In this document: piece after piece, positions 1 to 64,000 of the stretch | How the letters are laid out: each line of letters opens with the position of its first letter | Numbering within the stretch: the stretch's first letter is position 1 | Assembly (NCBI GenBank): GCA_021825925.1 | Contig: JAKAFP010000007.1 | Location: forward strand, 62,001-126,000 | Length of the DNA stretch: 64,000 nucleotides | From: Chloroflexota bacterium | GTDB lineage: Bacteria > Chloroflexota > Anaerolineae > Anaerolineales > Anaerolineaceae | Direction of reading: 5' to 3' | The notes under the pieces: generated by a model | What the model saw: only the letters and a program-made list of their open reading frames with translations | What the model was told of the DNA's origin: nothing | Database searches by the model: none | Position numbers and translations under genes: made by a program

Positions 1-96
1 GAAGAAATTGAAGCCGTCCTGGAAGTGGTAGAAAAGCCGGCCGAGGGTGTTTCCACAGAAACAACCGTCAGCTCTGTGACCGATACCGGTTGGTGA
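1..96 (+). CDS. 3' end of an unidentified protein (partial)
   Basis: Frame 1 is open from the first base and ends at a TGA at 94-96, giving 31 residues that end in TDTGW. The tail is acidic and rich in Thr, Ser and Val. The next gene starts four bases later, so this is probably the upstream member of the same small operon as the two hypothetical genes and the recombinase that follow. No family can be assigned from so short a fragment. It is presumably part of the element integrated at the tRNA-Pro gene. Confidence 0.5.
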   Translation, partial: EEIEAVLEVVEKPAEGVSTETTVSSVTDTGW

Positions 97-100
97 TCAG

Positions 101-304
101 ATGCCAGAACTCAAAGTATGTGGCATGAAAGCATATGTTAAATACACATGGCCAGGTCAAAAAGAAACCACTGCGTGCCTGGTGCATGCGACGATGGTGG
201 CAAAGCTGGCCACCGCTATGGGTTTCAAGGTAAATATGCTCCCAATTTATGAACCTGACCACCAGGAAAAATGTCAACACGAAGTTAATCCAGTAGAAAG
301 TTAA
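101..304 (+). CDS. small hypothetical protein of the integrated element
   Basis: This 67-residue protein is unrecognised. It starts four bases after the previous stop; a weak GGTGAT upstream of the ATG could act as ribosome binding site. It contains three Cys and a HATMVAKLATAMGF stretch that could form an amphipathic helix, but there is no clear domain. It lies co-directionally between a partial gene and a Zn/HTH-like gene, all leading into a tyrosine recombinase, so it is most likely an accessory gene of the tRNA-Pro element. The opposite strand also has an open frame here, so strand choice rests on operon-like spacing. Confidence 0.45.
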   Translation: MPELKVCGMKAYVKYTWPGQKETTACLVHATMVAKLATAMGFKVNMLPIYEPDHQEKCQHEVNPVES

Positions 305-315
305 TCGGAAAGCGA

Positions 316-747
316 ATGCCACAATTGCGCAGATTTAAACCATACACAGGTCCATCCTTCAGGCGAGCTCAGATTATCAGACTTGGTCGATTGCTGGATA
401 TGGAATACAAACCCAGCGAAATTGCCGACGAAATTGGGATCGATGTGAGCGCGGTTTATCAATCTTATCTACCAAATGGATGCCCTCACCGACGAGACAA
501 GAACAATCACATCTGGATCCACGGCACCAGCTTTGCCGGTTGGGTAAAAGAAATCGTTGAGCGCAATAAAAAGGTTCCGGGTTTTCCTCTTGATGAAGAT
601 GAAGCCTGGTGTGTGAAGTGCTGCAAAGTGGTGACGATGCTGGATCCACACGAACGGAAGATCAAGACCAATTTGAACATGATCTATGGGAAGTGTTCTG
701 TCTGCAGCGGAAAGGTCAATCGGCTGAAAAGCGGAAAGGTAAAGTAA
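316..747 (+). CDS. HTH and zinc-ribbon-like protein next to the recombinase
   Basis: This 143-residue protein has a helix-turn-helix-like segment near residues 20-50 (RLLDMEYKPSEIADEIGIDV) of the type that reads DNA in resolvase or terminase-small-subunit-like proteins. A C-terminal pair of CxxC motifs (WCVKCC near residue 97 and CSVC near 128) could form a zinc ribbon. The ATG is preceded by GGAAAG. Its stop overlaps the recombinase start by one base (TAATG), so the two genes are translationally coupled, which suggests a role in integration or excision such as an accessory DNA-binding factor. That role is an inference; the family is not recognised. Confidence 0.55.
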   Translation: MPQLRRFKPYTGPSFRRAQIIRLGRLLDMEYKPSEIADEIGIDVSAVYQSYLPNGCPHRRDKNNHIWIHGTSFAGWVKEIVERNKKVPGFPLDEDEAWCVKCCKVVTMLDPHERKIKTNLNMIYGKCSVCSGKVNRLKSGKVK

Positions 748-1847
748 TGATCAACCGGGATAATTGGCAGGACGTCAATCTTTATCTTAAGTACCTTGAA
801 AAAGTTAAGCAGCTTGATGAGCAAACCATCCATCGCCGGCGCAGTATGCTACATCATCTTCTTCAATGGGCTGGTGACAAGCCATTGGGTTTGGCTAGGA
901 ATATAGATCCCACTTTTCCTGTGTTTTTATTAACATCACGTTTTGATGGAAAAGATAAGAGCTTGAGCGCTCCGACAATGGCAGCGACATGCGGCACTGT
1001 TCGAAGATTTTACGACTGGGCTCGAATGGAAATGCCACGCAAATACTCCAAGGTTACCCCTTCCTGGTTGGATCAAATAAGGCCTCCCAGATCGCGGGGA
1101 ATGCAAAGTGAAGTGCATGTTCATGAGTATTACACGCTTGAAGAAATGCGAAAAGTCATCGCTTTGAAACCCGTCACAATTCGAGAAGAAAGAGAACAGG
1201 CCGCCATGGCATTCGTGTACCTTAGTGGTATGAGAGCCGATGCTTTCGCTACAGTTCCAATTTCTTGCGTGAACATAGAGGACATGACGGTCAACCAATA
1301 TCCAAGTGAAGGGGTAAGAACAAAAAACCATAAAGCAAAACAAACCTTCCTTCTTCCAATTCCGGAGTTGATCAATATTGTTCAAGCCTGGGATGATAAA
1401 GTAAGATCCTTGCTGCCCAATAATGCAATGTGGTATGCCGGCATCAGATCCAACGGTGAAGACCTGGTCCCTATATATGAAGCCAATCCACGGCGAGGGC
1501 AGGATGTTGCCGAGGGATGTGAATTGATCTGCGAGAAAATTGGGATCAAGTATCGAAGCCCGCATAAGTTGAGAAATGGCCACGTTGTTTATGGAACCAA
1601 GTTGGCCAAGACCATCGAGGATTTTAAAGCCATCAGTCAGAATGTGATGCATGAATCGATGGATATTACTCAGGAGATATATGCTGAACTGAGCGGTGGC
1701 GATGTAAAGAAAGTTATTGAGAAATTCAAACCAAATGATGACGGAACAGCGCTCAAAATGCCTGAGAACGCACTGGCCAAGCTTATGATGCAGACGCTAA
1801 AAGAGCACCCTGAATTACTGGATGCTCTCTCAAAAAACGAATCTTAA
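747..1847 (+). CDS. tyrosine recombinase / integrase
   Basis: This 366-residue protein is a phage-type tyrosine recombinase. The N-terminal part (about residues 1-110) looks like a SAM-like core-binding domain. The C-terminal catalytic domain shows the first Arg in SGMRADA, the H-x-x-R motif in SPHKLRNGH, and the late H and nucleophile Tyr in MHESMDITQEIYAEL. The frame is open further upstream, but the ATG at 747 overlaps the previous stop in a coupled TAATG, and upstream residues are low quality, so this start was chosen. It ends 44 bases before the 3' end of a tRNA-Pro gene, the classical position for an integrase using that tRNA as its attachment site. It probably mediates integration and excision of the island extending left of the window. 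Confidence 0.85.
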   Translation: MINRDNWQDVNLYLKYLEKVKQLDEQTIHRRRSMLHHLLQWAGDKPLGLARNIDPTFPVFLLTSRFDGKDKSLSAPTMAATCGTVRRFYDWARMEMPRKYSKVTPSWLDQIRPPRSRGMQSEVHVHEYYTLEEMRKVIALKPVTIREEREQAAMAFVYLSGMRADAFATVPISCVNIEDMTVNQYPSEGVRTKNHKAKQTFLLPIPELINIVQAWDDKVRSLLPNNAMWYAGIRSNGEDLVPIYEANPRRGQDVAEGCELICEKIGIKYRSPHKLRNGHVVYGTKLAKTIEDFKAISQNVMHESMDITQEIYAELSGGDVKKVIEKFKPNDDGTALKMPENALAKLMMQTLKEHPELLDALSKNES

Positions 1848-1890
1848 AAAAAGTGGAGGGGTGTCAATGATGCTTATTTTGTTAAAAAGG

Positions 1891-1965
1891 TCGGGGCGGG
1901 CGGATTTGAACCGCCGACCTCCCGGTCCCGAACCGGGTGCTCTAGCCGGGCTGAGCCACGCCCCG
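1891..1965 (-). tRNA. tRNA-Pro (anticodon CGG)
   Basis: Read on the minus strand the cloverleaf is complete. The acceptor stem CGGGGCG pairs with CGCCCCG, the D stem is GCTC/GAGC, the anticodon stem CCCGG/CCGGG encloses the loop TTCGGGA with anticodon CGG, the variable loop is AGGTC, and the T stem GGCGG/CCGCC holds TTCAAAT. The discriminator is A and CCA is not encoded. The 3' end faces the tyrosine recombinase gene, so it probably forms one attachment-site half of the integrated element. Confidence 0.95.
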
Positions 1966-2103
1966 AACAAGAGCGATTATACCTGTCCCTCCCCCTTTCG
2001 ACAAGACATTTGCCTCACTTACCCCTGCTTCACCCGACAGCGCACACGGTTGCGCAATTTTACGCACAAACTTACGCACATTGATGCTTAATGCGCCGTC
2101 CTC

Positions 2104-2112
2104 TGTTATAAT
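2104..2112 (+). promoter_or_regulatory. extended -10 promoter of inositol phosphate synthase
   Basis: TGTTATAAT is a perfect extended -10 (TGnTATAAT). The -35 region is weak (TTGATG at 2081, 20-base spacing), as is common when an extended -10 is present. The start would be near 2119, leaving a leader of about 75 bases with a strong AAGGAGGA ribosome binding site before the ATG at 2195. Confidence 0.6.
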
Positions 2113-2194
2113 CGTCGCGTTGCACTCGCAATGATCTGTTGTTTTTCTTCAAACCATCTACGAAAATTGTTTCTCTTTAAGGAGGAAGTACCAG

Positions 2195-3286
2195 ATGAGT
2201 AAAGGTAAAAAAGTTCGTGTGGCTATCATCGGCGTGGGCAACTGCGCCTCATCCCTCGTCCAGGGCGTGGAATTTTACCGACACGCCAAAGACACGGATC
2301 GCGTTCCCGGATTGATGCATGTCAACCTCGGCGGATATCACATCAACGACATCGAGTTCTCCGCTGCCATTGACGTGGTGGATACCAAGGTCGGCAAAGA
2401 CCTCTCAGAGGCCATTTTCTCTTACCCCAACAACACTTACAAATTCAGTGACGTGCCCAAGTTGAACGTCCCCGTCGTGCGCGGCATGACCCACGATGGT
2501 TTGGGCAAGTATCTTTCCCAGATCCTCACCAAGGCCCCCGGACCCACCGCCGACATCGTCAAGATTCTCAAAGACACCGAAACGGATGTGGTGGTCAATT
2601 ATCTGCCCGTCGGTTCTGAAATGGCCACCAAGTGGTATGTCGAACAGATCCTTGAAGCCGGCGTCGGCATGGTCAACGCCATCCCCGTCTTCATCGCCTC
2701 ATCCGAATACTGGGGCAAACGCTTTTTGGACGCCGGTCTGCCCATCATCGGCGACGACATCAAGAGCCAGCTCGGCGCCACCATCCTGCACCGCGTGATC
2801 ACCAGCCTCTTCGTGGACCGCGGCGTGCTCGTGGACCATACCTACCAACTCAATTTCGGCGGCAACACCGATTTCATGAACATGCTCGAACGCGACCGCC
2901 TGGAATCCAAGAAGATCTCCAAGACCGGCGCCGTCACCTCCATGCTGCCCTACAAACTGGATCCCGATAATGTGCATGTCGGCCCCAGCGATTACGTGCC
3001 CTGGCTGACCGACCGCAAATGGTGCTACATCCGCATGGAAGGCACCACCTTCGGCAACGTGCCCCTCAACCTTGAAGCCAAGCTCGAGGTTTGGGACAGC
3101 CCCAACAGCGCCGGTGTCATCATTGATGCCGTCCGCTGTGTGAAACTGGCCCGCGACCGCGGCATCGCCGGTCCGTTGTATGCCCCGGCCTCCTACTTCA
3201 TGAAGACTCCTCCGAGACAATACAAGGATGAGATCTGCCGTGAAATGACCGAAGCCTACATCAAAGGCGAAGAATACAAGGGCTAG
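2195..3286 (+). CDS. ino1: myo-inositol-1-phosphate synthase
   Basis: This 363-residue protein converts glucose 6-phosphate to 1L-myo-inositol 1-phosphate using bound NAD, the first step to inositol, inositol phospholipids and compatible solutes. The N-terminal Rossmann motif is [16 protein letters not shown] (residues 9-24). Downstream blocks such as [12 protein letters not shown] and NFGGNTDF fit the catalytic and tetramerisation domain. The length matches the short actinobacterial/archaeal type (about 360-370 residues), not the 500-residue eukaryotic type. It has a strong Shine-Dalgarno and its own promoter and UUCG terminator, so it is probably monocistronic. Confidence 0.9.
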
Positions 3287-3310
3287 TCTGCCTGATTAAG
3301 TAAGTCAAAA

Positions 3311-3338
3311 CACCACAAATTCGTTTGTGGTGTTTTTT
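3311..3338 (+). terminator. rho-independent terminator after ino1
   Basis: A nine-base-pair stem CACCACAAA / TTTGTGGTG closes on a UUCG-type tetraloop (TTCG) and is followed by a run of six T, 24 bases after the ino1 stop. Confidence 0.85.
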
Positions 3339-3784
3339 ATTCTCACAAGGAGCTTGCGGTAAAGATCTTTTAAAACCACGAAAAAACGAAATACACGAAA
3401 AGTTTTCTTATTAAAAACTATTTCGTGGATTTCAAGATTAGTACGTTCACTTCCATAAACTCTTTTGTGGTATTTTTATATTCTCACGCACACTTGCCCA
3501 GGCTGCAAGTGCCAGGGAAGGCGCAGAGTACGCAAAGAAAACCATTTATTGAAAGAGCTTTCTCCTTTGGAAAACGCTGTTCTCGGTAGTCACGAAAATT
3601 TGTTTTTATAAGAACGGTTTCGTAATTAGTATGTTCATTTCCTTGTTTCTGGTTTCCCCAAAAGAAGAATTACTTTGCGTGCTTTGCGACTTAGCGAGAG
3701 ATAAGGTTTTATCTGACCTATGTAACATTTCGTGGTATATTTTTTGAAAACCCATAGGCAAGGAACTTGCAACCAAAACAGGTT
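3339..3784. repeat. gene-free region with degenerate CCACGAAA / CGCAAAG repeats
   Basis: No convincing gene lies here. The stretch carries several degenerate copies of motifs seen in other intergenic gaps of this window: AACCACGAAAAAACGAAAT at 3374, TATTTCGTGG near 3420, CGCAGAGTACGCAAAG near 3520, GTCACGAAAATTTG near 3590, TGCGACTTAGCGAG near 3686 and CATTTCGTGGTA near 3727. Copies occur in both orientations, so some pairs can form stem-loops. Confidence 0.5.
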
Positions 3785-4144
3785 ATGACAAACTGTATTT
3801 TCTGCGACATCATCGCCAAAACCGCCCCCGCGGACACCTATTACGAGGATGACCAATGCATGGTCATCGCCAATATCAACCCCCTTGCGCCGCTGCACTT
3901 GCTCATTATTCCGCGCAGCCATATTGCTTCATTAAACGACATGACCTCCGCAGATGAAGCCCTGGCCGGCCACCTCGTTCTGGTTGCCAAAGCCATGGCC
4001 GAAAAAATGGGCATCGCTGAAAAAGGCTACCGCCTGGCACTCAACACCGGCCGAGGCGGAGGACAAACCGTTTTCCATATTCACTTTCACCTTTTGGGCG
4101 GCAAACCCATGGATGATTCATTGCTCTCAAGAGGCATCGCATGA
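3785..4144 (+). CDS. HIT family nucleotide hydrolase
   Basis: This 119-residue protein belongs to the Hint branch of the histidine-triad family, which hydrolyses nucleoside phosphoramidates and similar AMP-linked substrates. The N-terminal NCIFCDIIAK carries the two Cys of the Hint-type zinc site, and the active-site triad is HIHFHLLGG near residues 98-106. A TTG start 18 bases upstream is possible, but the ATG at 3785 gives the standard N-terminus. The stop overlaps the ATG of the next lipoprotein gene (ATGA), so the two are coupled although functionally unrelated. Confidence 0.9.
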   Translation: MTNCIFCDIIAKTAPADTYYEDDQCMVIANINPLAPLHLLIIPRSHIASLNDMTSADEALAGHLVLVAKAMAEKMGIAEKGYRLALNTGRGGGQTVFHIHFHLLGGKPMDDSLLSRGIA

Positions 4145-5670
4145 AACTGAGCAAGGCGGCTTCGTTCTCATGCCTGGTTGCGCTCACCCTGCTCAGCGGA
4201 TGCCTTGTTTCCGCACCAGAGTCACGTCCCTGGCTGTTGAATACCCCCACCACCGCCAACGCGCAAGTGCAAAACCTGCCCTCCTCGCTCTCAGCCCTGC
4301 TGCCCACGCCGCGCCCAGAAGGATCACCCTACTATACCCCGACCCCTGATTCATCCCATACCCTGCCCGCCCTGCGGACCGAAGCGATCGCCTACACCGT
4401 CCAGTACGGCGACTACCTTGCGTTGATCGCCGCGCGTCACAACCTGCCGCTGGTCGCCCTGATCAACGCCAACCCAACCATTGATCCAAACGCGCTTGAA
4501 CCCGGCATGGTGCTCACCCTGCCTGCGCCGCAGCCTGCTCCTGCGCTCTCCGATTTCAAGATCATCCCCGACAGCGAACTGGTTTATGGTCCTGCCAGCG
4601 CCACGCTGGATATCAGCGCCTTCATCTCCCAGCACAACGGAGTTTTGAAATCTTACAGCGAAGAGGTGGAAGGCGTCATCCTCAGCGGCGCCCAGATCGT
4701 ACAGCGGATCTGTTACGGATACTCGGTCAATCCGCGTTTGCTGCTGGCGTTGCTCGAATATCAAACCGGCTGGGTCACGCATACCCAATTGGATCCTTCC
4801 TATATAACCTATCCAATGGGGCGCTTTGAGACCAACCGCGAAGGGCTTTACCGCCAACTGGCCTGGACGGCCGATATCCTCAATAAGGCCTACTACCGTT
4901 ACAAGATCAACGCCCTCCCATACGTCATCCTCTCGGATGGCAGCCTGATAACCCTTTCCACCGCGATCAACCCCGGCACTGCCGCCGTGCAGTACCTGAT
5001 GGCTCAGCTTCACGATCAAACCGGCTACCAACTGGCCGTCTCCGAGATCGGTCTTTTCACTTCCTACAAAAACTTCTTTGGCATCCCCTTTGACCTGGCG
5101 GTTGAGAATCTGGTTCCGGCTGATTTAACGCAACCTGCACTGACGCTGCCGTTTGAAAATGGTGCGGTCTGGTCCTTTACAGGTGGTCCGCACGGCGGAT
5201 GGGGCAGCGGATCGGCCTGGGCGGCGCTTGATTTTGCCCCGCCTGGTGAAGCCTTTGGCTGCTTCCAATCTGACGCCTGGGAAGTCGCCGCGGCGGATGG
5301 GCTGGTCGTCCGCGCAAAAGATGGCGCTGTCGTGCTGGATCTGGATGGCGACGGTCTCGAACAAACCGGTTGGGTTTTGCTCTACATGCATGTGGAGTCG
5401 CGCGATCGTGTCAGCGCCGGCACATACCTTAAAGCCGGCGACCGCATCGGACATCCCTCCTGCGAAGGTGGTGTCTCGAATGGCACTCACCTGCACCTCG
5501 CGCGAAGGTATAATGGTGAATGGATTTCAGCAGATACTAATCTGCCATTTAATTTGGAAGGCTGGATCTCTTCAGGCGACGGAGTAGAGTACGATGGCAC
5601 TCTCTCTCGTGACGGTCTGAGTGTCACCGCCTGGGATGGTCGCATTGCAGAAAATCAGATCCAGCGCTAA
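4141..5670 (+). CDS. LysM / LasA-type M23 peptidase lipoprotein, copy 1
   Basis: This 509-residue exported lipoprotein probably cleaves peptidoglycan or related peptides. A signal peptide ends in the lipobox LLSGC (Cys at about residue 21), followed by a Pro/Thr-rich linker. A LysM domain starts near YTVQYGDYLALIAARHN (about 84-130). A middle domain of unknown function follows (RLLLALLEYQTGW, also in the two paralogues). The C-terminal peptidase has GGPH, a Asp 13 residues later in ALDFAPP, and GTHLHLA. That H-x12-D spacing plus HxH matches the beta-lytic/LasA (M23A) zinc site rather than the short HxxxD of most M23 enzymes. Cys residues in FGCF and HPSCEGG may form a disulfide. First of three tandem paralogues. 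Confidence 0.85.
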   Translation: MKLSKAASFSCLVALTLLSGCLVSAPESRPWLLNTPTTANAQVQNLPSSLSALLPTPRPEGSPYYTPTPDSSHTLPALRTEAIAYTVQYGDYLALIAARHNLPLVALINANPTIDPNALEPGMVLTLPAPQPAPALSDFKIIPDSELVYGPASATLDISAFISQHNGVLKSYSEEVEGVILSGAQIVQRICYGYSVNPRLLLALLEYQTGWVTHTQLDPSYITYPMGRFETNREGLYRQLAWTADILNKAYYRYKINALPYVILSDGSLITLSTAINPGTAAVQYLMAQLHDQTGYQLAVSEIGLFTSYKNFFGIPFDLAVENLVPADLTQPALTLPFENGAVWSFTGGPHGGWGSGSAWAALDFAPPGEAFGCFQSDAWEVAAADGLVVRAKDGAVVLDLDGDGLEQTGWVLLYMHVESRDRVSAGTYLKAGDRIGHPSCEGGVSNGTHLHLARRYNGEWISADTNLPFNLEGWISSGDGVEYDGTLSRDGLSVTAWDGRIAENQIQR

Positions 5671-7264
5671 GAAGATTCAAATGATTTGCGTGGCAGCCTG
5701 CTTTGTGCTGGCTAGTCTGGCCTGTTCACAGGGCTATGTCAGCCCAATGGAATTGACAGCCACTGCCCAGGCTCAAGGCAAAGTCACCACTCCTTTTGCG
5801 CCGCTCGTCACCACTGCAGCCCCCACGGCCACCCAACCCACCACCACACCGGCCGACACATCCACCCCCACCACCATCCCCACCTTCACGGATGTGCCCT
5901 TGAACTCGCCCACGCCAGGGCCAACCGCCACGCTCGATCCGCTGGCCACCCCCAAACCACCCATCCAATATTACACACAATCAGGCGATACCCTGCCTTC
6001 CATCCTCGGACGTTTCGGCGTATCTGCCGATCAGATCACCTACAGTCAAACCGTCCCCGCCACCGGATTGATCAACCCGGGGATTTTATTGATCATCCCC
6101 AATGTGTTGAACGACGTTTTTGATTCCATTGCGGTCATCCCCGACAGCGAAGTTGTCTTCTCGCCCACGGCCATAGATTTTGACCTGACCGCTTTTGCCA
6201 ACCAGGCTGGCGGATTTTTAAGTACTTATAAGGAAGAACTTTCCAGCGGACCCACGTCAGGCGCTGATATCATTAAACGCGTCTGCCAGGAGAACTCGAT
6301 CAATCCCCGCCTGCTGCTGGCGCTGCTTGAATACAAGAGCCATTGGGTTTACGGTCAACCGGCCAACCTGGCGGAAACAGAATACCCCATGGGACACGTA
6401 AAACTTGAGCAAAAGGGACTTTACCGTCAGCTTTCTTGGGCGGTTTCCCAACTTTCCATTGGCTATTACGGCTGGCGCGCGGGTTCACTTTCAACCCTGC
6501 CATTCAGTGATGGCACGGTGCTGCGCATCAGCCCTGGATTGAATGCCGGGTCAGCCGGTCTGCAGTATTTGTTCGCCCAGCTTTATAACAAGGCCGATTG
6601 GGTTAGTGCGCTTTATGGCAACGAAAGCTTCCCCATCTTGATGGAAAAAATGTACGGCAACCCCTTTGTTCGAGCTGCCTCCGTTGAACCGCTCTATTCA
6701 CCTGAACTCACCCAACCCAAACTGGAACTGCCCTTTGTCCCCGGTAAGGTGTGGGCGTTCACCGGAGGACCTCATTCGGCCTGGGGACCGGATGGCGCGC
6801 TGGCTGCACTTGATTTTGCCCCGCCTTCATCACAATCCGGCTGCGTTGAAAATCCTGAATGGGTGGTTGCCATGGCGCCAGGTGTTATCGTCCGTGCTGA
6901 GAATGGCGCGGTCATCGAAGACCTCGACAATGACAACCGCGAAAATACCGGATGGAATATCTTCTACATGCACATCGCGACCAAAGATCGCGTTGCCGTG
7001 GGAACCCGGGTTGAAACCGGAGACAAGATCGGTCATCCCTCCTGTGAGGGGGGTGTTTCAAGTGGTACCCACACGCACGTGGCTCGCAAGTATAATGGAG
7101 AGTGGATCCTGGCCGATGGGCCGATGCCTTTTAATATGAGCGGATATATCGCTCATAATGGATCCAAGATCTATGAAGGCACATTGACAAAAGGTGATAC
7201 CATTGTTACCCGCGATGAAAATGGCGGTATAGACTCTCACATTTCGATTCCAAAACCTAAATAG
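5636..7264 (+). CDS. LysM-like / LasA-type M23 peptidase lipoprotein, copy 2
   Basis: This is the second paralogue, about 542 residues. The signal peptide has a basic n-region and ends in a lipobox-like LASLAC, followed by a long Thr/Pro-rich linker (residues 50-105) typical of extracellular stalks. A degenerate LysM (YYTQSGDTLPSILGRFG) precedes the conserved middle domain (RLLLALLEYKSHW) and the peptidase with GGPHSAWG, LDFAPP 13 residues after the His, and GTHTHVA. The start is uncertain: GTG at 5621, ATG at 5636 and ATG at 5681 are in frame, and the first two overlap the previous gene. ATG 5636 keeps the basic n-region and was preferred. Confidence 0.8.
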   Translation: MVALQKIRSSAKKIQMICVAACFVLASLACSQGYVSPMELTATAQAQGKVTTPFAPLVTTAAPTATQPTTTPADTSTPTTIPTFTDVPLNSPTPGPTATLDPLATPKPPIQYYTQSGDTLPSILGRFGVSADQITYSQTVPATGLINPGILLIIPNVLNDVFDSIAVIPDSEVVFSPTAIDFDLTAFANQAGGFLSTYKEELSSGPTSGADIIKRVCQENSINPRLLLALLEYKSHWVYGQPANLAETEYPMGHVKLEQKGLYRQLSWAVSQLSIGYYGWRAGSLSTLPFSDGTVLRISPGLNAGSAGLQYLFAQLYNKADWVSALYGNESFPILMEKMYGNPFVRAASVEPLYSPELTQPKLELPFVPGKVWAFTGGPHSAWGPDGALAALDFAPPSSQSGCVENPEWVVAMAPGVIVRAENGAVIEDLDNDNRENTGWNIFYMHIATKDRVAVGTRVETGDKIGHPSCEGGVSSGTHTHVARKYNGEWILADGPMPFNMSGYIAHNGSKIYEGTLTKGDTIVTRDENGGIDSHISIPKPK

Positions 7265-7283
7265 TTCAAAGGTTGGCATTTTG

Positions 7284-8783
7284 ATGGGTTCAAAGCAGAA
7301 CAGTGTGAAAAAAAACATCCTTTTTGCACTCAATATTCTTTTAGTGGTGGGGCTACTTTCAGCCTGCACGCAGGTTCAACCCACCATGGTTGTGCCTCCC
7401 ATTCAGAACCCGACCCAATCCACGCTAGAAGCTGAATCCTTAACCCCCTATCCGACCAGGCCTATTTACCCACCCGGCACACTGGTGGATTACACCGCCC
7501 AGGACGGTGACAACCTGGCAGCCATTGCCAGTCATTTTAATACAACCGTTGATGAGATCCTTGAAGCCAATCCCCTGCTGCCAAAAACCATCACCACCTT
7601 GCAGGCGGGATTTCAGATGAAGATTCCCATTTATTACGAGGCCCTCTGGGGCAGCCAATATCAGATCATCCCGGATGCTTTATATGTGAACGGTCCGGCA
7701 CAAACAGGATTTGACGTTATAGCTTACGTGGAGTCGCAGCCGGGCTGGCTTAAAAACTACACCGTCTTTGCAGACGAGCACATGCGCACCGGTGGCGAAT
7801 TGATCGAACTGGTGGCACAGAATTTTTCCATCAGTCCACGGGTGCTGCTTGCCCTGGCCGAGTTTCAAACCGGCGCCCTCTCTCAACCTGTATTGGCTGA
7901 AAACCTGAAGGAGTACCCCCTGGGATACGAGGATCAGTATCACAAAGGTTTTTACCTGCAGTTGGTCTGGGCGGCCAGTTTGCTCAACAATGGTTACTAT
8001 AAATGGCGCAACGGAAGCCTGGACGCGATCAATCGCACTGACGGCACACTTGAGATCCCCGATCCCTGGCAGAATGCAGCCACCATCGCATTTCAATACT
8101 ATTTCTCACAACGATTGAGTATTCTTGAATACACCCACGCCATTCATGAAAATGGCTTTGCCCAAACCTATAGATCCCTTTTCGGCGATCCCTGGTTGAA
8201 TGTTCAGCCCCACATTCCCGGCAATCTGCAGCAAGCGGACCTGGTCTTTCCATTTGCCGCAGGAAAAACCTGGGCTTTTACCGGCGGACCGCACGAATCC
8301 TGGTGGGGGTCAGGTGAACCCTACGGCGCACTTGATTTTGCTCCAGCCACTTCGGCGGGCGGCTGCGGCACCACGGATGAATTTGCGGTGGCCATGGCCC
8401 CCGGTTTGATCGTCCGCACTGAACCCGCCATCGCAGTGTTGGATCTCGACATGGACGGTAATGAAAATACCGGCTGGGTGATCTATTATCTTCACCTTGG
8501 ATTAAATGACATGGTCAGTCAAGGCAAGTTGGTCAAAACCGGTGATACAATCGGACATCCTTCTTGTGAAGGCGGGTCCGCCACCGGAACCCACATCCAT
8601 GTGGCCCGTAAATACAACGGCGAATGGATTGATGCAGGCGGCGCTGTACCCTTCAATATTGAAGGTTGGATCGCCAAGAACGGTTCCAGACCCTATCTGG
8701 GCACCCTCACCCGCAAGGGCAATGTTATTACCGCCAGTGAATCGGCTTCAGGCCGATCAGCCATCACGGCAGGAATCAAGTAA
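7284..8783 (+). CDS. LysM / LasA-type M23 peptidase lipoprotein, copy 3
   Basis: This third paralogue, 499 residues, has a signal peptide ending in LLSAC. A LysM domain (VDYTAQDGDNLAAIASHFN), the shared middle domain (RVLLALAEFQTG) and a LasA-type peptidase follow. The peptidase shows GGPHESWW, LDFAPA with the Asp 14 residues after the His (one more than its paralogues), and GTHIHVA. The Cys pair (GGCG and HPSCEGG) is retained. The ATG at 7284 was chosen over a TTG three bases earlier. It follows copy 2 by about 20 bases, so the three genes and the SGNH-like lipoprotein form one transcription unit. Confidence 0.82.
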   Translation: MGSKQNSVKKNILFALNILLVVGLLSACTQVQPTMVVPPIQNPTQSTLEAESLTPYPTRPIYPPGTLVDYTAQDGDNLAAIASHFNTTVDEILEANPLLPKTITTLQAGFQMKIPIYYEALWGSQYQIIPDALYVNGPAQTGFDVIAYVESQPGWLKNYTVFADEHMRTGGELIELVAQNFSISPRVLLALAEFQTGALSQPVLAENLKEYPLGYEDQYHKGFYLQLVWAASLLNNGYYKWRNGSLDAINRTDGTLEIPDPWQNAATIAFQYYFSQRLSILEYTHAIHENGFAQTYRSLFGDPWLNVQPHIPGNLQQADLVFPFAAGKTWAFTGGPHESWWGSGEPYGALDFAPATSAGGCGTTDEFAVAMAPGLIVRTEPAIAVLDLDMDGNENTGWVIYYLHLGLNDMVSQGKLVKTGDTIGHPSCEGGSATGTHIHVARKYNGEWIDAGGAVPFNIEGWIAKNGSRPYLGTLTRKGNVITASESASGRSAITAGIK

Positions 8784-8807
8784 GAATTATTTTTTAAGGA
8801 GATAGGA

Positions 8808-9797
8808 ATGCAATTGAAAAGAGTCATCGCGCTGGCATGTTTATTGGTTTTTTTGACCTCTTGCACCAGCGCTGTCAGCCCCACAAGCGAAGCAACCCCA
8901 ATTCCGAGTGAAACAATGAGTGTTGAAACGGTCACGGCGGTCATGCCGACAGAGACATCACCGGCGATGACAGATACGCCAGCCGTCGCTGAAACGGTTG
9001 TTGCGACAGACTCTCCCGCTTCGTGGCTCACGCTTCCCATCATCCCTGAACTGTCACCCGCCATGCTTGAGGTTTACAAACGTGGATTGGCATCAGGACG
9101 CGACCCCCATCGGTTTTCCAAGATCGGCGACTGTCAAAACATCCCGACCTATTTTTTGGCAATGTTTGACGGCGGAACTTACAGCCTTGGCGACGAATAT
9201 GCCTACCTTCAACCCACGATTGATTATTTTGCGGGTTCTTGGGGTCGAAAAAGTCTTGCGGTTAAAGGCGGTCTGAACATTATCGCCGTCCAAAACACCA
9301 TGTGGACCCCCGTTGTGGAACAATACGCCAAAAAACAAGGGGTCTGCAAAGACGGCGAAACTCCTCTGGTCTGCGAACTGCGTGATAATAATCCATCCTT
9401 CGCCATCATCAGCATGGAAGAATCATGGGATGGCAGCCTTGATATGTATGACAAATACATGCGCCAGATCATTGATTACGTTCTATCCCTGGACATTGTC
9501 CCTATTTTGGCTACACGCTCTGAAATCCTCACCCAGGAACGCCAGATCAACGATATGGTCGTCAAAATCGCCGAGGATTATGACCTACCGCTATGGAATT
9601 TCGGCGCTGCCGCAGCCAAACTACCCAACGCCGGATTGCGCGAAGACGGTTTTCACCTGACCCCCAACGATGATGACAAACCGCAGCCCCATGCCATGTT
9701 CGATGATCCTGAAAAAATGCAATACGGATGGACCTGGCGCAACCTGACTGCACTGCAAACCATGCATTCCATTATGACCACCATTAACGCACAATAG
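8808..9797 (+). CDS. SGNH/GDSL-like lipoprotein
   Basis: This 329-residue exported lipoprotein has the lipobox FLTSC and a Thr/Ser/Pro-rich linker (residues 25-75). Its body resembles SGNH-fold esterases: KIGDCQN in the place of the GDS block, an Asn-containing AVQNTMW block, and REDGFHLT near the C-terminus matching the D-x-x-H catalytic pair. If the alignment is right, block I carries GDC instead of GDS, so the nucleophile would be Cys or the enzyme could be inactive. A good AAGGAGATAGG precedes the ATG. As last gene of the peptidase-lipoprotein cluster, a role in glycan or cell-wall deacylation is plausible but inferred. Confidence 0.65.
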   Translation: MQLKRVIALACLLVFLTSCTSAVSPTSEATPIPSETMSVETVTAVMPTETSPAMTDTPAVAETVVATDSPASWLTLPIIPELSPAMLEVYKRGLASGRDPHRFSKIGDCQNIPTYFLAMFDGGTYSLGDEYAYLQPTIDYFAGSWGRKSLAVKGGLNIIAVQNTMWTPVVEQYAKKQGVCKDGETPLVCELRDNNPSFAIISMEESWDGSLDMYDKYMRQIIDYVLSLDIVPILATRSEILTQERQINDMVVKIAEDYDLPLWNFGAAAAKLPNAGLREDGFHLTPNDDDKPQPHAMFDDPEKMQYGWTWRNLTALQTMHSIMTTINAQ

Positions 9798-9809
9798 AAT
9801 CGTCATAAA

Positions 9810-9843
9810 AAAGGAGAGGAGGTGAAAGCACCTCCTCTCCTTT
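9810..9843. terminator. bidirectional terminator between convergent genes
   Basis: A 15-base-pair perfect stem (AAAGGAGAGGAGGTG / CACCTCCTCTCCTTT) with loop AAAG, preceded by A and ending in T runs, sits between the SGNH lipoprotein gene and the convergent OsmC gene. It can serve both strands. Confidence 0.85.
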
Positions 9844-9871
9844 ACAATTACCTCTTGGCAAAAAACCGGTA

Positions 9872-10288
9872 TTATCCCTCTCGAACCGTACACTTGGTAA
9901 TGATTTTCACACTTTGTTTGAGCATTCCGTTCACCGAGCAATACTTCCCCTCACTCAATTCAACCGCCCGTTCCAGGGCTTCCAATTCGATCCCATGACC
10001 GGTGACAATATATTCCATGGTGATGTCGGTATATACCTTGGGATGCTCTGTTGCGCGGTCACCATGCAGCACCACCTCAAACGAGGTGACGTCCTGACGT
10101 TTCTTCTGTAAAATTGAGATCACGTCCATGGCGGTGCAGCCGCCAAGCCCGATCAAGATCAATTCCATTGGGCTGGTCCCCTGGCCCGATCCGCCGTGGT
10201 CCACGCTGGTATCCATTGGAACATCAAAACCTGAAGCTGCCTTGCCTGTAAAATTCAATCCGCTGTTCCAGGTGACTTTTGCGTCCAT
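9872..10288 (-). CDS. OsmC family peroxiredoxin-like protein
   Basis: This 138-residue protein fits the OsmC/Ohr fold, which reduces organic hydroperoxides through two Cys thiols. The two conserved Cys are in GLGGCTAMD (about residue 51) and EGKYCSVN (about 117). The segment SPMELILIGLGGC is typical of the YhfA/OsmC subgroup, not Ohr. It starts 18 bases after the stop of tsaD, so it is the last gene of an M24 peptidase-tsaD-osmC unit ending at the terminator at 9810-9843. Confidence 0.88.
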   Translation of the reverse strand: MDAKVTWNSGLNFTGKAASGFDVPMDTSVDHGGSGQGTSPMELILIGLGGCTAMDVISILQKKRQDVTSFEVVLHGDRATEHPKVYTDITMEYIVTGHGIELEALERAVELSEGKYCSVNGMLKQSVKIITKCTVREG

Positions 10289-10305
10289 CGTTTACTCCTG
10301 TTCAG

Positions 10306-11328
10306 TTAACTTAAAGGCCAGGTGGGCAGCACATCCAGGTCAAGCGGATCAACCTGCCCGTTGACGAAGTGATAATATCCTGCAGCCGCGATCATGGCAG
10401 CGTTATCAGTACAAAGCGAAAGCGGTGGAATATGGACTGGGAATTCGGTTTGATTGGTAAAAGCATCTCTTAATGCTCGGTTGGCCGAGACGCCCCCCGC
10501 TACAACAATGGCTTTGACATTGAATTCCCGTGCTGCCTTCATGGTCTTTGAGAAAAGCACATCCACCGCGCAGGCTTGAAAACTGGCCGCCAGATTGTTG
10601 ACCGGCAGCACCTTGTTCTCTTCCTGCAGTTTGCGCACCACCCGCAGTACCGCGGTCTTGATACCGCTAAACGAGAAATTCCACGTCCCGTCGAGGCGTG
10701 ACCGTGGGAAATCGAACGCGGTGGGGTTGCCCTCGGCAGCCGCCTTCTGCACGGAGGGTCCACCCGGATATGGCAGCCCGATCAGGCGGGCAACTTTATC
10801 AAAGGCTTCACCGGCAGCGTCATCAAGGGTCGCTCCCAGACGTTGATAATGCAGATGGTCCGTGATCAGATTTAATTCTGTGTGTCCGCCCGATACCAGC
10901 AGCGCCAACAGCGGAAATTCAGGTTCGGCTGGCGGCTGCGGGGTTTCCGCAGGGTAAACCCATGCCGAGTAAATGTGACCTTCAAGATGGTTCACTCCCA
11001 CCAGCGGCAATCCGCTGCCAAAGGCCAACCCTTTAGCGGTATTCATTCCGACCACCAGCGAGCCAGCCAGACCGGGTCCGCGGGTGACGGCAATCGCATC
11101 AATATTATCAAGACTCATGTGAGCCCGCTGCAGCGCTTCTTCCACTACAGGGTATATGGAAAGGATATGCTGCCGCGAAGCCACTTCGGGGAAAACCCCG
11201 CCATACTGTTTGTGCAGGTCAATCTGCGTGGCAATCACGCTCGAACGCATGCAGCGTCCATTTTCAACCACTGAAGCTGCGGTTTCATCACAGGATGATT
11301 CAATTCCCAATACTCTGACGGTTTGCAC
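10306..11328 (-). CDS. tsaD: tRNA N6-adenosine threonylcarbamoyltransferase TsaD
   Basis: TsaD transfers the threonylcarbamoyl group from threonylcarbamoyl-AMP to A37 of ANN-decoding tRNAs (t6A). The protein (about 340 residues) shows the N-terminal GIESSCDETA, the metal-binding HLEGH (H-x3-H), the phosphate loop LVSGGHTEL and the late SLCTDNAAMIA. A TTG at 11334 is in frame, but the GTG at 11328 has a GAGG seven bases upstream and is the better start. It lies 30 bases after the M24 peptidase. TrmO, which methylates t6A, is encoded separately at 42729-43184. Confidence 0.95.
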   Translation of the reverse strand: MQTVRVLGIESSCDETAASVVENGRCMRSSVIATQIDLHKQYGGVFPEVASRQHILSIYPVVEEALQRAHMSLDNIDAIAVTRGPGLAGSLVVGMNTAKGLAFGSGLPLVGVNHLEGHIYSAWVYPAETPQPPAEPEFPLLALLVSGGHTELNLITDHLHYQRLGATLDDAAGEAFDKVARLIGLPYPGGPSVQKAAAEGNPTAFDFPRSRLDGTWNFSFSGIKTAVLRVVRKLQEENKVLPVNNLAASFQACAVDVLFSKTMKAAREFNVKAIVVAGGVSANRALRDAFTNQTEFPVHIPPLSLCTDNAAMIAAAGYYHFVNGQVDPLDLDVLPTWPLS

Positions 11329-11357
11329 GGTCAATCCTCGATCTTTTTGAATTTCAA

Positions 11358-12593
11358 TTATTTAACAGGTAGGATCAGATCATACGGATAGTCTGCCAGC
11401 AGTTCGATCCTTCCATCCGCATGAGCGGTGTACGAGTCTTCGATGCGTACGCCCATGCCCTTTTCAGGATAGTAGAGGCCGGGTTCCATGGTGAATACAG
11501 ATCCGGGCGCCAGCACATCTGTGGGCGACGGGTGGATCATGGTGGACCAGGGTTTCTCATGCACCTGCAATCCAATGCCATGACCAACTGAATGAACATA
11601 ACCCGATTGGGCTGCCTCGTTGGTCATGATGGTCACGTGGCCTCTGGCTTCGAAAAGTTCACAGGTTCGTTTCTGTGAGTCGCAGAAGTTCTGACCCACT
11701 CGCAGCTCGGAAATTAAAATTTCATAGGTGGATCTTACATCCTCATACAATTTGAGGATCTCATCCGTTGCGTACCCAAGACACCAGGTGCGGGTGAAAT
11801 CATAAAAATAGCCGCCTCCCGGCTCACAAGGATAGATATCATAGACAATGGTCTGGCCCAAGCGGAGAATGTCGTTATTCTTGCCCATGTTGTGCGGCAC
11901 GCCGGCATCCCGGCCAATGGCAAAGATGGTGCCCTCGGGGTTTTCTGCGCCCCCTTCAGCCAGCCACAAATTGATCTTTTGTTTGACTTCGCCAATCAAC
12001 AGCGGACTTCCATCCGCGTGCACCAGCATGTCGTTTTTGGCTTTATGACCAGTCAAAAAGTCCGCTGTGCGTCCCACCACCTCAGTGGTGACCTTCCCCA
12101 TGTGACGAATATGCTCCAGTTCATCGGCTTCCTTGGTCATCATGGCCTGCAGCAGGATCTCATCACGCATGAAACCTGAAAAAGTCAAACGGGGCATGCG
12201 TTTTTCAAGCCTGAGAAAAACGGAGTGCATCAAGCCAACTTCTTTTTGGCCGTAGACCGCCACACTGCCCGATTCGATCCCCAGCTCTTTGAACATTTTC
12301 TCATACCGAATGGCGTAAGCCTCGACAAAATCGCCGTGTGCTTCTGCCGCCAGTTCTGACATGGGATATTTGGAGTAAGGGATTACCTTGAGTCCGCTGA
12401 GCGCGCCTTCTTCCCTTTCCATGGCGTTACAAAAGAGCACGGCATCGCAGCCGCGTTTCTTGATCAAATCAGCATCCGAGACATGCACCGCCCCGGTGAA
12501 ATACGTCATCATGGCATTATGTTGGGCTGAACCGGTGACGAGCAATACATCCATGCCCTGTTCTTGCATCAATTGATCAATATCGGATCTCAT
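11358..12593 (-). CDS. M24 family metallopeptidase (Xaa-Pro peptidase-like)
   Basis: This 411-residue protein has an N-terminal creatinase-like domain and a C-terminal pita-bread M24 domain. The five metal ligands are visible: Asp in VYDIYP, Asp in FYDFTRT, His in SVGHGIGLQVHE, Glu in TMEPGLYYP and Glu in VRIEDSY. Members are aminopeptidase P, prolidase or related hydrolases; the substrate is probably an Xaa-Pro peptide but cannot be fixed. It is the first gene of the unit with tsaD and osmC. Confidence 0.88.
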   Translation of the reverse strand: MRSDIDQLMQEQGMDVLLVTGSAQHNAMMTYFTGAVHVSDADLIKKRGCDAVLFCNAMEREEGALSGLKVIPYSKYPMSELAAEAHGDFVEAYAIRYEKMFKELGIESGSVAVYGQKEVGLMHSVFLRLEKRMPRLTFSGFMRDEILLQAMMTKEADELEHIRHMGKVTTEVVGRTADFLTGHKAKNDMLVHADGSPLLIGEVKQKINLWLAEGGAENPEGTIFAIGRDAGVPHNMGKNNDILRLGQTIVYDIYPCEPGGGYFYDFTRTWCLGYATDEILKLYEDVRSTYEILISELRVGQNFCDSQKRTCELFEARGHVTIMTNEAAQSGYVHSVGHGIGLQVHEKPWSTMIHPSPTDVLAPGSVFTMEPGLYYPEKGMGVRIEDSYTAHADGRIELLADYPYDLILPVK

Positions 12594-12716
12594 TTAAGTG
12601 CTCCGCCTTAATGGTTTTCTTCCAGCCGCTATCATGAATGCGGTAATAAGAAGTAATCCAATTATACACGCTGAAGGCTTGACCTTGATGGGGCGCAGCC
12701 CTGGATCTTTTAGCAA

Positions 12717-13523
12717 TTACTGCTGAAAGGAATTGGACGCCATCAGGATGGACATTTTTACAGCCATATATAGCGTCTTGGATATTTCTTGATACTCTTT
12801 TTGCACTTCTGGTTGTGTGAAACCCAGGTCGTTCCAAGAACCCATGCCCCCAAAGACATAAGCCCTTGCTGCAGCACAAAGGATCTGCCGGGCTTCAAGG
12901 CTGAATCCTGTATTCGGCAGCATGTCAGGATGATATGGTGCGATCGGATTTTCAGAATTCAGCAAAGTCAATGCACTGGTAAAGGTGTCTGCCCATCCAT
13001 CGAGATTGACCTCAAGTCTTCTGGAGAATTGTTCAGTTGTAATAATAGCGTTGTGTAAACGGACCTTAACGTCTTCCATGCTCATCTGGTTGGCAGCATG
13101 AGAATAACTAAACACCAACCCCCGATATTCCACGAACCAGGGCTTTTGCGGTTTGCCACCAGTTTTCCAAAGGGGATACCAGAGTTCATATCCTTCCGGA
13201 AGGTCCACCTGAATGGCGATGGGCACGCCGCTTGCAAAAGCCACGGCGATGTGTTCAGCCATGTCCGATCTGTCCCACGAAAAACCGATGTTCCAAAGTC
13301 TTGTGACTTTTCGCTCGCGTAAAATATCCAACCAGTCCGCGACGTTGCCAGCCACTTTGACGCCTTTTGGATCCAAGGTGCTTTTGTAACGGACAAAAGT
13401 GACTTCATTGACATATTGAAATGTGGAATTCGCAGACAGATCCATTTTGGAGATCTCGGGATGAGTCAAAAAGTAATTTCCGTGTGCCACCAGCGCAATG
13501 AGTTGAGCCCATTCACCGTTCAT
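12717..13523 (-). CDS. hypothetical protein
   Basis: This 268-residue cytosolic protein is not recognised. There is no signal peptide or membrane segment. It contains a Rossmann-like central stretch (RLWNIGFSWDRSD followed by HIAVAFASGVPIAIQVDLPEG) that resembles a nucleoside 2-deoxyribosyltransferase or TIR-like fold only superficially. The C-terminal half is helical and aromatic. It precedes the M24 peptidase gene by 124 bases and follows a DinB-like gene, all co-directional, but no functional link is evident. Confidence 0.6.
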   Translation of the reverse strand: MNGEWAQLIALVAHGNYFLTHPEISKMDLSANSTFQYVNEVTFVRYKSTLDPKGVKVAGNVADWLDILRERKVTRLWNIGFSWDRSDMAEHIAVAFASGVPIAIQVDLPEGYELWYPLWKTGGKPQKPWFVEYRGLVFSYSHAANQMSMEDVKVRLHNAIITTEQFSRRLEVNLDGWADTFTSALTLLNSENPIAPYHPDMLPNTGFSLEARQILCAAARAYVFGGMGSWNDLGFTQPEVQKEYQEISKTLYMAVKMSILMASNSFQQ

Positions 13524-13565
13524 AATTTATGCGAGTCTCCTTTTAACTTTATTGATGCCGCGGCC

Positions 13566-14009
13566 CTAATTTGCATACTGATGCAGGAATTTCTCGATCT
13601 CATCCAGATGATCGTTGCGGTGCAGTGAACGATCCACCCAGCGCGGGCTCTCCACCTCTAGCTGGCCAATCCTTTCGGCGGAACAATCTTCAAGTTGTTG
13701 GTCAAGCTTATCGGCACTTTCAAGTGCCAGTCGCACTGCTTCTCTTGGTGGAATGGCGCGGAAAAAGGGCTCAAGAATATCGTTGAGTTGAATATCCAGC
13801 TCGGTGCGGATGACTTTGCCCTGCATCTGTGCCATCTCGATCACCCGGCTGACACGTTGATCCCAGAAAGCCAGGTGTGCCAGCGTCACCGACACCGTCC
13901 AACCATTGGGAAGCACTATGTTCAACTGTTGGTCAGATAATCCCTCAACCAGTTGCTTCATCCTGGCTGTGGATGCACGATTGGCTTGAAAACTCTTGTC
14001 TGTATCCAT
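13566..14009 (-). CDS. DinB / maleylpyruvate isomerase-like four-helix protein
   Basis: This 147-residue protein fits the DinB superfamily of four-helix-bundle metalloproteins. It shows the typical order of an early helix, WTVSVTLAHLAFWDQR (His in the middle of a helix) and RSLHRNDHLDEIEKFL near the end, giving a candidate His triad for metal binding. Relatives include thiol-dependent S-transferases and stress-induced proteins of unknown substrate. It lies 14 bases from the neighbouring GNAT gene. Confidence 0.75.
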   Translation of the reverse strand: MDTDKSFQANRASTARMKQLVEGLSDQQLNIVLPNGWTVSVTLAHLAFWDQRVSRVIEMAQMQGKVIRTELDIQLNDILEPFFRAIPPREAVRLALESADKLDQQLEDCSAERIGQLEVESPRWVDRSLHRNDHLDEIEKFLHQYAN

Positions 14010-14022
14010 TCATCCTCACGAA

Positions 14023-14535
14023 TTAATTGTGAATATCTTTCTGCAGTCCATAGACTGTGGTTTGATCCGGCATCAGGGTTGGTCCGCTGACAATGCGGAA
14101 TCCGCAGCCCAACCAGAATTTTATCGCATCCGGGTTGTTGACCTGAACTCCAGAGCGGATGCTGGTGATGTCTTTGTTTTTTCTGATCTCATTTTCAAAA
14201 GCCTCCACGACAGCTTTACCGATACCCTGCTTTCTGGCTGGGGACGCGATCATCAGCAATTCCAAAAACGCACAACCCGGGTCACCTTCGAAATGACCTG
14301 GCACGTAATCCAATACGCCAATCATCTTACCATTGTCATCATGAATGCCACAAAAAACGCCACCAGCCTGCTCAGAAAAGGCAAGGTCTTGCATCACCAT
14401 TTCTTTTGAAGCCGTGGAAACAGGACCCAAAGCTAGAAAATCTTCACACTGCCGATATACATTCAAAATGGCGTCCAGCTCGTTTTTTGACACAGGTCTT
14501 ATTTTTAATTTAAGGCTTTCAATATTAATCTTCAC
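14023..14535 (-). CDS. GNAT family N-acetyltransferase
   Basis: This 170-residue GNAT protein carries the acetyl-CoA binding motif A as SPARKQGIGKAVVEAFE near residues 90-106, after the beta4 strand CAFLELLMIA. The C-terminal NNPDAIKFWLGCGFRIVSGP is the usual motif B. The acceptor substrate cannot be predicted. It overlaps nothing and sits between the P-loop kinase and DinB genes on the same strand. Confidence 0.85.
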   Translation of the reverse strand: MKINIESLKLKIRPVSKNELDAILNVYRQCEDFLALGPVSTASKEMVMQDLAFSEQAGGVFCGIHDDNGKMIGVLDYVPGHFEGDPGCAFLELLMIASPARKQGIGKAVVEAFENEIRKNKDITSIRSGVQVNNPDAIKFWLGCGFRIVSGPTLMPDQTTVYGLQKDIHN

Positions 14536-14559
14536 GAAACCGCCAATAGCAAAATCGGA

Positions 14560-15069
14560 TCAATTTGCGTGCACATCTTCCCAGATTTCATCGGCCACTT
14601 CTGCCACGCTCTGGCCGCTGGTGTCAATTTGCTTGCCGATGAACCCCCGCTGTGCCGCCGCAGCCTGGATCTTGTGCAGTTCGATAAACCGTTCCAGTTC
14701 CCATTTGATCTCGTCCCGTCCCCTGCCGCGGATACGCCTGGCTTGCTCCTCTTCACTGCAAGTGAGCCAGTAGGTGTGGATCTCAGGATCAAGCGGCGTC
14801 AAAAGGTCCAAAAGTTCCTGCAAGGATTCCGCACTTTCGAAGACATAATTGATCACGAAACAGCAATATCCGTTCTGCCGGTGAAAGCCGACCAATAGCG
14901 CCAAGGTGCGATAAAGGTAAGTGATACGGGCATCATCGTAAATGATAAAGGGATGCACATCCCCGATCGCGTCGCCATCCAGATGCACGGATTTTTCAAA
15001 CTTGTAATGCAGTTGGTCGGCCACGCTGGTCTTGCCGACCCCGACCGAGCCGTTAATGATGATGATCAT
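14560..15069 (-). CDS. small P-loop kinase-like protein
   Basis: This 169-residue protein starts directly with a beta strand and Walker A, IIINGSVGVGKTS (residues 3-15), followed by HLDGDAIGDVHP. The C-terminal lid-like RIRGRGRDEIKW is rich in Arg, as in shikimate, cytidylate or gluconate kinase relatives. It probably phosphorylates a small metabolite, but the substrate is unknown. The start at the ATG next to the first strand is well constrained. Confidence 0.8.
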   Translation of the reverse strand: MIIIINGSVGVGKTSVADQLHYKFEKSVHLDGDAIGDVHPFIIYDDARITYLYRTLALLVGFHRQNGYCCFVINYVFESAESLQELLDLLTPLDPEIHTYWLTCSEEEQARRIRGRGRDEIKWELERFIELHKIQAAAAQRGFIGKQIDTSGQSVAEVADEIWEDVHAN

Positions 15070-15115
15070 TTATTATGTCCTGATTAACTATTGATGCAAT
15101 GAATTGGATTTTTAA

Positions 15116-16027
15116 TCAAATCAATTCAACCTTTTTAAGCATCCGAAGCGCATCAAGTGTCACCCATTTACTTGGCTGATTTCTTTTTTCCAAAGGCCAG
15201 GTTCGAGAAACCGAACCGCACAACCAATTACCCTGATCGTTTTGAAGGTTTAGGAATATCTTTAGCAGTTCTTCAAAACGCGGATCTTTGCCAAAACCAT
15301 GAGCGGCGAGAACTTTGAGTGCACTCAGTAAATCCCAATTGCGCGGAACCCCAAGGGTGAGCCAGCGCTTATGCTCACCTTCAAAATCGAATCCGGCGGT
15401 TAATAATTTTTCACACAAACTCGAAATGAGCTTCATTACCTCGGGTGATTTCAGCTCCGTCGGCATCACACATAATCCATTTAGGGTCGCGATAACGCCC
15501 CACAAACACTCACGGTGCTGATATCTGCCGCAAATAAATGCATTTTCAGAGGAGGCATCTTCAACGATGAATTTATATGCGTTCATAATCCGCGGATCCT
15601 CACCGAAACCAAAATAAGTTAAGAAGCCCAGATGTTGACCTGTGGTACACGGAAAAATTCCGCTGCGGGTTCTTTTGACCAGCGAGAAACCCCCGCTTAC
15701 GTTCTGGCAGAACTTAAGAAAAGAGTCACACCCCAGTTTAATTCTATGGTCTGCGGGAACTCCCAACATGTGAAGCAGGCTGAGCACACCCACTGCACCT
15801 TCAGCGGTGTAAGGTTTGGTTTCATCCTCACCCCAATATCCTTCAGGATGTTGAAGTTCGAAGATCTCCTTTACCAGAGGGTGTTGAACAACAGCCTCTC
15901 TGGTTGCCTTGACGTCTGATGCATCCTCGGGTTGATCAAGAATATCAACCAGAGTCCAATAACGCACAGACGGGTTTTCAACTTCCAACAGCCAGGGAAG
16001 TGGATCACCTCTAAGATGCTGTACCAT
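15116..16027 (-). CDS. alpha/alpha-toroid (prenyltransferase-like) repeat protein
   Basis: This 303-residue protein has repeated helical units with Gly/Trp-rich turns, such as QHPEGYWGED, VSGGFSLV and NDQGNWLC. They resemble QW-like motifs of the terpenoid cyclase/prenyltransferase toroid. The catalytic DxDD of squalene-hopene cyclase is not seen, so it may be a binding scaffold or a divergent enzyme. A GTG six bases upstream is in frame, but ATG at 16027 is preceded by AGAGG at a five-base spacing. It is followed by the P-loop kinase gene. Confidence 0.65.
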   Translation of the reverse strand: MVQHLRGDPLPWLLEVENPSVRYWTLVDILDQPEDASDVKATREAVVQHPLVKEIFELQHPEGYWGEDETKPYTAEGAVGVLSLLHMLGVPADHRIKLGCDSFLKFCQNVSGGFSLVKRTRSGIFPCTTGQHLGFLTYFGFGEDPRIMNAYKFIVEDASSENAFICGRYQHRECLWGVIATLNGLCVMPTELKSPEVMKLISSLCEKLLTAGFDFEGEHKRWLTLGVPRNWDLLSALKVLAAHGFGKDPRFEELLKIFLNLQNDQGNWLCGSVSRTWPLEKRNQPSKWVTLDALRMLKKVELI

Positions 16028-16080
16028 GGTCACCTCTTTTTCGTCTCGATCTTTTCCAAAGAGTCCTTAAAAGGAAAAGG

Positions 16081-16608
16081 TTATTTAGTATGCTCTATCA
16101 GTGAATATTCAAACGCATCAATCCAGATCGGGTTTCCCACCCTGTCCAGTCGAAAATAGGCAAACTGCTTAAAATCGCCTTCGCGGGTGAAACCGATCTT
16201 CTCGAGCAGCTTCCATGAGGCGGGATTCTTTTGGTCACACCTGGCCATGATGCGGTGCGGATGCAGGTGGGCAAAGGCATATTCCACCAAAGCTGCAGCA
16301 GCCTCAGAACCGTAACCCATGCGTTGAAACTTGGGGTTAAAGATGTATCCAATTTCCCAGGTGCGGAACTCTGGTGGCTGCCGCTGCTCAAAATAGAGAT
16401 GACCGATCAACTTGCCGGTTGCCTTCACCTCCACCGCCAGAAAACACTCCGATTCGGCTCTTTCGGCTGCCAATTCAACAGCTTCATCCATGCTGATGGG
16501 CTCACCAGGTTCAAAGCGGTAAATTTCTGGCAGGCTCAAATACTCAAAAAGATCCATAGCGTCTGACGGCGTGAATTTGCGAATGATCAAACGTTCTGTT
16601 TCGATCAA
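16081..16608 (-). CDS. RimJ/RimL-type GNAT acetyltransferase
   Basis: This 175-residue protein starts with the signature ETERLIIRKFTPSDA of the Acetyltransf_3 group. Motif A is FQRMGYGSEAAAALVEYAF and motif B is NPASWKLLEKIGFTREG. Members acetylate ribosomal protein N-termini, antibiotics or small amines; the acceptor here is not predictable. The gene lies 50 bases upstream of the repeat protein on the same strand. Confidence 0.88.
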   Translation of the reverse strand: MIETERLIIRKFTPSDAMDLFEYLSLPEIYRFEPGEPISMDEAVELAAERAESECFLAVEVKATGKLIGHLYFEQRQPPEFRTWEIGYIFNPKFQRMGYGSEAAAALVEYAFAHLHPHRIMARCDQKNPASWKLLEKIGFTREGDFKQFAYFRLDRVGNPIWIDAFEYSLIEHTK

Positions 16609-16631
16609 GATTCCTCCCTATCAAAAACCAA

Positions 16632-17177
16632 CTACCATAACAATTGTTCCGCCAATTTGACGAACTGGTCTTTGGTCATCCAGCCTTTGCTGGTGGACTC
16701 ATTGCCGGTGTATACCAGTGTAAAAAAGTAACCATGTGCTTCCCAACGCAGCCAGTAGACAGGCGCATCGTTCTGCCAGACACCGTTATTATCACTTCCC
16801 TGAACAAACTTCGCCCACAGGTTACCCAACAAGACGTCTTCAACAATGGCGTCTTTTCCATACCTGACCATGGGGTTGACTTTTTGCTGGGTCAGAAAGA
16901 TCATCTCGCCATTGAAATTGGAATTATTCCAGATATATTGAACGGTAATGGCTTGTTGTTCTGGAACGTATTGCACACTTTGAAATTTATAGTCTTTGGG
17001 CAGTTGACTTGGCAGCTTGATGTCAAACCCGGCATCTTTTTGGGCAAGGCTGATCTTCTGCACATCATTCACGGTATACACATCACCAGAGGATGATGAT
17101 CCGCCATCATTACCACAGCCAACTGCGGCGAATGCAAAAATCCCAAGACATAGTACACGAATAATTGTCTTTAGCAT
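16632..17177 (-). CDS. exported lipoprotein, DUF4367-like
   Basis: This 181-residue protein has a signal peptide ending in the lipobox AAVGC, then a GNDGGSSSSG linker. The mature part reads like a compact beta-rich sensor or chaperone domain (KLPSQLPKDYKFQSVQYVP), similar in style to DUF4367, often found in anti-sigma or surface proteins. An in-frame start nine codons upstream exists, but the ATG at 17177 has GAGGG seven bases upstream and gives a normal signal peptide. Function unknown. Confidence 0.7.
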   Translation of the reverse strand: MLKTIIRVLCLGIFAFAAVGCGNDGGSSSSGDVYTVNDVQKISLAQKDAGFDIKLPSQLPKDYKFQSVQYVPEQQAITVQYIWNNSNFNGEMIFLTQQKVNPMVRYGKDAIVEDVLLGNLWAKFVQGSDNNGVWQNDAPVYWLRWEAHGYFFTLVYTGNESTSKGWMTKDQFVKLAEQLLW

Positions 17178-17320
17178 GTATCCCTCAAATAAAATAATTG
17201 CCAACCGACTTGCATTTATTGTGAATCATGAAAACCAATGTTATCACTTATTAAAATCAATTTCCTTTATATTTCTCAAAATGGTTTCTTTGGTCCATTT
17301 TTGTGAGGTTGAAAACAGTT

Positions 17321-18082
17321 TTACTTGATCCCAATATAGACTGCAAAATTACTGCGCTTCCAAACCACATCCACCGTGCTGAAACCAGCCTCCTTCAGCA
17401 ACCTCAGATGTGACGGGCAGTCCAGCGGCGAATCCTCAACTTGATAATTGGAGAGAATGCGCTCCACTTCAGCGGCCTCCAGACCCTGTTCTTTTAAGAA
17501 GCTGCACCAACCTTGTTCATTTAACTGGCTGAGCGTATCATTTGCACCCGCCACCACGTCACAGCAAACGAAGATGCCGCCCGGTTTGAGAGCCTTCGCG
17601 AATTTCTCATACAGCGCCCCATACTCTTCCACGCCGCGGCAGTGATGGATGGCGAAACTGGAGATGATGGCCTCGTATTTCACCTCGCCGTAATCTGCAT
17701 CCATGAAATCCGCAACCAGCGTTTCGTAACGCCCGGCAAAAGGCGCCAGAACCAGCGGCACCGCCGAAAGCATGTTGGCCGAGAAATCCATCAGCACGCA
17801 GTACACACCTGGGATTGCCTCAAGTACAGTCCGCGAGAGGTTGCCCGTGCCAGCCCCCACATCCAAGATCAGGCTGCCAGCTTTCACATGCGGGGTTAGC
17901 AGCTCAGGCACCAGGGCAAACATCTGCCTGAACTCGGGCAACCAAATCGGGTCACGCTGACTGTAAAGTGCCGCAACTTCTTTATCAAACCTGCCCTGGA
18001 TCTCTGCGCGGCTCATTTTCTCTGTACGTTTGGAAGTGTCCGGTCCGATGTAGCGTGGAGTGATACGGTTCTCTTCATTCAT
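17321..18082 (-). CDS. SAM-dependent methyltransferase (class I)
   Basis: This protein of about 253 residues has motif I as LILDVGAGTGNLSR, motif II-like CVLMDFSANML, and the post-motif AIISSFAIHHCR followed by ALKPGGIFVCCDV. This is the pattern of UbiE/small-molecule methyltransferases. The substrate is unknown. The frame is open 26 codons further upstream, but the ATG at 18082 carries AAAGGA at a seven-base spacing. The next upstream gene, a tandem GNAT protein, ends 19 bases before. Confidence 0.87.
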   Translation of the reverse strand: MNEENRITPRYIGPDTSKRTEKMSRAEIQGRFDKEVAALYSQRDPIWLPEFRQMFALVPELLTPHVKAGSLILDVGAGTGNLSRTVLEAIPGVYCVLMDFSANMLSAVPLVLAPFAGRYETLVADFMDADYGEVKYEAIISSFAIHHCRGVEEYGALYEKFAKALKPGGIFVCCDVVAGANDTLSQLNEQGWCSFLKEQGLEAAEVERILSNYQVEDSPLDCPSHLRLLKEAGFSTVDVVWKRSNFAVYIGIK

Positions 18083-18101
18083 GATCAATCCTTTTATTAT
18101 C

Positions 18102-18950
18102 TCAACCCGCGCCCATGCTGGTTTGCGCGAATACTTTTGTGCGCTCTCCGCGGACTTCAAGATTCCCCTTCGCCATGTGCTTGCCGGCGCGGGCCTTTAC
18201 AAAGTCAAAACGTTCAAGCAGTTCCACCGCGCTATGATTCACGGATGGCACACAGGCGCTGACCGGGTTCTCATATTCCAGGCTCATGGCCGCCTCAAGC
18301 AGCGTTTGTTCCTGGCCGGGTTCAAACATCACCCACGGACCGATACGGTTGCGATGGGTGAAAAGGTAACCTGTGATCCTTCCAGATCCATCCCGATGCA
18401 GGAAGGCACGCGAAGGGTGAAGCTCCAACATCGTTTGAAACACCTTGCGCCGGTTCGCGCCGAAGATCGGCGTATCCATTTCCACCAGTTCATCCAGGTC
18501 GTTTGATGTTATGAATGCAACTCCATTAGGCGGCTTGGTCGCGCCGCGGTCAATCTGACGTTCAAATATCGCGGTTTCATCCAGGATCCTAAAACCCAAC
18601 TTCTCGTAAAGCGGAAACCCCTTCCAGCTGGCATCCAGGGTCACCAATGGAACGTTTTGACCGTCAAGCCATGCCAGAATGTGTTCCATCAGCATCCGTC
18701 CGATGCCCTGCTCCTGCAGGTCGGGATGCACAGTCATGAACCCTACGTGCGCAAAATCCCGGTAGCAGATCGCTCCGACCGTCCCGACCATGCGTCCGTC
18801 CAGACAGGCCTTGAACCAGCCATCTGGCTGCAAACGGCGGTAAAGCCTCAGGTCGTTCAAGCGGTTGGTGTGGGATTGGAAGGCCAAATTAAGCAGGTCA
18901 TTGGCCTGTTCATCGTCCGTTTCGGTCAATTGCCGGATGGTGATGTTCAT
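18102..18950 (-). CDS. GNAT acetyltransferase with two GNAT-like halves
   Basis: This 282-residue protein has an N-terminal GNAT domain with a clear motif A (VHPDLQEQGIGRMLMEHIL) and motif B (PLYEKLGFRILDE). The C-terminal half repeats the fold in degenerate form, including TGYLFTHR and AVELLERFDF, as in double-GNAT proteins where only one half is catalytic. The acceptor is unknown. Confidence 0.85.
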   Translation of the reverse strand: MNITIRQLTETDDEQANDLLNLAFQSHTNRLNDLRLYRRLQPDGWFKACLDGRMVGTVGAICYRDFAHVGFMTVHPDLQEQGIGRMLMEHILAWLDGQNVPLVTLDASWKGFPLYEKLGFRILDETAIFERQIDRGATKPPNGVAFITSNDLDELVEMDTPIFGANRRKVFQTMLELHPSRAFLHRDGSGRITGYLFTHRNRIGPWVMFEPGQEQTLLEAAMSLEYENPVSACVPSVNHSAVELLERFDFVKARAGKHMAKGNLEVRGERTKVFAQTSMGAG

Positions 18951-18980
18951 TAATCATCCCCTGTTTTGTTACAGGCACAA

Positions 18981-19322
18981 TTACATTTTTTGCGGATGAT
19001 ACGGCAGGTAAGACTGCCTCACCGGTGCAAAAACCTCGATCGCCACGGAATCTTCGAGGATCTCCGCACGGTGCTCCAGATTGCCGGCAAAACTCCAACT
19101 GTCGCCGGGGTGCATCTCGTGCGCCTCCCCCTCGGAATGTAAGACAATGCAGCCTGAGACCAGATAACCGGTCTGTTCTTCAGGATGAGAATGTAACGGT
19201 AAAACAGCACCCTTGGCCATCAGGAACTCAGACAGCAAGGTTTTATCGCCATAAACCAGCGTTTTGACTTTGATCCCTGGCATGATCTCTTGATAATCTT
19301 GATCGTCGTTATAAAAAAACAT
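18981..19322 (-). CDS. cupin domain protein
   Basis: This 113-residue single-domain cupin shows motif 1 as PLHSHPEEQTGYLVSG (metal-binding His, His, Glu) and motif 2 as PGDSWSFAGNLEHRAE. Such proteins bind a divalent metal and act as small oxygenases, isomerases or sensors. It lies 13 bases downstream of an NAD(P)-binding reductase gene on the same strand and 30 bases upstream of the tandem GNAT gene, consistent with one operon. Confidence 0.87.
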   Translation of the reverse strand: MFFYNDDQDYQEIMPGIKVKTLVYGDKTLLSEFLMAKGAVLPLHSHPEEQTGYLVSGCIVLHSEGEAHEMHPGDSWSFAGNLEHRAEILEDSVAIEVFAPVRQSYLPYHPQKM

Positions 19323-19335
19323 TTTTCAATCCTTT

Positions 19336-19971
19336 TTAATATCCGACTGTAAAGCGTTGCCTATTATGCTTCGGTTTTTCCAGTTCATCAATCATGGCCA
19401 CGGCATAATCCTCCACCGAGATGTGGCTTTTACCATCGGCCGCCACCAGCAGATCGTCGTGTCCCAGGCGGAATTTACCTGTGCGTTCTCCAGGTTCGAT
19501 CACAGCAGAGGGACTTAAAAAGGTCCAATCGAGCGCGTCCTCTTTTTCCAGCATGTAGAGCACTTCACGCAAACCGAGTACACCGGCTTTCCACTCCTCG
19601 GGAATGCCGCCGCCATCCACCAGTTGGACGCCGTTAACCTTTAAACTGCCTGCCCCACCCACCACCAGCAGTCGCTTGACGCCTGCCTCCTTGACGGCTT
19701 GAATGATCGCAGTGTAAGAAGTGATGAAACCGTTTAAATGGTCAGCCTGGCCTGAGGGGGCAAAAGAACTGATCACCGCGTCATGCCCGGCGAAAAGCGT
19801 CGCAGCCTGGGTCGCATCAGTGACGTCTCCCGTTTTGCCGATCAAATTGGCATGTTGGGGGAGCTTGTCCAAATGACGGGCGATGGCCGTCACGTGATGT
19901 CCGCGGCTGAGCGCTTCAGCCAGAATTTTCGATCCGATAAAACCGGTCGCGCCGATCAAAACAATTTTCAT
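19336..19971 (-). CDS. NAD(P)-binding oxidoreductase (atypical SDR)
   Basis: This 211-residue protein has the dinucleotide-binding motif LIGATGFIGSKIL (residues 4-16) and belongs to the NmrA/BVR-B-like atypical short-chain dehydrogenases. It has the VGGAGSL motif near residue 104 and DWTFLSPSAV, but no YxxxK catalytic pair. Members are flavin or biliverdin reductase-like or redox sensors. The C-terminus EKPKHNRQRFTVGY is typical of this group. Confidence 0.88.
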   Translation of the reverse strand: MKIVLIGATGFIGSKILAEALSRGHHVTAIARHLDKLPQHANLIGKTGDVTDATQAATLFAGHDAVISSFAPSGQADHLNGFITSYTAIIQAVKEAGVKRLLVVGGAGSLKVNGVQLVDGGGIPEEWKAGVLGLREVLYMLEKEDALDWTFLSPSAVIEPGERTGKFRLGHDDLLVAADGKSHISVEDYAVAMIDELEKPKHNRQRFTVGY

Positions 19972-20129
19972 CTTAAACTCCTTCTTGATATTTCACCTGA
20001 TTATAATGAAAAGCCAAAAACATGCAATCAACAATGCCCTTCATTGCCTATTTGCAATTAATGGTTGGATTGGATAAATTTTCTTTGGTATTTATCGTGT
20101 ATTTAGTGGTTAATGTTTTTAAGAAAGAA

Positions 20130-20774
20130 TTACCTTGCCACCATCACATTTTCAACCAGTGGTTCCACCCGGCTGCGGATGGCTCCCCAGTCGTGTTCGA
20201 TGGTCACAAAGATCGAATCCTCGGGCATGCTCAACCGGGTGATCGCAAAAGCTGTGCCGTCCTGCCACTCCTTGTCCACACCCACAACCTGCATGCCCAC
20301 CGACCTGAGGATGGCAGCCAGCGGCGCCAACAGGTTCGTCTTGTACTGCGGCAAGGCTTCTTCCGTCTGACCGCCGTGGACGATCAGCCCCACCGGTTTG
20401 TGCGCCAGCGGGAACTCGTAGTTATTATCCGCACACCAGTTAAGATAAGAGATCTCCTGGAACTTTTCGAACAGCATCACCACCTTGGCCGGGATCGTGG
20501 CGTACTGCGGACATACCATGAAGATGCGGTCCGCACCTTTGAGGGCGTTGTACACCGCATTGAAGGCTTCATCCCGCACACATCTGCCGGCTTCAAGACA
20601 CTTTCCGCACATGCGGCAGGGTTTAAGCTCGTAATCAATCAACGGAAGGACACTGACTTCGGCGTCAGCTTGTTTTGCCAATACCAACTCACGCACCAAC
20701 TCGCAGGTCCGCGTTGAGGCGCTCTGTTCTTTGAAGGGTTCAATATTGGAAGCGGAGAGACAAAGAATTTTCAT
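20130..20774 (-). CDS. NADPH-dependent FMN reductase-like flavoprotein
   Basis: This 214-residue flavodoxin-fold protein begins MKILCLSASNIEPF, the FMN phosphate-binding region. It carries a CRMCGKCLEAGRC insert (residues 54-66) like the iron-sulfur flavoprotein branch, and a VCPQYATIPAKV loop near the flavin. Cys spacing resembles a 4Fe-4S compact motif, but only four Cys cluster loosely. It probably transfers electrons from NAD(P)H or a ferredoxin to an unknown acceptor. Confidence 0.8.
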   Translation of the reverse strand: MKILCLSASNIEPFKEQSASTRTCELVRELVLAKQADAEVSVLPLIDYELKPCRMCGKCLEAGRCVRDEAFNAVYNALKGADRIFMVCPQYATIPAKVVMLFEKFQEISYLNWCADNNYEFPLAHKPVGLIVHGGQTEEALPQYKTNLLAPLAAILRSVGMQVVGVDKEWQDGTAFAITRLSMPEDSIFVTIEHDWGAIRSRVEPLVENVMVAR

Positions 20775-20863
20775 ATGTAATCTGGTTTGAAATAATTTTC
20801 AAGATTTTCTTAGCGAACTTTGCGACTTTGCGAGCGAAACGCTCTTCGAATAATACAATTAGC

Positions 20864-21286
20864 TCAAATATCCGCTTTGTAATCGGCCACCGGCTGCCCG
20901 CACTGCGGACAAGCCTGGTCGTACCAGAAATAGGATGTGTTGCAGTTAGAGCAGCGCCAACGCTGATCCTGCTCGACCAGCCAAGTTTCGACCCCCACTA
21001 CCTGGATGCGCTTCATATTGTTCATCACCGCCAGCCCATTGGGGTTCTCGGGGTCATTGATGAAATGGACCATCTTTTCGCAGGTGCTGATCTCGGGGCA
21101 CTCGATGCAGAACTCATACCCTTTGTCTCGCGCGCAAGCCTTGATCGCACATTCGGCACAGTGCCCGGCCGGGCCTTCGCTCTTGCAGCCGTAGCAGGTC
21201 TTTTCAGTTTTACCGGCTTTGGTCTCCAGCACCATTGAACATGCGCCGCAGTACAATCCGCAATAACCATCGAGTTTGAAGTCCAT
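20864..21286 (-). CDS. DUF3795 Cys-rich protein with C-terminal zinc ribbon
   Basis: This 140-residue protein starts with the DUF3795 pattern GYCGLYCGACS and continues with many Cys pairs (CYGCKSEG, CAECAIKACA, CIECPEISTC). It ends with a zinc-ribbon CSNCNTSYF...CPQCGQPV. The Cys content suggests metal binding. The function of the family is unknown. It is transcribed towards the flavoprotein gene 90 bases away. Confidence 0.85.
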   Translation of the reverse strand: MDFKLDGYCGLYCGACSMVLETKAGKTEKTCYGCKSEGPAGHCAECAIKACARDKGYEFCIECPEISTCEKMVHFINDPENPNGLAVMNNMKRIQVVGVETWLVEQDQRWRCSNCNTSYFWYDQACPQCGQPVADYKADI

Positions 21287-21466
21287 AGGATGTGTAGCTC
21301 CTTGTTATGGGTATTAAAGAAAGATTTTTTCGTGCTTTTAGTGTTTTTCGTGGTTAATTGCACTTACCAATTAACTTATATGTACCCACCATCCACAATG
21401 ATATTATATTCGGTGATGTTATACCTGCAAATCTCCGGAGACTGTAATTCAACCTTGATACTTTTC

Positions 21467-21658
21467 TTATTTAACCTTACGCCAATTCGCCAACACCAAC
21501 AATCCTACGCCGACAACCAAAGCAATGCCGCCATAATAGGCCCAACGAATCTGCCCGGTCATGAAGCTGCCCGGCAGAATGTTGATGCCCTGCAGGATCC
21601 ACACCCCACCGCCCAGGATGAGCAAAATTCCCAAGATGTTCAGGATGACTTTTTTCAT
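21467..21658 (-). CDS. small two-helix membrane protein
   Basis: This 63-residue protein has two hydrophobic helices (residues 5-25 and 40-58) separated by NILPGSFMTGQIRW and a basic C-terminus. Small proteins of this form (LiaI/DUF-like) are common in Chloroflexota, but the function is unknown. The ATG is preceded by GAAAGGATAATCC on the minus strand, a good ribosome binding site. Confidence 0.75.
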   Translation of the reverse strand: MKKVILNILGILLILGGGVWILQGINILPGSFMTGQIRWAYYGGIALVVGVGLLVLANWRKVK

Positions 21659-21819
21659 CGGATTATCCTTTCACCTCAATAACGATACTGCGTAACTTGA
21701 CGATTGTTTTCTATTAAATGCCCTTTTTCGTGTATTCCGTGTTTTTCGTGGTAAATCGCTTTTAATAATTACCTCATCATCAAGCCGCCATCCAAAACCC
21801 AGAACACTTTGTCACGAGA

Positions 21820-22236
21820 TCACTCATCTTTGGGAAACGAAAAATGCATCTGCACGATCAGCCAGCGATCATCACGCTTTTCAAGCGTCCCCGTCCAGCG
21901 GACGTTATCCCAGCCGCCGGGCACACTACTCCACTCGTAATGGTCGTCAAGAATGCAAGACCACCAGGCGCAGCTCTCCGAGTTTGAAATATTGAGTAGC
22001 AAATCCTTTACCGCGAAATCCGTGGCTTTAAATGACTCGTTTCTAAACACCCGTTCAGACATCTGCCTGAAAGCTTCAAATCCGTGGATCGTGCTGCGAG
22101 AATCAGGGTGAAAGATGAAAAAATCATCGTCATTGGCAAAGATGGAATAGAGGCGCTCAAAATCCTTGGTCAGCGCCCATCCAATGGCATCATGAATGAC
22201 ACGGGTGATCTCCAGCCTTTCATTGTCACTGATCAT
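21820..22236 (-). CDS. SnoaL-like (NTF2 fold) protein
   Basis: This 138-residue protein fits the SnoaL_3/NTF2-like cone fold: an N-terminal helix pair, then FIFHPDSRSTIHGFEAF, and a C-terminal strand TGTLEKRDDRWLIVQMHFS. Such proteins may be small isomerases or ligand-binding proteins; no substrate is evident. The ATG at 22236 has AAAGGAG upstream; a longer in-frame start ten codons earlier lacks one. Confidence 0.85.
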   Translation of the reverse strand: MISDNERLEITRVIHDAIGWALTKDFERLYSIFANDDDFFIFHPDSRSTIHGFEAFRQMSERVFRNESFKATDFAVKDLLLNISNSESCAWWSCILDDHYEWSSVPGGWDNVRWTGTLEKRDDRWLIVQMHFSFPKDE

Positions 22237-22346
22237 ATTCCGCTCCTTTGGATAATTATTGCACAAAACTCAAAAACAGTTCCAATATGGTCAAAGGACA
22301 AAGAAACCAAGGCATTTTGCCCTGGTTTTATATTTATGTTTTTTTA

Positions 22347-22432
22347 TGTATTTAGTGTATTTCGTGGTTTCAGTGTTCTGCACAAAAAACCAAAAACACG
22401 AAAACTACTCCGCCGGCGGCGTCCAGGTGCTG
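22347..22432. repeat. 86-bp direct repeat, copy A (gene-end remnant)
   Basis: This segment matches 22609-22694 at 84 of 86 positions by eye. Its right part encodes, on the minus strand, a near-identical copy of the last codons (TWTPPAE-stop) of the membrane protein whose intact end lies in copy B. It therefore looks like a relic of a duplicated gene end together with the CACGAAA-type intergenic motif. The gap 22433-22608 holds no gene. Confidence 0.8.
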
Positions 22433-22523
22433 AGTATTTTGCCTCACCCCCAATACCACTCGCTCCCCTCTCGCTTCGCTCGGGGGCACATAGACCGTGT
22501 CGCTCGGGTACGCTAAGTTCGCG

Positions 22524-22549
22524 CCCTCTCCATCCTTGGATGGAGAGGG
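22524..22549. repeat. inverted repeat CCCTCTCCATCC / GGATGGAGAGGG
   Basis: Two 12-base arms separated by two bases form a palindrome within gene-free sequence between the two 86-bp repeat copies. It lacks a T run and is not an obvious terminator. Confidence 0.5.
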
Positions 22550-22566
22550 GTGCCTATAGGATAAAA

Positions 22567-22594
22567 AAAACCAAGACTTAAGGTCTTGGTTTTA
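22567..22594. terminator. bidirectional hairpin terminator
   Basis: AAAACCAAGAC / GTCTTGGTTTT form an 11-base-pair stem around TTAAG, with A and T runs on both sides. On the minus strand it follows the membrane protein gene ending at 22667, for which it is the likely terminator. Confidence 0.75.
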
Positions 22595-22608
22595 TAAATA
22601 ATTTTTCG

Positions 22609-22694
22609 TGTATTTAGTGTATTTCGTGGTTTCAGTGTTCTGCACAAAAAACCAAAAACACGAAAACTACTCGGACGGCGGCGTCCAGGTGCTG
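22609..22694. repeat. 86-bp direct repeat, copy B
   Basis: This copy overlaps the real 3' end of the minus-strand membrane protein gene (stop at 22667) and 58 bases of its downstream region. Copy A lies 262 bases to the left. Confidence 0.8.
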
Positions 22695-23086
22695 CGCTCG
22701 CGAAGCCTGATCAACAGCTCAATCGCGATCAAGCCGACGGCGATAAAAGCCGCCAGGGCAAAATTCAGCGCCTTGCCGAACTGCAGCCAAAGCATCACAT
22801 CCGCGTAGGCGCCGACCAGAATGGCCTCGCGCACCAGCACCCCCCCTGTGGCAGCCGGTTTGGAGGGAAAACGGCGATGCAGGTAATGGACCGCCGGCAA
22901 GGCTGGTCCGCACACCGTCAGGGTGACCAAAAAGAACATCAGCCAGCGCGGACCGAGCGTGGGCACGGTGAGGATGAAGAGCAGCACCAGTCCGACCACA
23001 CCAATGCCGCCCAACACCAGGCCTGTGATCCACACCCCATGCAAGGGCGGAAGTTGTCTGCGTAATTGATTGGCTTGATCATCCAT
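22667..23086 (-). CDS. small integral membrane protein
   Basis: This protein of about 139 residues has four hydrophobic segments (starting near WITGLVLGGIG, WLMFFLVTLTV, REAILVGAYADVMLWLQF and NFALAAFIAVGLIAIELLI) and a short charged C-terminus ending TPPSE. Function unknown. The ATG at 23086 has GAGGT six bases upstream; another ATG four codons earlier is possible. It is divergent from the metH riboswitch region. Confidence 0.7.
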   Translation of the reverse strand: MDDQANQLRRQLPPLHGVWITGLVLGGIGVVGLVLLFILTVPTLGPRWLMFFLVTLTVCGPALPAVHYLHRRFPSKPAATGGVLVREAILVGAYADVMLWLQFGKALNFALAAFIAVGLIAIELLIRLRERSTWTPPSE

Positions 23087-23226
23087 CTGAGACCTCAACG
23101 TGTCATTTATTAATTGGGTTGATAACTGAGAACTGAGAACTGAGAGCGGAGAACCGTTCTTACGGTTCTCTGTTCTCCATTCTCTGCTCTCTTCTAGTTT
23201 AATCCATTCCCGTCAATTGCGCCAAA

Positions 23227-23255
23227 TTGAATTCAGACTAAAATTGTGGTAGAAT
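23227..23255 (+). promoter_or_regulatory. promoter of the SAM riboswitch / metH transcript
   Basis: TTGAAT, a 17-base spacer and TAGAAT preceded by TGg (extended -10) lie just upstream of the riboswitch, placing the start near 23262. Confidence 0.65.
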
Positions 23256-23292
23256 TTTTTCCAACACAATACGGGGAGCATAAAGCGACCCA

Positions 23293-23455
23293 CTCATTCA
23301 GAGAGGTGGAGGGACCGGCCCTTTGAAACCTCGACAACCACTCAACAGAGCAGGTGCCAATTCCGGCAGAACGGATGCCAAAAGCAAAAGTTCTGAGAGA
23401 TGAGAGAGAAAAGCCAAGACCCTTACCTCTCTCATGATTTGAGAGGTATTTTTTT
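23293..23455 (+). promoter_or_regulatory. SAM-I riboswitch (S-box) with terminator
   Basis: The aptamer contains the conserved core of SAM-I: GAGAGGTGGAGGGACCGGCC, then TTTGAAACCTCGACAACC, AGGTGCCAATTCC, and a closing TCTGAGAGATGAGAG. P1 can form between CTCATTCAGA (from 23293) and the TCTGAGAGATGAG (from 23391). A terminator follows: ACCTCTC at 23425-23431 pairs with GAGAGGT at 23441-23447 before a run of T. The ATGAGAGAG at 23400-23408 can alternatively pair with CTCTCTCAT at 23427-23435, an antiterminator. With SAM bound, P1 would free the terminator and stop transcription of metH and the downstream gene. Confidence 0.93.
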
Positions 23456-23478
23456 AATACATCACCAGGGAGACTGCC

Positions 23479-26400
23479 ATGAAACGCACTTACACCAATC
23501 GTTCCTACCTCGATGCCATCCAGAAAAAGATCGTGGTCTTTGACGGAGCGATGGGTACCAACCTGCAGCGCCAAAACCTGACTGCCGAACACTTTGGCGG
23601 CGAGAAAACCATGGGCTGCAACGACTATCTGGTGATCTCCTATCCCCAAGCCGTGGAAAACGTACATCGCTCCTTCCTCGAAGCCGGCGTGGACGTGGTC
23701 GAGACCTGCACCTTCCGCTCGAACCGCCTCACCCTGGGTGAGTATGGATTGGGCGAACGCGTGCGTGAGATCAACATGGCCGCTGCCCGCCTGGCACGTA
23801 AATGTGCTGATGATTTTTCCACCCCCGACCATCCGCGCTTCGTGGCGGGTTCGATCGGCCCTTCCGGCAAACTGCCCTCCATGAACGACCCCGAACTTTC
23901 CGACATCAGTGTGGATGAACTGCGCTCCATTTTCTTGGAACAGGCTACAGCCCTGATCGAAGGCGGCGTGGACCTGCTGATCATCGAGACCTCGCAGGAT
24001 ATTCTCGAAGTCAAGACCACCATCCTCGCCATTTACGAAGCCTTTGAGAAGACCGGCAAATCGCTGCCCATTCAAGCCCAGGTGACCCTCGACACCACCG
24101 GACGTATGCTGCTCGGCACGGATATCTCCGCGGTCTTGGCCATCCTTGAGAACATGAACATTGACGTCATCGGCCTGAATTGTTCCACCGGTCCCGATTT
24201 CATGCGTGAACCCATCACCTATCTTGGTGAGAACTCTCACCTGCCCGTTTCCTGCATCCCCAATGCCGGTCTTCCTTTAAACGTAGATGGGCAGGCTGTC
24301 TATCCATTGGAACCGGAACCTTTTGCCCAAACCCTCTACGAATTCGCCGAAAAACACGGCATCAATGTGGTGGGCGGCTGCTGCGGTACCACCCCCGAAC
24401 ATCTCAAACAACTGGTGGAACGCGTCAGCACCCTTAAGCCTGCCACCCGCTCCGTGGAAACAACCCCCATGCTTTCCTCCTCCATCCAGGCTCAACCCAT
24501 GCTGCAGGAACCGCGCCCCTTCTTCATTGCCGAACGCCTCAACACCCAGGGCAGCCGCAACTTCAAGAAAATGGTGCTGGATAACGACTACGACTCCATG
24601 CTCAGCCTGGCCCGCTCTCAGATGAAAAGCGGCGGACACGCCCTCGATCTGTGTGTGGCGCTGACCGAACGCGGTGACGAAGCCGGCACCATGTACAAAC
24701 TGATCAAGAGCCTGGCACCCATCATCCGTCTGCCGCTGGTAATTGACACCACCGAACTGGATGTGCTCGAAACCGCCCTCAAGAACACCCCCGGACGCTG
24801 CCTGATCAATTCAACCCATCTCGAAGGTGGCCGCGAAAAGGCGGACAAGATCTTCGCACTGGCCAAAAAATACAACGCGGCCGTGATCGTGCTGACTATT
24901 GACGAACAGGGCATGGCCAAGACCGCCGAACGCAAGCTAGAAGTGGCCAAACGCATTTATGATATTGCGGTCAACGAACATGGTTTGCGCGCTGAAGACC
25001 TTGCTTTCGACGACCTCACCTTCACCCTGGCCACCGGCTCGGATGAATTTGTCAATTCCGCCATTGAAACCCTCAAGGGCATCACATTGATCAAGCAAGC
25101 CCTGCCCGGAGTGCTCACCTCGCTGGGTGTCAGCAATGTTTCCTTCGGCCTGCAGCCCAATGCGCGCGCCATCATCAACAGCGTCATGCTTTACCATGCC
25201 GTCCAGGCCGGGTTGGATATGGCCATCGTCAACCCTGCCACCATCACGCCTTATGCCGAAATCTCTGAAAAAGAACGCCAGCTGACCGAAGACCTGATCT
25301 TCAACCGCAGCCCCGAGGCGCTCTCCACCTTGATCGAGTATTTTTCCTCTGCCGGCCCATCCGCTGTCAAAGTGGATGCCCAGCAGGAAGAATTGAACAA
25401 AATGGGCACCGCCGAACGGCTGGCCTGGAAGATCGTCCACCGCGTGAAAGACGATGTCGAAGCCGATGTGGATGAACTGGTTGCCCAGACCAAAACCGGT
25501 CAAACCCGCAGCGAACGCGCCGTGGAGATCCTGAACACCATCCTGCTGCCGGCTATGAAAGAAGTTGGCGACAAGTTTGGCGCAGGTGAACTGATCCTGC
25601 CCTTCGTACTGCAATCCGCGGAGGTGATGAAAAAGACAGTCTCACACCTCGAAAACTACCTCGAACGGATCGAAGGCTCCACCAAGGGCACGCTGGTGCT
25701 GGCCACCGTTTATGGTGATGTGCACGACATCGGCAAGAACCTGGTCAAGACCATCCTTTCCAATAACGGCTACACCGTGGTGGATCTCGGCAAGCAGGTG
25801 CCTGCTGAAACCATCATCTCCAAGGCCGTTGAACTCAACGCGGATGCCATTGGCCTCAGCGCACTGTTGGTCAGCACCTCCAAGCAGATGCCGCTGATCA
25901 TCAACGAACTTCAGCGCCGCGGACTCAACTTCCCGGTGCTCATTGGCGGCGCAGCCATCAACGAACGCTTCGGACGCCGCATTTTGATGACCGATGATCA
26001 AAAGATCTACGAACCGGGTGTCTTCTACTGCAAAGATGCCTTTGAAGGCCTTGCCACCATGGATGCGCTCAGCGCACCAGAAAGCAAGCAGAATATCCTC
26101 GAAAAGATCAAGCGCGAATCCAACATGGAATTCGAACGCGCCGCCACCGAAGTAAAAAAGGAAGTCTCCGCTGTCCGCTCTGCCATTAAGCCAGCCGCAG
26201 TCATCCCCACTGCCCCCTGGTGGGGCGCCAAAGTGGTGAACAGCATGCCGCTGGAGATCGTCTTCAAGCACCTGCCGAAGAACGAACTCTTCCGTCTCTC
26301 TTGGGGCGCCAGAAACACCCATGGTGAAGAATGGGTGGCGCTTGAAAAGGAATTTGAAGCTCGCCTGGATCGAATGACCCGCGAGGCATTAACCGAGAAA

Positions 26401-27006
26401 TGGCTTGTGCCCCAGGCAGTCTACGGCTACTGGCCTGCTCAAGCTGAAGGCGATGACCTCATCGTTTACGATCCTGCCTCGGTACAGGCCGGCTCCCCCA
26501 AACCGCTGGAACGTTTCCACTTCCCGCGCCAACTGGGCAGCGAGTCTTTATGCCTGGCGGATTACTTCGCCCCGGTTGATTCCGGTAAAATGGACGTGGT
26601 CGCCTTCCAGGTGGTCACCGTCGGCCAGGCTGCCACGGACCGATTCGATAAACTTCAGGCTGCCGCAGATTACACCGAAGCTTACTTCGTCCACGGGCTG
26701 GCCGTCCAAACCGCCGAAGCCACCGCCGATTATCTGCATGCTCACATCCTCAACGAACTGGGGCTGCCCAAAAACCAGGGCAAACGCTATTCCTGGGGTT
26801 ACCCGGCCATCCCCGAAACCTCGGATCACCGCAAAGTGTTTGACTTGCTGCCTGCTGAGAAGGAACTGGCCATGAAGTTGACCAGTGCCTTCCAGATGGT
26901 GCCTGAAGAATCCACCTGCGCCATCATTGTGCATCACCCCGAGGCCACCTATTACAACATCGGCGAATCCCGTGTGGACCAATTGATGAGGGCTAAAGAT
27001 TCATGA
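23479..27006 (+). CDS. metH: cobalamin-dependent methionine synthase
   Basis: This 1175-residue MetH transfers a methyl group from methyltetrahydrofolate via cobalamin to homocysteine. Domains in order: homocysteine-binding (about 1-330, zinc Cys in LNCSTGP and GGCCGTTPEH), pterin-binding (about 350-630), cap (650-735), B12-binding with the GDVHDIGKN motif (lower-axial His near residue 747), and the AdoMet-binding reactivation domain (about 910-1175, LVPQAVYGYWPA). The length is close to the classical 1200 residues. It lies behind a SAM-I riboswitch and overlaps the next gene by four bases (ATGA). Confidence 0.96.
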   Translation: MKRTYTNRSYLDAIQKKIVVFDGAMGTNLQRQNLTAEHFGGEKTMGCNDYLVISYPQAVENVHRSFLEAGVDVVETCTFRSNRLTLGEYGLGERVREINMAAARLARKCADDFSTPDHPRFVAGSIGPSGKLPSMNDPELSDISVDELRSIFLEQATALIEGGVDLLIIETSQDILEVKTTILAIYEAFEKTGKSLPIQAQVTLDTTGRMLLGTDISAVLAILENMNIDVIGLNCSTGPDFMREPITYLGENSHLPVSCIPNAGLPLNVDGQAVYPLEPEPFAQTLYEFAEKHGINVVGGCCGTTPEHLKQLVERVSTLKPATRSVETTPMLSSSIQAQPMLQEPRPFFIAERLNTQGSRNFKKMVLDNDYDSMLSLARSQMKSGGHALDLCVALTERGDEAGTMYKLIKSLAPIIRLPLVIDTTELDVLETALKNTPGRCLINSTHLEGGREKADKIFALAKKYNAAVIVLTIDEQGMAKTAERKLEVAKRIYDIAVNEHGLRAEDLAFDDLTFTLATGSDEFVNSAIETLKGITLIKQALPGVLTSLGVSNVSFGLQPNARAIINSVMLYHAVQAGLDMAIVNPATITPYAEISEKERQLTEDLIFNRSPEALSTLIEYFSSAGPSAVKVDAQQEELNKMGTAERLAWKIVHRVKDDVEADVDELVAQTKTGQTRSERAVEILNTILLPAMKEVGDKFGAGELILPFVLQSAEVMKKTVSHLENYLERIEGSTKGTLVLATVYGDVHDIGKNLVKTILSNNGYTVVDLGKQVPAETIISKAVELNADAIGLSALLVSTSKQMPLIINELQRRGLNFPVLIGGAAINERFGRRILMTDDQKIYEPGVFYCKDAFEGLATMDALSAPESKQNILEKIKRESNMEFERAATEVKKEVSAVRSAIKPAAVIPTAPWWGAKVVNSMPLEIVFKHLPKNELFRLSWGARNTHGEEWVALEKEFEARLDRMTREALTEKWLVPQAVYGYWPAQAEGDDLIVYDPASVQAGSPKPLERFHFPRQLGSESLCLADYFAPVDSGKMDVVAFQVVTVGQAATDRFDKLQAAADYTEAYFVHGLAVQTAEATADYLHAHILNELGLPKNQGKRYSWGYPAIPETSDHRKVFDLLPAEKELAMKLTSAFQMVPEESTCAIIVHHPEATYYNIGESRVDQLMRAKDS

Positions 27007-28874
27007 TCACCAAAGAATCGCTGCTTGAAAGACTGAAAACCGGCAAGCCCCTGCTTTCTGACGGTGCCATGGGCACCATGCTGCATTCGCGCGGCATCAC
27101 CTACGAAGGCTGTTTTGACTGTCTCAATCTCAGCCAGCCAGGTCTGGTGGCCGACCTGCACCGCGAATACATCGAGGCCGGCGCCCAGATCATCCAGACC
27201 AACACCTTTGGCGCCAACCGCTACAAACTCGGCCGGCATGGATTGGCCGAAAACCTGGTCAAGATCAACGCCGCAGGTGTGGAACTCGCCCGGCGTGCGG
27301 TCATGGCTTCCTTCAAAGATATTTTGATCGCCGGGGACGTGGGTCCGCTGGGGGTACCGCTGGCTCCTTTTGGACGCGTCCAGGCTGAAGAGGCCCGCGC
27401 TGCCTTTGAAGAACAAATCTCGGCACTCTCCGCTGCCGGGGTGGACATGATCATTATTGAGACCATGACCGACCTGCATGAGATCGTTGAAGCCGTAAAA
27501 GCCGCCAAGACCGTCGCCCCCGTTCCTCCGGTGGTGGCTTCGATGACCTTCACCCGCGACAACCGCACCCTGCTCGGAGACGCTCCCGCCAAAGTGGCAA
27601 AACGCCTCCATGAAGCCGGCGCGGATGTCATCGGCATCAACTGCTCGGGTGGCCCGAATCAACTGTTGAACATCCTCAGGCAGATGAAATCCGCCTTGCC
27701 TGAAGGCCTTTTCTCGGTAATGCCGAACGCCGGTTGGCCTGAACAGGTCGAAGGACGCATCATGTATTCCGCCGGCCCGGATTATTTCGGCGAGTACGCC
27801 GTTTCGTTCTGGCAGGCAGGCGCCTGTCTGATCGGCGGCTGCTGCGGCACCACGCCCGCCCACATCAAAGCCATGGCAGAAAAGATTTCGGCCACCACAT
27901 CAGTGGAAGTGATCGCCAAACGCGAGACCGAAAAAAGTCAATCAGAGAATGAATCCGCTGAAGTCTTTCCGCCCACCCAGATGGCGCAGAAACTGCGCGA
28001 CGGCAAGTTTGTCATCGCAGTCGAGATGGATCCCCCCCGCGGACTTTCCACCGGCAAACTGATCGCCGGCGCGAGCCTGCTGTGTCAATCCGGCGCGGAT
28101 GTGATTGACGTGGCCGACAGCCCAATGGCACGCATGCGCATGAGCCCCTGGGCGGTCTGCAGCCTCATCCAGCGCAAGGTGGGCATTGAAACCGTGCTGC
28201 ACTTCCCCACCCGCGGACGCAACCTGCTACGCGTGCAGGGCGACCTGCTGGCTGCTCACGCGCTTGAAGTGCGCAACCTCTTCGTGGTGATGGGCGACCC
28301 CACCTCCATTGGAGATTACCCCGGCGCCAACGATAATTACGATCTGGTGCCGTCTGGATTGATCAAACTGGTCAAACAGGGTTTCAATGCCGGTCTGGAC
28401 CATGCCGGCACGGAGATCGGTCAGCCCACCAACTTCTTTGCCGGCTGCGCCCTCAATCTCAACCCGGCAGATATGGAAAGCGAACTCAAAAACCTGCGCC
28501 GCAAGATCAAAGCCGGTGCAGATTTCATCCTCACCCAGCCCATCTACAACGCGGATCTGGTGACCAAATTCTATGAAGCCTACGAACGCGAAGACGGCAA
28601 ATTGCCCATACCGCTGATCGTTGGCTTGCTGCCCCTGGCCAGCGCACGGCATGCCGCCTTCCTCCAACAGGAAGTTCCCGGCATTGACATCCCCGAGGAT
28701 GTGCACAGACAAATGGCCGAAAGCGGTACCCAGGGTGCCAAAACCGGCATCCGGCTTACCGTCGAACTGGTGAAGCAGATCAAAGACAAGGTGCAAGGGG
28801 TTTACCTGATGCCCGCCTTCTCACGTTTTGACCACGCCGCCGAGATCATCGAACAGATCAGAGGGAATTCCTGA
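27003..28874 (+). CDS. homocysteine S-methyltransferase / methylenetetrahydrofolate reductase fusion
   Basis: This 623-residue bifunctional protein resembles Bacillus YitJ. The N-terminal half (about 1-300) is a second homocysteine-binding module with zinc Cys in INCSGGP and GGCCGTTPAH. The C-terminal half (about 325-623) is a 5,10-methylenetetrahydrofolate reductase barrel (FVIAVEMDPPRG at its start, VMGDPTS and FILTQPIYN later), which supplies methyl-THF. Coupled to metH by a four-base overlap and under the same SAM-I riboswitch, it fits methyl supply for methionine synthesis. The MTHFR half lacks its own regulatory domain, as usual in bacteria. Confidence 0.93.
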   Translation: MITKESLLERLKTGKPLLSDGAMGTMLHSRGITYEGCFDCLNLSQPGLVADLHREYIEAGAQIIQTNTFGANRYKLGRHGLAENLVKINAAGVELARRAVMASFKDILIAGDVGPLGVPLAPFGRVQAEEARAAFEEQISALSAAGVDMIIIETMTDLHEIVEAVKAAKTVAPVPPVVASMTFTRDNRTLLGDAPAKVAKRLHEAGADVIGINCSGGPNQLLNILRQMKSALPEGLFSVMPNAGWPEQVEGRIMYSAGPDYFGEYAVSFWQAGACLIGGCCGTTPAHIKAMAEKISATTSVEVIAKRETEKSQSENESAEVFPPTQMAQKLRDGKFVIAVEMDPPRGLSTGKLIAGASLLCQSGADVIDVADSPMARMRMSPWAVCSLIQRKVGIETVLHFPTRGRNLLRVQGDLLAAHALEVRNLFVVMGDPTSIGDYPGANDNYDLVPSGLIKLVKQGFNAGLDHAGTEIGQPTNFFAGCALNLNPADMESELKNLRRKIKAGADFILTQPIYNADLVTKFYEAYEREDGKLPIPLIVGLLPLASARHAAFLQQEVPGIDIPEDVHRQMAESGTQGAKTGIRLTVELVKQIKDKVQGVYLMPAFSRFDHAAEIIEQIRGNS

Positions 28875-29088
28875 CAATCCGCTCAATTGGGACTAAAATA
28901 AAACAAAAATAAATTATTTAACATCACCATAAGTTTATCTTTTTAAGTAATCCCTCACCCCTGCACCCCTCTCCTGCGAATTTTGCACCCCCGAGCTGAT
29001 TTTGCGAGAGGGGCAAGCAAGAAAAGGTGGGAGTTTATGACAAGAACATCATTTTTCTAAATTCGTTTTTTACTCATCACAGGCACTT
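28875..29088. other. intergenic spacer with degenerate inverted C-rich/G-rich stretch
   Basis: No gene is seen. CCCCTCTCCTGCGAATTTTG and TTTTGCGAGAGGGG form a degenerate hairpin near 28974-29013, similar in style to other C/T-rich inverted stretches in this genome (for example 22440-22550). No T run follows. Confidence 0.4.
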
Positions 29089-29817
29089 ATGAAAATATTG
29101 GTTATCTCAGATGTACATGGAAATTTCACCGCCCTCGAAGCAGTTTTAGCTTCCGCGGGGACGGTTGATGCAGTTTGGTGCCTGGGTGACCTGGTCGGCT
29201 ACGGCCCGGATCCCAATGAATGTGTTGAACGCATCCGAGCCTTGCCGCGCCTCACCTGCATTAAGGGCAATCATGACGATGCAGTGATCACCAGCCGCAA
29301 TATCGAAAAATTTAATGATGATGCCGAAACGTCTGTCCGCTATACGCGCGATATTCTGAAACCGGAAAACATGAAGTTCCTGACCCGCTTGCGCGAAAAA
29401 CATGTCACCTTGACCGAAACCCTCACTCACGGCAGCCCCAGGCACCCCATGTGGGAATACCTGGTCGAACCTTTCGTGGCCATGATGAATTTTTCACAAT
29501 TCAGCACCCCGATGGCCTTTGTGGGTCATTCGCATCTGCCCATCTCGTTTACCATGGATGCCAACGGAGATAAGATCATCCGCACCATCCATGAAGGCGA
29601 CCAAGAAATGCAGATCACCGGCCGCGCCATCCTCAACCCCGGTTCCGTCGGTCAACCCAGAGATAGAGATCCTCGCGCTTCATATGGCCTCTTTGACCCA
29701 GAAACCTCGATCTGGCGCATCACCCGTGTGGAATACGACATCGCTTCCGTTCAACAGCGCATTTACGCAGCCGGTTTACCCGAGAAGGAAGGCCTCCGCC
29801 TCGCGGACGGTTGGTAA
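29089..29817 (+). CDS. calcineurin-like metallophosphoesterase
   Basis: This 242-residue protein of the YfcE/MJ0936-like group shows the metal ligands in order: SDVHGN (residues 7-12), CLGDLVGYGPDP, IKGNHDD, THGSPR and FVGHSHLP. These enzymes hydrolyse phosphodiesters or phosphoproteins with two metal ions. Substrate unknown. It stands alone before a lipoprotein gene. Confidence 0.9.
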   Translation: MKILVISDVHGNFTALEAVLASAGTVDAVWCLGDLVGYGPDPNECVERIRALPRLTCIKGNHDDAVITSRNIEKFNDDAETSVRYTRDILKPENMKFLTRLREKHVTLTETLTHGSPRHPMWEYLVEPFVAMMNFSQFSTPMAFVGHSHLPISFTMDANGDKIIRTIHEGDQEMQITGRAILNPGSVGQPRDRDPRASYGLFDPETSIWRITRVEYDIASVQQRIYAAGLPEKEGLRLADGW

Positions 29818-29866
29818 CCTTGGAACCTTTTTCCTCCCCGCTGCGTCTTTAGAACAGAGAACTGTG

Positions 29867-29872
29867 TATAAT
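29867..29872 (+). promoter_or_regulatory. -10 box (TATAAT) before the DUF4349 lipoprotein gene
   Basis: A perfect TATAAT lies 30 bases before the ATG, with AAGGAGGAG as ribosome binding site between. The -35 is poor (TTTAGA-like near 29849). Confidence 0.5.
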
Positions 29873-29902
29873 CAAATCAGGGTTAAAGTCAAGGAGGAGA
29901 AC

Positions 29903-30886
29903 ATGAACAGAAAATCGCTTATCGCCGTCATTTTGATCTTAAGCTTTGCGTTGAGCGCCTGCGCCAAGGCTGCTGCGACCGAAGAAGCCCGCGTCTATGA
30001 TAATTACGCCACAGGCGGGGTCTCTGAAGCAATGCCCATGCCCGAAGCGCCAGCTGCTGCCTATGATTCAGCCGATACAACCGCCAATGTTTCGACTCAG
30101 GCGTCCACCACCCCCTTCAAACAAATGATCATTAAGAATGCCGATCTCACTGTCGCCGTGGATGATCCCGGGGCTTCAATGAACGCCATCAACGAAATGG
30201 CCAGTGGCATGGGCGGACACATTGTCACTTCCTATATTTACAAAGCCTACACCAGCTCCGGTCAGGAAGTGCCCGAAGCCACCATCACCGTACGTGTTCC
30301 TGCCGACAAACTTGATGCAGCCCTTGAACAGATCAAGAACATGTCTGGCGATGCCACCAAATTCACCATTAATGAAAGCATCAGTGGACAGGACGTCACC
30401 CAGGAATACACCGATTTGGGCTCCCGCCTGCGCAATCTTGAAGAAGCAGACGCCAAACTCTCAGAACTCTATGACAAGGCTGAGAAAACTGAAGATGCCC
30501 TGGCGGTTTACAATCAAAAGATCTTGATCACCGAACAGATCGAAGTCATCAAGGGTCAGATGCAGTATTACGAACAATCCGCAGCCATGTCAGCCATCAG
30601 TGTGAGATTGGTTGCCAAAGAGACCATCGAACCCGTCACCATCGCCGGCTGGGAACCCAAGGGTGTCGCCCGTGACGCCGTCCAGTCTTTGATCAATTTC
30701 GGCAAGGGTCTGGTTGAATTCCTGATCTGGCTTGTCATTCTGGTGCTTCCGATCGTCCTCGTCATCGGCGCCCCCATCTTCTTCTTCGTCCGCTGGTTGG
30801 TCAAACGTGGCAAACGCAAAGAAGCCGCCCGCCAACAGGCCCTGCGCGAAGCCATGGCTTCACAGAAACCGCCTGAAATGAAGTAA
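29903..30886 (+). CDS. DUF4349 membrane lipoprotein
   Basis: This 327-residue protein has a signal peptide ending in FALSAC, so it is a lipoprotein. DUF4349 follows (IIKNADLTVAVDDPGAS to SISVRLVAKE, about residues 75-240). It includes the coiled-coil stretch LGSRLRNLEEADAKLSELY and EQIEVIKGQMQYYEQ, then a C-terminal membrane helix (LVEFLIWLVILVLPIVLVIG) and a basic cytoplasmic tail. The topology is lipidated outside and anchored by one helix. The role is unknown; the family is widespread in surface proteins. An open frame reaches far upstream but the start is fixed by the SD and signal peptide. Confidence 0.87.
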   Translation: MNRKSLIAVILILSFALSACAKAAATEEARVYDNYATGGVSEAMPMPEAPAAAYDSADTTANVSTQASTTPFKQMIIKNADLTVAVDDPGASMNAINEMASGMGGHIVTSYIYKAYTSSGQEVPEATITVRVPADKLDAALEQIKNMSGDATKFTINESISGQDVTQEYTDLGSRLRNLEEADAKLSELYDKAEKTEDALAVYNQKILITEQIEVIKGQMQYYEQSAAMSAISVRLVAKETIEPVTIAGWEPKGVARDAVQSLINFGKGLVEFLIWLVILVLPIVLVIGAPIFFFVRWLVKRGKRKEAARQQALREAMASQKPPEMK

Positions 30887-30909
30887 TAAAATTACGTCCG
30901 ATCATAAAC

Positions 30910-30968
30910 GTAGGGGAGGTTCATCCGTCCATTGGACGCTTCGCGTGAACCTCCCCTACTTCTTTTTT
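30910..30968 (+). terminator. terminator after the DUF4349 gene
   Basis: GTAGGGGAGGTTCA (30910-30923) pairs perfectly with TGAACCTCCCCTAC (30946-30959) and is followed by TTCTTTTTTT. Confidence 0.75.
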
Positions 30969-30977
30969 TGGAGGGCT

Positions 30978-31010
30978 AACCTTGACAAGGTTTGAAACCT
31001 TGTCAAGGTT
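30978..31010. terminator. perfect 13-bp inverted repeat, possible terminator for the convergent gene
   Basis: AACCTTGACAAGG and CCTTGTCAAGGTT enclose TTTGAAA. It lies 36 bases beyond the end of the minus-strand alpha-galactosidase gene. No T run directly follows on that strand, but a shared A/T tract lies at 30960-30969. Confidence 0.5.
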
Positions 31011-31045
31011 GCCTTACAGCGATTCGAAATCGCCCTATTAATTGA

Positions 31046-33409
31046 TCACTTCAACTCCACCACCACATGCGCGAACCCATCCACCACGACGGGAATGGAG
31101 AGGATGCCATCGGCATTGGTCTGGGCCTGAACAGGCTGCCCATTAACATTCACCGAATGCACCACTCCCGGCACCCACAACTTGATGCGGCCTTCAGCCT
31201 TCCTCGGCAGCCTTAAGGTCAGTTTGACCTCCTTGTGGTCAACCTTCCAATCCGCCACCTCGACGCCTTGAGAGATGTGCAGGTCGCTGCCCAAATAGAC
31301 AGCTTGACCCGGCAGCGCCTTGCGCCAGGCGGTCACTGCGCAGCCGTGTGCACCCACCCCTTCAAGCCACAGCCGTTCTTCAGCATTCACCCGGATGGTT
31401 TTCCCGCTCCAAAAATCGCTGACCCAATAATCCCCTTCATCAAGTTGATATTCTTCAGCAGCCAGGGTCAGGTCGCAGGCTTTATCCAACCAGTTGAACC
31501 TGGTCAGGATGTGCCACTCGCCGCTTTCGTTCACCTTGTCCAGCCGCAGCATGGAGGGCATGCCTGAATCGAACCAATCCACCACCCTGGCCCGTTCGCC
31601 CATGATCGGCAACAGACATTCAGCGATCTTCAAGCGGTCTTTGGGCAGAATGGGCAGATCATCCGAGACCAGCAGCGATCCGCCTGTCAGCGAAATTGCG
31701 CTCGCCAGGGACTGCACTTCAGCCAGGCTCAGGTGCGACTCTGGTCGGATCAGCAGGCAGTCGGGATCGTTGACCCACCAGTGTCCGTGGAAGTTCGCAC
31801 GCGTGATGATGTTGCGGATGGAGTTGCGGGCGCACGGCATGGCCGGTTCATTCTTGATAAAGAGTTGAATGCCGTTAAAAGTCGGCTGCCAATCGCCGCT
31901 CACATCCGCGCCGATGCGCATGGCTTCCACCAGTCCAAGCATGGCGCCAAAAGGTGCACCGCAGCCCAACAAGGTCACATCAGGTCCCACCGCTTCCCGG
32001 ATGGCTTCCATACCCCGGCGCAGAACCTGCGCGCGGGTTAAAGTCCGGTCTTGGTATTGGCAATCCACGGCGGCCGCGTAAAGAAAATCAAGTTTGAGAT
32101 AGGGATAGCCCCATTCCGCGGAGGCGGTTTTCACCACCCGACAGGCATACTCCAGCGCTTCGGGCACGGTCAGATCAAGCGCGGTGGTTAGCGCATTCCA
32201 CACAAAACCGCAGTTGACTGGCTTACCGTTGGCTTTGCGTAGCAGCCATTCAGGGTGCTGTTTGACGATCTCCGCCTTGGGATGCAGAATGAAAGGCGCC
32301 AGCCACAATCCAGGCAGCAGCCCTTCCTGCTTGATCTCGGCTGCCAAACCGGCAACGCCGTTTGGGAACTCCGGTTTAAAAGTGAACCAGTCGCCAATCT
32401 GGCTTTCAAAACCGTCATCCACCTGTACCAGCTGCAGCGGCATCGTCTCTTGTTGATCCACAATTGCCTTGAGGTTGTCGCGGATGATCGGTTCGGATAT
32501 TTTGGTGTAGAAGTGATACCATGAGCACCAGCCGGTTGGAGAGTCTTCGGGCACGCGGATGTGATGCTCGCGCGCCACTGCTTCGAGGTACTTTTCGAGC
32601 GGATCACGGTGATCCAGCAGCACCGGATTATAGACTGCCCAATCCGTGGTCATGGTGCAGCCGGGGTCAAGTCGGGCGTTATCGCCGTTAACCCACATGT
32701 GCAGATCAGGTTCATTATTGAAATTCGCCAAGATGGAGGTGAACTGGTTCTTCTGTGAAAGGCTGCCGATCAGAAACCCGGTCCGTCCGACCCGGTCGCC
32801 AATAACCGCAAAGAAATCGCTGGTAAAGACGCCTTCCTGATCAGGCAGCGGCGTGCCTGTGTTTTTGATCATGGGAAGCTGCAGCCCGCCCAATTTGCTG
32901 ACGTTCATCCGGCTGTCTGCACCGTACCACTGCGAGGGTGACCACGACTGCCATCCGTTGGAGAAGAATCCGAGGTCTTTTTGGGTTCGGTCTTCCGCCC
33001 ATACGATCTTGCCCTCCAATTCAGGGTTCAGTTCCAGCAGGCCAACGGCTTGCATCTCGATCGGATGCTTCCCCCGGTTGAGCACGTCCACTTTCCACAC
33101 CACCAGCGGATACTCCTGAAGAATGCCAAACTGCACCCGACAGGCCACCCCATTTTGGTCCTCAGGCACATTAAAAGTCAAGACTTCAATATCTCCTTGT
33201 TCAAGCCAGGCACTCTTTTTCGGCTGTGGATCGGCCAATACCCATTCTTTGAGCGGATTGACATGACCAATTCCTTTGATCTTGTAATCCAGCATTAACT
33301 GGGCATTTTGGATATTTGGAAGATTTTGATCCTCAGTCGCAATGCTGAAGGTTCCCTTATCTGGATGAAGGGTTACTTTAAAAATGGCATTGGCAAGTTG
33401 AAAGGTCAT
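31046..33409 (-). CDS. GH36 alpha-galactosidase
   Basis: This protein of about 787 residues is a glycoside hydrolase family 36 enzyme that releases terminal alpha-galactose by a retaining mechanism. The N-terminal beta-sandwich contains NGWQSWSPSQW, the barrel starts near PTGWCSWYHFY, the nucleophile Asp is in YLKLDFLYAAA (about residue 440), and the acid/base Asp is in RIGADVSGDW (about 500). A C-terminal beta domain follows. No signal peptide, so intracellular. An in-frame GTG two codons upstream exists; ATG 33409 has GGAG at a five-base spacing. It is transcribed alone. Confidence 0.9.
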   Translation of the reverse strand: MTFQLANAIFKVTLHPDKGTFSIATEDQNLPNIQNAQLMLDYKIKGIGHVNPLKEWVLADPQPKKSAWLEQGDIEVLTFNVPEDQNGVACRVQFGILQEYPLVVWKVDVLNRGKHPIEMQAVGLLELNPELEGKIVWAEDRTQKDLGFFSNGWQSWSPSQWYGADSRMNVSKLGGLQLPMIKNTGTPLPDQEGVFTSDFFAVIGDRVGRTGFLIGSLSQKNQFTSILANFNNEPDLHMWVNGDNARLDPGCTMTTDWAVYNPVLLDHRDPLEKYLEAVAREHHIRVPEDSPTGWCSWYHFYTKISEPIIRDNLKAIVDQQETMPLQLVQVDDGFESQIGDWFTFKPEFPNGVAGLAAEIKQEGLLPGLWLAPFILHPKAEIVKQHPEWLLRKANGKPVNCGFVWNALTTALDLTVPEALEYACRVVKTASAEWGYPYLKLDFLYAAAVDCQYQDRTLTRAQVLRRGMEAIREAVGPDVTLLGCGAPFGAMLGLVEAMRIGADVSGDWQPTFNGIQLFIKNEPAMPCARNSIRNIITRANFHGHWWVNDPDCLLIRPESHLSLAEVQSLASAISLTGGSLLVSDDLPILPKDRLKIAECLLPIMGERARVVDWFDSGMPSMLRLDKVNESGEWHILTRFNWLDKACDLTLAAEEYQLDEGDYWVSDFWSGKTIRVNAEERLWLEGVGAHGCAVTAWRKALPGQAVYLGSDLHISQGVEVADWKVDHKEVKLTLRLPRKAEGRIKLWVPGVVHSVNVNGQPVQAQTNADGILSIPVVVDGFAHVVVELK

Positions 33410-33483
33410 GCGCACTCCAGGATGTTGAAATTGGTTGATTTGATTTTAGCATTGTCTTGAGATTGAGTCATGTTTTGATTACG

Positions 33484-33519
33484 AAAAGGATCATCCCCTG
33501 TCAGGCGGATGATCCTTTT
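33484..33519. terminator. hairpin terminator downstream of the DUF5692-like gene
   Basis: AAAAGGATCATCC and GGATGATCCTTTT form a 13-base-pair stem with a ten-base loop. It lies directly behind the minus-strand membrane protein gene ending at 33542; the A/T ends allow bidirectional use. Confidence 0.75.
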
Positions 33520-33541
33520 CAATATGAAAGTTATAGGAGGC

Positions 33542-34453
33542 TTACTGATTGGCGGCTTTGATCTGTTTGTAAGCGGCCAGATCTGAATACATTTCTTCTT
33601 TGAGAGGATTGCGTTTTGTCTTTGCAATGCGGATGATCTCATAGACCAACACAGCCACATTGGCGGCCAGTGAAAGACCGCTCACGATCCATAAAGCGGT
33701 CGGGTTATGCGAAGATTTCACTGCGAACATGGAAGTATCCACGAAGGAAGGAACGGTCATCACAAACATCATCCAGATGGCCAGGGTCTGGGCACGATGC
33801 TGCAGCCAGGCACCTTTTTTGATGAAAAAAGCCGGGATGGTGCAGGAGACCAACAAGGCCGCGCCAGCATAGAAAGCGTGATCCGAAACGCAGTTGTAAA
33901 CATAAGCGAAGTTCCAAATGTCATAGGCGATGATCCAGAACCAGAGCATGTCAGGCCAGACCATGTCTTTTTTCTTGTCTTTGCTGATGATGATACCCAT
34001 CCAACCGGTGATGGTGATGATGTTGATCAAGCCGGCGATACCGTTCATGATGTTCCAGGGTCCGCCGATGGTGACCACACCATCCACCAGACCATTGATA
34101 CCAAAACTTTGGAAATCACGCACCACGGCTTCGAGAATATTGACCGCCAGGATGAAGGGCGGGAACATGAGCGCCCATTTATTGGTGCTCCATCCCTTCA
34201 GGTTGCGGATTGCCAAAAAGCCCAGGCTGCCTGCCAGTGCAGAATATACCTTGGCCCAATGGAACCAGGTTCCAACACTGGAACCGGGAGCCGCTGTTTT
34301 CGGCCACACAGTGATGGTTAAAACCGCAGGTACCGCAACGAAAAGCACAAGCGCAAACCACTTATTAATTCGGGCCAGCTCGTTGACCAACATGAGACCA
34401 GCCAAAACCGCGAACCACATCAAAGCTGAATACCAGGGAAATGCAGCAAACAT
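33542..34453 (-). CDS. multi-pass membrane protein, DUF5692-like
   Basis: This 303-residue protein has about eight hydrophobic segments (for example WYSALMWFAVLAGLMLVNEL, WFALVLFVAVPAVLTITVW, IAGLINIITITGWMGIIIS and ALWIVSGLSLAANVAVLVYEI) and a soluble C-terminal tail. It resembles the DUF5692 family found in anaerobes; the function is unknown. The gene is divergent from a TetR regulator with a palindromic operator between them, so its expression is probably controlled by that regulator, perhaps by a lipophilic ligand. Confidence 0.75.
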   Translation of the reverse strand: MFAAFPWYSALMWFAVLAGLMLVNELARINKWFALVLFVAVPAVLTITVWPKTAAPGSSVGTWFHWAKVYSALAGSLGFLAIRNLKGWSTNKWALMFPPFILAVNILEAVVRDFQSFGINGLVDGVVTIGGPWNIMNGIAGLINIITITGWMGIIISKDKKKDMVWPDMLWFWIIAYDIWNFAYVYNCVSDHAFYAGAALLVSCTIPAFFIKKGAWLQHRAQTLAIWMMFVMTVPSFVDTSMFAVKSSHNPTALWIVSGLSLAANVAVLVYEIIRIAKTKRNPLKEEMYSDLAAYKQIKAANQ

Positions 34454-34533
34454 GTTGACTCCTTTTTCAAGATTGTGATGAAATAATGTCGATTTCTCGA
34501 CTTAAAGATCTTGTTATTTTTGGAGTAAAATAC

Positions 34534-34551
34534 ATACCAACTGTTAGGTAT
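34534..34551. promoter_or_regulatory. putative TetR operator ATACC-n8-GGTAT
   Basis: The inverted repeat ATACC AACTGTTA GGTAT lies between the divergent TetR and DUF5692-like genes, within an A/T-rich promoter-like stretch. It is the best candidate operator; this is inferred from position and symmetry. Confidence 0.5.
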
Positions 34552-34634
34552 TTTTATTGTAACAGAACAAAAACAATTGTCAATCCTGTTTTTAATCACC
34601 CTCGCGGGTGTAAAATTAGGGAATAGGGAAAACC

Positions 34635-35255
34635 ATGAGCAAACAAGGCAAACAAAAGATCATTGAAGCCGCCCAGCGCCTGATTTCTAAAAAGGGCGTT
34701 GAAAAAACCTCCATGCGCGATATTGCCATCGAAGCTGGCATCACCACCGGTGCGATTTATTACTATTACAAGAGCAAGGAAGAACTTCTCTATGACGTGA
34801 TGGATTACGCCACCGCCATCACCGCCAACATCATCCAGATGCGCAATGCCGCCCAGTCCACCCCTGATCAGGTGCTGGATGAGATCGCCCGCCAAGTGGC
34901 ACATCGCCTGACCCACAACGCCAACCGTCGTCTGCGTTACAACCTGGCATACCAGGCCGCTCTCGGGGACGAAACCCTGCGCCAGAAATTCGGCAGCGAT
35001 TACTCCGCCCAGGCTGAACGTACCGCCCAACTTTTTAATTACGTCTTCAACATGCAATCCACACCCATGGACTTATACCTGGGCATCATCATGGTCGCCG
35101 CCCTGGATGGCATTGATCTTCAGCAGTTCATCGGCGCCCTGCCCGTGGATGCCGCCTCCCTCGCCAAAGCTTATAACGAATTCTTCGCTTTCGCCGTTCC
35201 ACGCTTTTTAGCCCAGCAGGATGAAGCCCACCGCTTTGATCATCTTATTGAATAA
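34635..35255 (+). CDS. TetR family transcriptional regulator
   Basis: This 206-residue protein has the N-terminal TetR HTH, TSMRDIAIEAGITTGAIYYY followed by YKSKEELLYDV (residues 27-60). The larger C-terminal helical part is the ligand and dimer domain. The ligand is unknown. It is divergent from the membrane protein gene at 33542-34453, its probable target. GGGAATAGGGAAAA lies before the ATG as a weak ribosome binding site. Confidence 0.9.
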   Translation: MSKQGKQKIIEAAQRLISKKGVEKTSMRDIAIEAGITTGAIYYYYKSKEELLYDVMDYATAITANIIQMRNAAQSTPDQVLDEIARQVAHRLTHNANRRLRYNLAYQAALGDETLRQKFGSDYSAQAERTAQLFNYVFNMQSTPMDLYLGIIMVAALDGIDLQQFIGALPVDAASLAKAYNEFFAFAVPRFLAQQDEAHRFDHLIE

Positions 35256-35260
35256 AAACA

Positions 35261-35432
35261 AACCACGAAAATTTCGAAATACACGAAAAAGAACTTTTTT
35301 CAATAAAATCACTAATTATGGGTCTTAACCCTTGTCTGGAAGTTCTTGATGAATTTATTCCATTATTAGGTTTAAGTCTTTTTATATAAAGCTTTACTTT
35401 CGTGTATTTCGTCTTTTCGTGGTTTAAGGTTT
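35261..35432. repeat. inverted pair of CACGAAA-type dispersed motifs
   Basis: ACCACGAAAATTTCGAAATA (35262) and, 140 bases on, TTTCGTGTATTTCGTCTTTT followed by CGTGG (35398) are inverse copies of the motif seen at many gaps in this window. No gene lies here. Confidence 0.55.
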
Positions 35433-35454
35433 TCCCGTACCTCAATACCCCGCA

Positions 35455-35463
35455 TGATATAAT
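35455..35463 (+). promoter_or_regulatory. extended -10 promoter giving a probably leaderless dinG transcript
   Basis: TGATATAAT is a perfect extended -10 that ends only six bases before the ATG at 35470. Transcription starting about seven bases after the box would begin at or within a base of the ATG. No Shine-Dalgarno is present. Confidence 0.6.
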
Positions 35464-35469
35464 CGCTGC

Positions 35470-38259
35470 ATGTCCTCCATGGTTGCCATAGATATAGAGA
35501 CCACCGGTCTTGACCCCAACAAAGACGCCATCACCGAGATTGCCGCAGTGCGTTTTTCGGGTCATCGTGTCGAAGCCGAGTGGACCAAACTGGTCAACCC
35601 CGGCCGTCCCATCCCCCCCATGATCACCCAATTGACCGGCATCACCAACGAGATGGTGCGCAATGCACCTCCCGTGCAGGCCTTGATCCAGGAACTGGCC
35701 GACTTCGTCGGAGACGCCCCTGTCGTGGGCCACAATGTGAGGTTTGATCTCGGTTTTCTGCAAAAACACCGCATCCTACTGTACAACAAGGTGGTGGATA
35801 CCTACGAACTGGCGTCCATTGTGCTGCCATGCAACAGCCGCTACAACCTGGGCACACTGGGTTCCACCCTCGGCAGCCTGATCCCCAATTCGCACCGCGC
35901 GTTGGATGACGCCCGCCTGACCCACGCCGTGCTGCACGCCCTCTACCAGAAATTACTTGAGCTGCCCATCGAATTCCTCGCCGAGACCGTGCGCCTGGGC
36001 GAGAACATTGATTGGGATGGCGCGCTCATGTTCCAGCAGGCCATGCACGAAAAAGGCCGCATGCCCATCGAAGCCAAGAAGGTTTATCAGGATGATTACG
36101 GGCTGCTTTTCGGTGGCGCGGTTTCATTGCCCCCGCTCATCCCGGTTGAAACCCCGGAACCCCTCGACCCGGATGAAATTGCCGCCATGATCGAACACGG
36201 CGGACCCTTCGCCCACTACTTCGAGAGCTTTGAGAGCCGCCCCCAACAGATCGAAATGCTGCGCGCCGTCAGTGACGCACTCTCTGACGGCAAACATATA
36301 ATGGTAGAAGCCGGTACCGGCACGGGTAAATCCTTCGCCTACCTCATCCCCGCCGTGGAATGGGCGCTCAAGAATTCGATGCGCGTGGTTATCTCGACCA
36401 ACACCATCACCTTGCAGGACCAGTTGATCAAAAAAGACATCCCCGACCTGGCCGCCGCGCTGAATTCCGAAGTGCGCGCCGTAGTCGTCAAAGGCCGCAA
36501 CAACTACCTCTGTCCGCGCCGGTTGGATGGTCTGCGCAAGAACGGACCCGAAACCGTGGATGAGCTGCGCGTGCTGGCCAAGATCATGGTCTGGCTGCAG
36601 CAAGGCGGCAGCGGAGACCGTGGTGAGATCAACCTCAATGGTCCCACCGAGCGAGAGGTCTGGAACCGGCTGTCAGCGGATGACGAAGGCTGCAAGGCCG
36701 AGGTCTGCATGAGCCGCACCGGCGGCGCCTGCCCCTTCCATAAAATCCATGTCGCCTCCCAATCTGCCCACATTTTGGTGGTCAACCACGCCCTGCTGTT
36801 GGCCGATATCATTACCGGCAGCCGCGTACTACCCGAGTACAACTACCTGATCGTTGATGAAGCCCACCATCTCGAATCCGCATCCACCAACGCGCTTTCC
36901 TTCAGGATCACCCAGATGGATTTTGTGCGCTTGCTGCGTGAGATCGGCTCCACTTCAAGCGGCCTTGTCGGTCGTTTGCTCGGTCTGCTCTCGCACACCC
37001 TGCAGCCCTCCGATTTGGCCGCGCTCAACATGGCAGCCCACAAGATCGCGGATTTGCTCTTCAGGCTCGAGAATGACTTCAACGATTTCGTGAAGACCAT
37101 GTCACTCTTCATGGAGGAAATGCGCGAAGGCGGTCCGGTCAGCAATTACGGACAGCAAACCCGCATCCAGCCCGCGACCCGCACCCTGCCCTCCTGGTCG
37201 GAGGTCGAGATCGCCTGGGATAACACCGACAACAGCGCCCGCGGCGCGCTTTCTCTCGTCGCCGATTTTCACAAAGCCGTCAGCGACGCCGTGGATAAAC
37301 CCGGCTCGGATATTGAAGACACCCTCAGCTCATTGGCCAGCGTTAACCGCCGCCTGACCGAAGCCGAGGTTTACCTCAACGCCCTGGTGATGAAACCCGA
37401 CCAGCATTATGTTTACTGGGCCGAGATCCAGCCCAACACCTACCGTCTGGTGCTGCAGGCTGCACCGCTGCACATCGGTCCCATGATGGAGCAGTACCTG
37501 TGGCATGAAAAATCCGCTGTGGTCTTGACCTCAGCCACACTTACGACCAACGGCGAGTTCAACTACATCCGCAGCCGGTTGAACGCCGACGAAGCGGATG
37601 AACTAGTGCTCGGTTCACCCTTTGATTTTGAAACATCCACCCTGCTTTACATGGTCAACGACATCGCCGAACCCGGCGACGCCAATGCCTACCAGCGCGA
37701 AGTGGATGCCGCCATCATCCGCCTGGCCAAGGCTACCGGCGGACGCATGCTGGCGCTCTTTACCAGCTATGCGCAACTTAAACGCACTTCTCAAGCCATC
37801 TCGGGCGCCCTGGCCGAAGCCGATATCCAAGTGTTTGAACAGGGCGAAGGCGCCTCCACCAACACCCTGCTCGAAACCTTCAGAGATTCACCCCGCGCCG
37901 TGCTGCTCGGCACCCGCGCCTTCTGGGAAGGCGTGGACATCCCCGGTGAGGCGCTTTCAGTCCTGGTGATCGTCAAGCTGCCCTTTGATGTGCCCTCCGA
38001 TCCGATCATTGCCGCGCGCGCCGAGACCTTTGACGATGCCTTCAATGAATATAACCTGCCCGAGGCCATCCTCAAATTCCGGCAGGGCTTTGGCCGCCTC
38101 ATCCGCACCCAGTCGGACCGCGGTGTGGTGGTGATCTTAGATAAACGCGTGCTTACCAAGAAGTATGGCCGTCAGTTCATTGAAAGCCTGCCTGTCTGTA
38201 CCACCAAGGTCGGCACCGTGGTGGATCTTCCGCGCGCCGCCGCCAAATGGTTGGAATAA
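35470..38259 (+). CDS. dinG: DnaQ exonuclease-DinG helicase fusion
   Basis: This 929-residue protein joins an N-terminal 3'-5' exonuclease (IDIETTGLD at residues 6-14, HNVRFDLGFL, HRALDDARLT) to an XPD/DinG superfamily 2 helicase. The helicase shows Walker A EAGTGTGKSFAYLIP (about 279-293), DEAH in VDEAHHLE, and motif VI QGFGRLIRTQSDRG. Cys residues in NNYLCPRR, GCKAEVC and GACPF fit the 4Fe-4S cluster ligands of DinG. Gram-positive-type DinG fusions of this kind act in DNA repair, although in some the helicase part is degenerate. It appears monocistronic and leaderless. Confidence 0.92.
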   Translation: MSSMVAIDIETTGLDPNKDAITEIAAVRFSGHRVEAEWTKLVNPGRPIPPMITQLTGITNEMVRNAPPVQALIQELADFVGDAPVVGHNVRFDLGFLQKHRILLYNKVVDTYELASIVLPCNSRYNLGTLGSTLGSLIPNSHRALDDARLTHAVLHALYQKLLELPIEFLAETVRLGENIDWDGALMFQQAMHEKGRMPIEAKKVYQDDYGLLFGGAVSLPPLIPVETPEPLDPDEIAAMIEHGGPFAHYFESFESRPQQIEMLRAVSDALSDGKHIMVEAGTGTGKSFAYLIPAVEWALKNSMRVVISTNTITLQDQLIKKDIPDLAAALNSEVRAVVVKGRNNYLCPRRLDGLRKNGPETVDELRVLAKIMVWLQQGGSGDRGEINLNGPTEREVWNRLSADDEGCKAEVCMSRTGGACPFHKIHVASQSAHILVVNHALLLADIITGSRVLPEYNYLIVDEAHHLESASTNALSFRITQMDFVRLLREIGSTSSGLVGRLLGLLSHTLQPSDLAALNMAAHKIADLLFRLENDFNDFVKTMSLFMEEMREGGPVSNYGQQTRIQPATRTLPSWSEVEIAWDNTDNSARGALSLVADFHKAVSDAVDKPGSDIEDTLSSLASVNRRLTEAEVYLNALVMKPDQHYVYWAEIQPNTYRLVLQAAPLHIGPMMEQYLWHEKSAVVLTSATLTTNGEFNYIRSRLNADEADELVLGSPFDFETSTLLYMVNDIAEPGDANAYQREVDAAIIRLAKATGGRMLALFTSYAQLKRTSQAISGALAEADIQVFEQGEGASTNTLLETFRDSPRAVLLGTRAFWEGVDIPGEALSVLVIVKLPFDVPSDPIIAARAETFDDAFNEYNLPEAILKFRQGFGRLIRTQSDRGVVVILDKRVLTKKYGRQFIESLPVCTTKVGTVVDLPRAAAKWLE

Positions 38260-38320
38260 AAAGTAGAAGAAAGTTAGTTGTTTCTTCAAGTCAATATCAG
38301 TAAAATAACTATGAATAAAA

Positions 38321-38530
38321 ATGAAGATTATCGAGGCGCTCGAAACAAAAAATGCGATGGTGGTCAATGGCAATCGCTGGCTCGTTTTCCACAAGGGATT
38401 GTTCACCGTATTTGAGCACAGGTTTCGCAAGGTCACCGACGTTCAGCTTTATCAAGGTCCTGACGAAGACACTGCAGTCAAGTTCTTGATCGAGGGCGAC
38501 ACCTTGGAGAGTTCAACCAAAAACGCATAA
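38321..38530 (+). CDS. small hypothetical protein
   Basis: This 69-residue protein is unrecognised. It has an alternating beta-rich pattern (VVNGNRWLVFHKGLFTVFEH) and an acidic C-terminus. The codon use is like neighbouring core genes and it is in line with the dinG and ubiA genes, which favours it being real. There is no strong ribosome binding site. Confidence 0.55.
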   Translation: MKIIEALETKNAMVVNGNRWLVFHKGLFTVFEHRFRKVTDVQLYQGPDEDTAVKFLIEGDTLESSTKNA

Positions 38531-38588
38531 CCATTTTTCGTTCCGCGGGTTAATCCCGATAACACTAAAAACCTTTGGAGAAGTTCAC

Positions 38589-39473
38589 ATGAAGTATGTC
38601 ATCGGTGTCATGCGTCCCCCTTTTTTACCCTTGGCGGTGGCCTGTGTTTTCCTCGGCCTGACCGCAGCCATCTGGGGCGGCTATACCATCAACGTCTGGC
38701 AGGCAGTTCTGTGTTTCGTGGGTGGCATTCTGGCCCACGGCGCCGTGAACGCCTTCAACGAATATGAAGACGTCAAAAGCGGCCTGGATTTCAAGACCAC
38801 CCGCACCCCCTTCAGCGGCGGCAGCGGAACCATCGTGCCCAACCCTGAAAAACTGCCCTATGCGCTGTGGACTGCCATCATCAGCAGTGCCATCTGTGTG
38901 GCCATCGGCGTCTACTTTGCCGTCGTCCACGGCTGGCAGATCCTGGCCTTAGGCGCTCTTGGTTTGTTCGTGATCATCGCCTACACCCCCTGGTTCAACA
39001 AACAGCCCATCCTGTGCCTCATTTCGCCAGGTCTCGGCTTTGGCACCCTGATGGTCAACGGCACTTTCTTCTGCCTGACCGGCACCTTCTCATGGGCGGC
39101 CCTGCTTATCTCCTTCATCCCGTTCTTTTTGGTGAGCAACCTGCTGCTGCTCAACGAGTTCCCTGATGCAGATGTGGACAAGAATTTTGGCCGCAAGCAC
39201 TTCCCCATTTTGATCGGCAGGCAGGCCAGCGCCGTCATCTTCGTGCTGTTTGAACTCTTCACCTACATGACCCTGATCGCGGGCGTCGCCTTTGGCCTCC
39301 TCCCCGCCTGGACCCTGCTTGGGCTGGTGACCCTCGTTTTCGCCGTCCCCGCAGCAATGGGTGCACTCAAGAACGCCAATGATTTACACAAACTGGCTCC
39401 TTCCATGGGCCAGAACGTGCTCCTCAACCTCATCACCCCCGTGCTCTTGGGAATTGGGTTGTTGATAAGGTAA
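38589..39473 (+). CDS. UbiA-family prenyltransferase
   Basis: This 294-residue membrane protein has about eight to nine helices and the two Asp-rich motifs of the family, NAFNEYEDVKSG (residues about 56-67) and NEFPDADVDKNFGRKH (about 188-203). These bind Mg-diphosphate of a polyprenyl donor. It resembles MenA-type 1,4-dihydroxy-2-naphthoate prenyltransferases, but the acceptor cannot be fixed without quinone genes nearby. GGAGAAGTTCAC before the ATG is a good ribosome binding site. Confidence 0.85.
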   Translation: MKYVIGVMRPPFLPLAVACVFLGLTAAIWGGYTINVWQAVLCFVGGILAHGAVNAFNEYEDVKSGLDFKTTRTPFSGGSGTIVPNPEKLPYALWTAIISSAICVAIGVYFAVVHGWQILALGALGLFVIIAYTPWFNKQPILCLISPGLGFGTLMVNGTFFCLTGTFSWAALLISFIPFFLVSNLLLLNEFPDADVDKNFGRKHFPILIGRQASAVIFVLFELFTYMTLIAGVAFGLLPAWTLLGLVTLVFAVPAAMGALKNANDLHKLAPSMGQNVLLNLITPVLLGIGLLIR

Positions 39474-39517
39474 ATATTGTTAACCACGAACGACACTAAA
39501 AACACAAAAGGAACCCC

Positions 39518-39553
39518 AAAACACGGAAGTCTACTAGACTTCCGTGTTTTTTT
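39518..39553 (+). terminator. terminator after ubiA-like gene
   Basis: AAACACGGAAGTCTA is followed after one base by its inverse TAGACTTCCGTGTTT and a run of T, about 45 bases after the prenyltransferase stop. Confidence 0.8.
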
Positions 39554-39665
39554 GAGTGTATCTGGAATCGTACAGATCCCGGGTATCCGGGGATGATCAT
39601 CACCTATTTCCCTCCCCGCTTCAAAAGCATTACAATAATAAAAACGTTACAAGAAAGGCTCCCCC

Positions 39666-40127
39666 ATGCCAAACTGCACCATTAAAATGGATAAAGACAA
39701 GAAGATCGCACTAGTGGCGCATGACAACAAGAAACGCGACCTGCTCGAATGGGCCAAGTTCAACCGCGACCTGCTGGCGCATCACGATGTGTATGCCACC
39801 GGCACGACCGGTGCACTGCTCGAAAAGGAGCTCGGCTTCCCCATCAAAAAGCTGCAAAGCGGACCGCTCGGCGGCGACCAGCAGATCGGCGCCAAGATCG
39901 TGGAGAACGAAATTGATTTTCTGATCTTCTTTTGGGATCCGCTCGAACCGCAGCCCCACGACCCGGATGTCAAGGCGCTGCTGCGCATGGCCGTGGTCTG
40001 GAACATCCCCATGGCCTGTGACCGTGCCACCGCCGATTTCATCATCTCCTCCCCGCTGATGGATAGCACCTACGAACGCCAGGTGCCCGATTACGAAGCG
40101 ATCCGTAGACGTAAATTAAATATATGA
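39666..40127 (+). CDS. mgsA: methylglyoxal synthase
   Basis: This 153-residue enzyme converts dihydroxyacetone phosphate to methylglyoxal and phosphate, a bypass of lower glycolysis under phosphate limitation. The N-terminal [13 protein letters not shown], the phosphate-binding [22 protein letters not shown] and the [20 protein letters not shown] block are diagnostic; the catalytic Asp lies in GGDQQ. Length is as in E. coli MgsA (152). It has its own promoter-like region. Confidence 0.95.
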
Positions 40128-40155
40128 TCAGTGTTTTAATAAAACTCTGATGCGC

Positions 40156-40185
40156 TTGACACACCCTGCCCTCTGAAAATATCGT
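40156..40185 (+). promoter_or_regulatory. promoter TTGACA-18-TATCGT
   Basis: A consensus -35 TTGACA and a -10-like TATCGT with an 18-base spacer precede the hypothetical gene at 40219, with GGAGGAG before its ATG. Confidence 0.5.
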
Positions 40186-40218
40186 ATATGATGCAGAGAC
40201 ACATGGAGGAGATCGAAA

Positions 40219-40743
40219 ATGTTCAAAATGAGTGAGTTGGTCGGGCGCGAATTGAAATGGGAGCAGCCTTCAGGCGCGAAACAGCTTTATGAGTTGCTGT
40301 TTTATGGTTCACCGGTCAGCACCTTGCACATGGAGAGTTCCTTTAATTCCAGGGCCAGAGCTTTTAATGACGAAGGCAGTTGGGATTTTGACCGCAAGGG
40401 TTTCTGGCAGCGGCAGTCAACCGTCCGATCTGAAGGGGGCACGGAGGATCTGGCACTGTATAACGCCAATACCTGGCGCCAGGGTGGCACACTCCTTTTG
40501 GCAAACGGCAGATCATACGTGGTGAAATCCAACTTCTGGATGACCCAATTATCCATCACCACCCAGGATGATCAGTCGTTGATAAGCATCAACAAGATCG
40601 GTGGCTTCCTGCATTATTCAGGATACGTTGAGATCCACAGCCTGGCGAAGAACCTGCCCGAACTGCCCTGGCTGGTGCCGTTTGCCTGGTATCTGGTCAT
40701 GCTGCAGTACCGTGATTCCGCGGCTGCGGCCGCGGCGACGTAA
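40219..40743 (+). CDS. hypothetical beta-rich protein
   Basis: This 174-residue cytosolic protein has alternating beta strands (YELLFYGSPVSTLHM, TLLLANGRSYVVKS, GFLHYSGYVEIH) that resemble the Tubby/LURP-like barrel seen in other bacterial proteins, but similarity is not certain. It ends with a hydrophobic helix-like LVPFAWYLVMLQY and an Ala-rich tail. The ATG has a strong AGGAG. Function unknown. Confidence 0.65.
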   Translation: MFKMSELVGRELKWEQPSGAKQLYELLFYGSPVSTLHMESSFNSRARAFNDEGSWDFDRKGFWQRQSTVRSEGGTEDLALYNANTWRQGGTLLLANGRSYVVKSNFWMTQLSITTQDDQSLISINKIGGFLHYSGYVEIHSLAKNLPELPWLVPFAWYLVMLQYRDSAAAAAAT

Positions 40744-40756
40744 ACTCTTCTGCCCA

Positions 40757-40793
40757 GACCCCCGCGGTTTTGAAAACCGCGGGGGTCTCTTTC
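40757..40793 (+). terminator. strong GC-rich terminator
   Basis: GACCCCCGCGGTT pairs with AACCGCGGGGGTC and is followed by CTCTTTCTG, directly after the hypothetical gene. Confidence 0.75.
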
Positions 40794-40867
40794 TGAGTTT
40801 TATCTGATTATTGCCTTTCTGGAATATTAGTTCTATAATAATCCTAACATCCAGAAAGAAGGTCATT

Positions 40868-41689
40868 ATGATTTTTGCTTATCGCGACATACCCATTTAT
40901 TATGAAGTGGTCGGCACTGGCCGCCCGCTGGTCAGCATCCATGGCTGGAGCCCGGACCACCGCCTGATGAAAGGCTGCCTGGAGCCGGTCTTCACCTCCC
41001 TTGAGTCGCCGTGGCAGCGCATCTATTTTGACCTGCCCGGCATGGGCCGGACCCCCGGCGCACCATGGATTGACGGCAGCGACGCCATGCTCGAAGTGGT
41101 GCTGGCCTTTATTGAAGGAGTGATCCCAGGCCAGCACTTTGCCATCGCGGGCGAATCCTACGGCGGTTACCTCACCCGGGGGGTGATCAAAAAACGCCTC
41201 TCGCTGGTGGATGGCATGCTGCTGATCTGCCCGGTGGCCGATCAAGCCACCCGCCTTGAACACGCCCCGGCCTTTCAGGTGATTGAAAAGGACGATGTCT
41301 TTGTCAACAGCCTGACCGAAGAAGAGCAGCAGTATTTCACCGGCATCAACGTGGTTCAGACCCAAAGAGTGTGGCAAGCCTTCAAAACAGATGTGCTGCC
41401 CGGTCTCAAGCTGGCAGAAACCGCCTTCCTTGAGCAAACGCTCAGCCAGCACGTGCCCTACTCGTTCGATGTGGATCAACTGGACGCTCCCTTTATGAAA
41501 CCCTCGCTGATGGTCATGGGCCGCCAGGATCACGTAGTCGGCTATCGCGACCAGTGGGACTTGATCGAGAACTTCCCCCGCGCCACCTTTGCCGTGCTCG
41601 ACAAGGCCGGGCACAACATGCAGATCGAGCAGGATGTCGTCTTCCACGCCCTGGTCAAAGAGTGGCTGGAGAGAATGTTACAGTCATAA
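40868..41689 (+). CDS. alpha/beta hydrolase
   Basis: This 273-residue hydrolase has the oxyanion-hole HGWSPDHR, the nucleophile elbow AGESYGGYL (Ser near residue 97), and the catalytic His in DKAGHNMQIEQ near the C-terminus. The acid is probably the Asp in MGRQDHVVGY. A longer frame exists, but the ATG at 40868 has AAAGAAGG upstream. The substrate is unknown. It is followed by a VOC-family gene after 43 bases. Confidence 0.88.
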   Translation: MIFAYRDIPIYYEVVGTGRPLVSIHGWSPDHRLMKGCLEPVFTSLESPWQRIYFDLPGMGRTPGAPWIDGSDAMLEVVLAFIEGVIPGQHFAIAGESYGGYLTRGVIKKRLSLVDGMLLICPVADQATRLEHAPAFQVIEKDDVFVNSLTEEEQQYFTGINVVQTQRVWQAFKTDVLPGLKLAETAFLEQTLSQHVPYSFDVDQLDAPFMKPSLMVMGRQDHVVGYRDQWDLIENFPRATFAVLDKAGHNMQIEQDVVFHALVKEWLERMLQS

Positions 41690-41732
41690 TTGTAGGGCGG
41701 GTCCGCGACCCGCCCATTAATCGGAGAACCTC

Positions 41733-42152
41733 ATGAAACAATCCATCATCCACATCGCCCTTGTCGTGCGCGATTACGACGAAGCCATCGCCTTCTACAC
41801 CCAGAAGCTGCACTTCACTTTAATAGAAGACACCTACCAACCCGAACAGGATAAACGCTGGGTGGTGGTGGCGCCTCCCAATTCTAGCGGCACCACCCTG
41901 CTGCTGGCGCGCGCCTCCAAACCGGAACAGGAACTCTTCATTGGAAACCAAACCGGTGGGCGGGTCTTCCTCTTTCTCAACACGGATGATTTCTGGCGGG
42001 ACTATAATGAAATGGTGGAAAAAGGCATCAAGTTCATCCGTCCACCCAAACAACAAGAGTATGGCATGGTCGCCGTCTTTGAAGACCTCTACGGCAACCT
42101 GTGGGATCTGCTTCAGCTCAATCCCGACCACCCGCTGGCAATGCAAAATTGA
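41733..42152 (+). CDS. glyoxalase/VOC family protein
   Basis: This 139-residue vicinal-oxygen-chelate protein has paired beta-alpha-beta modules: HIALVVRDYDEAIAFYTQKL (His ligand) and VAVFEDLYGNLWDLLQL (Glu-like ligand region). These enzymes include glyoxalases, dioxygenases and resistance proteins. A link to the methylglyoxal synthase 1.6 kb upstream is tempting but not shown. Confidence 0.88.
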   Translation: MKQSIIHIALVVRDYDEAIAFYTQKLHFTLIEDTYQPEQDKRWVVVAPPNSSGTTLLLARASKPEQELFIGNQTGGRVFLFLNTDDFWRDYNEMVEKGIKFIRPPKQQEYGMVAVFEDLYGNLWDLLQLNPDHPLAMQN

Positions 42153-42223
42153 TCCGTTAGTCTCCGATTTCTTTTTCGAGAAATCGGAGACATGCCATAA
42201 TCCTAGATAATAATTTTCTCATA

Positions 42224-42721
42224 ATGAGGTTTTACCATCCCATGTTATCCTGTCGCCCGGTCCAAAGTTCCGATCTGCCCATCATCTGTTCCTTTCCGCA
42301 AACCGCGCAGGAACTCTTTTTCATGTTCCCCAAGGCAGTCTATCCTTTGACCGTGGATCAACTTTCACAGGCCATCAGCGAACGTTTTGATTCCACCGTC
42401 TTGATCGCAGGCACGGATGTGGTCGGATTCGCCAATTATCACAAGTGCGAACCGGGGATGAGCTGTTCGATCGGCAATGTGATCGTTTCACCCATCGTGA
42501 GAGGTAAAGGGGCTGGAAGGTACCTGGTTCAGACCATGATGGCCATCGCCCGCGATAGATACCACGCCAATCAAGTCGAGATCTCGTGTTTCAACCAGAA
42601 CCAGACCGCACTGCTGCTCTATTCAAAACTCGGCTTTAACCCTTATGCAATTGAAGAAAGACAGGACCCTGACGGAAACCGCGTGGCGTTGATCCACATG
42701 CGTTATGAATGGAAAGGATAA
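42224..42721 (+). CDS. GNAT acetyltransferase
   Basis: This protein of 159-165 residues has motif A as VSPIVRGKGAGRYLVQTMM and motif B as NQTALLLYSKLGFNPYAIEE. Two in-frame ATGs (42224 and 42242) are possible; neither has a strong ribosome binding site, and the second leaves GAGG 13 bases upstream. It is followed immediately by trmO, whose start lies seven bases after its stop. Confidence 0.82.
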   Translation: MRFYHPMLSCRPVQSSDLPIICSFPQTAQELFFMFPKAVYPLTVDQLSQAISERFDSTVLIAGTDVVGFANYHKCEPGMSCSIGNVIVSPIVRGKGAGRYLVQTMMAIARDRYHANQVEISCFNQNQTALLLYSKLGFNPYAIEERQDPDGNRVALIHMRYEWKG

Positions 42722-42728
42722 CCAGACC

Positions 42729-43184
42729 ATGATCGAACTCGATCCCATCGCTGTGGTGAGAAACTCGCGAAAAACGGTTGAAGACGATCAGTGGGGTGAG
42801 GTGGTTTCCACCATTGAATTGCTGCCTCCCCTGACGGCAGAAGCGCTGACAGGCATTGAATCCTTTTCACATCTTGAAGTGATCTATTATTTTGATCGGG
42901 TCCAAACTGCAAAGATCGAGACCGGCGCCAGGCATCCGCGCAACAATCCCGATTGGCCGTTGGTGGGCATTCTGGCCCAACGTGGAAAGAACCGTCCCAA
43001 CCAGATCGGCGTCACCATTTGTAAATTATTGGAGCATAACGGAAGCTCCATCACAGTCAAAGGTCTTGATGCCGTGGACGGCACCCCGATATTGGATATC
43101 AAGCCGGTCATGAAAGAATTTCTTCCGAAGGAAGATATCCGTCAACCCGATTGGGTGGGCGAATTAATGCAAAATTACTGGTAA
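42729..43184 (+). CDS. trmO: tRNA (N6-threonylcarbamoyladenosine-37-N6)-methyltransferase TrmO
   Basis: This 151-residue protein has the TsaA/TrmO beta-barrel pattern: PIAVVRNSR at the start, then IESFSHLEVIYYFDR, ARHPRNNPDWPLVGILAQRGKNRPN and VKGLDAVDGTPILDIKP. It methylates the t6A37 base made by TsaD, using SAM. The frame is open further upstream into the previous gene; ATG 42729 is preceded by GGAAAGGATAAC. It is separated from tsaD by 31 kb. Confidence 0.85.
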   Translation: MIELDPIAVVRNSRKTVEDDQWGEVVSTIELLPPLTAEALTGIESFSHLEVIYYFDRVQTAKIETGARHPRNNPDWPLVGILAQRGKNRPNQIGVTICKLLEHNGSSITVKGLDAVDGTPILDIKPVMKEFLPKEDIRQPDWVGELMQNYW

Positions 43185-43238
43185 TCCCCCAACAAATCAG
43201 CAATAATGGTGTCAATAGTGCAGGGTTATGCCTGTTTT

Positions 43239-43267
43239 TTGACTTTTGCCTGAATTTGTGCTATTCT
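43239..43267 (+). promoter_or_regulatory. promoter of the MBL-fold gene
   Basis: TTGACT, 17 bases, then TATTCT preceded by TGc (extended -10). The ATG follows at 43314 behind AAGGA. Confidence 0.7.
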
Positions 43268-43313
43268 ACTCTTTTGTAACTTAAAGAAAACTAAATATCG
43301 AAGGATCTTGCGG

Positions 43314-44156
43314 ATGCATCACGAACGTGTATCGGATAATGTTTACTGGTTCCAAAGCGAAATTTACGCACAGGTTACCGCCGGAGCGATCACCGGCCCC
43401 AATTGGGCTGTGGTAATTGATACCCTGGCGCTGCCTGACGAATCACTTGAAATGCGCAGCTTCATTGAAGAACAACTGGGTGTACCCATCAAATATGTGA
43501 TCAACACCCATTACCACGCGGATCACTCCTGGGGCAATTGTTTCTTCCCCGGCGCCACGGTGATTGCTCACTCCCTGAGCCACACCATGCTGCAGCAAAA
43601 AGGATTGGTTTCACTTGAATCCGCCAAAAAACAGAACCCGATCTTCAAACAAGTTAAGTTGATAGATCCGCAGATGACCTTCACTGAAGGCTCACTGTCA
43701 CTGCGGGTGGGCAAAAAGAATCTCATCATGACGCTCGCGCCAGGTCACTCTTCTGATTCCATCACGGTATTGGTGGAAGAAGACCGGGTGCTCTTTGCCG
43801 GCGATGCCTTCATGCCCATCCCCTACATGGTGGATGGTAATGAAGAGGAACTGCTCGGCACGATCAAGCGCATTGGAAAAATGGGTCTGGAAAACATCAT
43901 TCAGGGTCACGGTGATATCATCCTGCGCGGCGAAATTGAAGAAGCCGTGCGCGAGAACGTGGCCTATATGACCACTTTAAGGAAGTTGGTCAAAGCCGCA
44001 GCCAAGAAACGGGAACCGCTTGAAGCCCTGGCTGAGATTGATATTGAATCCTGCGGCAAGAGCCGTGTTGTGCTCACCGGTCTGGGCGTGGAGCTGCACA
44101 AACGCAATGTGATGCACGTATACAATCACCTCTCGGAAGAGGTTGAATCCAACTGA
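43314..44156 (+). CDS. metallo-beta-lactamase-fold hydrolase
   Basis: This 280-residue protein carries all MBL zinc motifs: NTHYHADHSWGN, the downstream LAPGHSSDS, FAGDAFM and IQGHGDII. Relatives hydrolyse thioesters, lactones or phosphodiesters; the substrate is unknown. An in-frame TTG two codons upstream is too close to the AAGGA, so the ATG was chosen. A strong terminator follows. Confidence 0.9.
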   Translation: MHHERVSDNVYWFQSEIYAQVTAGAITGPNWAVVIDTLALPDESLEMRSFIEEQLGVPIKYVINTHYHADHSWGNCFFPGATVIAHSLSHTMLQQKGLVSLESAKKQNPIFKQVKLIDPQMTFTEGSLSLRVGKKNLIMTLAPGHSSDSITVLVEEDRVLFAGDAFMPIPYMVDGNEEELLGTIKRIGKMGLENIIQGHGDIILRGEIEEAVRENVAYMTTLRKLVKAAAKKREPLEALAEIDIESCGKSRVVLTGLGVELHKRNVMHVYNHLSEEVESN

Positions 44157-44159
44157 ACA

Positions 44160-44191
44160 AAAACCGGCCTTTCGGCCGGTTTTGTTTTTTT
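44160..44191. terminator. terminator shared by MBL and plsY genes
   Basis: AAAACCGGCC and GGCCGGTTTT flank a TTTC loop and are followed by GTTTTTTT on the plus strand. The plsY stop codon overlaps this T run, so the hairpin can also end the convergent transcript. Confidence 0.85.
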
Positions 44192-44864
44192 ATTGGGATT
44201 GTTTTTGTTTGAATTTCTTCTCGAACAAGGCACGCAGCCCCACGGCGCGTTCGGTGCCTTCGGCCAGGCGCTTGAGATTCGGACGCAGTGCATAAAGCAC
44301 AATCACCAGGGTCGCAGCACCGTAGAACACAAACTCCCATGGACCCAACCCAGCGGCCGCTTCATAGCCGAACAAAATGAGCGAGAAGAACGCGATGCTG
44401 ATGGTGGTCACTGAGGCATAACCAATACCGATGTAAACCAGCACGATCAAGGGCAAAATGATCATCCAACTGTAAGGCACGAGTGCGATGGCTCCGCCCA
44501 AAGTGGTGGATCCACCTGCACCGCCGCGCAAAGTCCATTTACCTTCGGCGGATTTTTCCATCAAGAACACAGAAAAGATCTGACCAACCACGGCCAGGAT
44601 GACCGCGAATATCTTAACCCACAGACTGGAGGGCAAAATGCTGGCGGCTATAAAGCCTGCCAAAATGCCCTTGCCTGCATCTCCGGCAGCAGTTAATAAC
44701 CCGGCCAGGAAACCGGCAGCCCGCATCACATTCGTGCCGCCCACCCTGCCGCTTCCATGCATGCGCACATCTGTGCCTTTAAAAATCTTCACGATCAGCC
44801 ACCCGATGGGGATGGAGCCGACCAGATAAGACAAAACCAAAATTGCTACGATCTTTAATGCCAT
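44190..44864 (-). CDS. plsY: glycerol-3-phosphate acyltransferase PlsY
   Basis: PlsY acylates glycerol 3-phosphate with acyl-phosphate at the membrane, the first step of phospholipid synthesis. The 224-residue protein shows the conserved SYLVGSIPIGWLIVK, the HGSGRVGGTNVMRAAG loop and RGGAGGSTTLGG. There are about five to six helices. The usual Lys-Gly-Gly-Lys-Gly third motif is altered to RGGAGG. It is transcribed with a second membrane protein upstream. Confidence 0.88.
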   Translation of the reverse strand: MALKIVAILVLSYLVGSIPIGWLIVKIFKGTDVRMHGSGRVGGTNVMRAAGFLAGLLTAAGDAGKGILAGFIAASILPSSLWVKIFAVILAVVGQIFSVFLMEKSAEGKWTLRGGAGGSTTLGGAIALVPYSWMIILPLIVLVYIGIGYASVTTISIAFFSLILFGYEAAAGLGPWEFVFYGAATLVIVLYALRPNLKRLAEGTERAVGLRALFEKKFKQKQSQ

Positions 44865-44927
44865 ATTTTCTCTCCGTTAAGCGTCAGTAATACTAACCCC
44901 ATCCTGGCAAAACGGATGCTCTTTTCA

Positions 44928-45734
44928 TCATATCAATATCGCCAAAGCGATAAATATGATGATCAAAAGTGTCGGTTCAATCCAGATCACGTTGGCAGGT
45001 CGTTTTTCTTCAATTCCGCCGGCCAGGTTGATCAACCCGTAGGTAATGCCGATGAGAACCAAACCATATTGGATCGGTCGCAGGGGCAGATAAAACAGGC
45101 CGGTGGCAAGCTGGGTCACAAACAGGCTGATACCGATCGTCCAGGCCAGGTTCCAGCCGCCCAGTCTGAGGTGCAGCGTCTTGGCGGTCACCACGGCAGC
45201 CGCTGGCAGAATGGCAAGTAATACAATGTAAAGCCTGAGGCCTGAACCGCGGACAGCGATCAACAACACCAGAAAGAGGGCGTAAGACATGGCGCTCAAG
45301 CTCATCCTGGCAATGGGAAAACGCAAATCGCCGGGATCCACCGAGATATACTCGGCGATCATCACCGCCGTGAGCAGCAACCCACCCAGTGAGAGCACGG
45401 CCCACCACGAAGCACTGACCTGCAGATTATTAAGCGGTACACTGATGACAAGCGCCGTGAAAGCGGGAATGAGCCAGTGATGAAACCGTCTGCCACCACC
45501 CAACCCTGGATGTGCGCCGATCAACCAATCCGCACCGGCGGCGGCCAACAGTGCCACCACAACCGAGATGATGGTCATAAAATTGATATTTATGGTGAGT
45601 AAGAATCCGGGCAGCTGCAGATCGTACGAACGGGTTGGGAAGTGAATAAAGGCCGTCAAGGCATACGCCAACAAAATCGTCGCCGTCACGACACTTAAAT
45701 GATCAATACTGGGAAGAGCTTCGTGTTCTTTCAC
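44928..45734 (-). CDS. multi-pass membrane protein (DUF5656-like)
   Basis: This 268-residue protein has about eight hydrophobic helices (TATILLAYALTAFIHF, ISVVVALLAAAGADWLIG, ALFLVLLIAVRGSGLRLYIV and LLIIIFIALAILI) with very few charged loops. It resembles uncharacterised Chloroflexota membrane proteins. It is co-directional with plsY, 63 bases upstream of it, but no functional link is evident. Confidence 0.7.
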   Translation of the reverse strand: MKEHEALPSIDHLSVVTATILLAYALTAFIHFPTRSYDLQLPGFLLTININFMTIISVVVALLAAAGADWLIGAHPGLGGGRRFHHWLIPAFTALVISVPLNNLQVSASWWAVLSLGGLLLTAVMIAEYISVDPGDLRFPIARMSLSAMSYALFLVLLIAVRGSGLRLYIVLLAILPAAAVVTAKTLHLRLGGWNLAWTIGISLFVTQLATGLFYLPLRPIQYGLVLIGITYGLINLAGGIEEKRPANVIWIEPTLLIIIFIALAILI

Positions 45735-45806
45735 TCTCTTATTTTACCTGAGGAAAGTTAAAATTAGAACATATCATCCAAAACAAGCCGTCGAGAAGGT
45801 CATTTA

Positions 45807-45815
45807 TGGTAAAAT
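45807..45815 (+). promoter_or_regulatory. extended -10 promoter, probably leaderless
   Basis: TGGTAAAAT is an extended -10 ending ten bases before the ATG at 45826. The transcript would carry a leader of only about four bases. No Shine-Dalgarno is seen. Confidence 0.5.
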
Positions 45816-45825
45816 TACCGTTTGT

Positions 45826-46857
45826 ATGAAAAAACCGATCTATTCACTCACTGGAACACCTCCCAAATTGTTCCCCACATTGCTCAAGGGATTTAATACC
45901 ATTGCCAATCATTGGTATCTGATTCTGTTCCCAATCATCATGGATGTAGGGCTTTGGCTGGGACCCAAGCTCAAGGTCAAGACCTTGCTCATGCCTTTCA
46001 TCACGACCATGACCCAAAATGTGCTTAAGATCAGCACGCCTGAAATGATGCCGACGGCCAAAACCTACCAGACCCTGTGGGATCAATTGATCAGTCAGTT
46101 CAACCTGACCTCCATGCTTCGCACTTTTCCTGTCGGTATTCCAAGCATCATTGCCCGGCAGTCACCCATCACATCCCCGCTCGGACCCGGCGTTTCTTAC
46201 GATCTCCCTTCCGTCAACTGGGTTTTCATTTCCCTCGGCGTCCTCTTGCTGGTCGGATTCTTACTAGGCAGCATCTACTTCATTTTGGTGGCACAGGTCA
46301 CCTCGCCAGAACAAAACAAAACAAGTTTGAAGGATGTCTTTTCTGCTTATCTGCAAAGCCTGGTCATGTTCTGCCTGGTGATTATATTGTTGGTCTTGAT
46401 CACCGTTCCCTTGCTGATGCTGCTCTCGCTGCTTTCATTGATCAGCCTTGGAATCGGACAGTTCTTTATGCTGGTGGCGGCATTCATGCTGCTCTGGCTG
46501 CTGATGCCCCTCGTCTTTTCACCGCACGGGGTGTTTGTCTTGAAACAAAAAGCCCTGCCTTCAATGTTGATCTCGGTCCGCCTGGTGAGATTATTCCTGC
46601 CTGGCACCGGCTTGTTCGTCATGACCAGCATCTTGATCAGCGAAGGCTTGAACATGTTGTGGACGCTGCCCGATCCATCCTCATGGATGACCTTGATCGG
46701 CATCGGCGGACACGCCTTCATTATCACCGGATTACTCGCAGCCAGTTTTATTTATTACCGCGAAGGTTTAAAATGGATGCAGGACAACCTGCAGAAGATG
46801 GCTGAAGCCACAAAAATGCAACAAGAAAACGGAGGCACCACCCTTGAGCAACGATAA
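45826..46857 (+). CDS. multi-pass membrane protein upstream of gyrB
   Basis: This 343-residue protein has about six membrane helices (for example [40 protein letters not shown] and [20 protein letters not shown]) and a cytoplasmic C-terminal coiled-coil-like tail rich in Lys, Gln and Glu. It resembles glycerophosphodiesterase membrane-domain-like or DUF proteins; the function is unknown. It overlaps the TTG start of gyrB by 14 bases, so the two are probably cotranscribed. Confidence 0.75.
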
Positions 46858-48769
46858 TGCATCCTCTTACGGCGCTAAAGATATTCAGGTACTTGAAGGA
46901 CTCGAAGCAGTCCGCCGCCGTCCCGGCATGTACGTGGGTGGCACGGACCTCAAAGCGCTTCATCACCTGGTCTATGAAGTTGTGGATAACGCCATTGACG
47001 AAGCACTGGCGGGCGTCTGCAACCGCATCGAAGTGGTGATCAACGCCGACAGCAGCGTCAGCGTCATAGACAACGGCCGCGGCATCCCCGTGGATATCCA
47101 CCCTGAAAAGAAGAAATCGGCTCTAGAAGTCGTCATGACCATTTTGCATGCCGGCGGCAAGTTCGGTCACTCCGCCTATAAAGTTTCGGGCGGTTTGCAC
47201 GGCGTGGGTGTTTCAGCCGTCAACGCGCTTTCAGAATGGTGTGAAGTCCGCGTCTACCTTAATGGGCAGATCCACTTCCAACGCTATGAACGCGGCATCC
47301 CCCAGGAACAAGTCAAGGTGATCGGCAAGTGCGATCCCAAACAAAGCGGCACCAACGTTACCTTCAAATTTGACCGCGAGATCTTCAAAGAAGAAGGCAT
47401 TGACTTCAAGTTTGATACTTTGGTAGCGCGTTTCAGAGAAATGGCCTTTGTTACCCGCAACGTCACCATCAAACTGGTGGATAACCGTCCGCCAGAACGC
47501 GAGATCACCTTCCTGTTTGAAGGCGGCATCACCTCCTTCGTGCGCTACATGAACAAGAACCGCGAAGTGCTGCATCCTGTTTTCTACGTTGAAAAAGAAA
47601 TTGACAACATCGGCATTGAAATTGCGCTTCAGTATACTGATGCCTACAGTGAAGCCGTTTACTCTTTCGCCAACACCATCAATACCATTGATGGTGGCAC
47701 CCACATGACCGGCCTGCGCACAGCAGTGACACGCGTGGTCAATGATTACGCCAAGCGCGCCAAATTGCTCAAAGATGTGGACCCCAACTTTAGCGGCGAT
47801 GATACCCGCGAAGGCATGACCGCCATCGTCAGCATCAAACACCCGGACCCTCAGTTTGAAAGCCAGACCAAGGTCAAGCTGATGAACCCTGAAGTGCAGA
47901 CCTATGTGCAGCAGGTGGTGGGTGAAGCTTTCAGCGCCTTTTTGGATGAAAATCCGGCAGCGGCGAAAGCCATCATCACCAAATGCTTAACATCAGCCCG
48001 CGCCCGCGATGCAGCCCGCAAAGCCCGTGACCTTGTCATCCGCAAGTCGGCCCTCGAAAGCCTGACCCTGCCCGGCAAATTGGCAGATTGCTCTGAACGC
48101 GACAGTACCAAAACCGAGATCTACATCGTGGAAGGTAACTCGGCAGGCGGCTCCGCCAAAATGGGCCGCGACCGCCACTTCCAGGCCATCCTGCCGCTGC
48201 GCGGTAAGATCCTCAATACCGAACGCGCCCGCTTGGATAAAATGCTCGGCAACGAAGAGATCAAGTCCATGATCTCGGCCTTCGGCACCGGCATTGGCGA
48301 TAACTTCGACCTCAAGAACCTGCGCTACGGACGCATCATCATCATGACCGATGCTGACGTGGATGGCTCGCACATCCGCACCCTGCTGCTGACCTTGTTC
48401 TTCCGCTATATGAAGCAGCTCATCGAACAGGGCCACATCTATATTGCCCAACCGCCGTTGTATCGTGTCGCCCACCGCCAAACGGTCAAGTACTTATACG
48501 ATGACGCCAGTAAGGATGCCTACCTGAAGGAATTGGGTCCCGTCGCCGATAAGGCCACCATGCAGCGTTACAAAGGTCTGGGCGAAATGAACCCCGAACA
48601 GCTTTGGGAGACCACCATGAACCCCGAGAGCCGCACCCTGCTGCAGGTTTCGATCGAAGATGCCGCCACCGCGGATCACACCTTCGATATGCTGATGGGG
48701 GCTGCCGTGCCGCCGCGTACCAAATTCATCACCACCCACGCCCACGCTGTAAGAAACCTCGACGTTTAA
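46844..48769 (+). CDS. gyrB: DNA gyrase subunit B
   Basis: This 641-residue GyrB has the GHKL ATPase ([40 protein letters not shown]), transducer, and TOPRIM domains ([30 protein letters not shown]), ending in the usual conserved short C-terminus RNLDV. Start is TTG at 46844, supported by GGAGG nine bases upstream and overlap with the previous gene. ParE is the alternative; the length and C-terminus favour GyrB. A transposon end lies one base after its stop codon, leaving the coding sequence intact. Confidence 0.93.
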
Positions 48770-48770
48770 A

Positions 48771-48965
48771 TGTAGGAAATCATAAATAGTGGCAATTGAT
48801 ACTATAAATGTTGGCAATGAAAACGAATAAATTGGCAGTAGACTACACATAAATAATGGCAATAGGCTTCAATAAGTTAATTAGTATTACTGACTTGTAA
48901 TAGCTCACATTATCATTTATGTCGCGATTTAAATAATTGGCAGTAGCCTACATAGACGTAGGCTA
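48771..48965. repeat. transposon end with five TnsB-type binding sites
   Basis: The terminus TGTAGG is followed by sites with cores TGGCAAT at 48790, TGGCAAT at 48812, TGGCAGT at 48833, TGGCAAT at 48857 and TGGCAGT at 48938. All lie on the same strand; the first four are spaced 22, 21 and 24 bases. The surrounding consensus is about AAATAATTGGCARTAGnCTAC. The fifth site continues into a small hairpin (TAGCCTAC / GTAGGCTA, 48944-48965). This is the pattern of a Tn7-type end bound by transposase TnsB. The remaining bases up to 49152 hold no gene. Confidence 0.85.
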
Positions 48966-49152
48966 TTGTATTTAATATATAGCTATCAAGACTAAGTCAA
49001 TATTATGCAATTACTCATTTTTCCGCAGTTTGACGTAGAAAGAAAATGAGCCTAAGATTAACAATTATTGAATAATGAGGGTTTTGGAATAATATCAATC
49101 TTTTTTTGAAAAAATATCATTATCAAAATGCGTGCAATTTGGTGGAGGACTC

Positions 49153-50973
49153 ATGGAATTTAATAATGCAGACATTAAAAATCCTCAAATGGAAGAATTT
49201 TCCACAAAGGAAGGGTATATTACTGATTATATTTCAGGACAATTAGTGAGAGATATACCTGAAGAAAGAGAAGCTGTCCAAGTTTTTTCAAAAATTTTAG
49301 TCGAAGATTATAACTATCCTAAGAATCATATTCAGACTCATCCTCAATGGAGAGTAAAAGTACGCCCATCTGATAATAAAAAAGAATATCCAATAGACAT
49401 CGCCGTTTTCTCAAATGAGAATAAAATTGACGATACTGTCCATATAATTGTTGAATGCAAAAAGAAGAATAGACGCGATGGTCGAAGTCAACTTGAAGAT
49501 TATTTAAGGTTTTCAACGGCTCGCATGGGGGTATGGTTCAATGGGAATGAAAGACTTTATTTAGTAAAAACTGAAAGAGATGGAAAAGTAATATTCAGCG
49601 AGATTCCTAACATACCTCGTTTTGGTCAGCGATTAGAAGATGTCGGAAAATTTAAACGGATGGATTTGAAACCTGCCACGAATCTTAAAACTGTGTTTAA
49701 GAGTATTAGAAATTACCTTGCTGCAAATGCAGTAGGAATTACAAGAGATGAAGTGTTTGCTCAACAATTAATTAATCTAATTTTTTGTAAAATTTATGAT
49801 GAAAGATTCACAAAACCTGATGAAATTGTTACTTTTCGAGCTGGTGTAAATGAAGAAAACTCGGTAGTCAAGGGAAGAATTGATAAACTCTTTGCAAGAG
49901 TAAAAGACCAATATAGTGACGTAATAGAAGTGGCAGATAGTATTACATTGGATGCAAATACTCTCACATATATAGTGGGAGAACTCCATAATTATTCATT
50001 ATCAGATTCAGAGAGGGATGCTGTTGCTGAAGCATTTGAAATTTTTATTGGCCCCTCATTAAAAGGCGGTCAGGGACAATTTTTTACACCACGCAATGTT
50101 GTAAAAATGGTTGTCGATATGATTGACCCCGGAATTGATGAAAGAATAATTGACCCAGCGTGTGGAAGTGGAGGATTTCTCGTTGAATCACTTCGCCATG
50201 TTTGGAAAAAAGTGGAAAATCGTGGGGCAGATTATGGTTGGCCAGACCATGAAATATTTGCAGAGAAACAACGTGTTGCAATTAAAAATTTTCGTGGAAT
50301 AGATAAAGACAACTTCTTAAGCAAAGTCGCTAAAGCATATATGGCAATTTTGGGGGATGGTCGAGGAGGGGTTTATTGTGAAAACAGCTTGGATGACCCT
50401 CAACATTGGAGTGCCGAGGCTCGTAAGGACGTTCCATTTGGTTCGTTTGATATTGTGATTACGAATCCTCCTTTCGGTAAGAAATTAGCAGTCGATACTT
50501 CCGAGATTTTACAAATGTATGATCTTGGTCATTCTTGGAATGTGGATGATGAAGGGAAATTCATAAAAGGAGTAATTCAAGAGCAACAACCTCCACAACT
50601 GTTATTTATTGAAAGGTGTTTTAATCTCCTTCGACCGGGCGGGAAATTAGGTATTGTCCTTCTGGAGAGTATCTTCGGAATGCCGAAATACAAATATGTT
50701 GTCGATTACATCAATCGAAACGCAAAAATCTTAGCCATTGTTGCCTTACCTGAAGATTTATTCCAACCACACACTCATGCAAAAACCTGTGTCATTATTT
50801 GCGAAAAAACTCCCACAGCTATACCATATGACATATTTATGTGTGACGTAAAATGGTGTGGGCATGATAGTAGAGGAAACCCCACTTATACCTATAATGA
50901 AAAAGGAGAAAAAATAATTCTCGATGAAATTCCGCAGGTAGCAACTGTTTTCAAACAAGGGAAGAATTTATGA
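49153..50973 (+). CDS. BcgI-like restriction-modification subunit (nuclease-methylase fusion)
   Basis: This 606-residue protein fuses an N-terminal PD-(D/E)xK nuclease of the HsdR_N type (YPIDIAVF then HIIVECKKKN, about residues 80-110) to a gamma-class N6-adenine methylase. The methylase part shows GQFFTPRNVVKMVV, motif I DPACGSGGFL, and motif IV ITNPPFGKK. No helicase domain is present and no hsdR gene is nearby, so it is better described as type IIB/IIG (BcgI-A-like) than type I HsdM. ATG 49153 has GGAGG five bases upstream; an in-frame GTG seven codons earlier is less likely. The stop overlaps the specificity gene (ATGA). AT-rich, unlike the core genome. Confidence 0.85.
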   Translation: MEFNNADIKNPQMEEFSTKEGYITDYISGQLVRDIPEEREAVQVFSKILVEDYNYPKNHIQTHPQWRVKVRPSDNKKEYPIDIAVFSNENKIDDTVHIIVECKKKNRRDGRSQLEDYLRFSTARMGVWFNGNERLYLVKTERDGKVIFSEIPNIPRFGQRLEDVGKFKRMDLKPATNLKTVFKSIRNYLAANAVGITRDEVFAQQLINLIFCKIYDERFTKPDEIVTFRAGVNEENSVVKGRIDKLFARVKDQYSDVIEVADSITLDANTLTYIVGELHNYSLSDSERDAVAEAFEIFIGPSLKGGQGQFFTPRNVVKMVVDMIDPGIDERIIDPACGSGGFLVESLRHVWKKVENRGADYGWPDHEIFAEKQRVAIKNFRGIDKDNFLSKVAKAYMAILGDGRGGVYCENSLDDPQHWSAEARKDVPFGSFDIVITNPPFGKKLAVDTSEILQMYDLGHSWNVDDEGKFIKGVIQEQQPPQLLFIERCFNLLRPGGKLGIVLLESIFGMPKYKYVVDYINRNAKILAIVALPEDLFQPHTHAKTCVIICEKTPTAIPYDIFMCDVKWCGHDSRGNPTYTYNEKGEKIILDEIPQVATVFKQGKNL

Positions 50974-52451
50974 TAAGTTACTGGATTAAGTCAACGGATA
51001 TTAAGGAATCTACATATATTCCAAAATATTATGACCCTGAAATTATTGAAAGTATCACCCGTTTACGCCCTTCCCATTATTTATTTTCAATTGGCGACTT
51101 AGTTAATAACCAAATTATTACTTTAACAACCGGAGATGAAATAGGGAAAAGTGCTTATGGTACAGGTGATATTCCATTTGTTCGAACATCGGACATTGCA
51201 AATTGGGAAATAAAAACAGCTCCGAAACAAGGGGTATCCAAAGAGATTTATGATGAATATTCTCTTTCTCAAAATGTTAATGAAGGCGATATATTGCTCG
51301 TTAGAGACGGGACTTACTTAATTGGTCATAATTGTTTCATAACAGCTATTGATAAAGAGATAATCTTTCAGTCACATATTCTAAAAATTCGAATAAACAA
51401 ACCTGAAATATTTCCACCAGAGTTGTTTTTCTTAGCTTTGAATTCACCTCTTGCCCAAAAACAAATCAGGTCAATACAATTTACAGCCGACATAATCGAT
51501 ACATTGGGTCAGAGGATTAATGAAGTCATATTACCATTACCGAAAGATGAAAAAATCTGTAATGAACTGAAAATAGAGGTTTTAAACGCCCTCAAAACAA
51601 GAACAATTGGAAAAGCCTTTATTAAACACCTTCCAATAATTATCGAGACTGTATTAGAGACTAATTCGCCGAAACCTATAAGTGATTTCTTAGCTTTACC
51701 ATTATCTCAATTAGCGTCAGTAGTAACTAATCGTACCGTTACTGCCGAATTTGGAGAATTTGAAACAACTTGGTTACCATCTTCTGAAATCATTAACAAT
51801 ATATACCTTCCAAAATATTATGACCCTAAAATTCAGGAAGAATTAGATAGATTGACTTCAACATGCGAAATAAAAAGTATGGGGCAATTAAGAAATGAAA
51901 ATAAGATAAGCTACTATACAGGTGTTGAAATTGGAAAAATGGCTTACGACACTGGAGACATTCCATTTATTCGTACTTCGGATTTCTCAAATTGGGAGAT
52001 TTTGTACGACCCAAAGCAAGGCATCTCTGAACAAATTTATAATGAATACGCCGAATCTCTTGATGTGCAAGAAAATGATATTTTATTAGTTCGAGATGGA
52101 ACGTATTTAATTGGCACTTCCTGTATAGTGACAAAGGGAAATGTAAAAAGTTTATTTTGTGGAGGATTATACAAAATTCGAGTAAATCAAGATAAGGATA
52201 TTGACCCTTTTCTGTTCCTTGGATTATTAAATTCATTTATTGTAAAACGACAAATCCGAACAAAACAATTTACTCGAGATGTAATCGACACTATTGGAAA
52301 TAGAATTGATGAAATCTATATTCCAATACCGAAAGAGAAAAAAATTCGTGATGCTATTAGCAATGCAGTTAAAGCAATTATTTTTTCAAGAATTCAAAGT
52401 CGTGATGATATTAGTAGATTATCTACTTTGATTTCAATGGCTAGTAATTAG
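50970..52451 (+). CDS. restriction-modification specificity (S) subunit
   Basis: This 493-residue HsdS-like protein has two homologous target-recognition halves. The first contains IPKYYDPEI, TTGDEIGKSAYGTGDIPFVR and VRDGTYLIG; the second repeats LPKYYDPKI, YTGVEIGKMAYDTGDIPFIR and VRDGTYLIG. Each half ends in a helical stretch that would form the conserved spacer coil. It thus recognises a bipartite target, with one half-site per domain, and delivers the fused nuclease-methylase. The two halves are unusually similar, so the target may be near palindromic. It is translationally coupled to the preceding gene. Confidence 0.87.
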   Translation: MISYWIKSTDIKESTYIPKYYDPEIIESITRLRPSHYLFSIGDLVNNQIITLTTGDEIGKSAYGTGDIPFVRTSDIANWEIKTAPKQGVSKEIYDEYSLSQNVNEGDILLVRDGTYLIGHNCFITAIDKEIIFQSHILKIRINKPEIFPPELFFLALNSPLAQKQIRSIQFTADIIDTLGQRINEVILPLPKDEKICNELKIEVLNALKTRTIGKAFIKHLPIIIETVLETNSPKPISDFLALPLSQLASVVTNRTVTAEFGEFETTWLPSSEIINNIYLPKYYDPKIQEELDRLTSTCEIKSMGQLRNENKISYYTGVEIGKMAYDTGDIPFIRTSDFSNWEILYDPKQGISEQIYNEYAESLDVQENDILLVRDGTYLIGTSCIVTKGNVKSLFCGGLYKIRVNQDKDIDPFLFLGLLNSFIVKRQIRTKQFTRDVIDTIGNRIDEIYIPIPKEKKIRDAISNAVKAIIFSRIQSRDDISRLSTLISMASN

Positions 52452-52825
52452 TAAAATCATAAGTTCGAGATAGATAGTATTTTACTGGTGCAATACTGAT
52501 AGTGTAATAATTGAAGAAAAAAATAATTAACAAAATAATTTCAATAAGGAATTTGCTTGAAAAGGAAATGATTTTTTTTAGAATTCAATCAGAAATTTTT
52601 TTAATTTCTCCGATTTATGTAAGTATGAAATCAACAAATTGCTTAACATATGACGACCCTTATTTCTACCAGCTATCAATAAAAGAATTCTGAATCCAAA
52701 TGTTTATTTATTATCCTTAACAACAAATAACAACTACAATTCCGAATATTTATGTTTTGGTGAAAAACCTATTAAACCATTTGAACCTTCAATTTGAATA
52801 TTCATTTATTAAGTAAATCAATTAC
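52452..52825. other. gene-free spacer between specificity subunit and tniQ
   Basis: The stretch is very AT-rich and lies between the ends of two convergent genes. A 60-codon frame with a TTG start (52511-52693) has no ribosome binding site and low complexity, so it is not accepted as a gene. No TGGCART site or CRISPR-like repeat is visible. Confidence 0.6.
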
Positions 52826-54961
52826 TTACATTAATTCCTGTTTTTCGAACAAATAATGCTTCGAGTCATCGATTCCTGGGCCAGAGATTGGCTTAACTTT
52901 TCCTTGGTGAATTCGAGTACACATCTGTGATCGACTGATTCCAAGTATTTTTGCCATCTGTGGTGCAGATAATCGGTTTTCCACTTTCAATTTTTCAACC
53001 TCGGATAATTTGAACAAATATTCATGGCAACCATCAATCTCTGAACCAGATACTGGTTTTAACCTACCGGTCCGCGCCCATTTTTGAACAGTAAGTATTC
53101 CAACCCTCAAAAATTTTGATGCTTGTTTTGAATCAATGTAGTTTTTACTGAAGTCAATAATCGAGGATTTGGAATAAAATGTGATTAGACAAATCTTTCC
53201 TACCGGGATAATCAAGCCGGATTTTGCCCAACGATGAATTGTGATTGTTTTTACACCCAAATCGTGTGCCAATTCTTTTTCCGAAACCCATTGATTCTTA
53301 TCGAGAAGTTCTTCCTTTAACTTCGTTGAAGTATCTATAGGTAACATAACAGTATTGACACAGATTTCTTCCCCTTCAACAATGGAAGCTGGATATTTTC
53401 CATCAAAAACTTTTTGTAGTATTTCACCAATTTCAAACCCCCACCCAGCTAATTGTCTCGAAATTTGAACAATCGTTTTTCCCTTTATTCGAACTGTCTT
53501 ATCGTTAACTGGGATGACTTTACTCACTTTTTGTAAACGTCGTTTGAAATCTTCAATTGATTCTCTCGTGATTGCCCATTCCGGCGAACCATCGGATGTT
53601 CGTCCGCCAATGGCTTCAAGATGATTATGTTTTAATAAGGAATTTACCAAAGTTTTTGATATACCTAACATTTCACAAGTCGTGGTCATATTGACAGTTT
53701 CAGACAATCTTTTTGAATATGCCAAAACGTCTTTCTGGCTGACAACAATCTTGTTTCTTTTTGTTTGTAGCTCCTTGGACTCTATTTTTCCACAATCAAC
53801 TAGCCGTTGGATTTTTGTCGGTAGAGATTTTATTTCTCTCGAAGCCAAAGAAACCGTAATATATTTAAATTTTTCTTTTAGTTGTGGATTTTCGAGCATT
53901 CTTCTAGATTTTGCTATTCCTGGGTATAGAATTTCTGCTTCATTGACTAGGAATTCATTAAATGCTTCTTGTAAAAATTCAAATTCTTCAGATAACCATC
54001 TTTTTTCCAACCATCCCCAATATAGATTCCCTAATCCGAGGGAAACATTTTTATTTTTACTCTCATCGGCATAATCTCTCCAAAACCCTTCCATACAAAA
54101 AGGAAATGCAAAAAGGGGAGTTATTGCAGATATGTTTAGTTTATGAAGGTATTTATTTGGAAGTATCCATTTCTCCAAATCCTGATTTTTAAGTTTTGAA
54201 ATGTCAAAATCAGGGAAGGCATGTAGATGTTTCCAATCTCCCTTTTTTTGAATACAATGCTTAAGACCTGTAAATAGTTTATATTGTGTATTTATTGAAA
54301 CCCCTTCAATTAAAGACCGAGGTTCACCCATTCCCATCCAACTATTTAGTACAAGTTGGACACCTATTGACAAACCATCTTCAGAAATACTGCAAGTTTC
54401 AGAGCTTCGTAAGTCAAAATTACATTTAGGGCAATGACAATTTACGATGTCGCTTACCGATAGATTGCTTCCGCACTTATCACAATAGTCAATTAATAAA
54501 TTGTTGTGTTTTAAACACACTGTTGTAGACAATAGATGCCACTCAAGTTTGTAATATGCGGCTTCAACCAAACATGAAGGACAAAAAGCAGTCTGTTTTA
54601 TGGAACGACAACTTCTACGACAGGTTTCATGGCTGGAAAGGTAAACATCTTCTCCTGTAGACAGGGTAATGAATTCAGGCCTTTTTTCGAAGGGAACAAA
54701 AATATCAGCGAATTTGTGAACAGTGTGATGGATTGACCTCCCTTCTGGCAGCCCACATAACTGTTCAATCGCTTTATATGTTTCTGGGCGAGTCGGATTA
54801 TCCAAGTTATCTTTTTCGCCAAACAAGCAAGTACGTTCATTAATTACACTTTTAAAAATTCCGTACGAATCATAGCTATTTGCATAAGCAGTTCGAAGTA
54901 GATATGATGGAAGGAACTCATCAGGATATATTGTTGGTACTCGTAAAAAAGATTCTGTCAT
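52826..54961 (-). CDS. tniQ: TnsD-like target-selector TniQ with tandem HTH modules
   Basis: This 711-residue protein has the TniQ N-terminal region (VPTIYPDEFLPSYLLRTAY, residues 8-26) and zinc fingers with CPSC, CLKH, CDKCG and CHCPKC (about 127-180). The C-terminal half carries repeated HTH modules, each with a helix pair and a short wing: about 367-418, 421-475 (TTCEMLGISKTLVNSLLKH), 556-602 (SEKELAHDLGVKTITIHRWA), 608-656 (DSKQASKFLRVGILTVQKWA) and 661-710 (SAPQMAKILGISRSQM). As in TnsD, it would bind the attachment site and recruit TnsC. Position of the element points to the gyrB 3' end as that site. It starts two bases after the tnsC stop. Confidence 0.88.
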   Translation of the reverse strand: MTESFLRVPTIYPDEFLPSYLLRTAYANSYDSYGIFKSVINERTCLFGEKDNLDNPTRPETYKAIEQLCGLPEGRSIHHTVHKFADIFVPFEKRPEFITLSTGEDVYLSSHETCRRSCRSIKQTAFCPSCLVEAAYYKLEWHLLSTTVCLKHNNLLIDYCDKCGSNLSVSDIVNCHCPKCNFDLRSSETCSISEDGLSIGVQLVLNSWMGMGEPRSLIEGVSINTQYKLFTGLKHCIQKKGDWKHLHAFPDFDISKLKNQDLEKWILPNKYLHKLNISAITPLFAFPFCMEGFWRDYADESKNKNVSLGLGNLYWGWLEKRWLSEEFEFLQEAFNEFLVNEAEILYPGIAKSRRMLENPQLKEKFKYITVSLASREIKSLPTKIQRLVDCGKIESKELQTKRNKIVVSQKDVLAYSKRLSETVNMTTTCEMLGISKTLVNSLLKHNHLEAIGGRTSDGSPEWAITRESIEDFKRRLQKVSKVIPVNDKTVRIKGKTIVQISRQLAGWGFEIGEILQKVFDGKYPASIVEGEEICVNTVMLPIDTSTKLKEELLDKNQWVSEKELAHDLGVKTITIHRWAKSGLIIPVGKICLITFYSKSSIIDFSKNYIDSKQASKFLRVGILTVQKWARTGRLKPVSGSEIDGCHEYLFKLSEVEKLKVENRLSAPQMAKILGISRSQMCTRIHQGKVKPISGPGIDDSKHYLFEKQELM

Positions 54962-54963
54962 AA

Positions 54964-55920
54964 TTACCTAGTCGTTAAAGTGCCACTAATGTCAATTCGC
55001 TTTTTCGGCATTTCCGCTTTTTCTGTAGGTGATACAAAATTTTCATCCGCACCTGTTTTGAAAGGGTTCTCTTTATTTGGTAAATAATCAGAAATTCTTT
55101 GACGAAATGCTTCCGATAAATCACGAAGCTCAATCGAACTACGCTTACTTTCTACCGCACTCAAACCAGCATATCTAACTAAATTCATAATATTACCTAC
55201 GATTCCATCAGTAGAATAAAATATTCGGTAAAGCATCTCTACCCTTGGAACAGCAGCCGTTAGCGGCAAATTAACAACCTTCTCTGCAAATTGTATAAAC
55301 ATTGAAAACTCTTTAATACTGACTTCATTTGTCCACTTGAACGGTTCAAGTTTTTCTCGACATGCAAACAATCGGGATAACTGATTATTTGCCTTCAATA
55401 TTCTGCTCACCTTTCCATCAATTCCAACAACAAGAAACGGGATTCCCGTTTGCTTTATAAGCATTTTTAACCAATCTGATACCAGATTCATTATGTGATT
55501 TGTTTCGGAATCAATTAGATTCGAAAATTCGTCCAGAATCACAAGTTCAACACCACATGTTTTTATTAATCCCACCAACCTAGTATTCATCGACCATAGA
55601 GTACCTTTATTTGCACCTGGGTCACCTAATTGTTGAAGTAAGCAAGAAGCTGTTCCTTTCACAGTGGCAGGCGAAGGAATTTCGGCATAAAAAACTGGAA
55701 TTATCGTGCCGTTTTCGGTTTCTCGCCTTGGGAACATACTTGAATAATCTTTTACAAGGGTCGATTTACCAGCACCAGATTCACCTTCAAGAGACATACA
55801 CTGGGGTTCGAGAGTGGTTTTTGAAAGTTCTTGACATCTCTGAATTTCCTTGTGTAATTCTTTAAAACGAGGATAACGGACAAAACGTGCATTTAAACTT
55901 GCTATTGTTTGTTCAGTCAT
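54964..55920 (-). CDS. tnsC: TnsC-like transposition AAA+ ATPase
   Basis: This 318-residue AAA+ protein links target selector to transposase. Walker A is GESGAGKST (residues 46-54) and Walker B VELVILDEF (Asp130-Glu131), followed by sensor-like residues in FLVVGIDGK. The compact size is typical of TniB/short TnsC. It probably forms filaments or rings on target DNA that recruit TnsAB and give target immunity. It lies between tnsB (14-base gap) and tniQ (two-base gap) in one operon. Confidence 0.9.
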   Translation of the reverse strand: MTEQTIASLNARFVRYPRFKELHKEIQRCQELSKTTLEPQCMSLEGESGAGKSTLVKDYSSMFPRRETENGTIIPVFYAEIPSPATVKGTASCLLQQLGDPGANKGTLWSMNTRLVGLIKTCGVELVILDEFSNLIDSETNHIMNLVSDWLKMLIKQTGIPFLVVGIDGKVSRILKANNQLSRLFACREKLEPFKWTNEVSIKEFSMFIQFAEKVVNLPLTAAVPRVEMLYRIFYSTDGIVGNIMNLVRYAGLSAVESKRSSIELRDLSEAFRQRISDYLPNKENPFKTGADENFVSPTEKAEMPKKRIDISGTLTTR

Positions 55921-55934
55921 TTAATGGTTTTCTC

Positions 55935-57959
55935 CTAGAATGTTGTTTTTTGATTTGCTGGGATGCCGTCAGCGACTTCCCATCCTTCAGACATATCATT
56001 TGATGAAGTGATTTCTATATCCATCAGTTGATTTTTTACTACTTTAACTTCTTGTGGTTTCGGCAACAATTTTGGTTTATTCTCCTTTTCTGCGAGACTT
56101 TTTGGTTTTCCCCCAGTATCCCAACGATTAATTTTGGCTCGATGTGTAACTTTCGAACGGCTACGACCTGCATCCACAATTTCTTGGATTTTTATTTTTG
56201 CCCTTCCTAAAGCTGCCAAATTTTCTTTGTCCCCTTCTACTTTGGCATATTGTTTTATAACTTTATGTTTCCAAGAGGATAGATTTTCAGTATATTCTTG
56301 GTCTAGTGCAGGTACTTCTATATAAGTTTGCTCATATTCATTAAAAACATGAATTCGGCTTAAGTCACCGGGATGATACTTAATTTTTACTTTTTCACCT
56401 CTTTTCTTTAATCGCAAATATGCCAGATCTTGACAGTTATAGCGAATACAATCGACATCGATTCCATATTTATGAATCGTTCTATAATCGACCCTACCCA
56501 ATAAAATCCGTAGTCTTTCAGCATCTCTCGGTAGCCGTGGGAAAAAATTTGTATCTAATGCATTTTCCCATCTTCGAGCTGGGACACCTTTAAGCCCTTG
56601 ATGAAATCGTTCACAATACTCATCTACAATATAGATATTCAGTATTTTCTCCAACTCATTTACCGAAATACATGCCAATTTTTCACTTTGGTAATCACTC
56701 TTTTCTAAGAAATTTGAAAAGGTTGTTCCAGGCAATTGATGAAACAGTTGCGAGTTGATAGTTCTAAAATTTCTTTCGACTCCTCCCTTGAATTCAGGAG
56801 TCTTTACCGGAGCAATTGCTAAAACAATTCCAAGGGATTCACATGCATCAGTTAAGTCTTTTCCAATTAGTTCCTTCCCTTGGTCTACGACAAATGTATT
56901 TGGAATTCCATATGCAATCCAATCATGTTCAGTTCCATATATTTTTTTTACATCCGGTTTTGGCAAAATAGAAAGATACAAACATTCCAAGACAGAATAA
57001 TAAGAGGGTGGTTCAAACCCCAAGTAATACCCTAGTGGATAACGAGTTGCCATATCGAGAGCAAAACTAATAGTGCATCGGCCTAACGGTAGGTTATCAT
57101 TTTCATCGATAACAATTAAATCTGTCTTTGTGTGGTCAAATTCAACACGTTCCAAAGGCAAATCAGGATATTTTGTTTTACCAACTTGTTTAATCATCTT
57201 TCCAGCAATTTTCTTGCCATATTTTCCTGTCAACCTATCTTTATAATCCAAGGATTCTATACGCCTTGCTACTGTTGAGAGGGCTGGAACTGATAATTGT
57301 TCGGTCCTTGGTCGAAACCGGTTTTCTTCTTCGATTCGTGCGGCTAATACTGCCAAAGTTCCGTGCACTGATGATTCTTCGCGGGAAGATACTGGCGAAT
57401 TGATAACAGAATCAACTAAGTTCAAAACCTCTATTGGCAGACGTGATTTTCCAGGGCCACCTTTTCGCTTTACATTGGGTATTAAGCAACGAATCTCCCC
57501 TCCTCCTGATTCATAGTCTGCTATCCAACGATAAAGTGACCGAACTGACATAGGTTGGCGAGCTTTTTTTGCTTCTTCATACAATTGGTTTGACCTTTCT
57601 ATAAACAACTTATGTGTTCTATCAGTTCCTAGAAGCAGTAGTGGTGTTATCGCTTGGAGACGAAATTGGGCTATATCCACAAGATGTGGTGCGTAATCCG
57701 CAAGGTCAATATTAAATTCTTCTGGATGTGGAACGGAGGCATTCTCATTTTTTCGTTTTATTCGAGTTTGGGTTAAGAAACTAAGTTTTCCGTTTTGTAA
57801 TTCCTTAACTAATTCATCCAATGTGCGAGTAATGATTACGTTACTATCTACTTCCTGCAGAGTAATCTTTTGACCATTATCCAGAGTATGGTTTAATACT
57901 TCATATTGGATGGAGTTGTAAGTAACTTTCGTACCGATACTAAACCGATGAGATGTCAT
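55935..57959 (-). CDS. tnsB: TnsB-like DDE transposase
   Basis: This 674-residue transposase joins transposon 3' ends to target DNA. N-terminal HTH domains (about 100-240, including SVRSLYRWIADYE and SVPALSTVARRIESL) would bind the end repeats. The RNase H-fold core has Asp275 in FDHTKTD, Asp359 in FVVDQGKEL and Glu395 in GGVERNFRT, with a D-35-E spacing. A beta-barrel and a C-terminal tail follow; the tail may contact TnsC. It overlaps tnsA by four bases. Confidence 0.93.
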   Translation of the reverse strand: MTSHRFSIGTKVTYNSIQYEVLNHTLDNGQKITLQEVDSNVIITRTLDELVKELQNGKLSFLTQTRIKRKNENASVPHPEEFNIDLADYAPHLVDIAQFRLQAITPLLLLGTDRTHKLFIERSNQLYEEAKKARQPMSVRSLYRWIADYESGGGEIRCLIPNVKRKGGPGKSRLPIEVLNLVDSVINSPVSSREESSVHGTLAVLAARIEEENRFRPRTEQLSVPALSTVARRIESLDYKDRLTGKYGKKIAGKMIKQVGKTKYPDLPLERVEFDHTKTDLIVIDENDNLPLGRCTISFALDMATRYPLGYYLGFEPPSYYSVLECLYLSILPKPDVKKIYGTEHDWIAYGIPNTFVVDQGKELIGKDLTDACESLGIVLAIAPVKTPEFKGGVERNFRTINSQLFHQLPGTTFSNFLEKSDYQSEKLACISVNELEKILNIYIVDEYCERFHQGLKGVPARRWENALDTNFFPRLPRDAERLRILLGRVDYRTIHKYGIDVDCIRYNCQDLAYLRLKKRGEKVKIKYHPGDLSRIHVFNEYEQTYIEVPALDQEYTENLSSWKHKVIKQYAKVEGDKENLAALGRAKIKIQEIVDAGRSRSKVTHRAKINRWDTGGKPKSLAEKENKPKLLPKPQEVKVVKNQLMDIEITSSNDMSEGWEVADGIPANQKTTF

Positions 57960-58603
57960 GCGTTTTCCTCCACTTTATATTCCAATTGAATAGTCGTATT
58001 TGGGGAAATTAGGCCACTTTCTATTGGCATTGAAAGACGATGGTGATAAGTCAAGTGAAAGATGGCTGGATAAATCCTATTTCTTTCATAGCTAGTTAAA
58101 TGATTTTCTATTTCCGCTAATCGAGCATTTGGGTTATCCTGTAAATACGAATATATCGCGGCAACAAGTTCTGGTTGGATTTCAAATCGTGAAAAACCAG
58201 TCAGGAATTTTATATTTTTCAATCGACAACCTGCCCTGATGAGTTCATCAGTAATAACCTGAAACCCCCATTCACCATCCTTACACCAACGTTCAGCAAC
58301 TTCGAATTTAATTCGATTTTTTGAGGAATTAATAAATCTCTTTGGTTTGCATTCATAAAGCCAATTTTCTCCATTTACCACTGCATGAAAATCAGGAGTA
58401 TAGGAATACGATTTTCCATTTATCTTGTAATCTATCCGAATAGGTTGTTCTTCAAAATGAGTAATTCGTTTATCGTAATCAAGGAGGTATATAAAATCCC
58501 GCTCCAATCCAGATTCAAAATGAATCATGCGATTCATTTTGAAAGACGGGTATTTCCCAGTAAAACTTCCACTGTGATTTTGCGGTTTACGAACAGGCGA
58601 CAT
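57956..58603 (-). CDS. tnsA: TnsA-like endonuclease
   Basis: This 215-residue restriction-like nuclease cuts the transposon 5' ends, giving cut-and-paste movement. Catalytic residues are Glu34 in FESGLERD, Asp71 in YTPDF and the ECK of WLYECKPK (Glu84, Lys86). The C-terminal part (LAEIENHLTSYERNRIYPA) is a winged-helix-like domain that in Tn7 contacts TnsC. It is the first gene of the tns operon, facing a divergent Xre regulator. Confidence 0.9.
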   Translation of the reverse strand: MSPVRKPQNHSGSFTGKYPSFKMNRMIHFESGLERDFIYLLDYDKRITHFEEQPIRIDYKINGKSYSYTPDFHAVVNGENWLYECKPKRFINSSKNRIKFEVAERWCKDGEWGFQVITDELIRAGCRLKNIKFLTGFSRFEIQPELVAAIYSYLQDNPNARLAEIENHLTSYERNRIYPAIFHLTYHHRLSMPIESGLISPNTTIQLEYKVEENA

Positions 58604-58872
58604 TAAATAATCCTCCGAAATTTGGTTATCAGGGTTAATTTCTAATTCTCTTTTTTAGGTAGTTCAGGTTCAAGCGATATATTACTGTTGTTGAATAATT
58701 ACTCTAGTCAAAATGCTAAAAACAAAATAAAATAAATAAGAAGATGTTGCACATTTCGTGTGGCCTACTTATGTAGCGCATCTTATTTACACTACTATTA
58801 TACCGGTAATTTCAGTCCATGTCAATGGTAATTCGACGGTAATATTGGCAATGTCTTTTAATTGAGGTTTAT
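58604..58872. promoter_or_regulatory. divergent regulatory region between tnsA and the Xre gene
   Basis: Four related hexamers precede the Xre gene: GGTAAT at 58805, 58827 and 58838, and GGCAAT at 58847. Steps of 22, 11 and 9 bases place them roughly on one DNA face. AAGATG at 58741 and CATCTT at 58776 form an inverted pair. The TTGGCAATG at 58845-58853 also matches the transposon-end site at 48811. These are probable operators of the Xre protein for its own gene and for the tns operon. Confidence 0.5.
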
Positions 58873-59823
58873 ATGGTAACTTTTGGCTCATGGATACAAA
58901 AACTGCGAAAAGACTCCGGTATTGACTTACGAACAATTGGTCAAATCTCCGGCATCCATTTCACTTCCATTGGTCGCATTGAAAAGGGACAAAACGACCC
59001 GACTCTTGAAAGTGCTGTCAAGATAACTACCGCATTGAAAGGTAATCCTTCCGAGTTATGTCAATTAATCACTGGAACGACTCCCCCATCACCATACATC
59101 CTAGATAATAATTCTCATATGTTCCCAACCATAGAAGATGTTTTATTATTTGAAAAACTAATTATAGAAAAACCGAAATCCACCGGAGAATATTTTGCTC
59201 ATTTGTTGAATAAGGTTGTCGATTTATTCTCTCCAAATGAAGAAATTTATCGGAAAGATTTACCAAATCCTTTTCAAAATAAGGAAGTCGAGTGGTTAAA
59301 TGAATCATTATTAAAACCGACCTTTTCAGCCATCGACGTTCAAAAATTCTTACTTCATCCCTCACGAAGTAATATCTCATTTATTCTTACCCCCAAATGT
59401 AACTATCCTGAACAATTTGATCCTGGGATTATTATAAAAATATATATGAACAACGGTGTCCTAATAGCTGAAGATTTGGTACGGTACACGATAAATGAAT
59501 TTGAAAACTCGGAATTTACATCTTTTACTGACGACAAAAAAATTATTCACAAATTTATAAAAATTCAACAAATAATATCAAAAATTGAAGAACAGAATCA
59601 GTTTTCGGGTATTAAACTAAGTGATATAGTTTTGGTAAACAACAAATTTTCCAACCAAGGGGAAATCTTTATGATGGCATGGAATGCGGCAAGTGAGGAA
59701 ATCCGAGTTAAAGTTCAACTTAACGCTTCTAATGCTGCAAGATTATTGATAATAATGAGCCGCTATCTATCCACCCTTAATAACCCTGAACCAGACTGGC
59801 TAAATAGATTGCACAATTTATAA
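58873..59823 (+). CDS. Xre-family regulator divergent from the tns operon
   Basis: This 316-residue protein has an N-terminal Xre HTH (IDLRTIGQISGIHFTSIGRI followed by EKGQNDPTLESAV, residues about 16-48). A large C-terminal part (about 70-316) has no recognised domain and could sense a partner or ligand. GAGG precedes the ATG. It may repress transposition, as Cro/Xre-like regulators do in several Tn7-like and CRISPR-associated Tn7 elements; that is inference from position. Confidence 0.8.
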   Translation: MVTFGSWIQKLRKDSGIDLRTIGQISGIHFTSIGRIEKGQNDPTLESAVKITTALKGNPSELCQLITGTTPPSPYILDNNSHMFPTIEDVLLFEKLIIEKPKSTGEYFAHLLNKVVDLFSPNEEIYRKDLPNPFQNKEVEWLNESLLKPTFSAIDVQKFLLHPSRSNISFILTPKCNYPEQFDPGIIIKIYMNNGVLIAEDLVRYTINEFENSEFTSFTDDKKIIHKFIKIQQIISKIEEQNQFSGIKLSDIVLVNNKFSNQGEIFMMAWNAASEEIRVKVQLNASNAARLLIIMSRYLSTLNNPEPDWLNRLHNL

Positions 59824-60178
59824 CAATATTTTTTTATTTTCGATAATCTTATGCGCAAACAAAAAATTCCATCAAGCGACTATAGTCATCAGTATTAAGA
59901 CAATTTCTATATCATTCTATCGTGTTTCATTGTTTCAATATTAATTAATTTTTGATTACAGCAGGTTTAATATCAGATAATCAATGAATCATCCATTCTC
60001 TATGTAAGGCTAAAAACTTAATTACTCAAGAAAATAATAATTATATTAATGTAAGGAAATAATATTTATTATATTATATATAATTATCTAATTTTTGATT
60101 AATTTGTGATATACTAGTAATATAAGTTTTGAAAGAATAACTTTTTTATCTTCAACAATAGATAAAGGAGATAACAAA
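59824..60178. promoter_or_regulatory. AT-rich intergenic region with promoter
   Basis: No gene is seen. Near its right end TTGATT (60095), 17 bases, TAATAT (60118) and an overlapping extended -10 TGATATACT (60107-60115) could drive the gene at 60179, which has AAAGGAG as ribosome binding site. The left two thirds is low-complexity AT. Confidence 0.5.
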
Positions 60179-61093
60179 ATGAACCGACAAATAGCCCTTA
60201 TCCCAACCCCACAAGACTTATACAAAATTGCTCACCATATCCCAGAGCTAGAACGAAATCAAGTCGAACAATCTACAGAAGAAAAAGAACATTTGGAGGA
60301 ATTAATTAGTGTTTTTTTTCGCGCAGCACTTGACGATTCTGAAGGAGTAATTACAGAAGAAATGTTGATGGTGGCTGATAATCTCTATGGGCCAGGAATG
60401 TCAAACATAATTGCTAGTTCTCTTGGGGTTGGAACAGGAGAATTACGGAAACTTCTATCTAAGAAAATAACTAAATCATGCAGACAATGCCATAAGCCAT
60501 TTACCGTTGTGGAACAACGTGTAGTTAATGGATATAGTGATAATGGTGGGACTCTTTGTCCGGCTTGCTCAAAACTAGAATGTGAAAAAAATGAGAAAAC
60601 AAAACGAAGTGAGGCTGATTATCGCACTCGCATGTTAGAGTTTGATAATCAACTATTACTAAATAATGAAGATGATTTGTTTGAAAATCCAGATTTTATT
60701 GAAATGATTGAAAAATTCGCACGAAATTGGATTGTAGGAGCTAATAATAATTTTATTGATGGAGTGCCTTATCGTGGTGGCTGCATGTTATGTGGTACAA
60801 AACCTGTCCGAGTTTTTGTTCGGGATTTAAATATTCTCACTTCAACAATAAAGTCAATTTGGGATTATTGGGAAAATCGCCGCAAAGAGGTTCAACAAGA
60901 GCCATATATTCCGTTTCCCCCACTTCAGAAAAACTCTCAATTTCTTTCGCGATTTAGCCCAACTGGTTATTTCGATTCGATGTTATATTATCCAATCCTT
61001 AAATTTCCACTGATAATTTTATGTGAGAATTGTGGAAAAAATAATGCTTATAATTTTATCGATATACTGGGAGTTGATTTCAATAGTAGATAG
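60179..61093 (+). CDS. Cys-rich hypothetical cargo protein
   Basis: This 304-residue protein is not recognised. It has a first CxxC pair pattern CRQCHKPF and CPACSKLEC (about residues 101-130), a second CMLCGTKPVRVF (about 201), and a last LCENCGKNNAYN near residue 281. That makes at least three zinc-ribbon-type knuckles, suggesting metal or nucleic-acid binding. The middle stretch is acidic and helical. It stands alone with its own promoter between the Xre gene and the HipA locus. Confidence 0.65.
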   Translation: MNRQIALIPTPQDLYKIAHHIPELERNQVEQSTEEKEHLEELISVFFRAALDDSEGVITEEMLMVADNLYGPGMSNIIASSLGVGTGELRKLLSKKITKSCRQCHKPFTVVEQRVVNGYSDNGGTLCPACSKLECEKNEKTKRSEADYRTRMLEFDNQLLLNNEDDLFENPDFIEMIEKFARNWIVGANNNFIDGVPYRGGCMLCGTKPVRVFVRDLNILTSTIKSIWDYWENRRKEVQQEPYIPFPPLQKNSQFLSRFSPTGYFDSMLYYPILKFPLIILCENCGKNNAYNFIDILGVDFNSR

Positions 61094-61281
61094 ATTGTGA
61101 TTAGGTAGTTTCGTTTTCGATAATTAGAGATTATCGAAACCAACGTGTTTTCTAAAGATTGCTCAACTTTCTGGTAATTCATTACCGAATAGATGAAAAA
61201 ACTAACCTTTCTAGCAATAAATTGCCAAATATCTTTTCTAAAATTTTCTTGTTAATCACGCGAAAAGATGGAGATTGCCAA

Positions 61282-62580
61282 GTGAGCAATGCAAAGGTAT
61301 TTTTATGGAACAGTGAAGTTGGGATTGCTTCCTGGGACTCAAATCGAAATATCAGTTCATTTCGATATAATCCCGACTTTATTACTTCAGAACTTCAATT
61401 ATCACCATTAGTGATGCCATTAAATAAGAATCCTTACAATTTTCCAGAACTCGAATTCATTACTTTCAAAGGATTACCGGGACTGTTGATGGATTCACTC
61501 CCAGATAAGTTTGGGAATAAGGTTATTGATAAATGGTTAGTAATGCAAAACAGAGATGAAACAAGTTTTAATCCTATTGACCGATTATGTTTTATCGGAA
61601 ATCGTGGTATGGGGGCACTTGAATATGAGCCATCCATTCTAGACTCACCCTCAAAAAACAGTAAGTTAGAGATGTCCAAGATGGTTGGATTAGCCAATAA
61701 AATACTCGATCAACGAGAATATTCAGTAGATTCTTTCATCAAATATAATAATCAAGATAATATGGGAGACATTATATGGGCTGGAACTTCTGCTGGTGGT
61801 TCAAGAGCAAAAGCGATAATCGCTTGGAATGAAATCTCGAAGGAGTTTATTCCTGAACAACTCTCACTCCCACCCGGTTTTGAACATTGGTTAATAAAAT
61901 TCGATGGGATTAAAAACAACCGGGACAAAGAGCGTACAGACCCAATGGGATATGGAAAAATTGAATATGCTTATTACCTAATGGCTTTAAAAGCTGGAAT
62001 AAAAATGTCGGAATGTCGTCTTTATAACGAAAATGAGCGAAACCATTTTATTACAAAGCGATTTGACCGGAATCCAAATGGGAGCAAAATTCACATGCAA
62101 TCGCTTTGTGCAATTGCTCACATGGATTTCAATCAAGTAGGGCGATATTCTTACGAAGATGCAATCCATGTTATGAACCTGCTTCACTTACCGCAAGAGG
62201 ATTTGGAGCAATTTGTTTTACGAGCATTATTTAACGTAGTTGGAAGAAATCAAGACGACCATGTGAAGAATATTGCGTTTCTAATGAGCCAAGACAGTGA
62301 GTGGAGGCTCTCTCCTGCTTATGATGTTACTTATGCATATGACCCAACAGGCAAGTGGACAAACCAACATCAAATGAGTATTAATGGAAAAAGAGATAAT
62401 TTTGTGAAAGAGGATTTTTATTCTTTATCATCATGTTTTGGAATTAATAAGACTCATGTGAACGAATTGCTCGACCGTGTTATCCAGTCAATAAAAACTT
62501 GGCCTGATTTCGCAATGAAAGTAGGAATCGATGAAAAGTATGTATTGCAAATCCATGCCACTCATCGTTTATCCTTTTGA
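61282..62580 (+). CDS. HipA-family kinase toxin
   Basis: This protein of about 432 residues matches the length of E. coli HipA (440). It has the N-terminal subdomain (NAKVFLWNSEVGIASWD), FIGNRGMGALEYEP, the glycine-rich AGTSAGGSRAKAIIAW, the catalytic NVVGRNQDDHVKNIAFL and the metal-binding SPAYDVTYAY. HipA kinases phosphorylate an aminoacyl-tRNA synthetase, inhibiting growth. The frame is open further upstream from TTG 61159, but GTG 61282 with GGAG eight bases upstream gives the normal HipA N-terminus. The antitoxin-like Xre gene is downstream, the reverse of hipBA order. Confidence 0.88.
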   Translation: MSNAKVFLWNSEVGIASWDSNRNISSFRYNPDFITSELQLSPLVMPLNKNPYNFPELEFITFKGLPGLLMDSLPDKFGNKVIDKWLVMQNRDETSFNPIDRLCFIGNRGMGALEYEPSILDSPSKNSKLEMSKMVGLANKILDQREYSVDSFIKYNNQDNMGDIIWAGTSAGGSRAKAIIAWNEISKEFIPEQLSLPPGFEHWLIKFDGIKNNRDKERTDPMGYGKIEYAYYLMALKAGIKMSECRLYNENERNHFITKRFDRNPNGSKIHMQSLCAIAHMDFNQVGRYSYEDAIHVMNLLHLPQEDLEQFVLRALFNVVGRNQDDHVKNIAFLMSQDSEWRLSPAYDVTYAYDPTGKWTNQHQMSINGKRDNFVKEDFYSLSSCFGINKTHVNELLDRVIQSIKTWPDFAMKVGIDEKYVLQIHATHRLSF

Positions 62581-62615
62581 TGATGATTTCAGATGCGGGA
62601 AAATAGGTAGAGAAA

Positions 62616-62912
62616 ATGGATGATGAGTCATTCAAGGAATTATTGGAAAGTATACGTGAAGGAATGGCAATAAACCGAGGTGAACAAGAACCATCTCGTT
62701 CTTTTCATTTTTCTTCTTGTGACGTTCATTCTATTCGTAATAAATTTGGTTTTTCACAACGAGAATTCGCTATGTTATTAGGAATAAGTGTGAGAACTTT
62801 ACAAAACTGGGAAAATGGTCACAGAAAACCAACTGGTACGGCTAAAGTCCTGCTTGAAATAATTGATAAATATCCAGATGTTTTCTTGAACAAAAGAAAT
62901 AACTGCAAATGA
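62616..62912 (+). CDS. Xre-family antitoxin-like regulator
   Basis: This 98-residue protein has a C-terminal Xre HTH (SIRNKFGFSQREFAMLLGIS followed by VRTLQNWENGHRKPTG, residues about 40-75), similar to HigA/NadS-type antitoxins. The N-terminal 35 residues (ELLESIREGMAINRGEQE) may bind the toxin. It follows hipA by 35 bases and overlaps the next gene by four bases. It could be the HipB counterpart, or the regulator of a unit with the next gene. Confidence 0.8.
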   Translation: MDDESFKELLESIREGMAINRGEQEPSRSFHFSSCDVHSIRNKFGFSQREFAMLLGISVRTLQNWENGHRKPTGTAKVLLEIIDKYPDVFLNKRNNCK

Positions 62913-63424
62913 AGTATCCACATTTATATAAAGATTGGCACGATTATGATTTATTGTATCAATTTCCACAAATTGAGAGGATTCAATTATGGAAAAAATT
63001 ACGTGTTGAGGATGAAGAACGAGCGTGGTTATTCATTGAAGAACACTATCTTGATAAATACAGCAAGTTTGTAAAGATTGACCTTGATTATTCATCTACT
63101 GGAATTTGGGAAAATCCATTTCCTTCTAATAGAGCTGATATAAATATCAATCCGACAAGCCTTGGACTACCTGAAGAAGTGTGCAAAGACCTTGAGGAAT
63201 GGCAAGATTATTTTGATTTGCATTCAAGGCCGTGGGATGCAGATGAATCCTGTGATTATGAAAAACTGGATAAATGGGGATTGATTATTGCGAAAAAGGT
63301 AAAACTTTTTACCCAACCGAATGTCTATGTAGAATATCATCCATTCCGGGAATTGGCTATTATTAGAAATGAAGTGGTCGAATTAGATGTTCCAGAATTT
63401 TTAAAAATACTTACTAATTTCTAA
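62909..63424 (+). CDS. hypothetical protein coupled to the Xre gene
   Basis: This 171-residue protein is unrecognised. It is acidic and aromatic (many Trp, Tyr and Asp), with no membrane segment or known motif. The coupling ATGA overlap with the antitoxin-like gene suggests a third component of the HipA/Xre locus, possibly a further antitoxin or an inhibitor. A perfect hairpin terminator follows 32 bases after the stop. Confidence 0.65.
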   Translation: MKYPHLYKDWHDYDLLYQFPQIERIQLWKKLRVEDEERAWLFIEEHYLDKYSKFVKIDLDYSSTGIWENPFPSNRADININPTSLGLPEEVCKDLEEWQDYFDLHSRPWDADESCDYEKLDKWGLIIAKKVKLFTQPNVYVEYHPFRELAIIRNEVVELDVPEFLKILTNF

Positions 63425-63455
63425 AATTTTTATTCAAACGTATAACGTTTTTATT

Positions 63456-63503
63456 AATTAAAAAGTGCTATTGTGATTATAGTCACAATAGCACTTTTTA
63501 ATT
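63456..63503. terminator. perfect 21-bp hairpin terminator
   Basis: The arms AATTAAAAAGTGCTATTGTG(A) at 63456-63476 and the exact inverse at 63483-63503 enclose TTATAG. The A/T ends make it usable on both strands. It closes the hipA locus. The rest of 63425-63887 holds no gene, apart from the promoter and leader of the next gene. Confidence 0.85.
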
Positions 63504-63722
63504 CCAAAACCAAGTCACTGCAATTTTTCTGGTTTATTGTTTATAAAGTTGATAACTTTGGTTGTGATAATCGGAGTCATTACCATCATTATAGGTACAA
63601 GGTTCTGTCCAATATAAGTATGGACATTAAAATACAAAAAATATTGGATTTATTCCTTGGTAATTTAATTTATAAGAGTTTTGTTAATAATTCGCAATAC
63701 ACTATTTATTTCAGAACAAATT

Positions 63723-63731
63723 TGCTATAAT
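63723..63731 (+). promoter_or_regulatory. extended -10 promoter of the CD-NTase-like gene
   Basis: TGCTATAAT is a perfect extended -10; the -35 is weak. The leader to the ATG at 63888 would be about 150 bases, with GGAAGGGAAGGG close to the start. Confidence 0.6.
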
Positions 63732-63887
63732 ACACATATCTAAGTAGACATAAGATTTTTTTCGGGGAAAGAATAGGAGTAAAACCAACAATATTTTCTG
63801 ATGATTCGCAATTTTTTATGATTTTTATTTTCACCTCTACGGGTGGTTCATAAAAACGTTCAAACCTAATGGAAGGGAAGGGTTAAA

Positions 63888-64000
63888 ATGGGTGTTGGAG
63901 AAGATTTCAAAACTTTTTGTGATAATCTCGCAATATCAAGGCGAGATGCTATTTCGAGCCGATGTAAGGCAATCACACAACGATTAAACAAAGACTATTA
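63888..64000 (+). CDS. CD-NTase (SMODS-type nucleotidyltransferase), N-terminus only
   Basis: The first 37 codons read MGVGEDFKTFCDNL, then RRDAISSRCKAITQRLNKDY, matching the typical opening of CBASS cGAS/DncV-like nucleotidyltransferases (a short helix with F-x-x-FC, then ISxRxKxITxRLNxDYW, just before the GSYGR active-site loop). The catalytic core lies beyond the window, so activity cannot be judged. If correct, it is the first gene of a CBASS defence operon carried as transposon cargo. Confidence 0.6.
   Translation, partial: MGVGEDFKTFCDNLAISRRDAISSRCKAITQRLNKDY

Follow-up and report, generated by a model that had tools for sequence, protein, structure and literature searches.

A Tn7-like transposon of Chloroflexota that probably targets the 3′ end of gyrB

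The window, by which we mean the whole 64,000-nucleotide stretch of Chloroflexota DNA that was analysed, contains a gyrB gene (46844..48769, plus strand, identified with Pfam and NCBIfam) and, 1 bp past its TAA, the proximal boundary of a Tn7-like element. The gyrB product carries the DNA_gyraseB, DNA_gyraseB_C, Toprim and HATPase_c domains (Pfam). It scored above the cut-off of the NCBIfam gyrB model (TIGR01059) and below the cut-offs of both parE models, and these cut-offs rule out that the gene is really parE, as does the finding of just one match at E 1e-100 within its own genome. As a first-pass annotation of this DNA had proposed, the insertion leaves gyrB whole, with an intact reading frame of 641 aa.

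The element spans 24,828 bp at window-equivalent positions 48771-73598 (G000:C12:110771-135598), of which 48771..64000 lies inside the window, and its distal boundary at C12:135598 (window-equivalent 73598) falls 9,598 bp outside it. The extent first annotated, 48761-58603, was wrong on both sides: the true start is 48771, and the element continues past 58603 to C12:135598. Its termini are TGT and ACA and match as inverted repeats at 18/20 bp, a level that none of 100 random TGT starts reached (top score 17). The gyrB-proximal end (48771..48970, plus strand) opens with 5′-TGTAGGAAATCATAAATA and holds five TnsB-like sites (TGGCA[AG]T) at 48790, 48812, 48833, 48857 and 48938, the first four spaced by 21-24 bp, which agrees with the initial claim of a TGT terminus one base past the stop and of TnsB-type sites behind it. 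Each end has 5 such sites in its outer 200 bp, compared with 10 across the other 24,428 bp. The tight array lies on the gyrB side, and in Tn7-like elements the side with tight TnsB sites is the att-proximal end, according to the passages of PMC11406308 that deal with it. A TTAAA target-site duplication flanks both ends (48766..48770, with the second copy at window-equivalent 73599-73603, L002:11599-11603); a distal end lacking such a match had been named beforehand as evidence against a gyrB attachment site. GC content falls from about 0.52 to 0.30-0.39 in the element.

The tnsA-tnsB-tnsC-tniQ operon is complete and lies on the minus strand at 52826-58603, and the full gene set read from the sequence at the outset is borne out for all four genes. 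TnsA (57956..58603, minus strand; Pfam Tn7_TnsA-like_N, 3.3e-14) is an endonuclease whose residues E34, D71, E84 and K86 are invariant in 8 aligned rows. TnsB (55935..57959, minus strand), a transposase matching Tn6677 TnsB at 1.3e-65, has invariant D275, D359 and E395 in 10 aligned rows, which we take to be the DDE triad. The AAA+ regulator TnsC (54964..55920, minus strand; Pfam TniB, 9.6e-26; VchTnsC, 1.1e-41) has a Walker A motif, GESGAGKS, at residue 46. The nearest solved structures to both TnsB and TnsC are those of the I-F3 element Tn6677. A TnsB DDE transposase, a TnsC ATPase, TnsA, TniQ, TGT/ACA ends and a 5-bp duplication are all present, and the element is assigned to the Tn7-like transposons on these features.

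The fourth gene, tniQ (52826..54961, minus strand; Pfam TniQ, 3.2e-17; HTH_17, 8.1e-21), encodes a TnsD-type target selector of 711 aa. An AlphaFold model examined with Foldseek gives it an N-terminal TniQ domain and C-terminal tandem winged-helix modules, and by our reading of the model these modules probably number six. They resemble MerR/BldC-like winged helices in an array, with ten-residue mean pLDDT values of 65-89 over residues 461-690. The N-terminal half is poorly modelled (mean pLDDT 60.9, pTM 0.36), and we therefore restricted interpretation to the C-terminal modules.

Between gyrB and the operon lie two cargo genes on the plus strand, one for an N6 DNA methyltransferase with an HsdR-N-like domain (49132..50973; Pfam, PADLOC) and one for a type I specificity-like subunit (50970..52451; PADLOC, with no Pfam match at 1e-3). 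An HTH_3 regulator (58873..59823, plus strand; Pfam) adjoins the tns operon and has a 38% homologue at the equivalent place in the element of genome G067, which also carries a 56% homologue of the HipA-like kinase encoded further on (61159..62580, plus strand). An HTH_3/MqsA-like partner (62616-62912) follows the kinase, and at the window edge (63888..64000, plus strand) begins a pair made up of a CBASS-type nucleotidyltransferase (SMODS) and a SLATT_4 effector, which runs on outside the window (L002:1888-3334). Among the cargo ORFs scanned no TnsE-like protein was recognised, nor was a tyrosine-recombinase-type partner among the ORFs scanned in the element. These ORFs included no Cas family and a CRISPR-like repeat array was also absent, which rules out that the element is a CAST.

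A clean empty site is found in the same-genus genome G138, where the native DNA after gyrB reads TAA-AACC, and this DNA reappears in the window's genome (G000) only beyond the inserts. The first-pass annotation had called for such a comparison of empty loci and for a search of TniQ homologues beside gyrB. A transposon end lies 1-14 bp 3′ of gyrB in ten genomes including the window's, all of one phylum, to which nearly all whole genomes searchable belonged. The gaps from the stop codon fall into two groups, 1-2 bp (G000 1, G067 2, G639 2, G918 1, G821 2) and 10-14 bp (G682 10, G413 11, G365 11, G1032 11, G385 14). By reading of the sequences, each of the ten occupied ends has TGT, after which a short repeat occurs at least twice. 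The triplet by itself does not identify a transposon end, because 5/13 element-free same-genus gyrB ends have one no more than 20 bp from the stop. The elements of G067 and G639 are also flanked by exact 5-bp duplications, with the sequences TAGGT and TAGCG, respectively, so the duplicated sequence is not conserved and TTAAA is ruled out as an obligatory target sequence. The expectation of a TTAAA-type duplication at homologues was met in part: two others have an exact 5-bp duplication, but TTAAA itself is unique to the window copy, and no matching duplication was seen in G365, G413 and G682, three of the seven elements whose distal end was found. G385 has only a shifted match of 5-6 bp, the distal end of G1032 was not found, and the contigs of G821 and G918 stop before any distal end.

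In 9/10 occupied genomes (window's included) a TniQ bearing the C-terminal domain of the window TniQ shares a contig with gyrB; in the remaining one, G918, gyrB is occupied and the contig breaks. These nine linked cases were counted among genomes whose TniQ matches the domain over nearly its whole length, and in 9/9 gyrB and tnsA lie on either side of the domain-bearing tniQ, which is transcribed in the direction opposite to gyrB. Compared with the window TniQ, those of the gyrB-sited relatives show low identity, about 21-48%. Another genome, G938, has a nearly full-length match to the domain, and no gyrB was found in it. Conversely, gyrB is free in six genomes whose related TniQs mismatch the C-terminal domain or match it in part. 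In five genomes the TniQ match extends no further than residue 604 of 711, and there gyrB is on a separate contig with an element-free flank, even though TnsB of G169a and G196 is 50% and 48% identical to the window's. Homologous elements at unrelated loci had been proposed as grounds for rejecting the attachment site; nine near-full-length matches are at gyrB, but in G902, where TniQ matches the domain in part (model 5-130 of 180), the element lies elsewhere. In neither the TnsB tree nor the TniQ tree do the gyrB-homing elements group as a single clade (4 label changes each, with weak support). With the window TniQ alone as query, no relative was detected in the genome-contig and viral-contig collections; a profile scan of genome contigs returned three loci, those of G365, G385 and G682, and plasmid records gave 7 matches, every one to the N-terminal part of TniQ.

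These comparisons bear on whether a factor other than the TniQ C-terminus selects the gyrB end, be it TnsC, a host protein, or structure or supercoiling where a highly expressed gene ends. The 1-14 bp range of stop offsets would suit such selection, and coding constraint could account for the conservation of the gyrB end. Elements with closely related TnsABC and a different TniQ C-terminus, however, sit at other sites and leave gyrB free, whereas elements with distant TnsB (34-41% identity) and a shared TniQ C-terminus sit at gyrB, and we regard this explanation as unlikely. Vertical inheritance of a single ancient insertion, with no active targeting, appears more improbable still. The G000 and G067 elements do share HTH_3 (38%) and HipA (56%) beyond the core, together with a distant methyltransferase match (24%), and all ten sites lie in one phylum, though so do nearly all the genomes that could be searched; yet other ORFs of at least 90 aa are unmatched between the two elements, insertion points are as much as 13 bp apart, end sequences differ, occupancy is patchy (2/147 family genomes and 2/370 order genomes, own genome in both counts), and G138 retains its clean empty site. 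That the junction is an artefact of assembly or came about by chance insertion has next to no probability: the window genome is fragmented, 84% complete and 5.6% contaminated, but the duplication and inverted ends match across 24.8 kb, and the same arrangement occurs in independent assemblies, for example those of Herpetosiphon giganteus DSM 589 and Ktedonobacter sp. SOSP1-85. The duplication, the terminal repeats, the G138 empty site and this recurrence rule it out.

We conclude that this Tn7-like element very probably transposes by cut and paste and targets the gyrB 3′ end, with TniQ as its TnsD-type selector. Repeated insertion behind one gene in several hosts and in one orientation, by which TnsD-type homing is recognised, is found in ten genomes with 9/9 oriented alike, and the proposal of gyrB as attachment site gains support from the ten occupied ends, nine with a linked domain-bearing TniQ. 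Because distant relatives in the phylum occupy the same gene end, it appears to be a chosen safe landing site. The C-terminal winged-helix array of the single TniQ would read the conserved coding end of gyrB, to which the protein is predicted to bind; the last 63 bases (48707..48769, plus strand), aligned with nine other occupied gyrB ends, are the candidate recognition sequence. The N-terminal TniQ domain would load TnsC through a presumed contact, TnsC would recruit end-bound TnsA-TnsB, and these would insert the element in a single orientation 1-14 bp past the stop, with gyrB kept whole. The cut-and-paste mode is suggested by the presence of TnsA, and the element is probably mobile at present.

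We did not find a gyrB attachment site for a Tn7-like transposon described in the open-access library that was searched. The closest precedent is the parE-homing type I-F3 elements, and the early suggestion that gyrB with this TniQ may be a new site stands as likely, limited by the fact that the paralogue parE is already TniQ-targeted, as the relevant passages of PMC11406308 report. A tentative wider reading, to which we give somewhat less than even weight, is that this is an undescribed gyrB-homing Tn7-like branch of Chloroflexota whose selector may use six tandem BldC/MerR-like winged helices to read roughly 60 bp of the coding region. On the same reading, parE homing by the I-F3 lineage, a source of RNA-guided transposons, may have this branch as its protein-guided counterpart or its ancestor. 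Because TnsB and TnsC are close to an I-F3 element, and parE homing occurs in that lineage, its pre-CRISPR state may be approached from here. The few homing sites listed for Tn7 would be joined by a new, universally conserved one, and selector specificity seems to reside in a modular series of small winged-helix units, which makes DNA reading by TniQ/TnsD proteins directly testable via module swaps. A protein-only route to place DNA behind gyrB without harm to the gene is also suggested.

Like Tn7, the window element combines TnsABC with a TniQ-domain selector whose C-terminus is predicted to bind DNA, inserts just behind a conserved gene (glmS in Tn7, via TnsD), and has TGT/ACA ends with tight TnsB sites beside the target; the Tn7 target duplication is 5 bp, as here. 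It differs in targeting gyrB, in a C-terminus modelled as a MerR/BldC-like winged-helix array, in the lack of a recognised TnsE-like protein among the cargo ORFs scanned, and in that tniQ faces the target, whereas Tn7 has tnsA toward it. The parE-homing I-F3 elements share a target paralogous to gyrB, and among solved structures the window TnsB and TnsC are nearest to Tn6677. These elements (Tn7017/EasCAST) carry, in the portions of PMC11406308 that describe them, Cascade and a second TniQ, whereas no Cas gene was seen in the ORFs scanned here. The tRNA-homing TnsD proteins of type I-B2 and I-D CASTs resemble the window TniQ in their length, C-terminal extension and RNA-free homing, and differ in target class, with a fused TnsAB on their side, as far as the pertinent sections of PMC11406308 and PMC10293859 describe them. 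Tn6022 (comM) and Tn6230 (yhiN) are likewise Tn7-like with a single preferred chromosomal gene; according to the corresponding parts of PMC10293859 and PMC11406308, Tn6022 relies on TnsF and its insertion inactivates the target gene, whereas the window element keeps gyrB intact.

The Tn7-like transposon behind gyrB begins as the first-pass annotation had described, one base after an intact stop codon and with a TGT terminus: gyrB (46844-48769) is complete, scoring over the NCBIfam gyrB cut-off and under the parE cut-offs, and the proximal end, TGTAGGAAATCATAAATA, starts 1 base past its TAA. The TnsB-type sites proposed for this end were recovered as TGGCA[AG]T, with five inward-pointing copies within 200 bp of each end and ten on the two strands of the remaining 24,428 bp. 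Spacing is 21-24 bp among the first four sites on the gyrB side; on the far side it is 43 bp between the first two and 22-44 among the rest. An extent of 48761-58603 had been given, however, and while the element stands, it starts at 48771 and its distal end lies beyond the window at window-equivalent 73598 (numbering continued past the window; C12:135598), for a length of 24,828 bp. This end matches the inverted first 20 bases best, at 18/20 (100 random TGT starts reached 17/20 at most), and runs directly into the five bases TTAAA, which also directly precede the first end. The window corresponds to C12:62001-126000 of G000, a fragmented assembly.

The full TnsA-TnsB-TnsC-TniQ set described earlier is encoded as a single minus-strand operon (52826-58603). 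TnsB D275, D359 and E395 are kept in 10/10 aligned rows (own row counted), TnsA E34, D71, E84 and K86 in 8/8, and TnsC has a Walker A motif, all of which we take to be catalytic residues. TniQ was modeled with AlphaFold from five sequences; the N-terminal half is poor, ten-residue confidence means are 64-89 over residues 371-690 (except 43 at 451-460), and 50-63 beyond 690. By our reading of the predicted secondary structure, the C-terminal part reads as six successive winged-helix modules, and a Ktedonobacter homologue has four HTH_17 stretches. In Foldseek, TniQ structures rank first (best E 5e-4), although a TM-score of 0.13 and an rmsd of 19 mean that there is no good superposition. Single modules match BldC and phage Xis over 45-50 residues (rmsd 1.3-1.6, probability 0.99-1.00); because the modules are short, the E-values are 0.45 or higher.

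The proposal that this TniQ directs insertion to the gyrB 3′ end called for a search for its homologues. Among 147 family genomes the sole other match is G067, from another genus, with a homologous element (TniQ 48%, TnsA 52%, TnsB 56% and TnsC 59% identical) that starts 2 bp past gyrB, spans 25,824 bp, and has ends alike at 19/20 and the duplication TAGGT. The phylum, to which Herpetosiphon giganteus, Candidatus Oscillochloris fontis and Ktedonobacter sp. SOSP1-85 also belong, is Chloroflexota; in a sample of 400 of its genomes, any TniQ match was found in nine (own counted). Five of these (G682, G413, G385, G639 and G365, the last in two pieces) match over most of the protein, and in all five the contig also carries gyrB, with a transposon end at its stop; in G564, G620 and G671 only a short N-terminal part matched. 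A profile built from seven TniQ C-terminal segments, A1, matched 8 of 396 class genomes at 1e-6 (own counted), five of them new and below 1e-15, with G757 and G920 the weakest. Of these five, G821 and G1032 carry an element at gyrB. In G918 an end and a TniQ directly follow gyrB, with the A1-matching TniQ on another contig; G938 yielded no gyrB at 1e-60; and G902, which matched A1 at model positions 5-130 only, has its end beside another gene and a free gyrB. In 400 phylum genomes A1 matched 22 at 1e-6: those below 1e-70 were only the window's genome and the five identified before, a second TniQ of G682 scored 2e-38, and other genomes were weak, at 1.8e-10 or worse. A search of the order matched 2 of 370 genomes at 1e-10 (own counted). 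The family, order, class and phylum samples overlap, and therefore these counts are not additive. Ten occupied gyrB ends were aligned. We consider that this comparative evidence from sequence supports gyrB homing.

The window TniQ also matched in 10 of 251 order genomes (own and G067 counted); of the remaining eight, G196, G262, G169, G269 and G211 were checked for gyrB, leaving out G199, G270 and G340. The TniQ matches of these five extend no further than residue 604 of 711, and the G262 match falls in a frame that is broken and has unread bases. In each of the five, gyrB lies on a contig apart from TniQ and no TGT-plus-repeat end was found in its 3′ flank. In G169, whose TnsB shares 50% identity with the window TnsB, a TGTAGGAAATCG end on contig C431 adjoins a different gene. 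The insertion target therefore tracks the TniQ C-terminus more closely than it does the transposase.

Some results fit less well. A TTAAA-type 5-bp duplication had been expected at homologous elements, and distal ends were located in seven: duplications are exact in G000 (the window's genome), G067 and G639, but G385 has a shifted 5-6 bp match, and none was found in G365 (ends 24/24 alike), G413 or G682. Tandem insertion, as in G000 and perhaps G385, would account for the missing duplications, since near and far ends would then stem from different insertions. Behind gyrB of G385 (H. giganteus), two distal ends that resemble each other are separated by 7.5 kb, which suggests tandem or nested elements. 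The offsets from the stop are 1, 2, 2, 1, 2, 10, 11, 11, 11 and 14 bp, two groups separated by roughly one helical turn, which may reflect different selectors. In the trees, which are weakly supported, the gyrB-homing elements do not form a single clade.

Empty gyrB loci in relatives, the other comparison proposed, gave a clear case. In G138 (gyrB 95% identical) the gene is followed directly by native DNA, TAA-AACCCGTGTCAATCAGAAC, whose G000 counterpart, AACCTAGGTTCCATCAGAAC, resumes at window-equivalent 77226, ~3.6 kb past the distal end. The intervening segment (C12:135599 to ~139225; L002:11599 to ~15225) has TGGCAAT-type sites close to both edges and genes for an alpha/beta hydrolase and MarR, with no core tns gene recognized; it is probably the remnant of an earlier insertion behind gyrB, either non-autonomous or decayed. 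We searched gyrB in 16 genus genomes (own counted) and read its end in 13 of 15 relatives, the matches in G127 and G130 being shortened; inspection of these 13 ends revealed no element. A bare TGT within 20 bp of the stop occurs in five of them, showing that TGT alone is common. In G126 (L053), TGTAGGATGTCATAAAAT starts 1 bp past gyrB and shares 14/18 bases with the window element's end, compared with 13 for that element's best internal TGT site. No element follows it, and it is a possible relic transposon end.

Cargo of the window element includes a CBASS-type cyclase with a SLATT_4 effector (L002:1888-3334) and an 870-aa PDC-S06 candidate defence protein (L002:8691-11303), both defence-type, as well as a HipA-like kinase paired with an HTH protein, a methyltransferase, a specificity-like subunit, and one peptidase-like and one acetyltransferase-like protein; no Cas genes or CRISPR arrays were seen in it. 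The G067 element has in common an HTH_3 regulator (38%), HipA (56%) and, weakly, the methyltransferase (24%), and no other non-core ORFs of at least 90 aa match between the two at 1e-5. As the only clearly shared non-core genes, the HipA-like kinase and HTH_3 regulator (58873-62580) may serve element maintenance and not belong to the changing cargo.

Two TniQ proteins are encoded in the Ktedonobacter element (L079:1900-4122 and 8324-10501) and in that of G821 (L119:4463-6100 and 7004-8944), which suggests a second targeting pathway. The gyrB genes of G639 (L041:7789-10992) and G385 (C3:209802-213359) contain large in-frame insertions without stops, that of G639 with a Pfam intein splicing domain, so that gyrB is parasitized twice there.

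Petassi et al. 2020 reportedly treat parE sites. By sequence, the closest solved structures to the window TnsB and TnsC are those of the type I-F3 element Tn6677. A 2024 review lists glmS, yhiN, comM, tRNA and parE as Tn7-like sites, assigns parE to the I-F3 element Tn7017, and says of the two ends that the one whose TnsB sites overlap appears to lie closest to att (PMC11406308). The main texts of two surveys contain no word beginning "gyr" (PMC10293859) and neither "gyrB" nor "gyrase" (PMC8649781). Titles and abstract openings in the open-access literature yielded no gyrB Tn7-like or TnsD site and no gyrB-end genomic island; in PMC12452197, gyrB is a phylogenetic marker. Although an open-access search of this kind does not settle priority, gyrB likely adds a new attachment site and a new type of selector to an already known kind of system.
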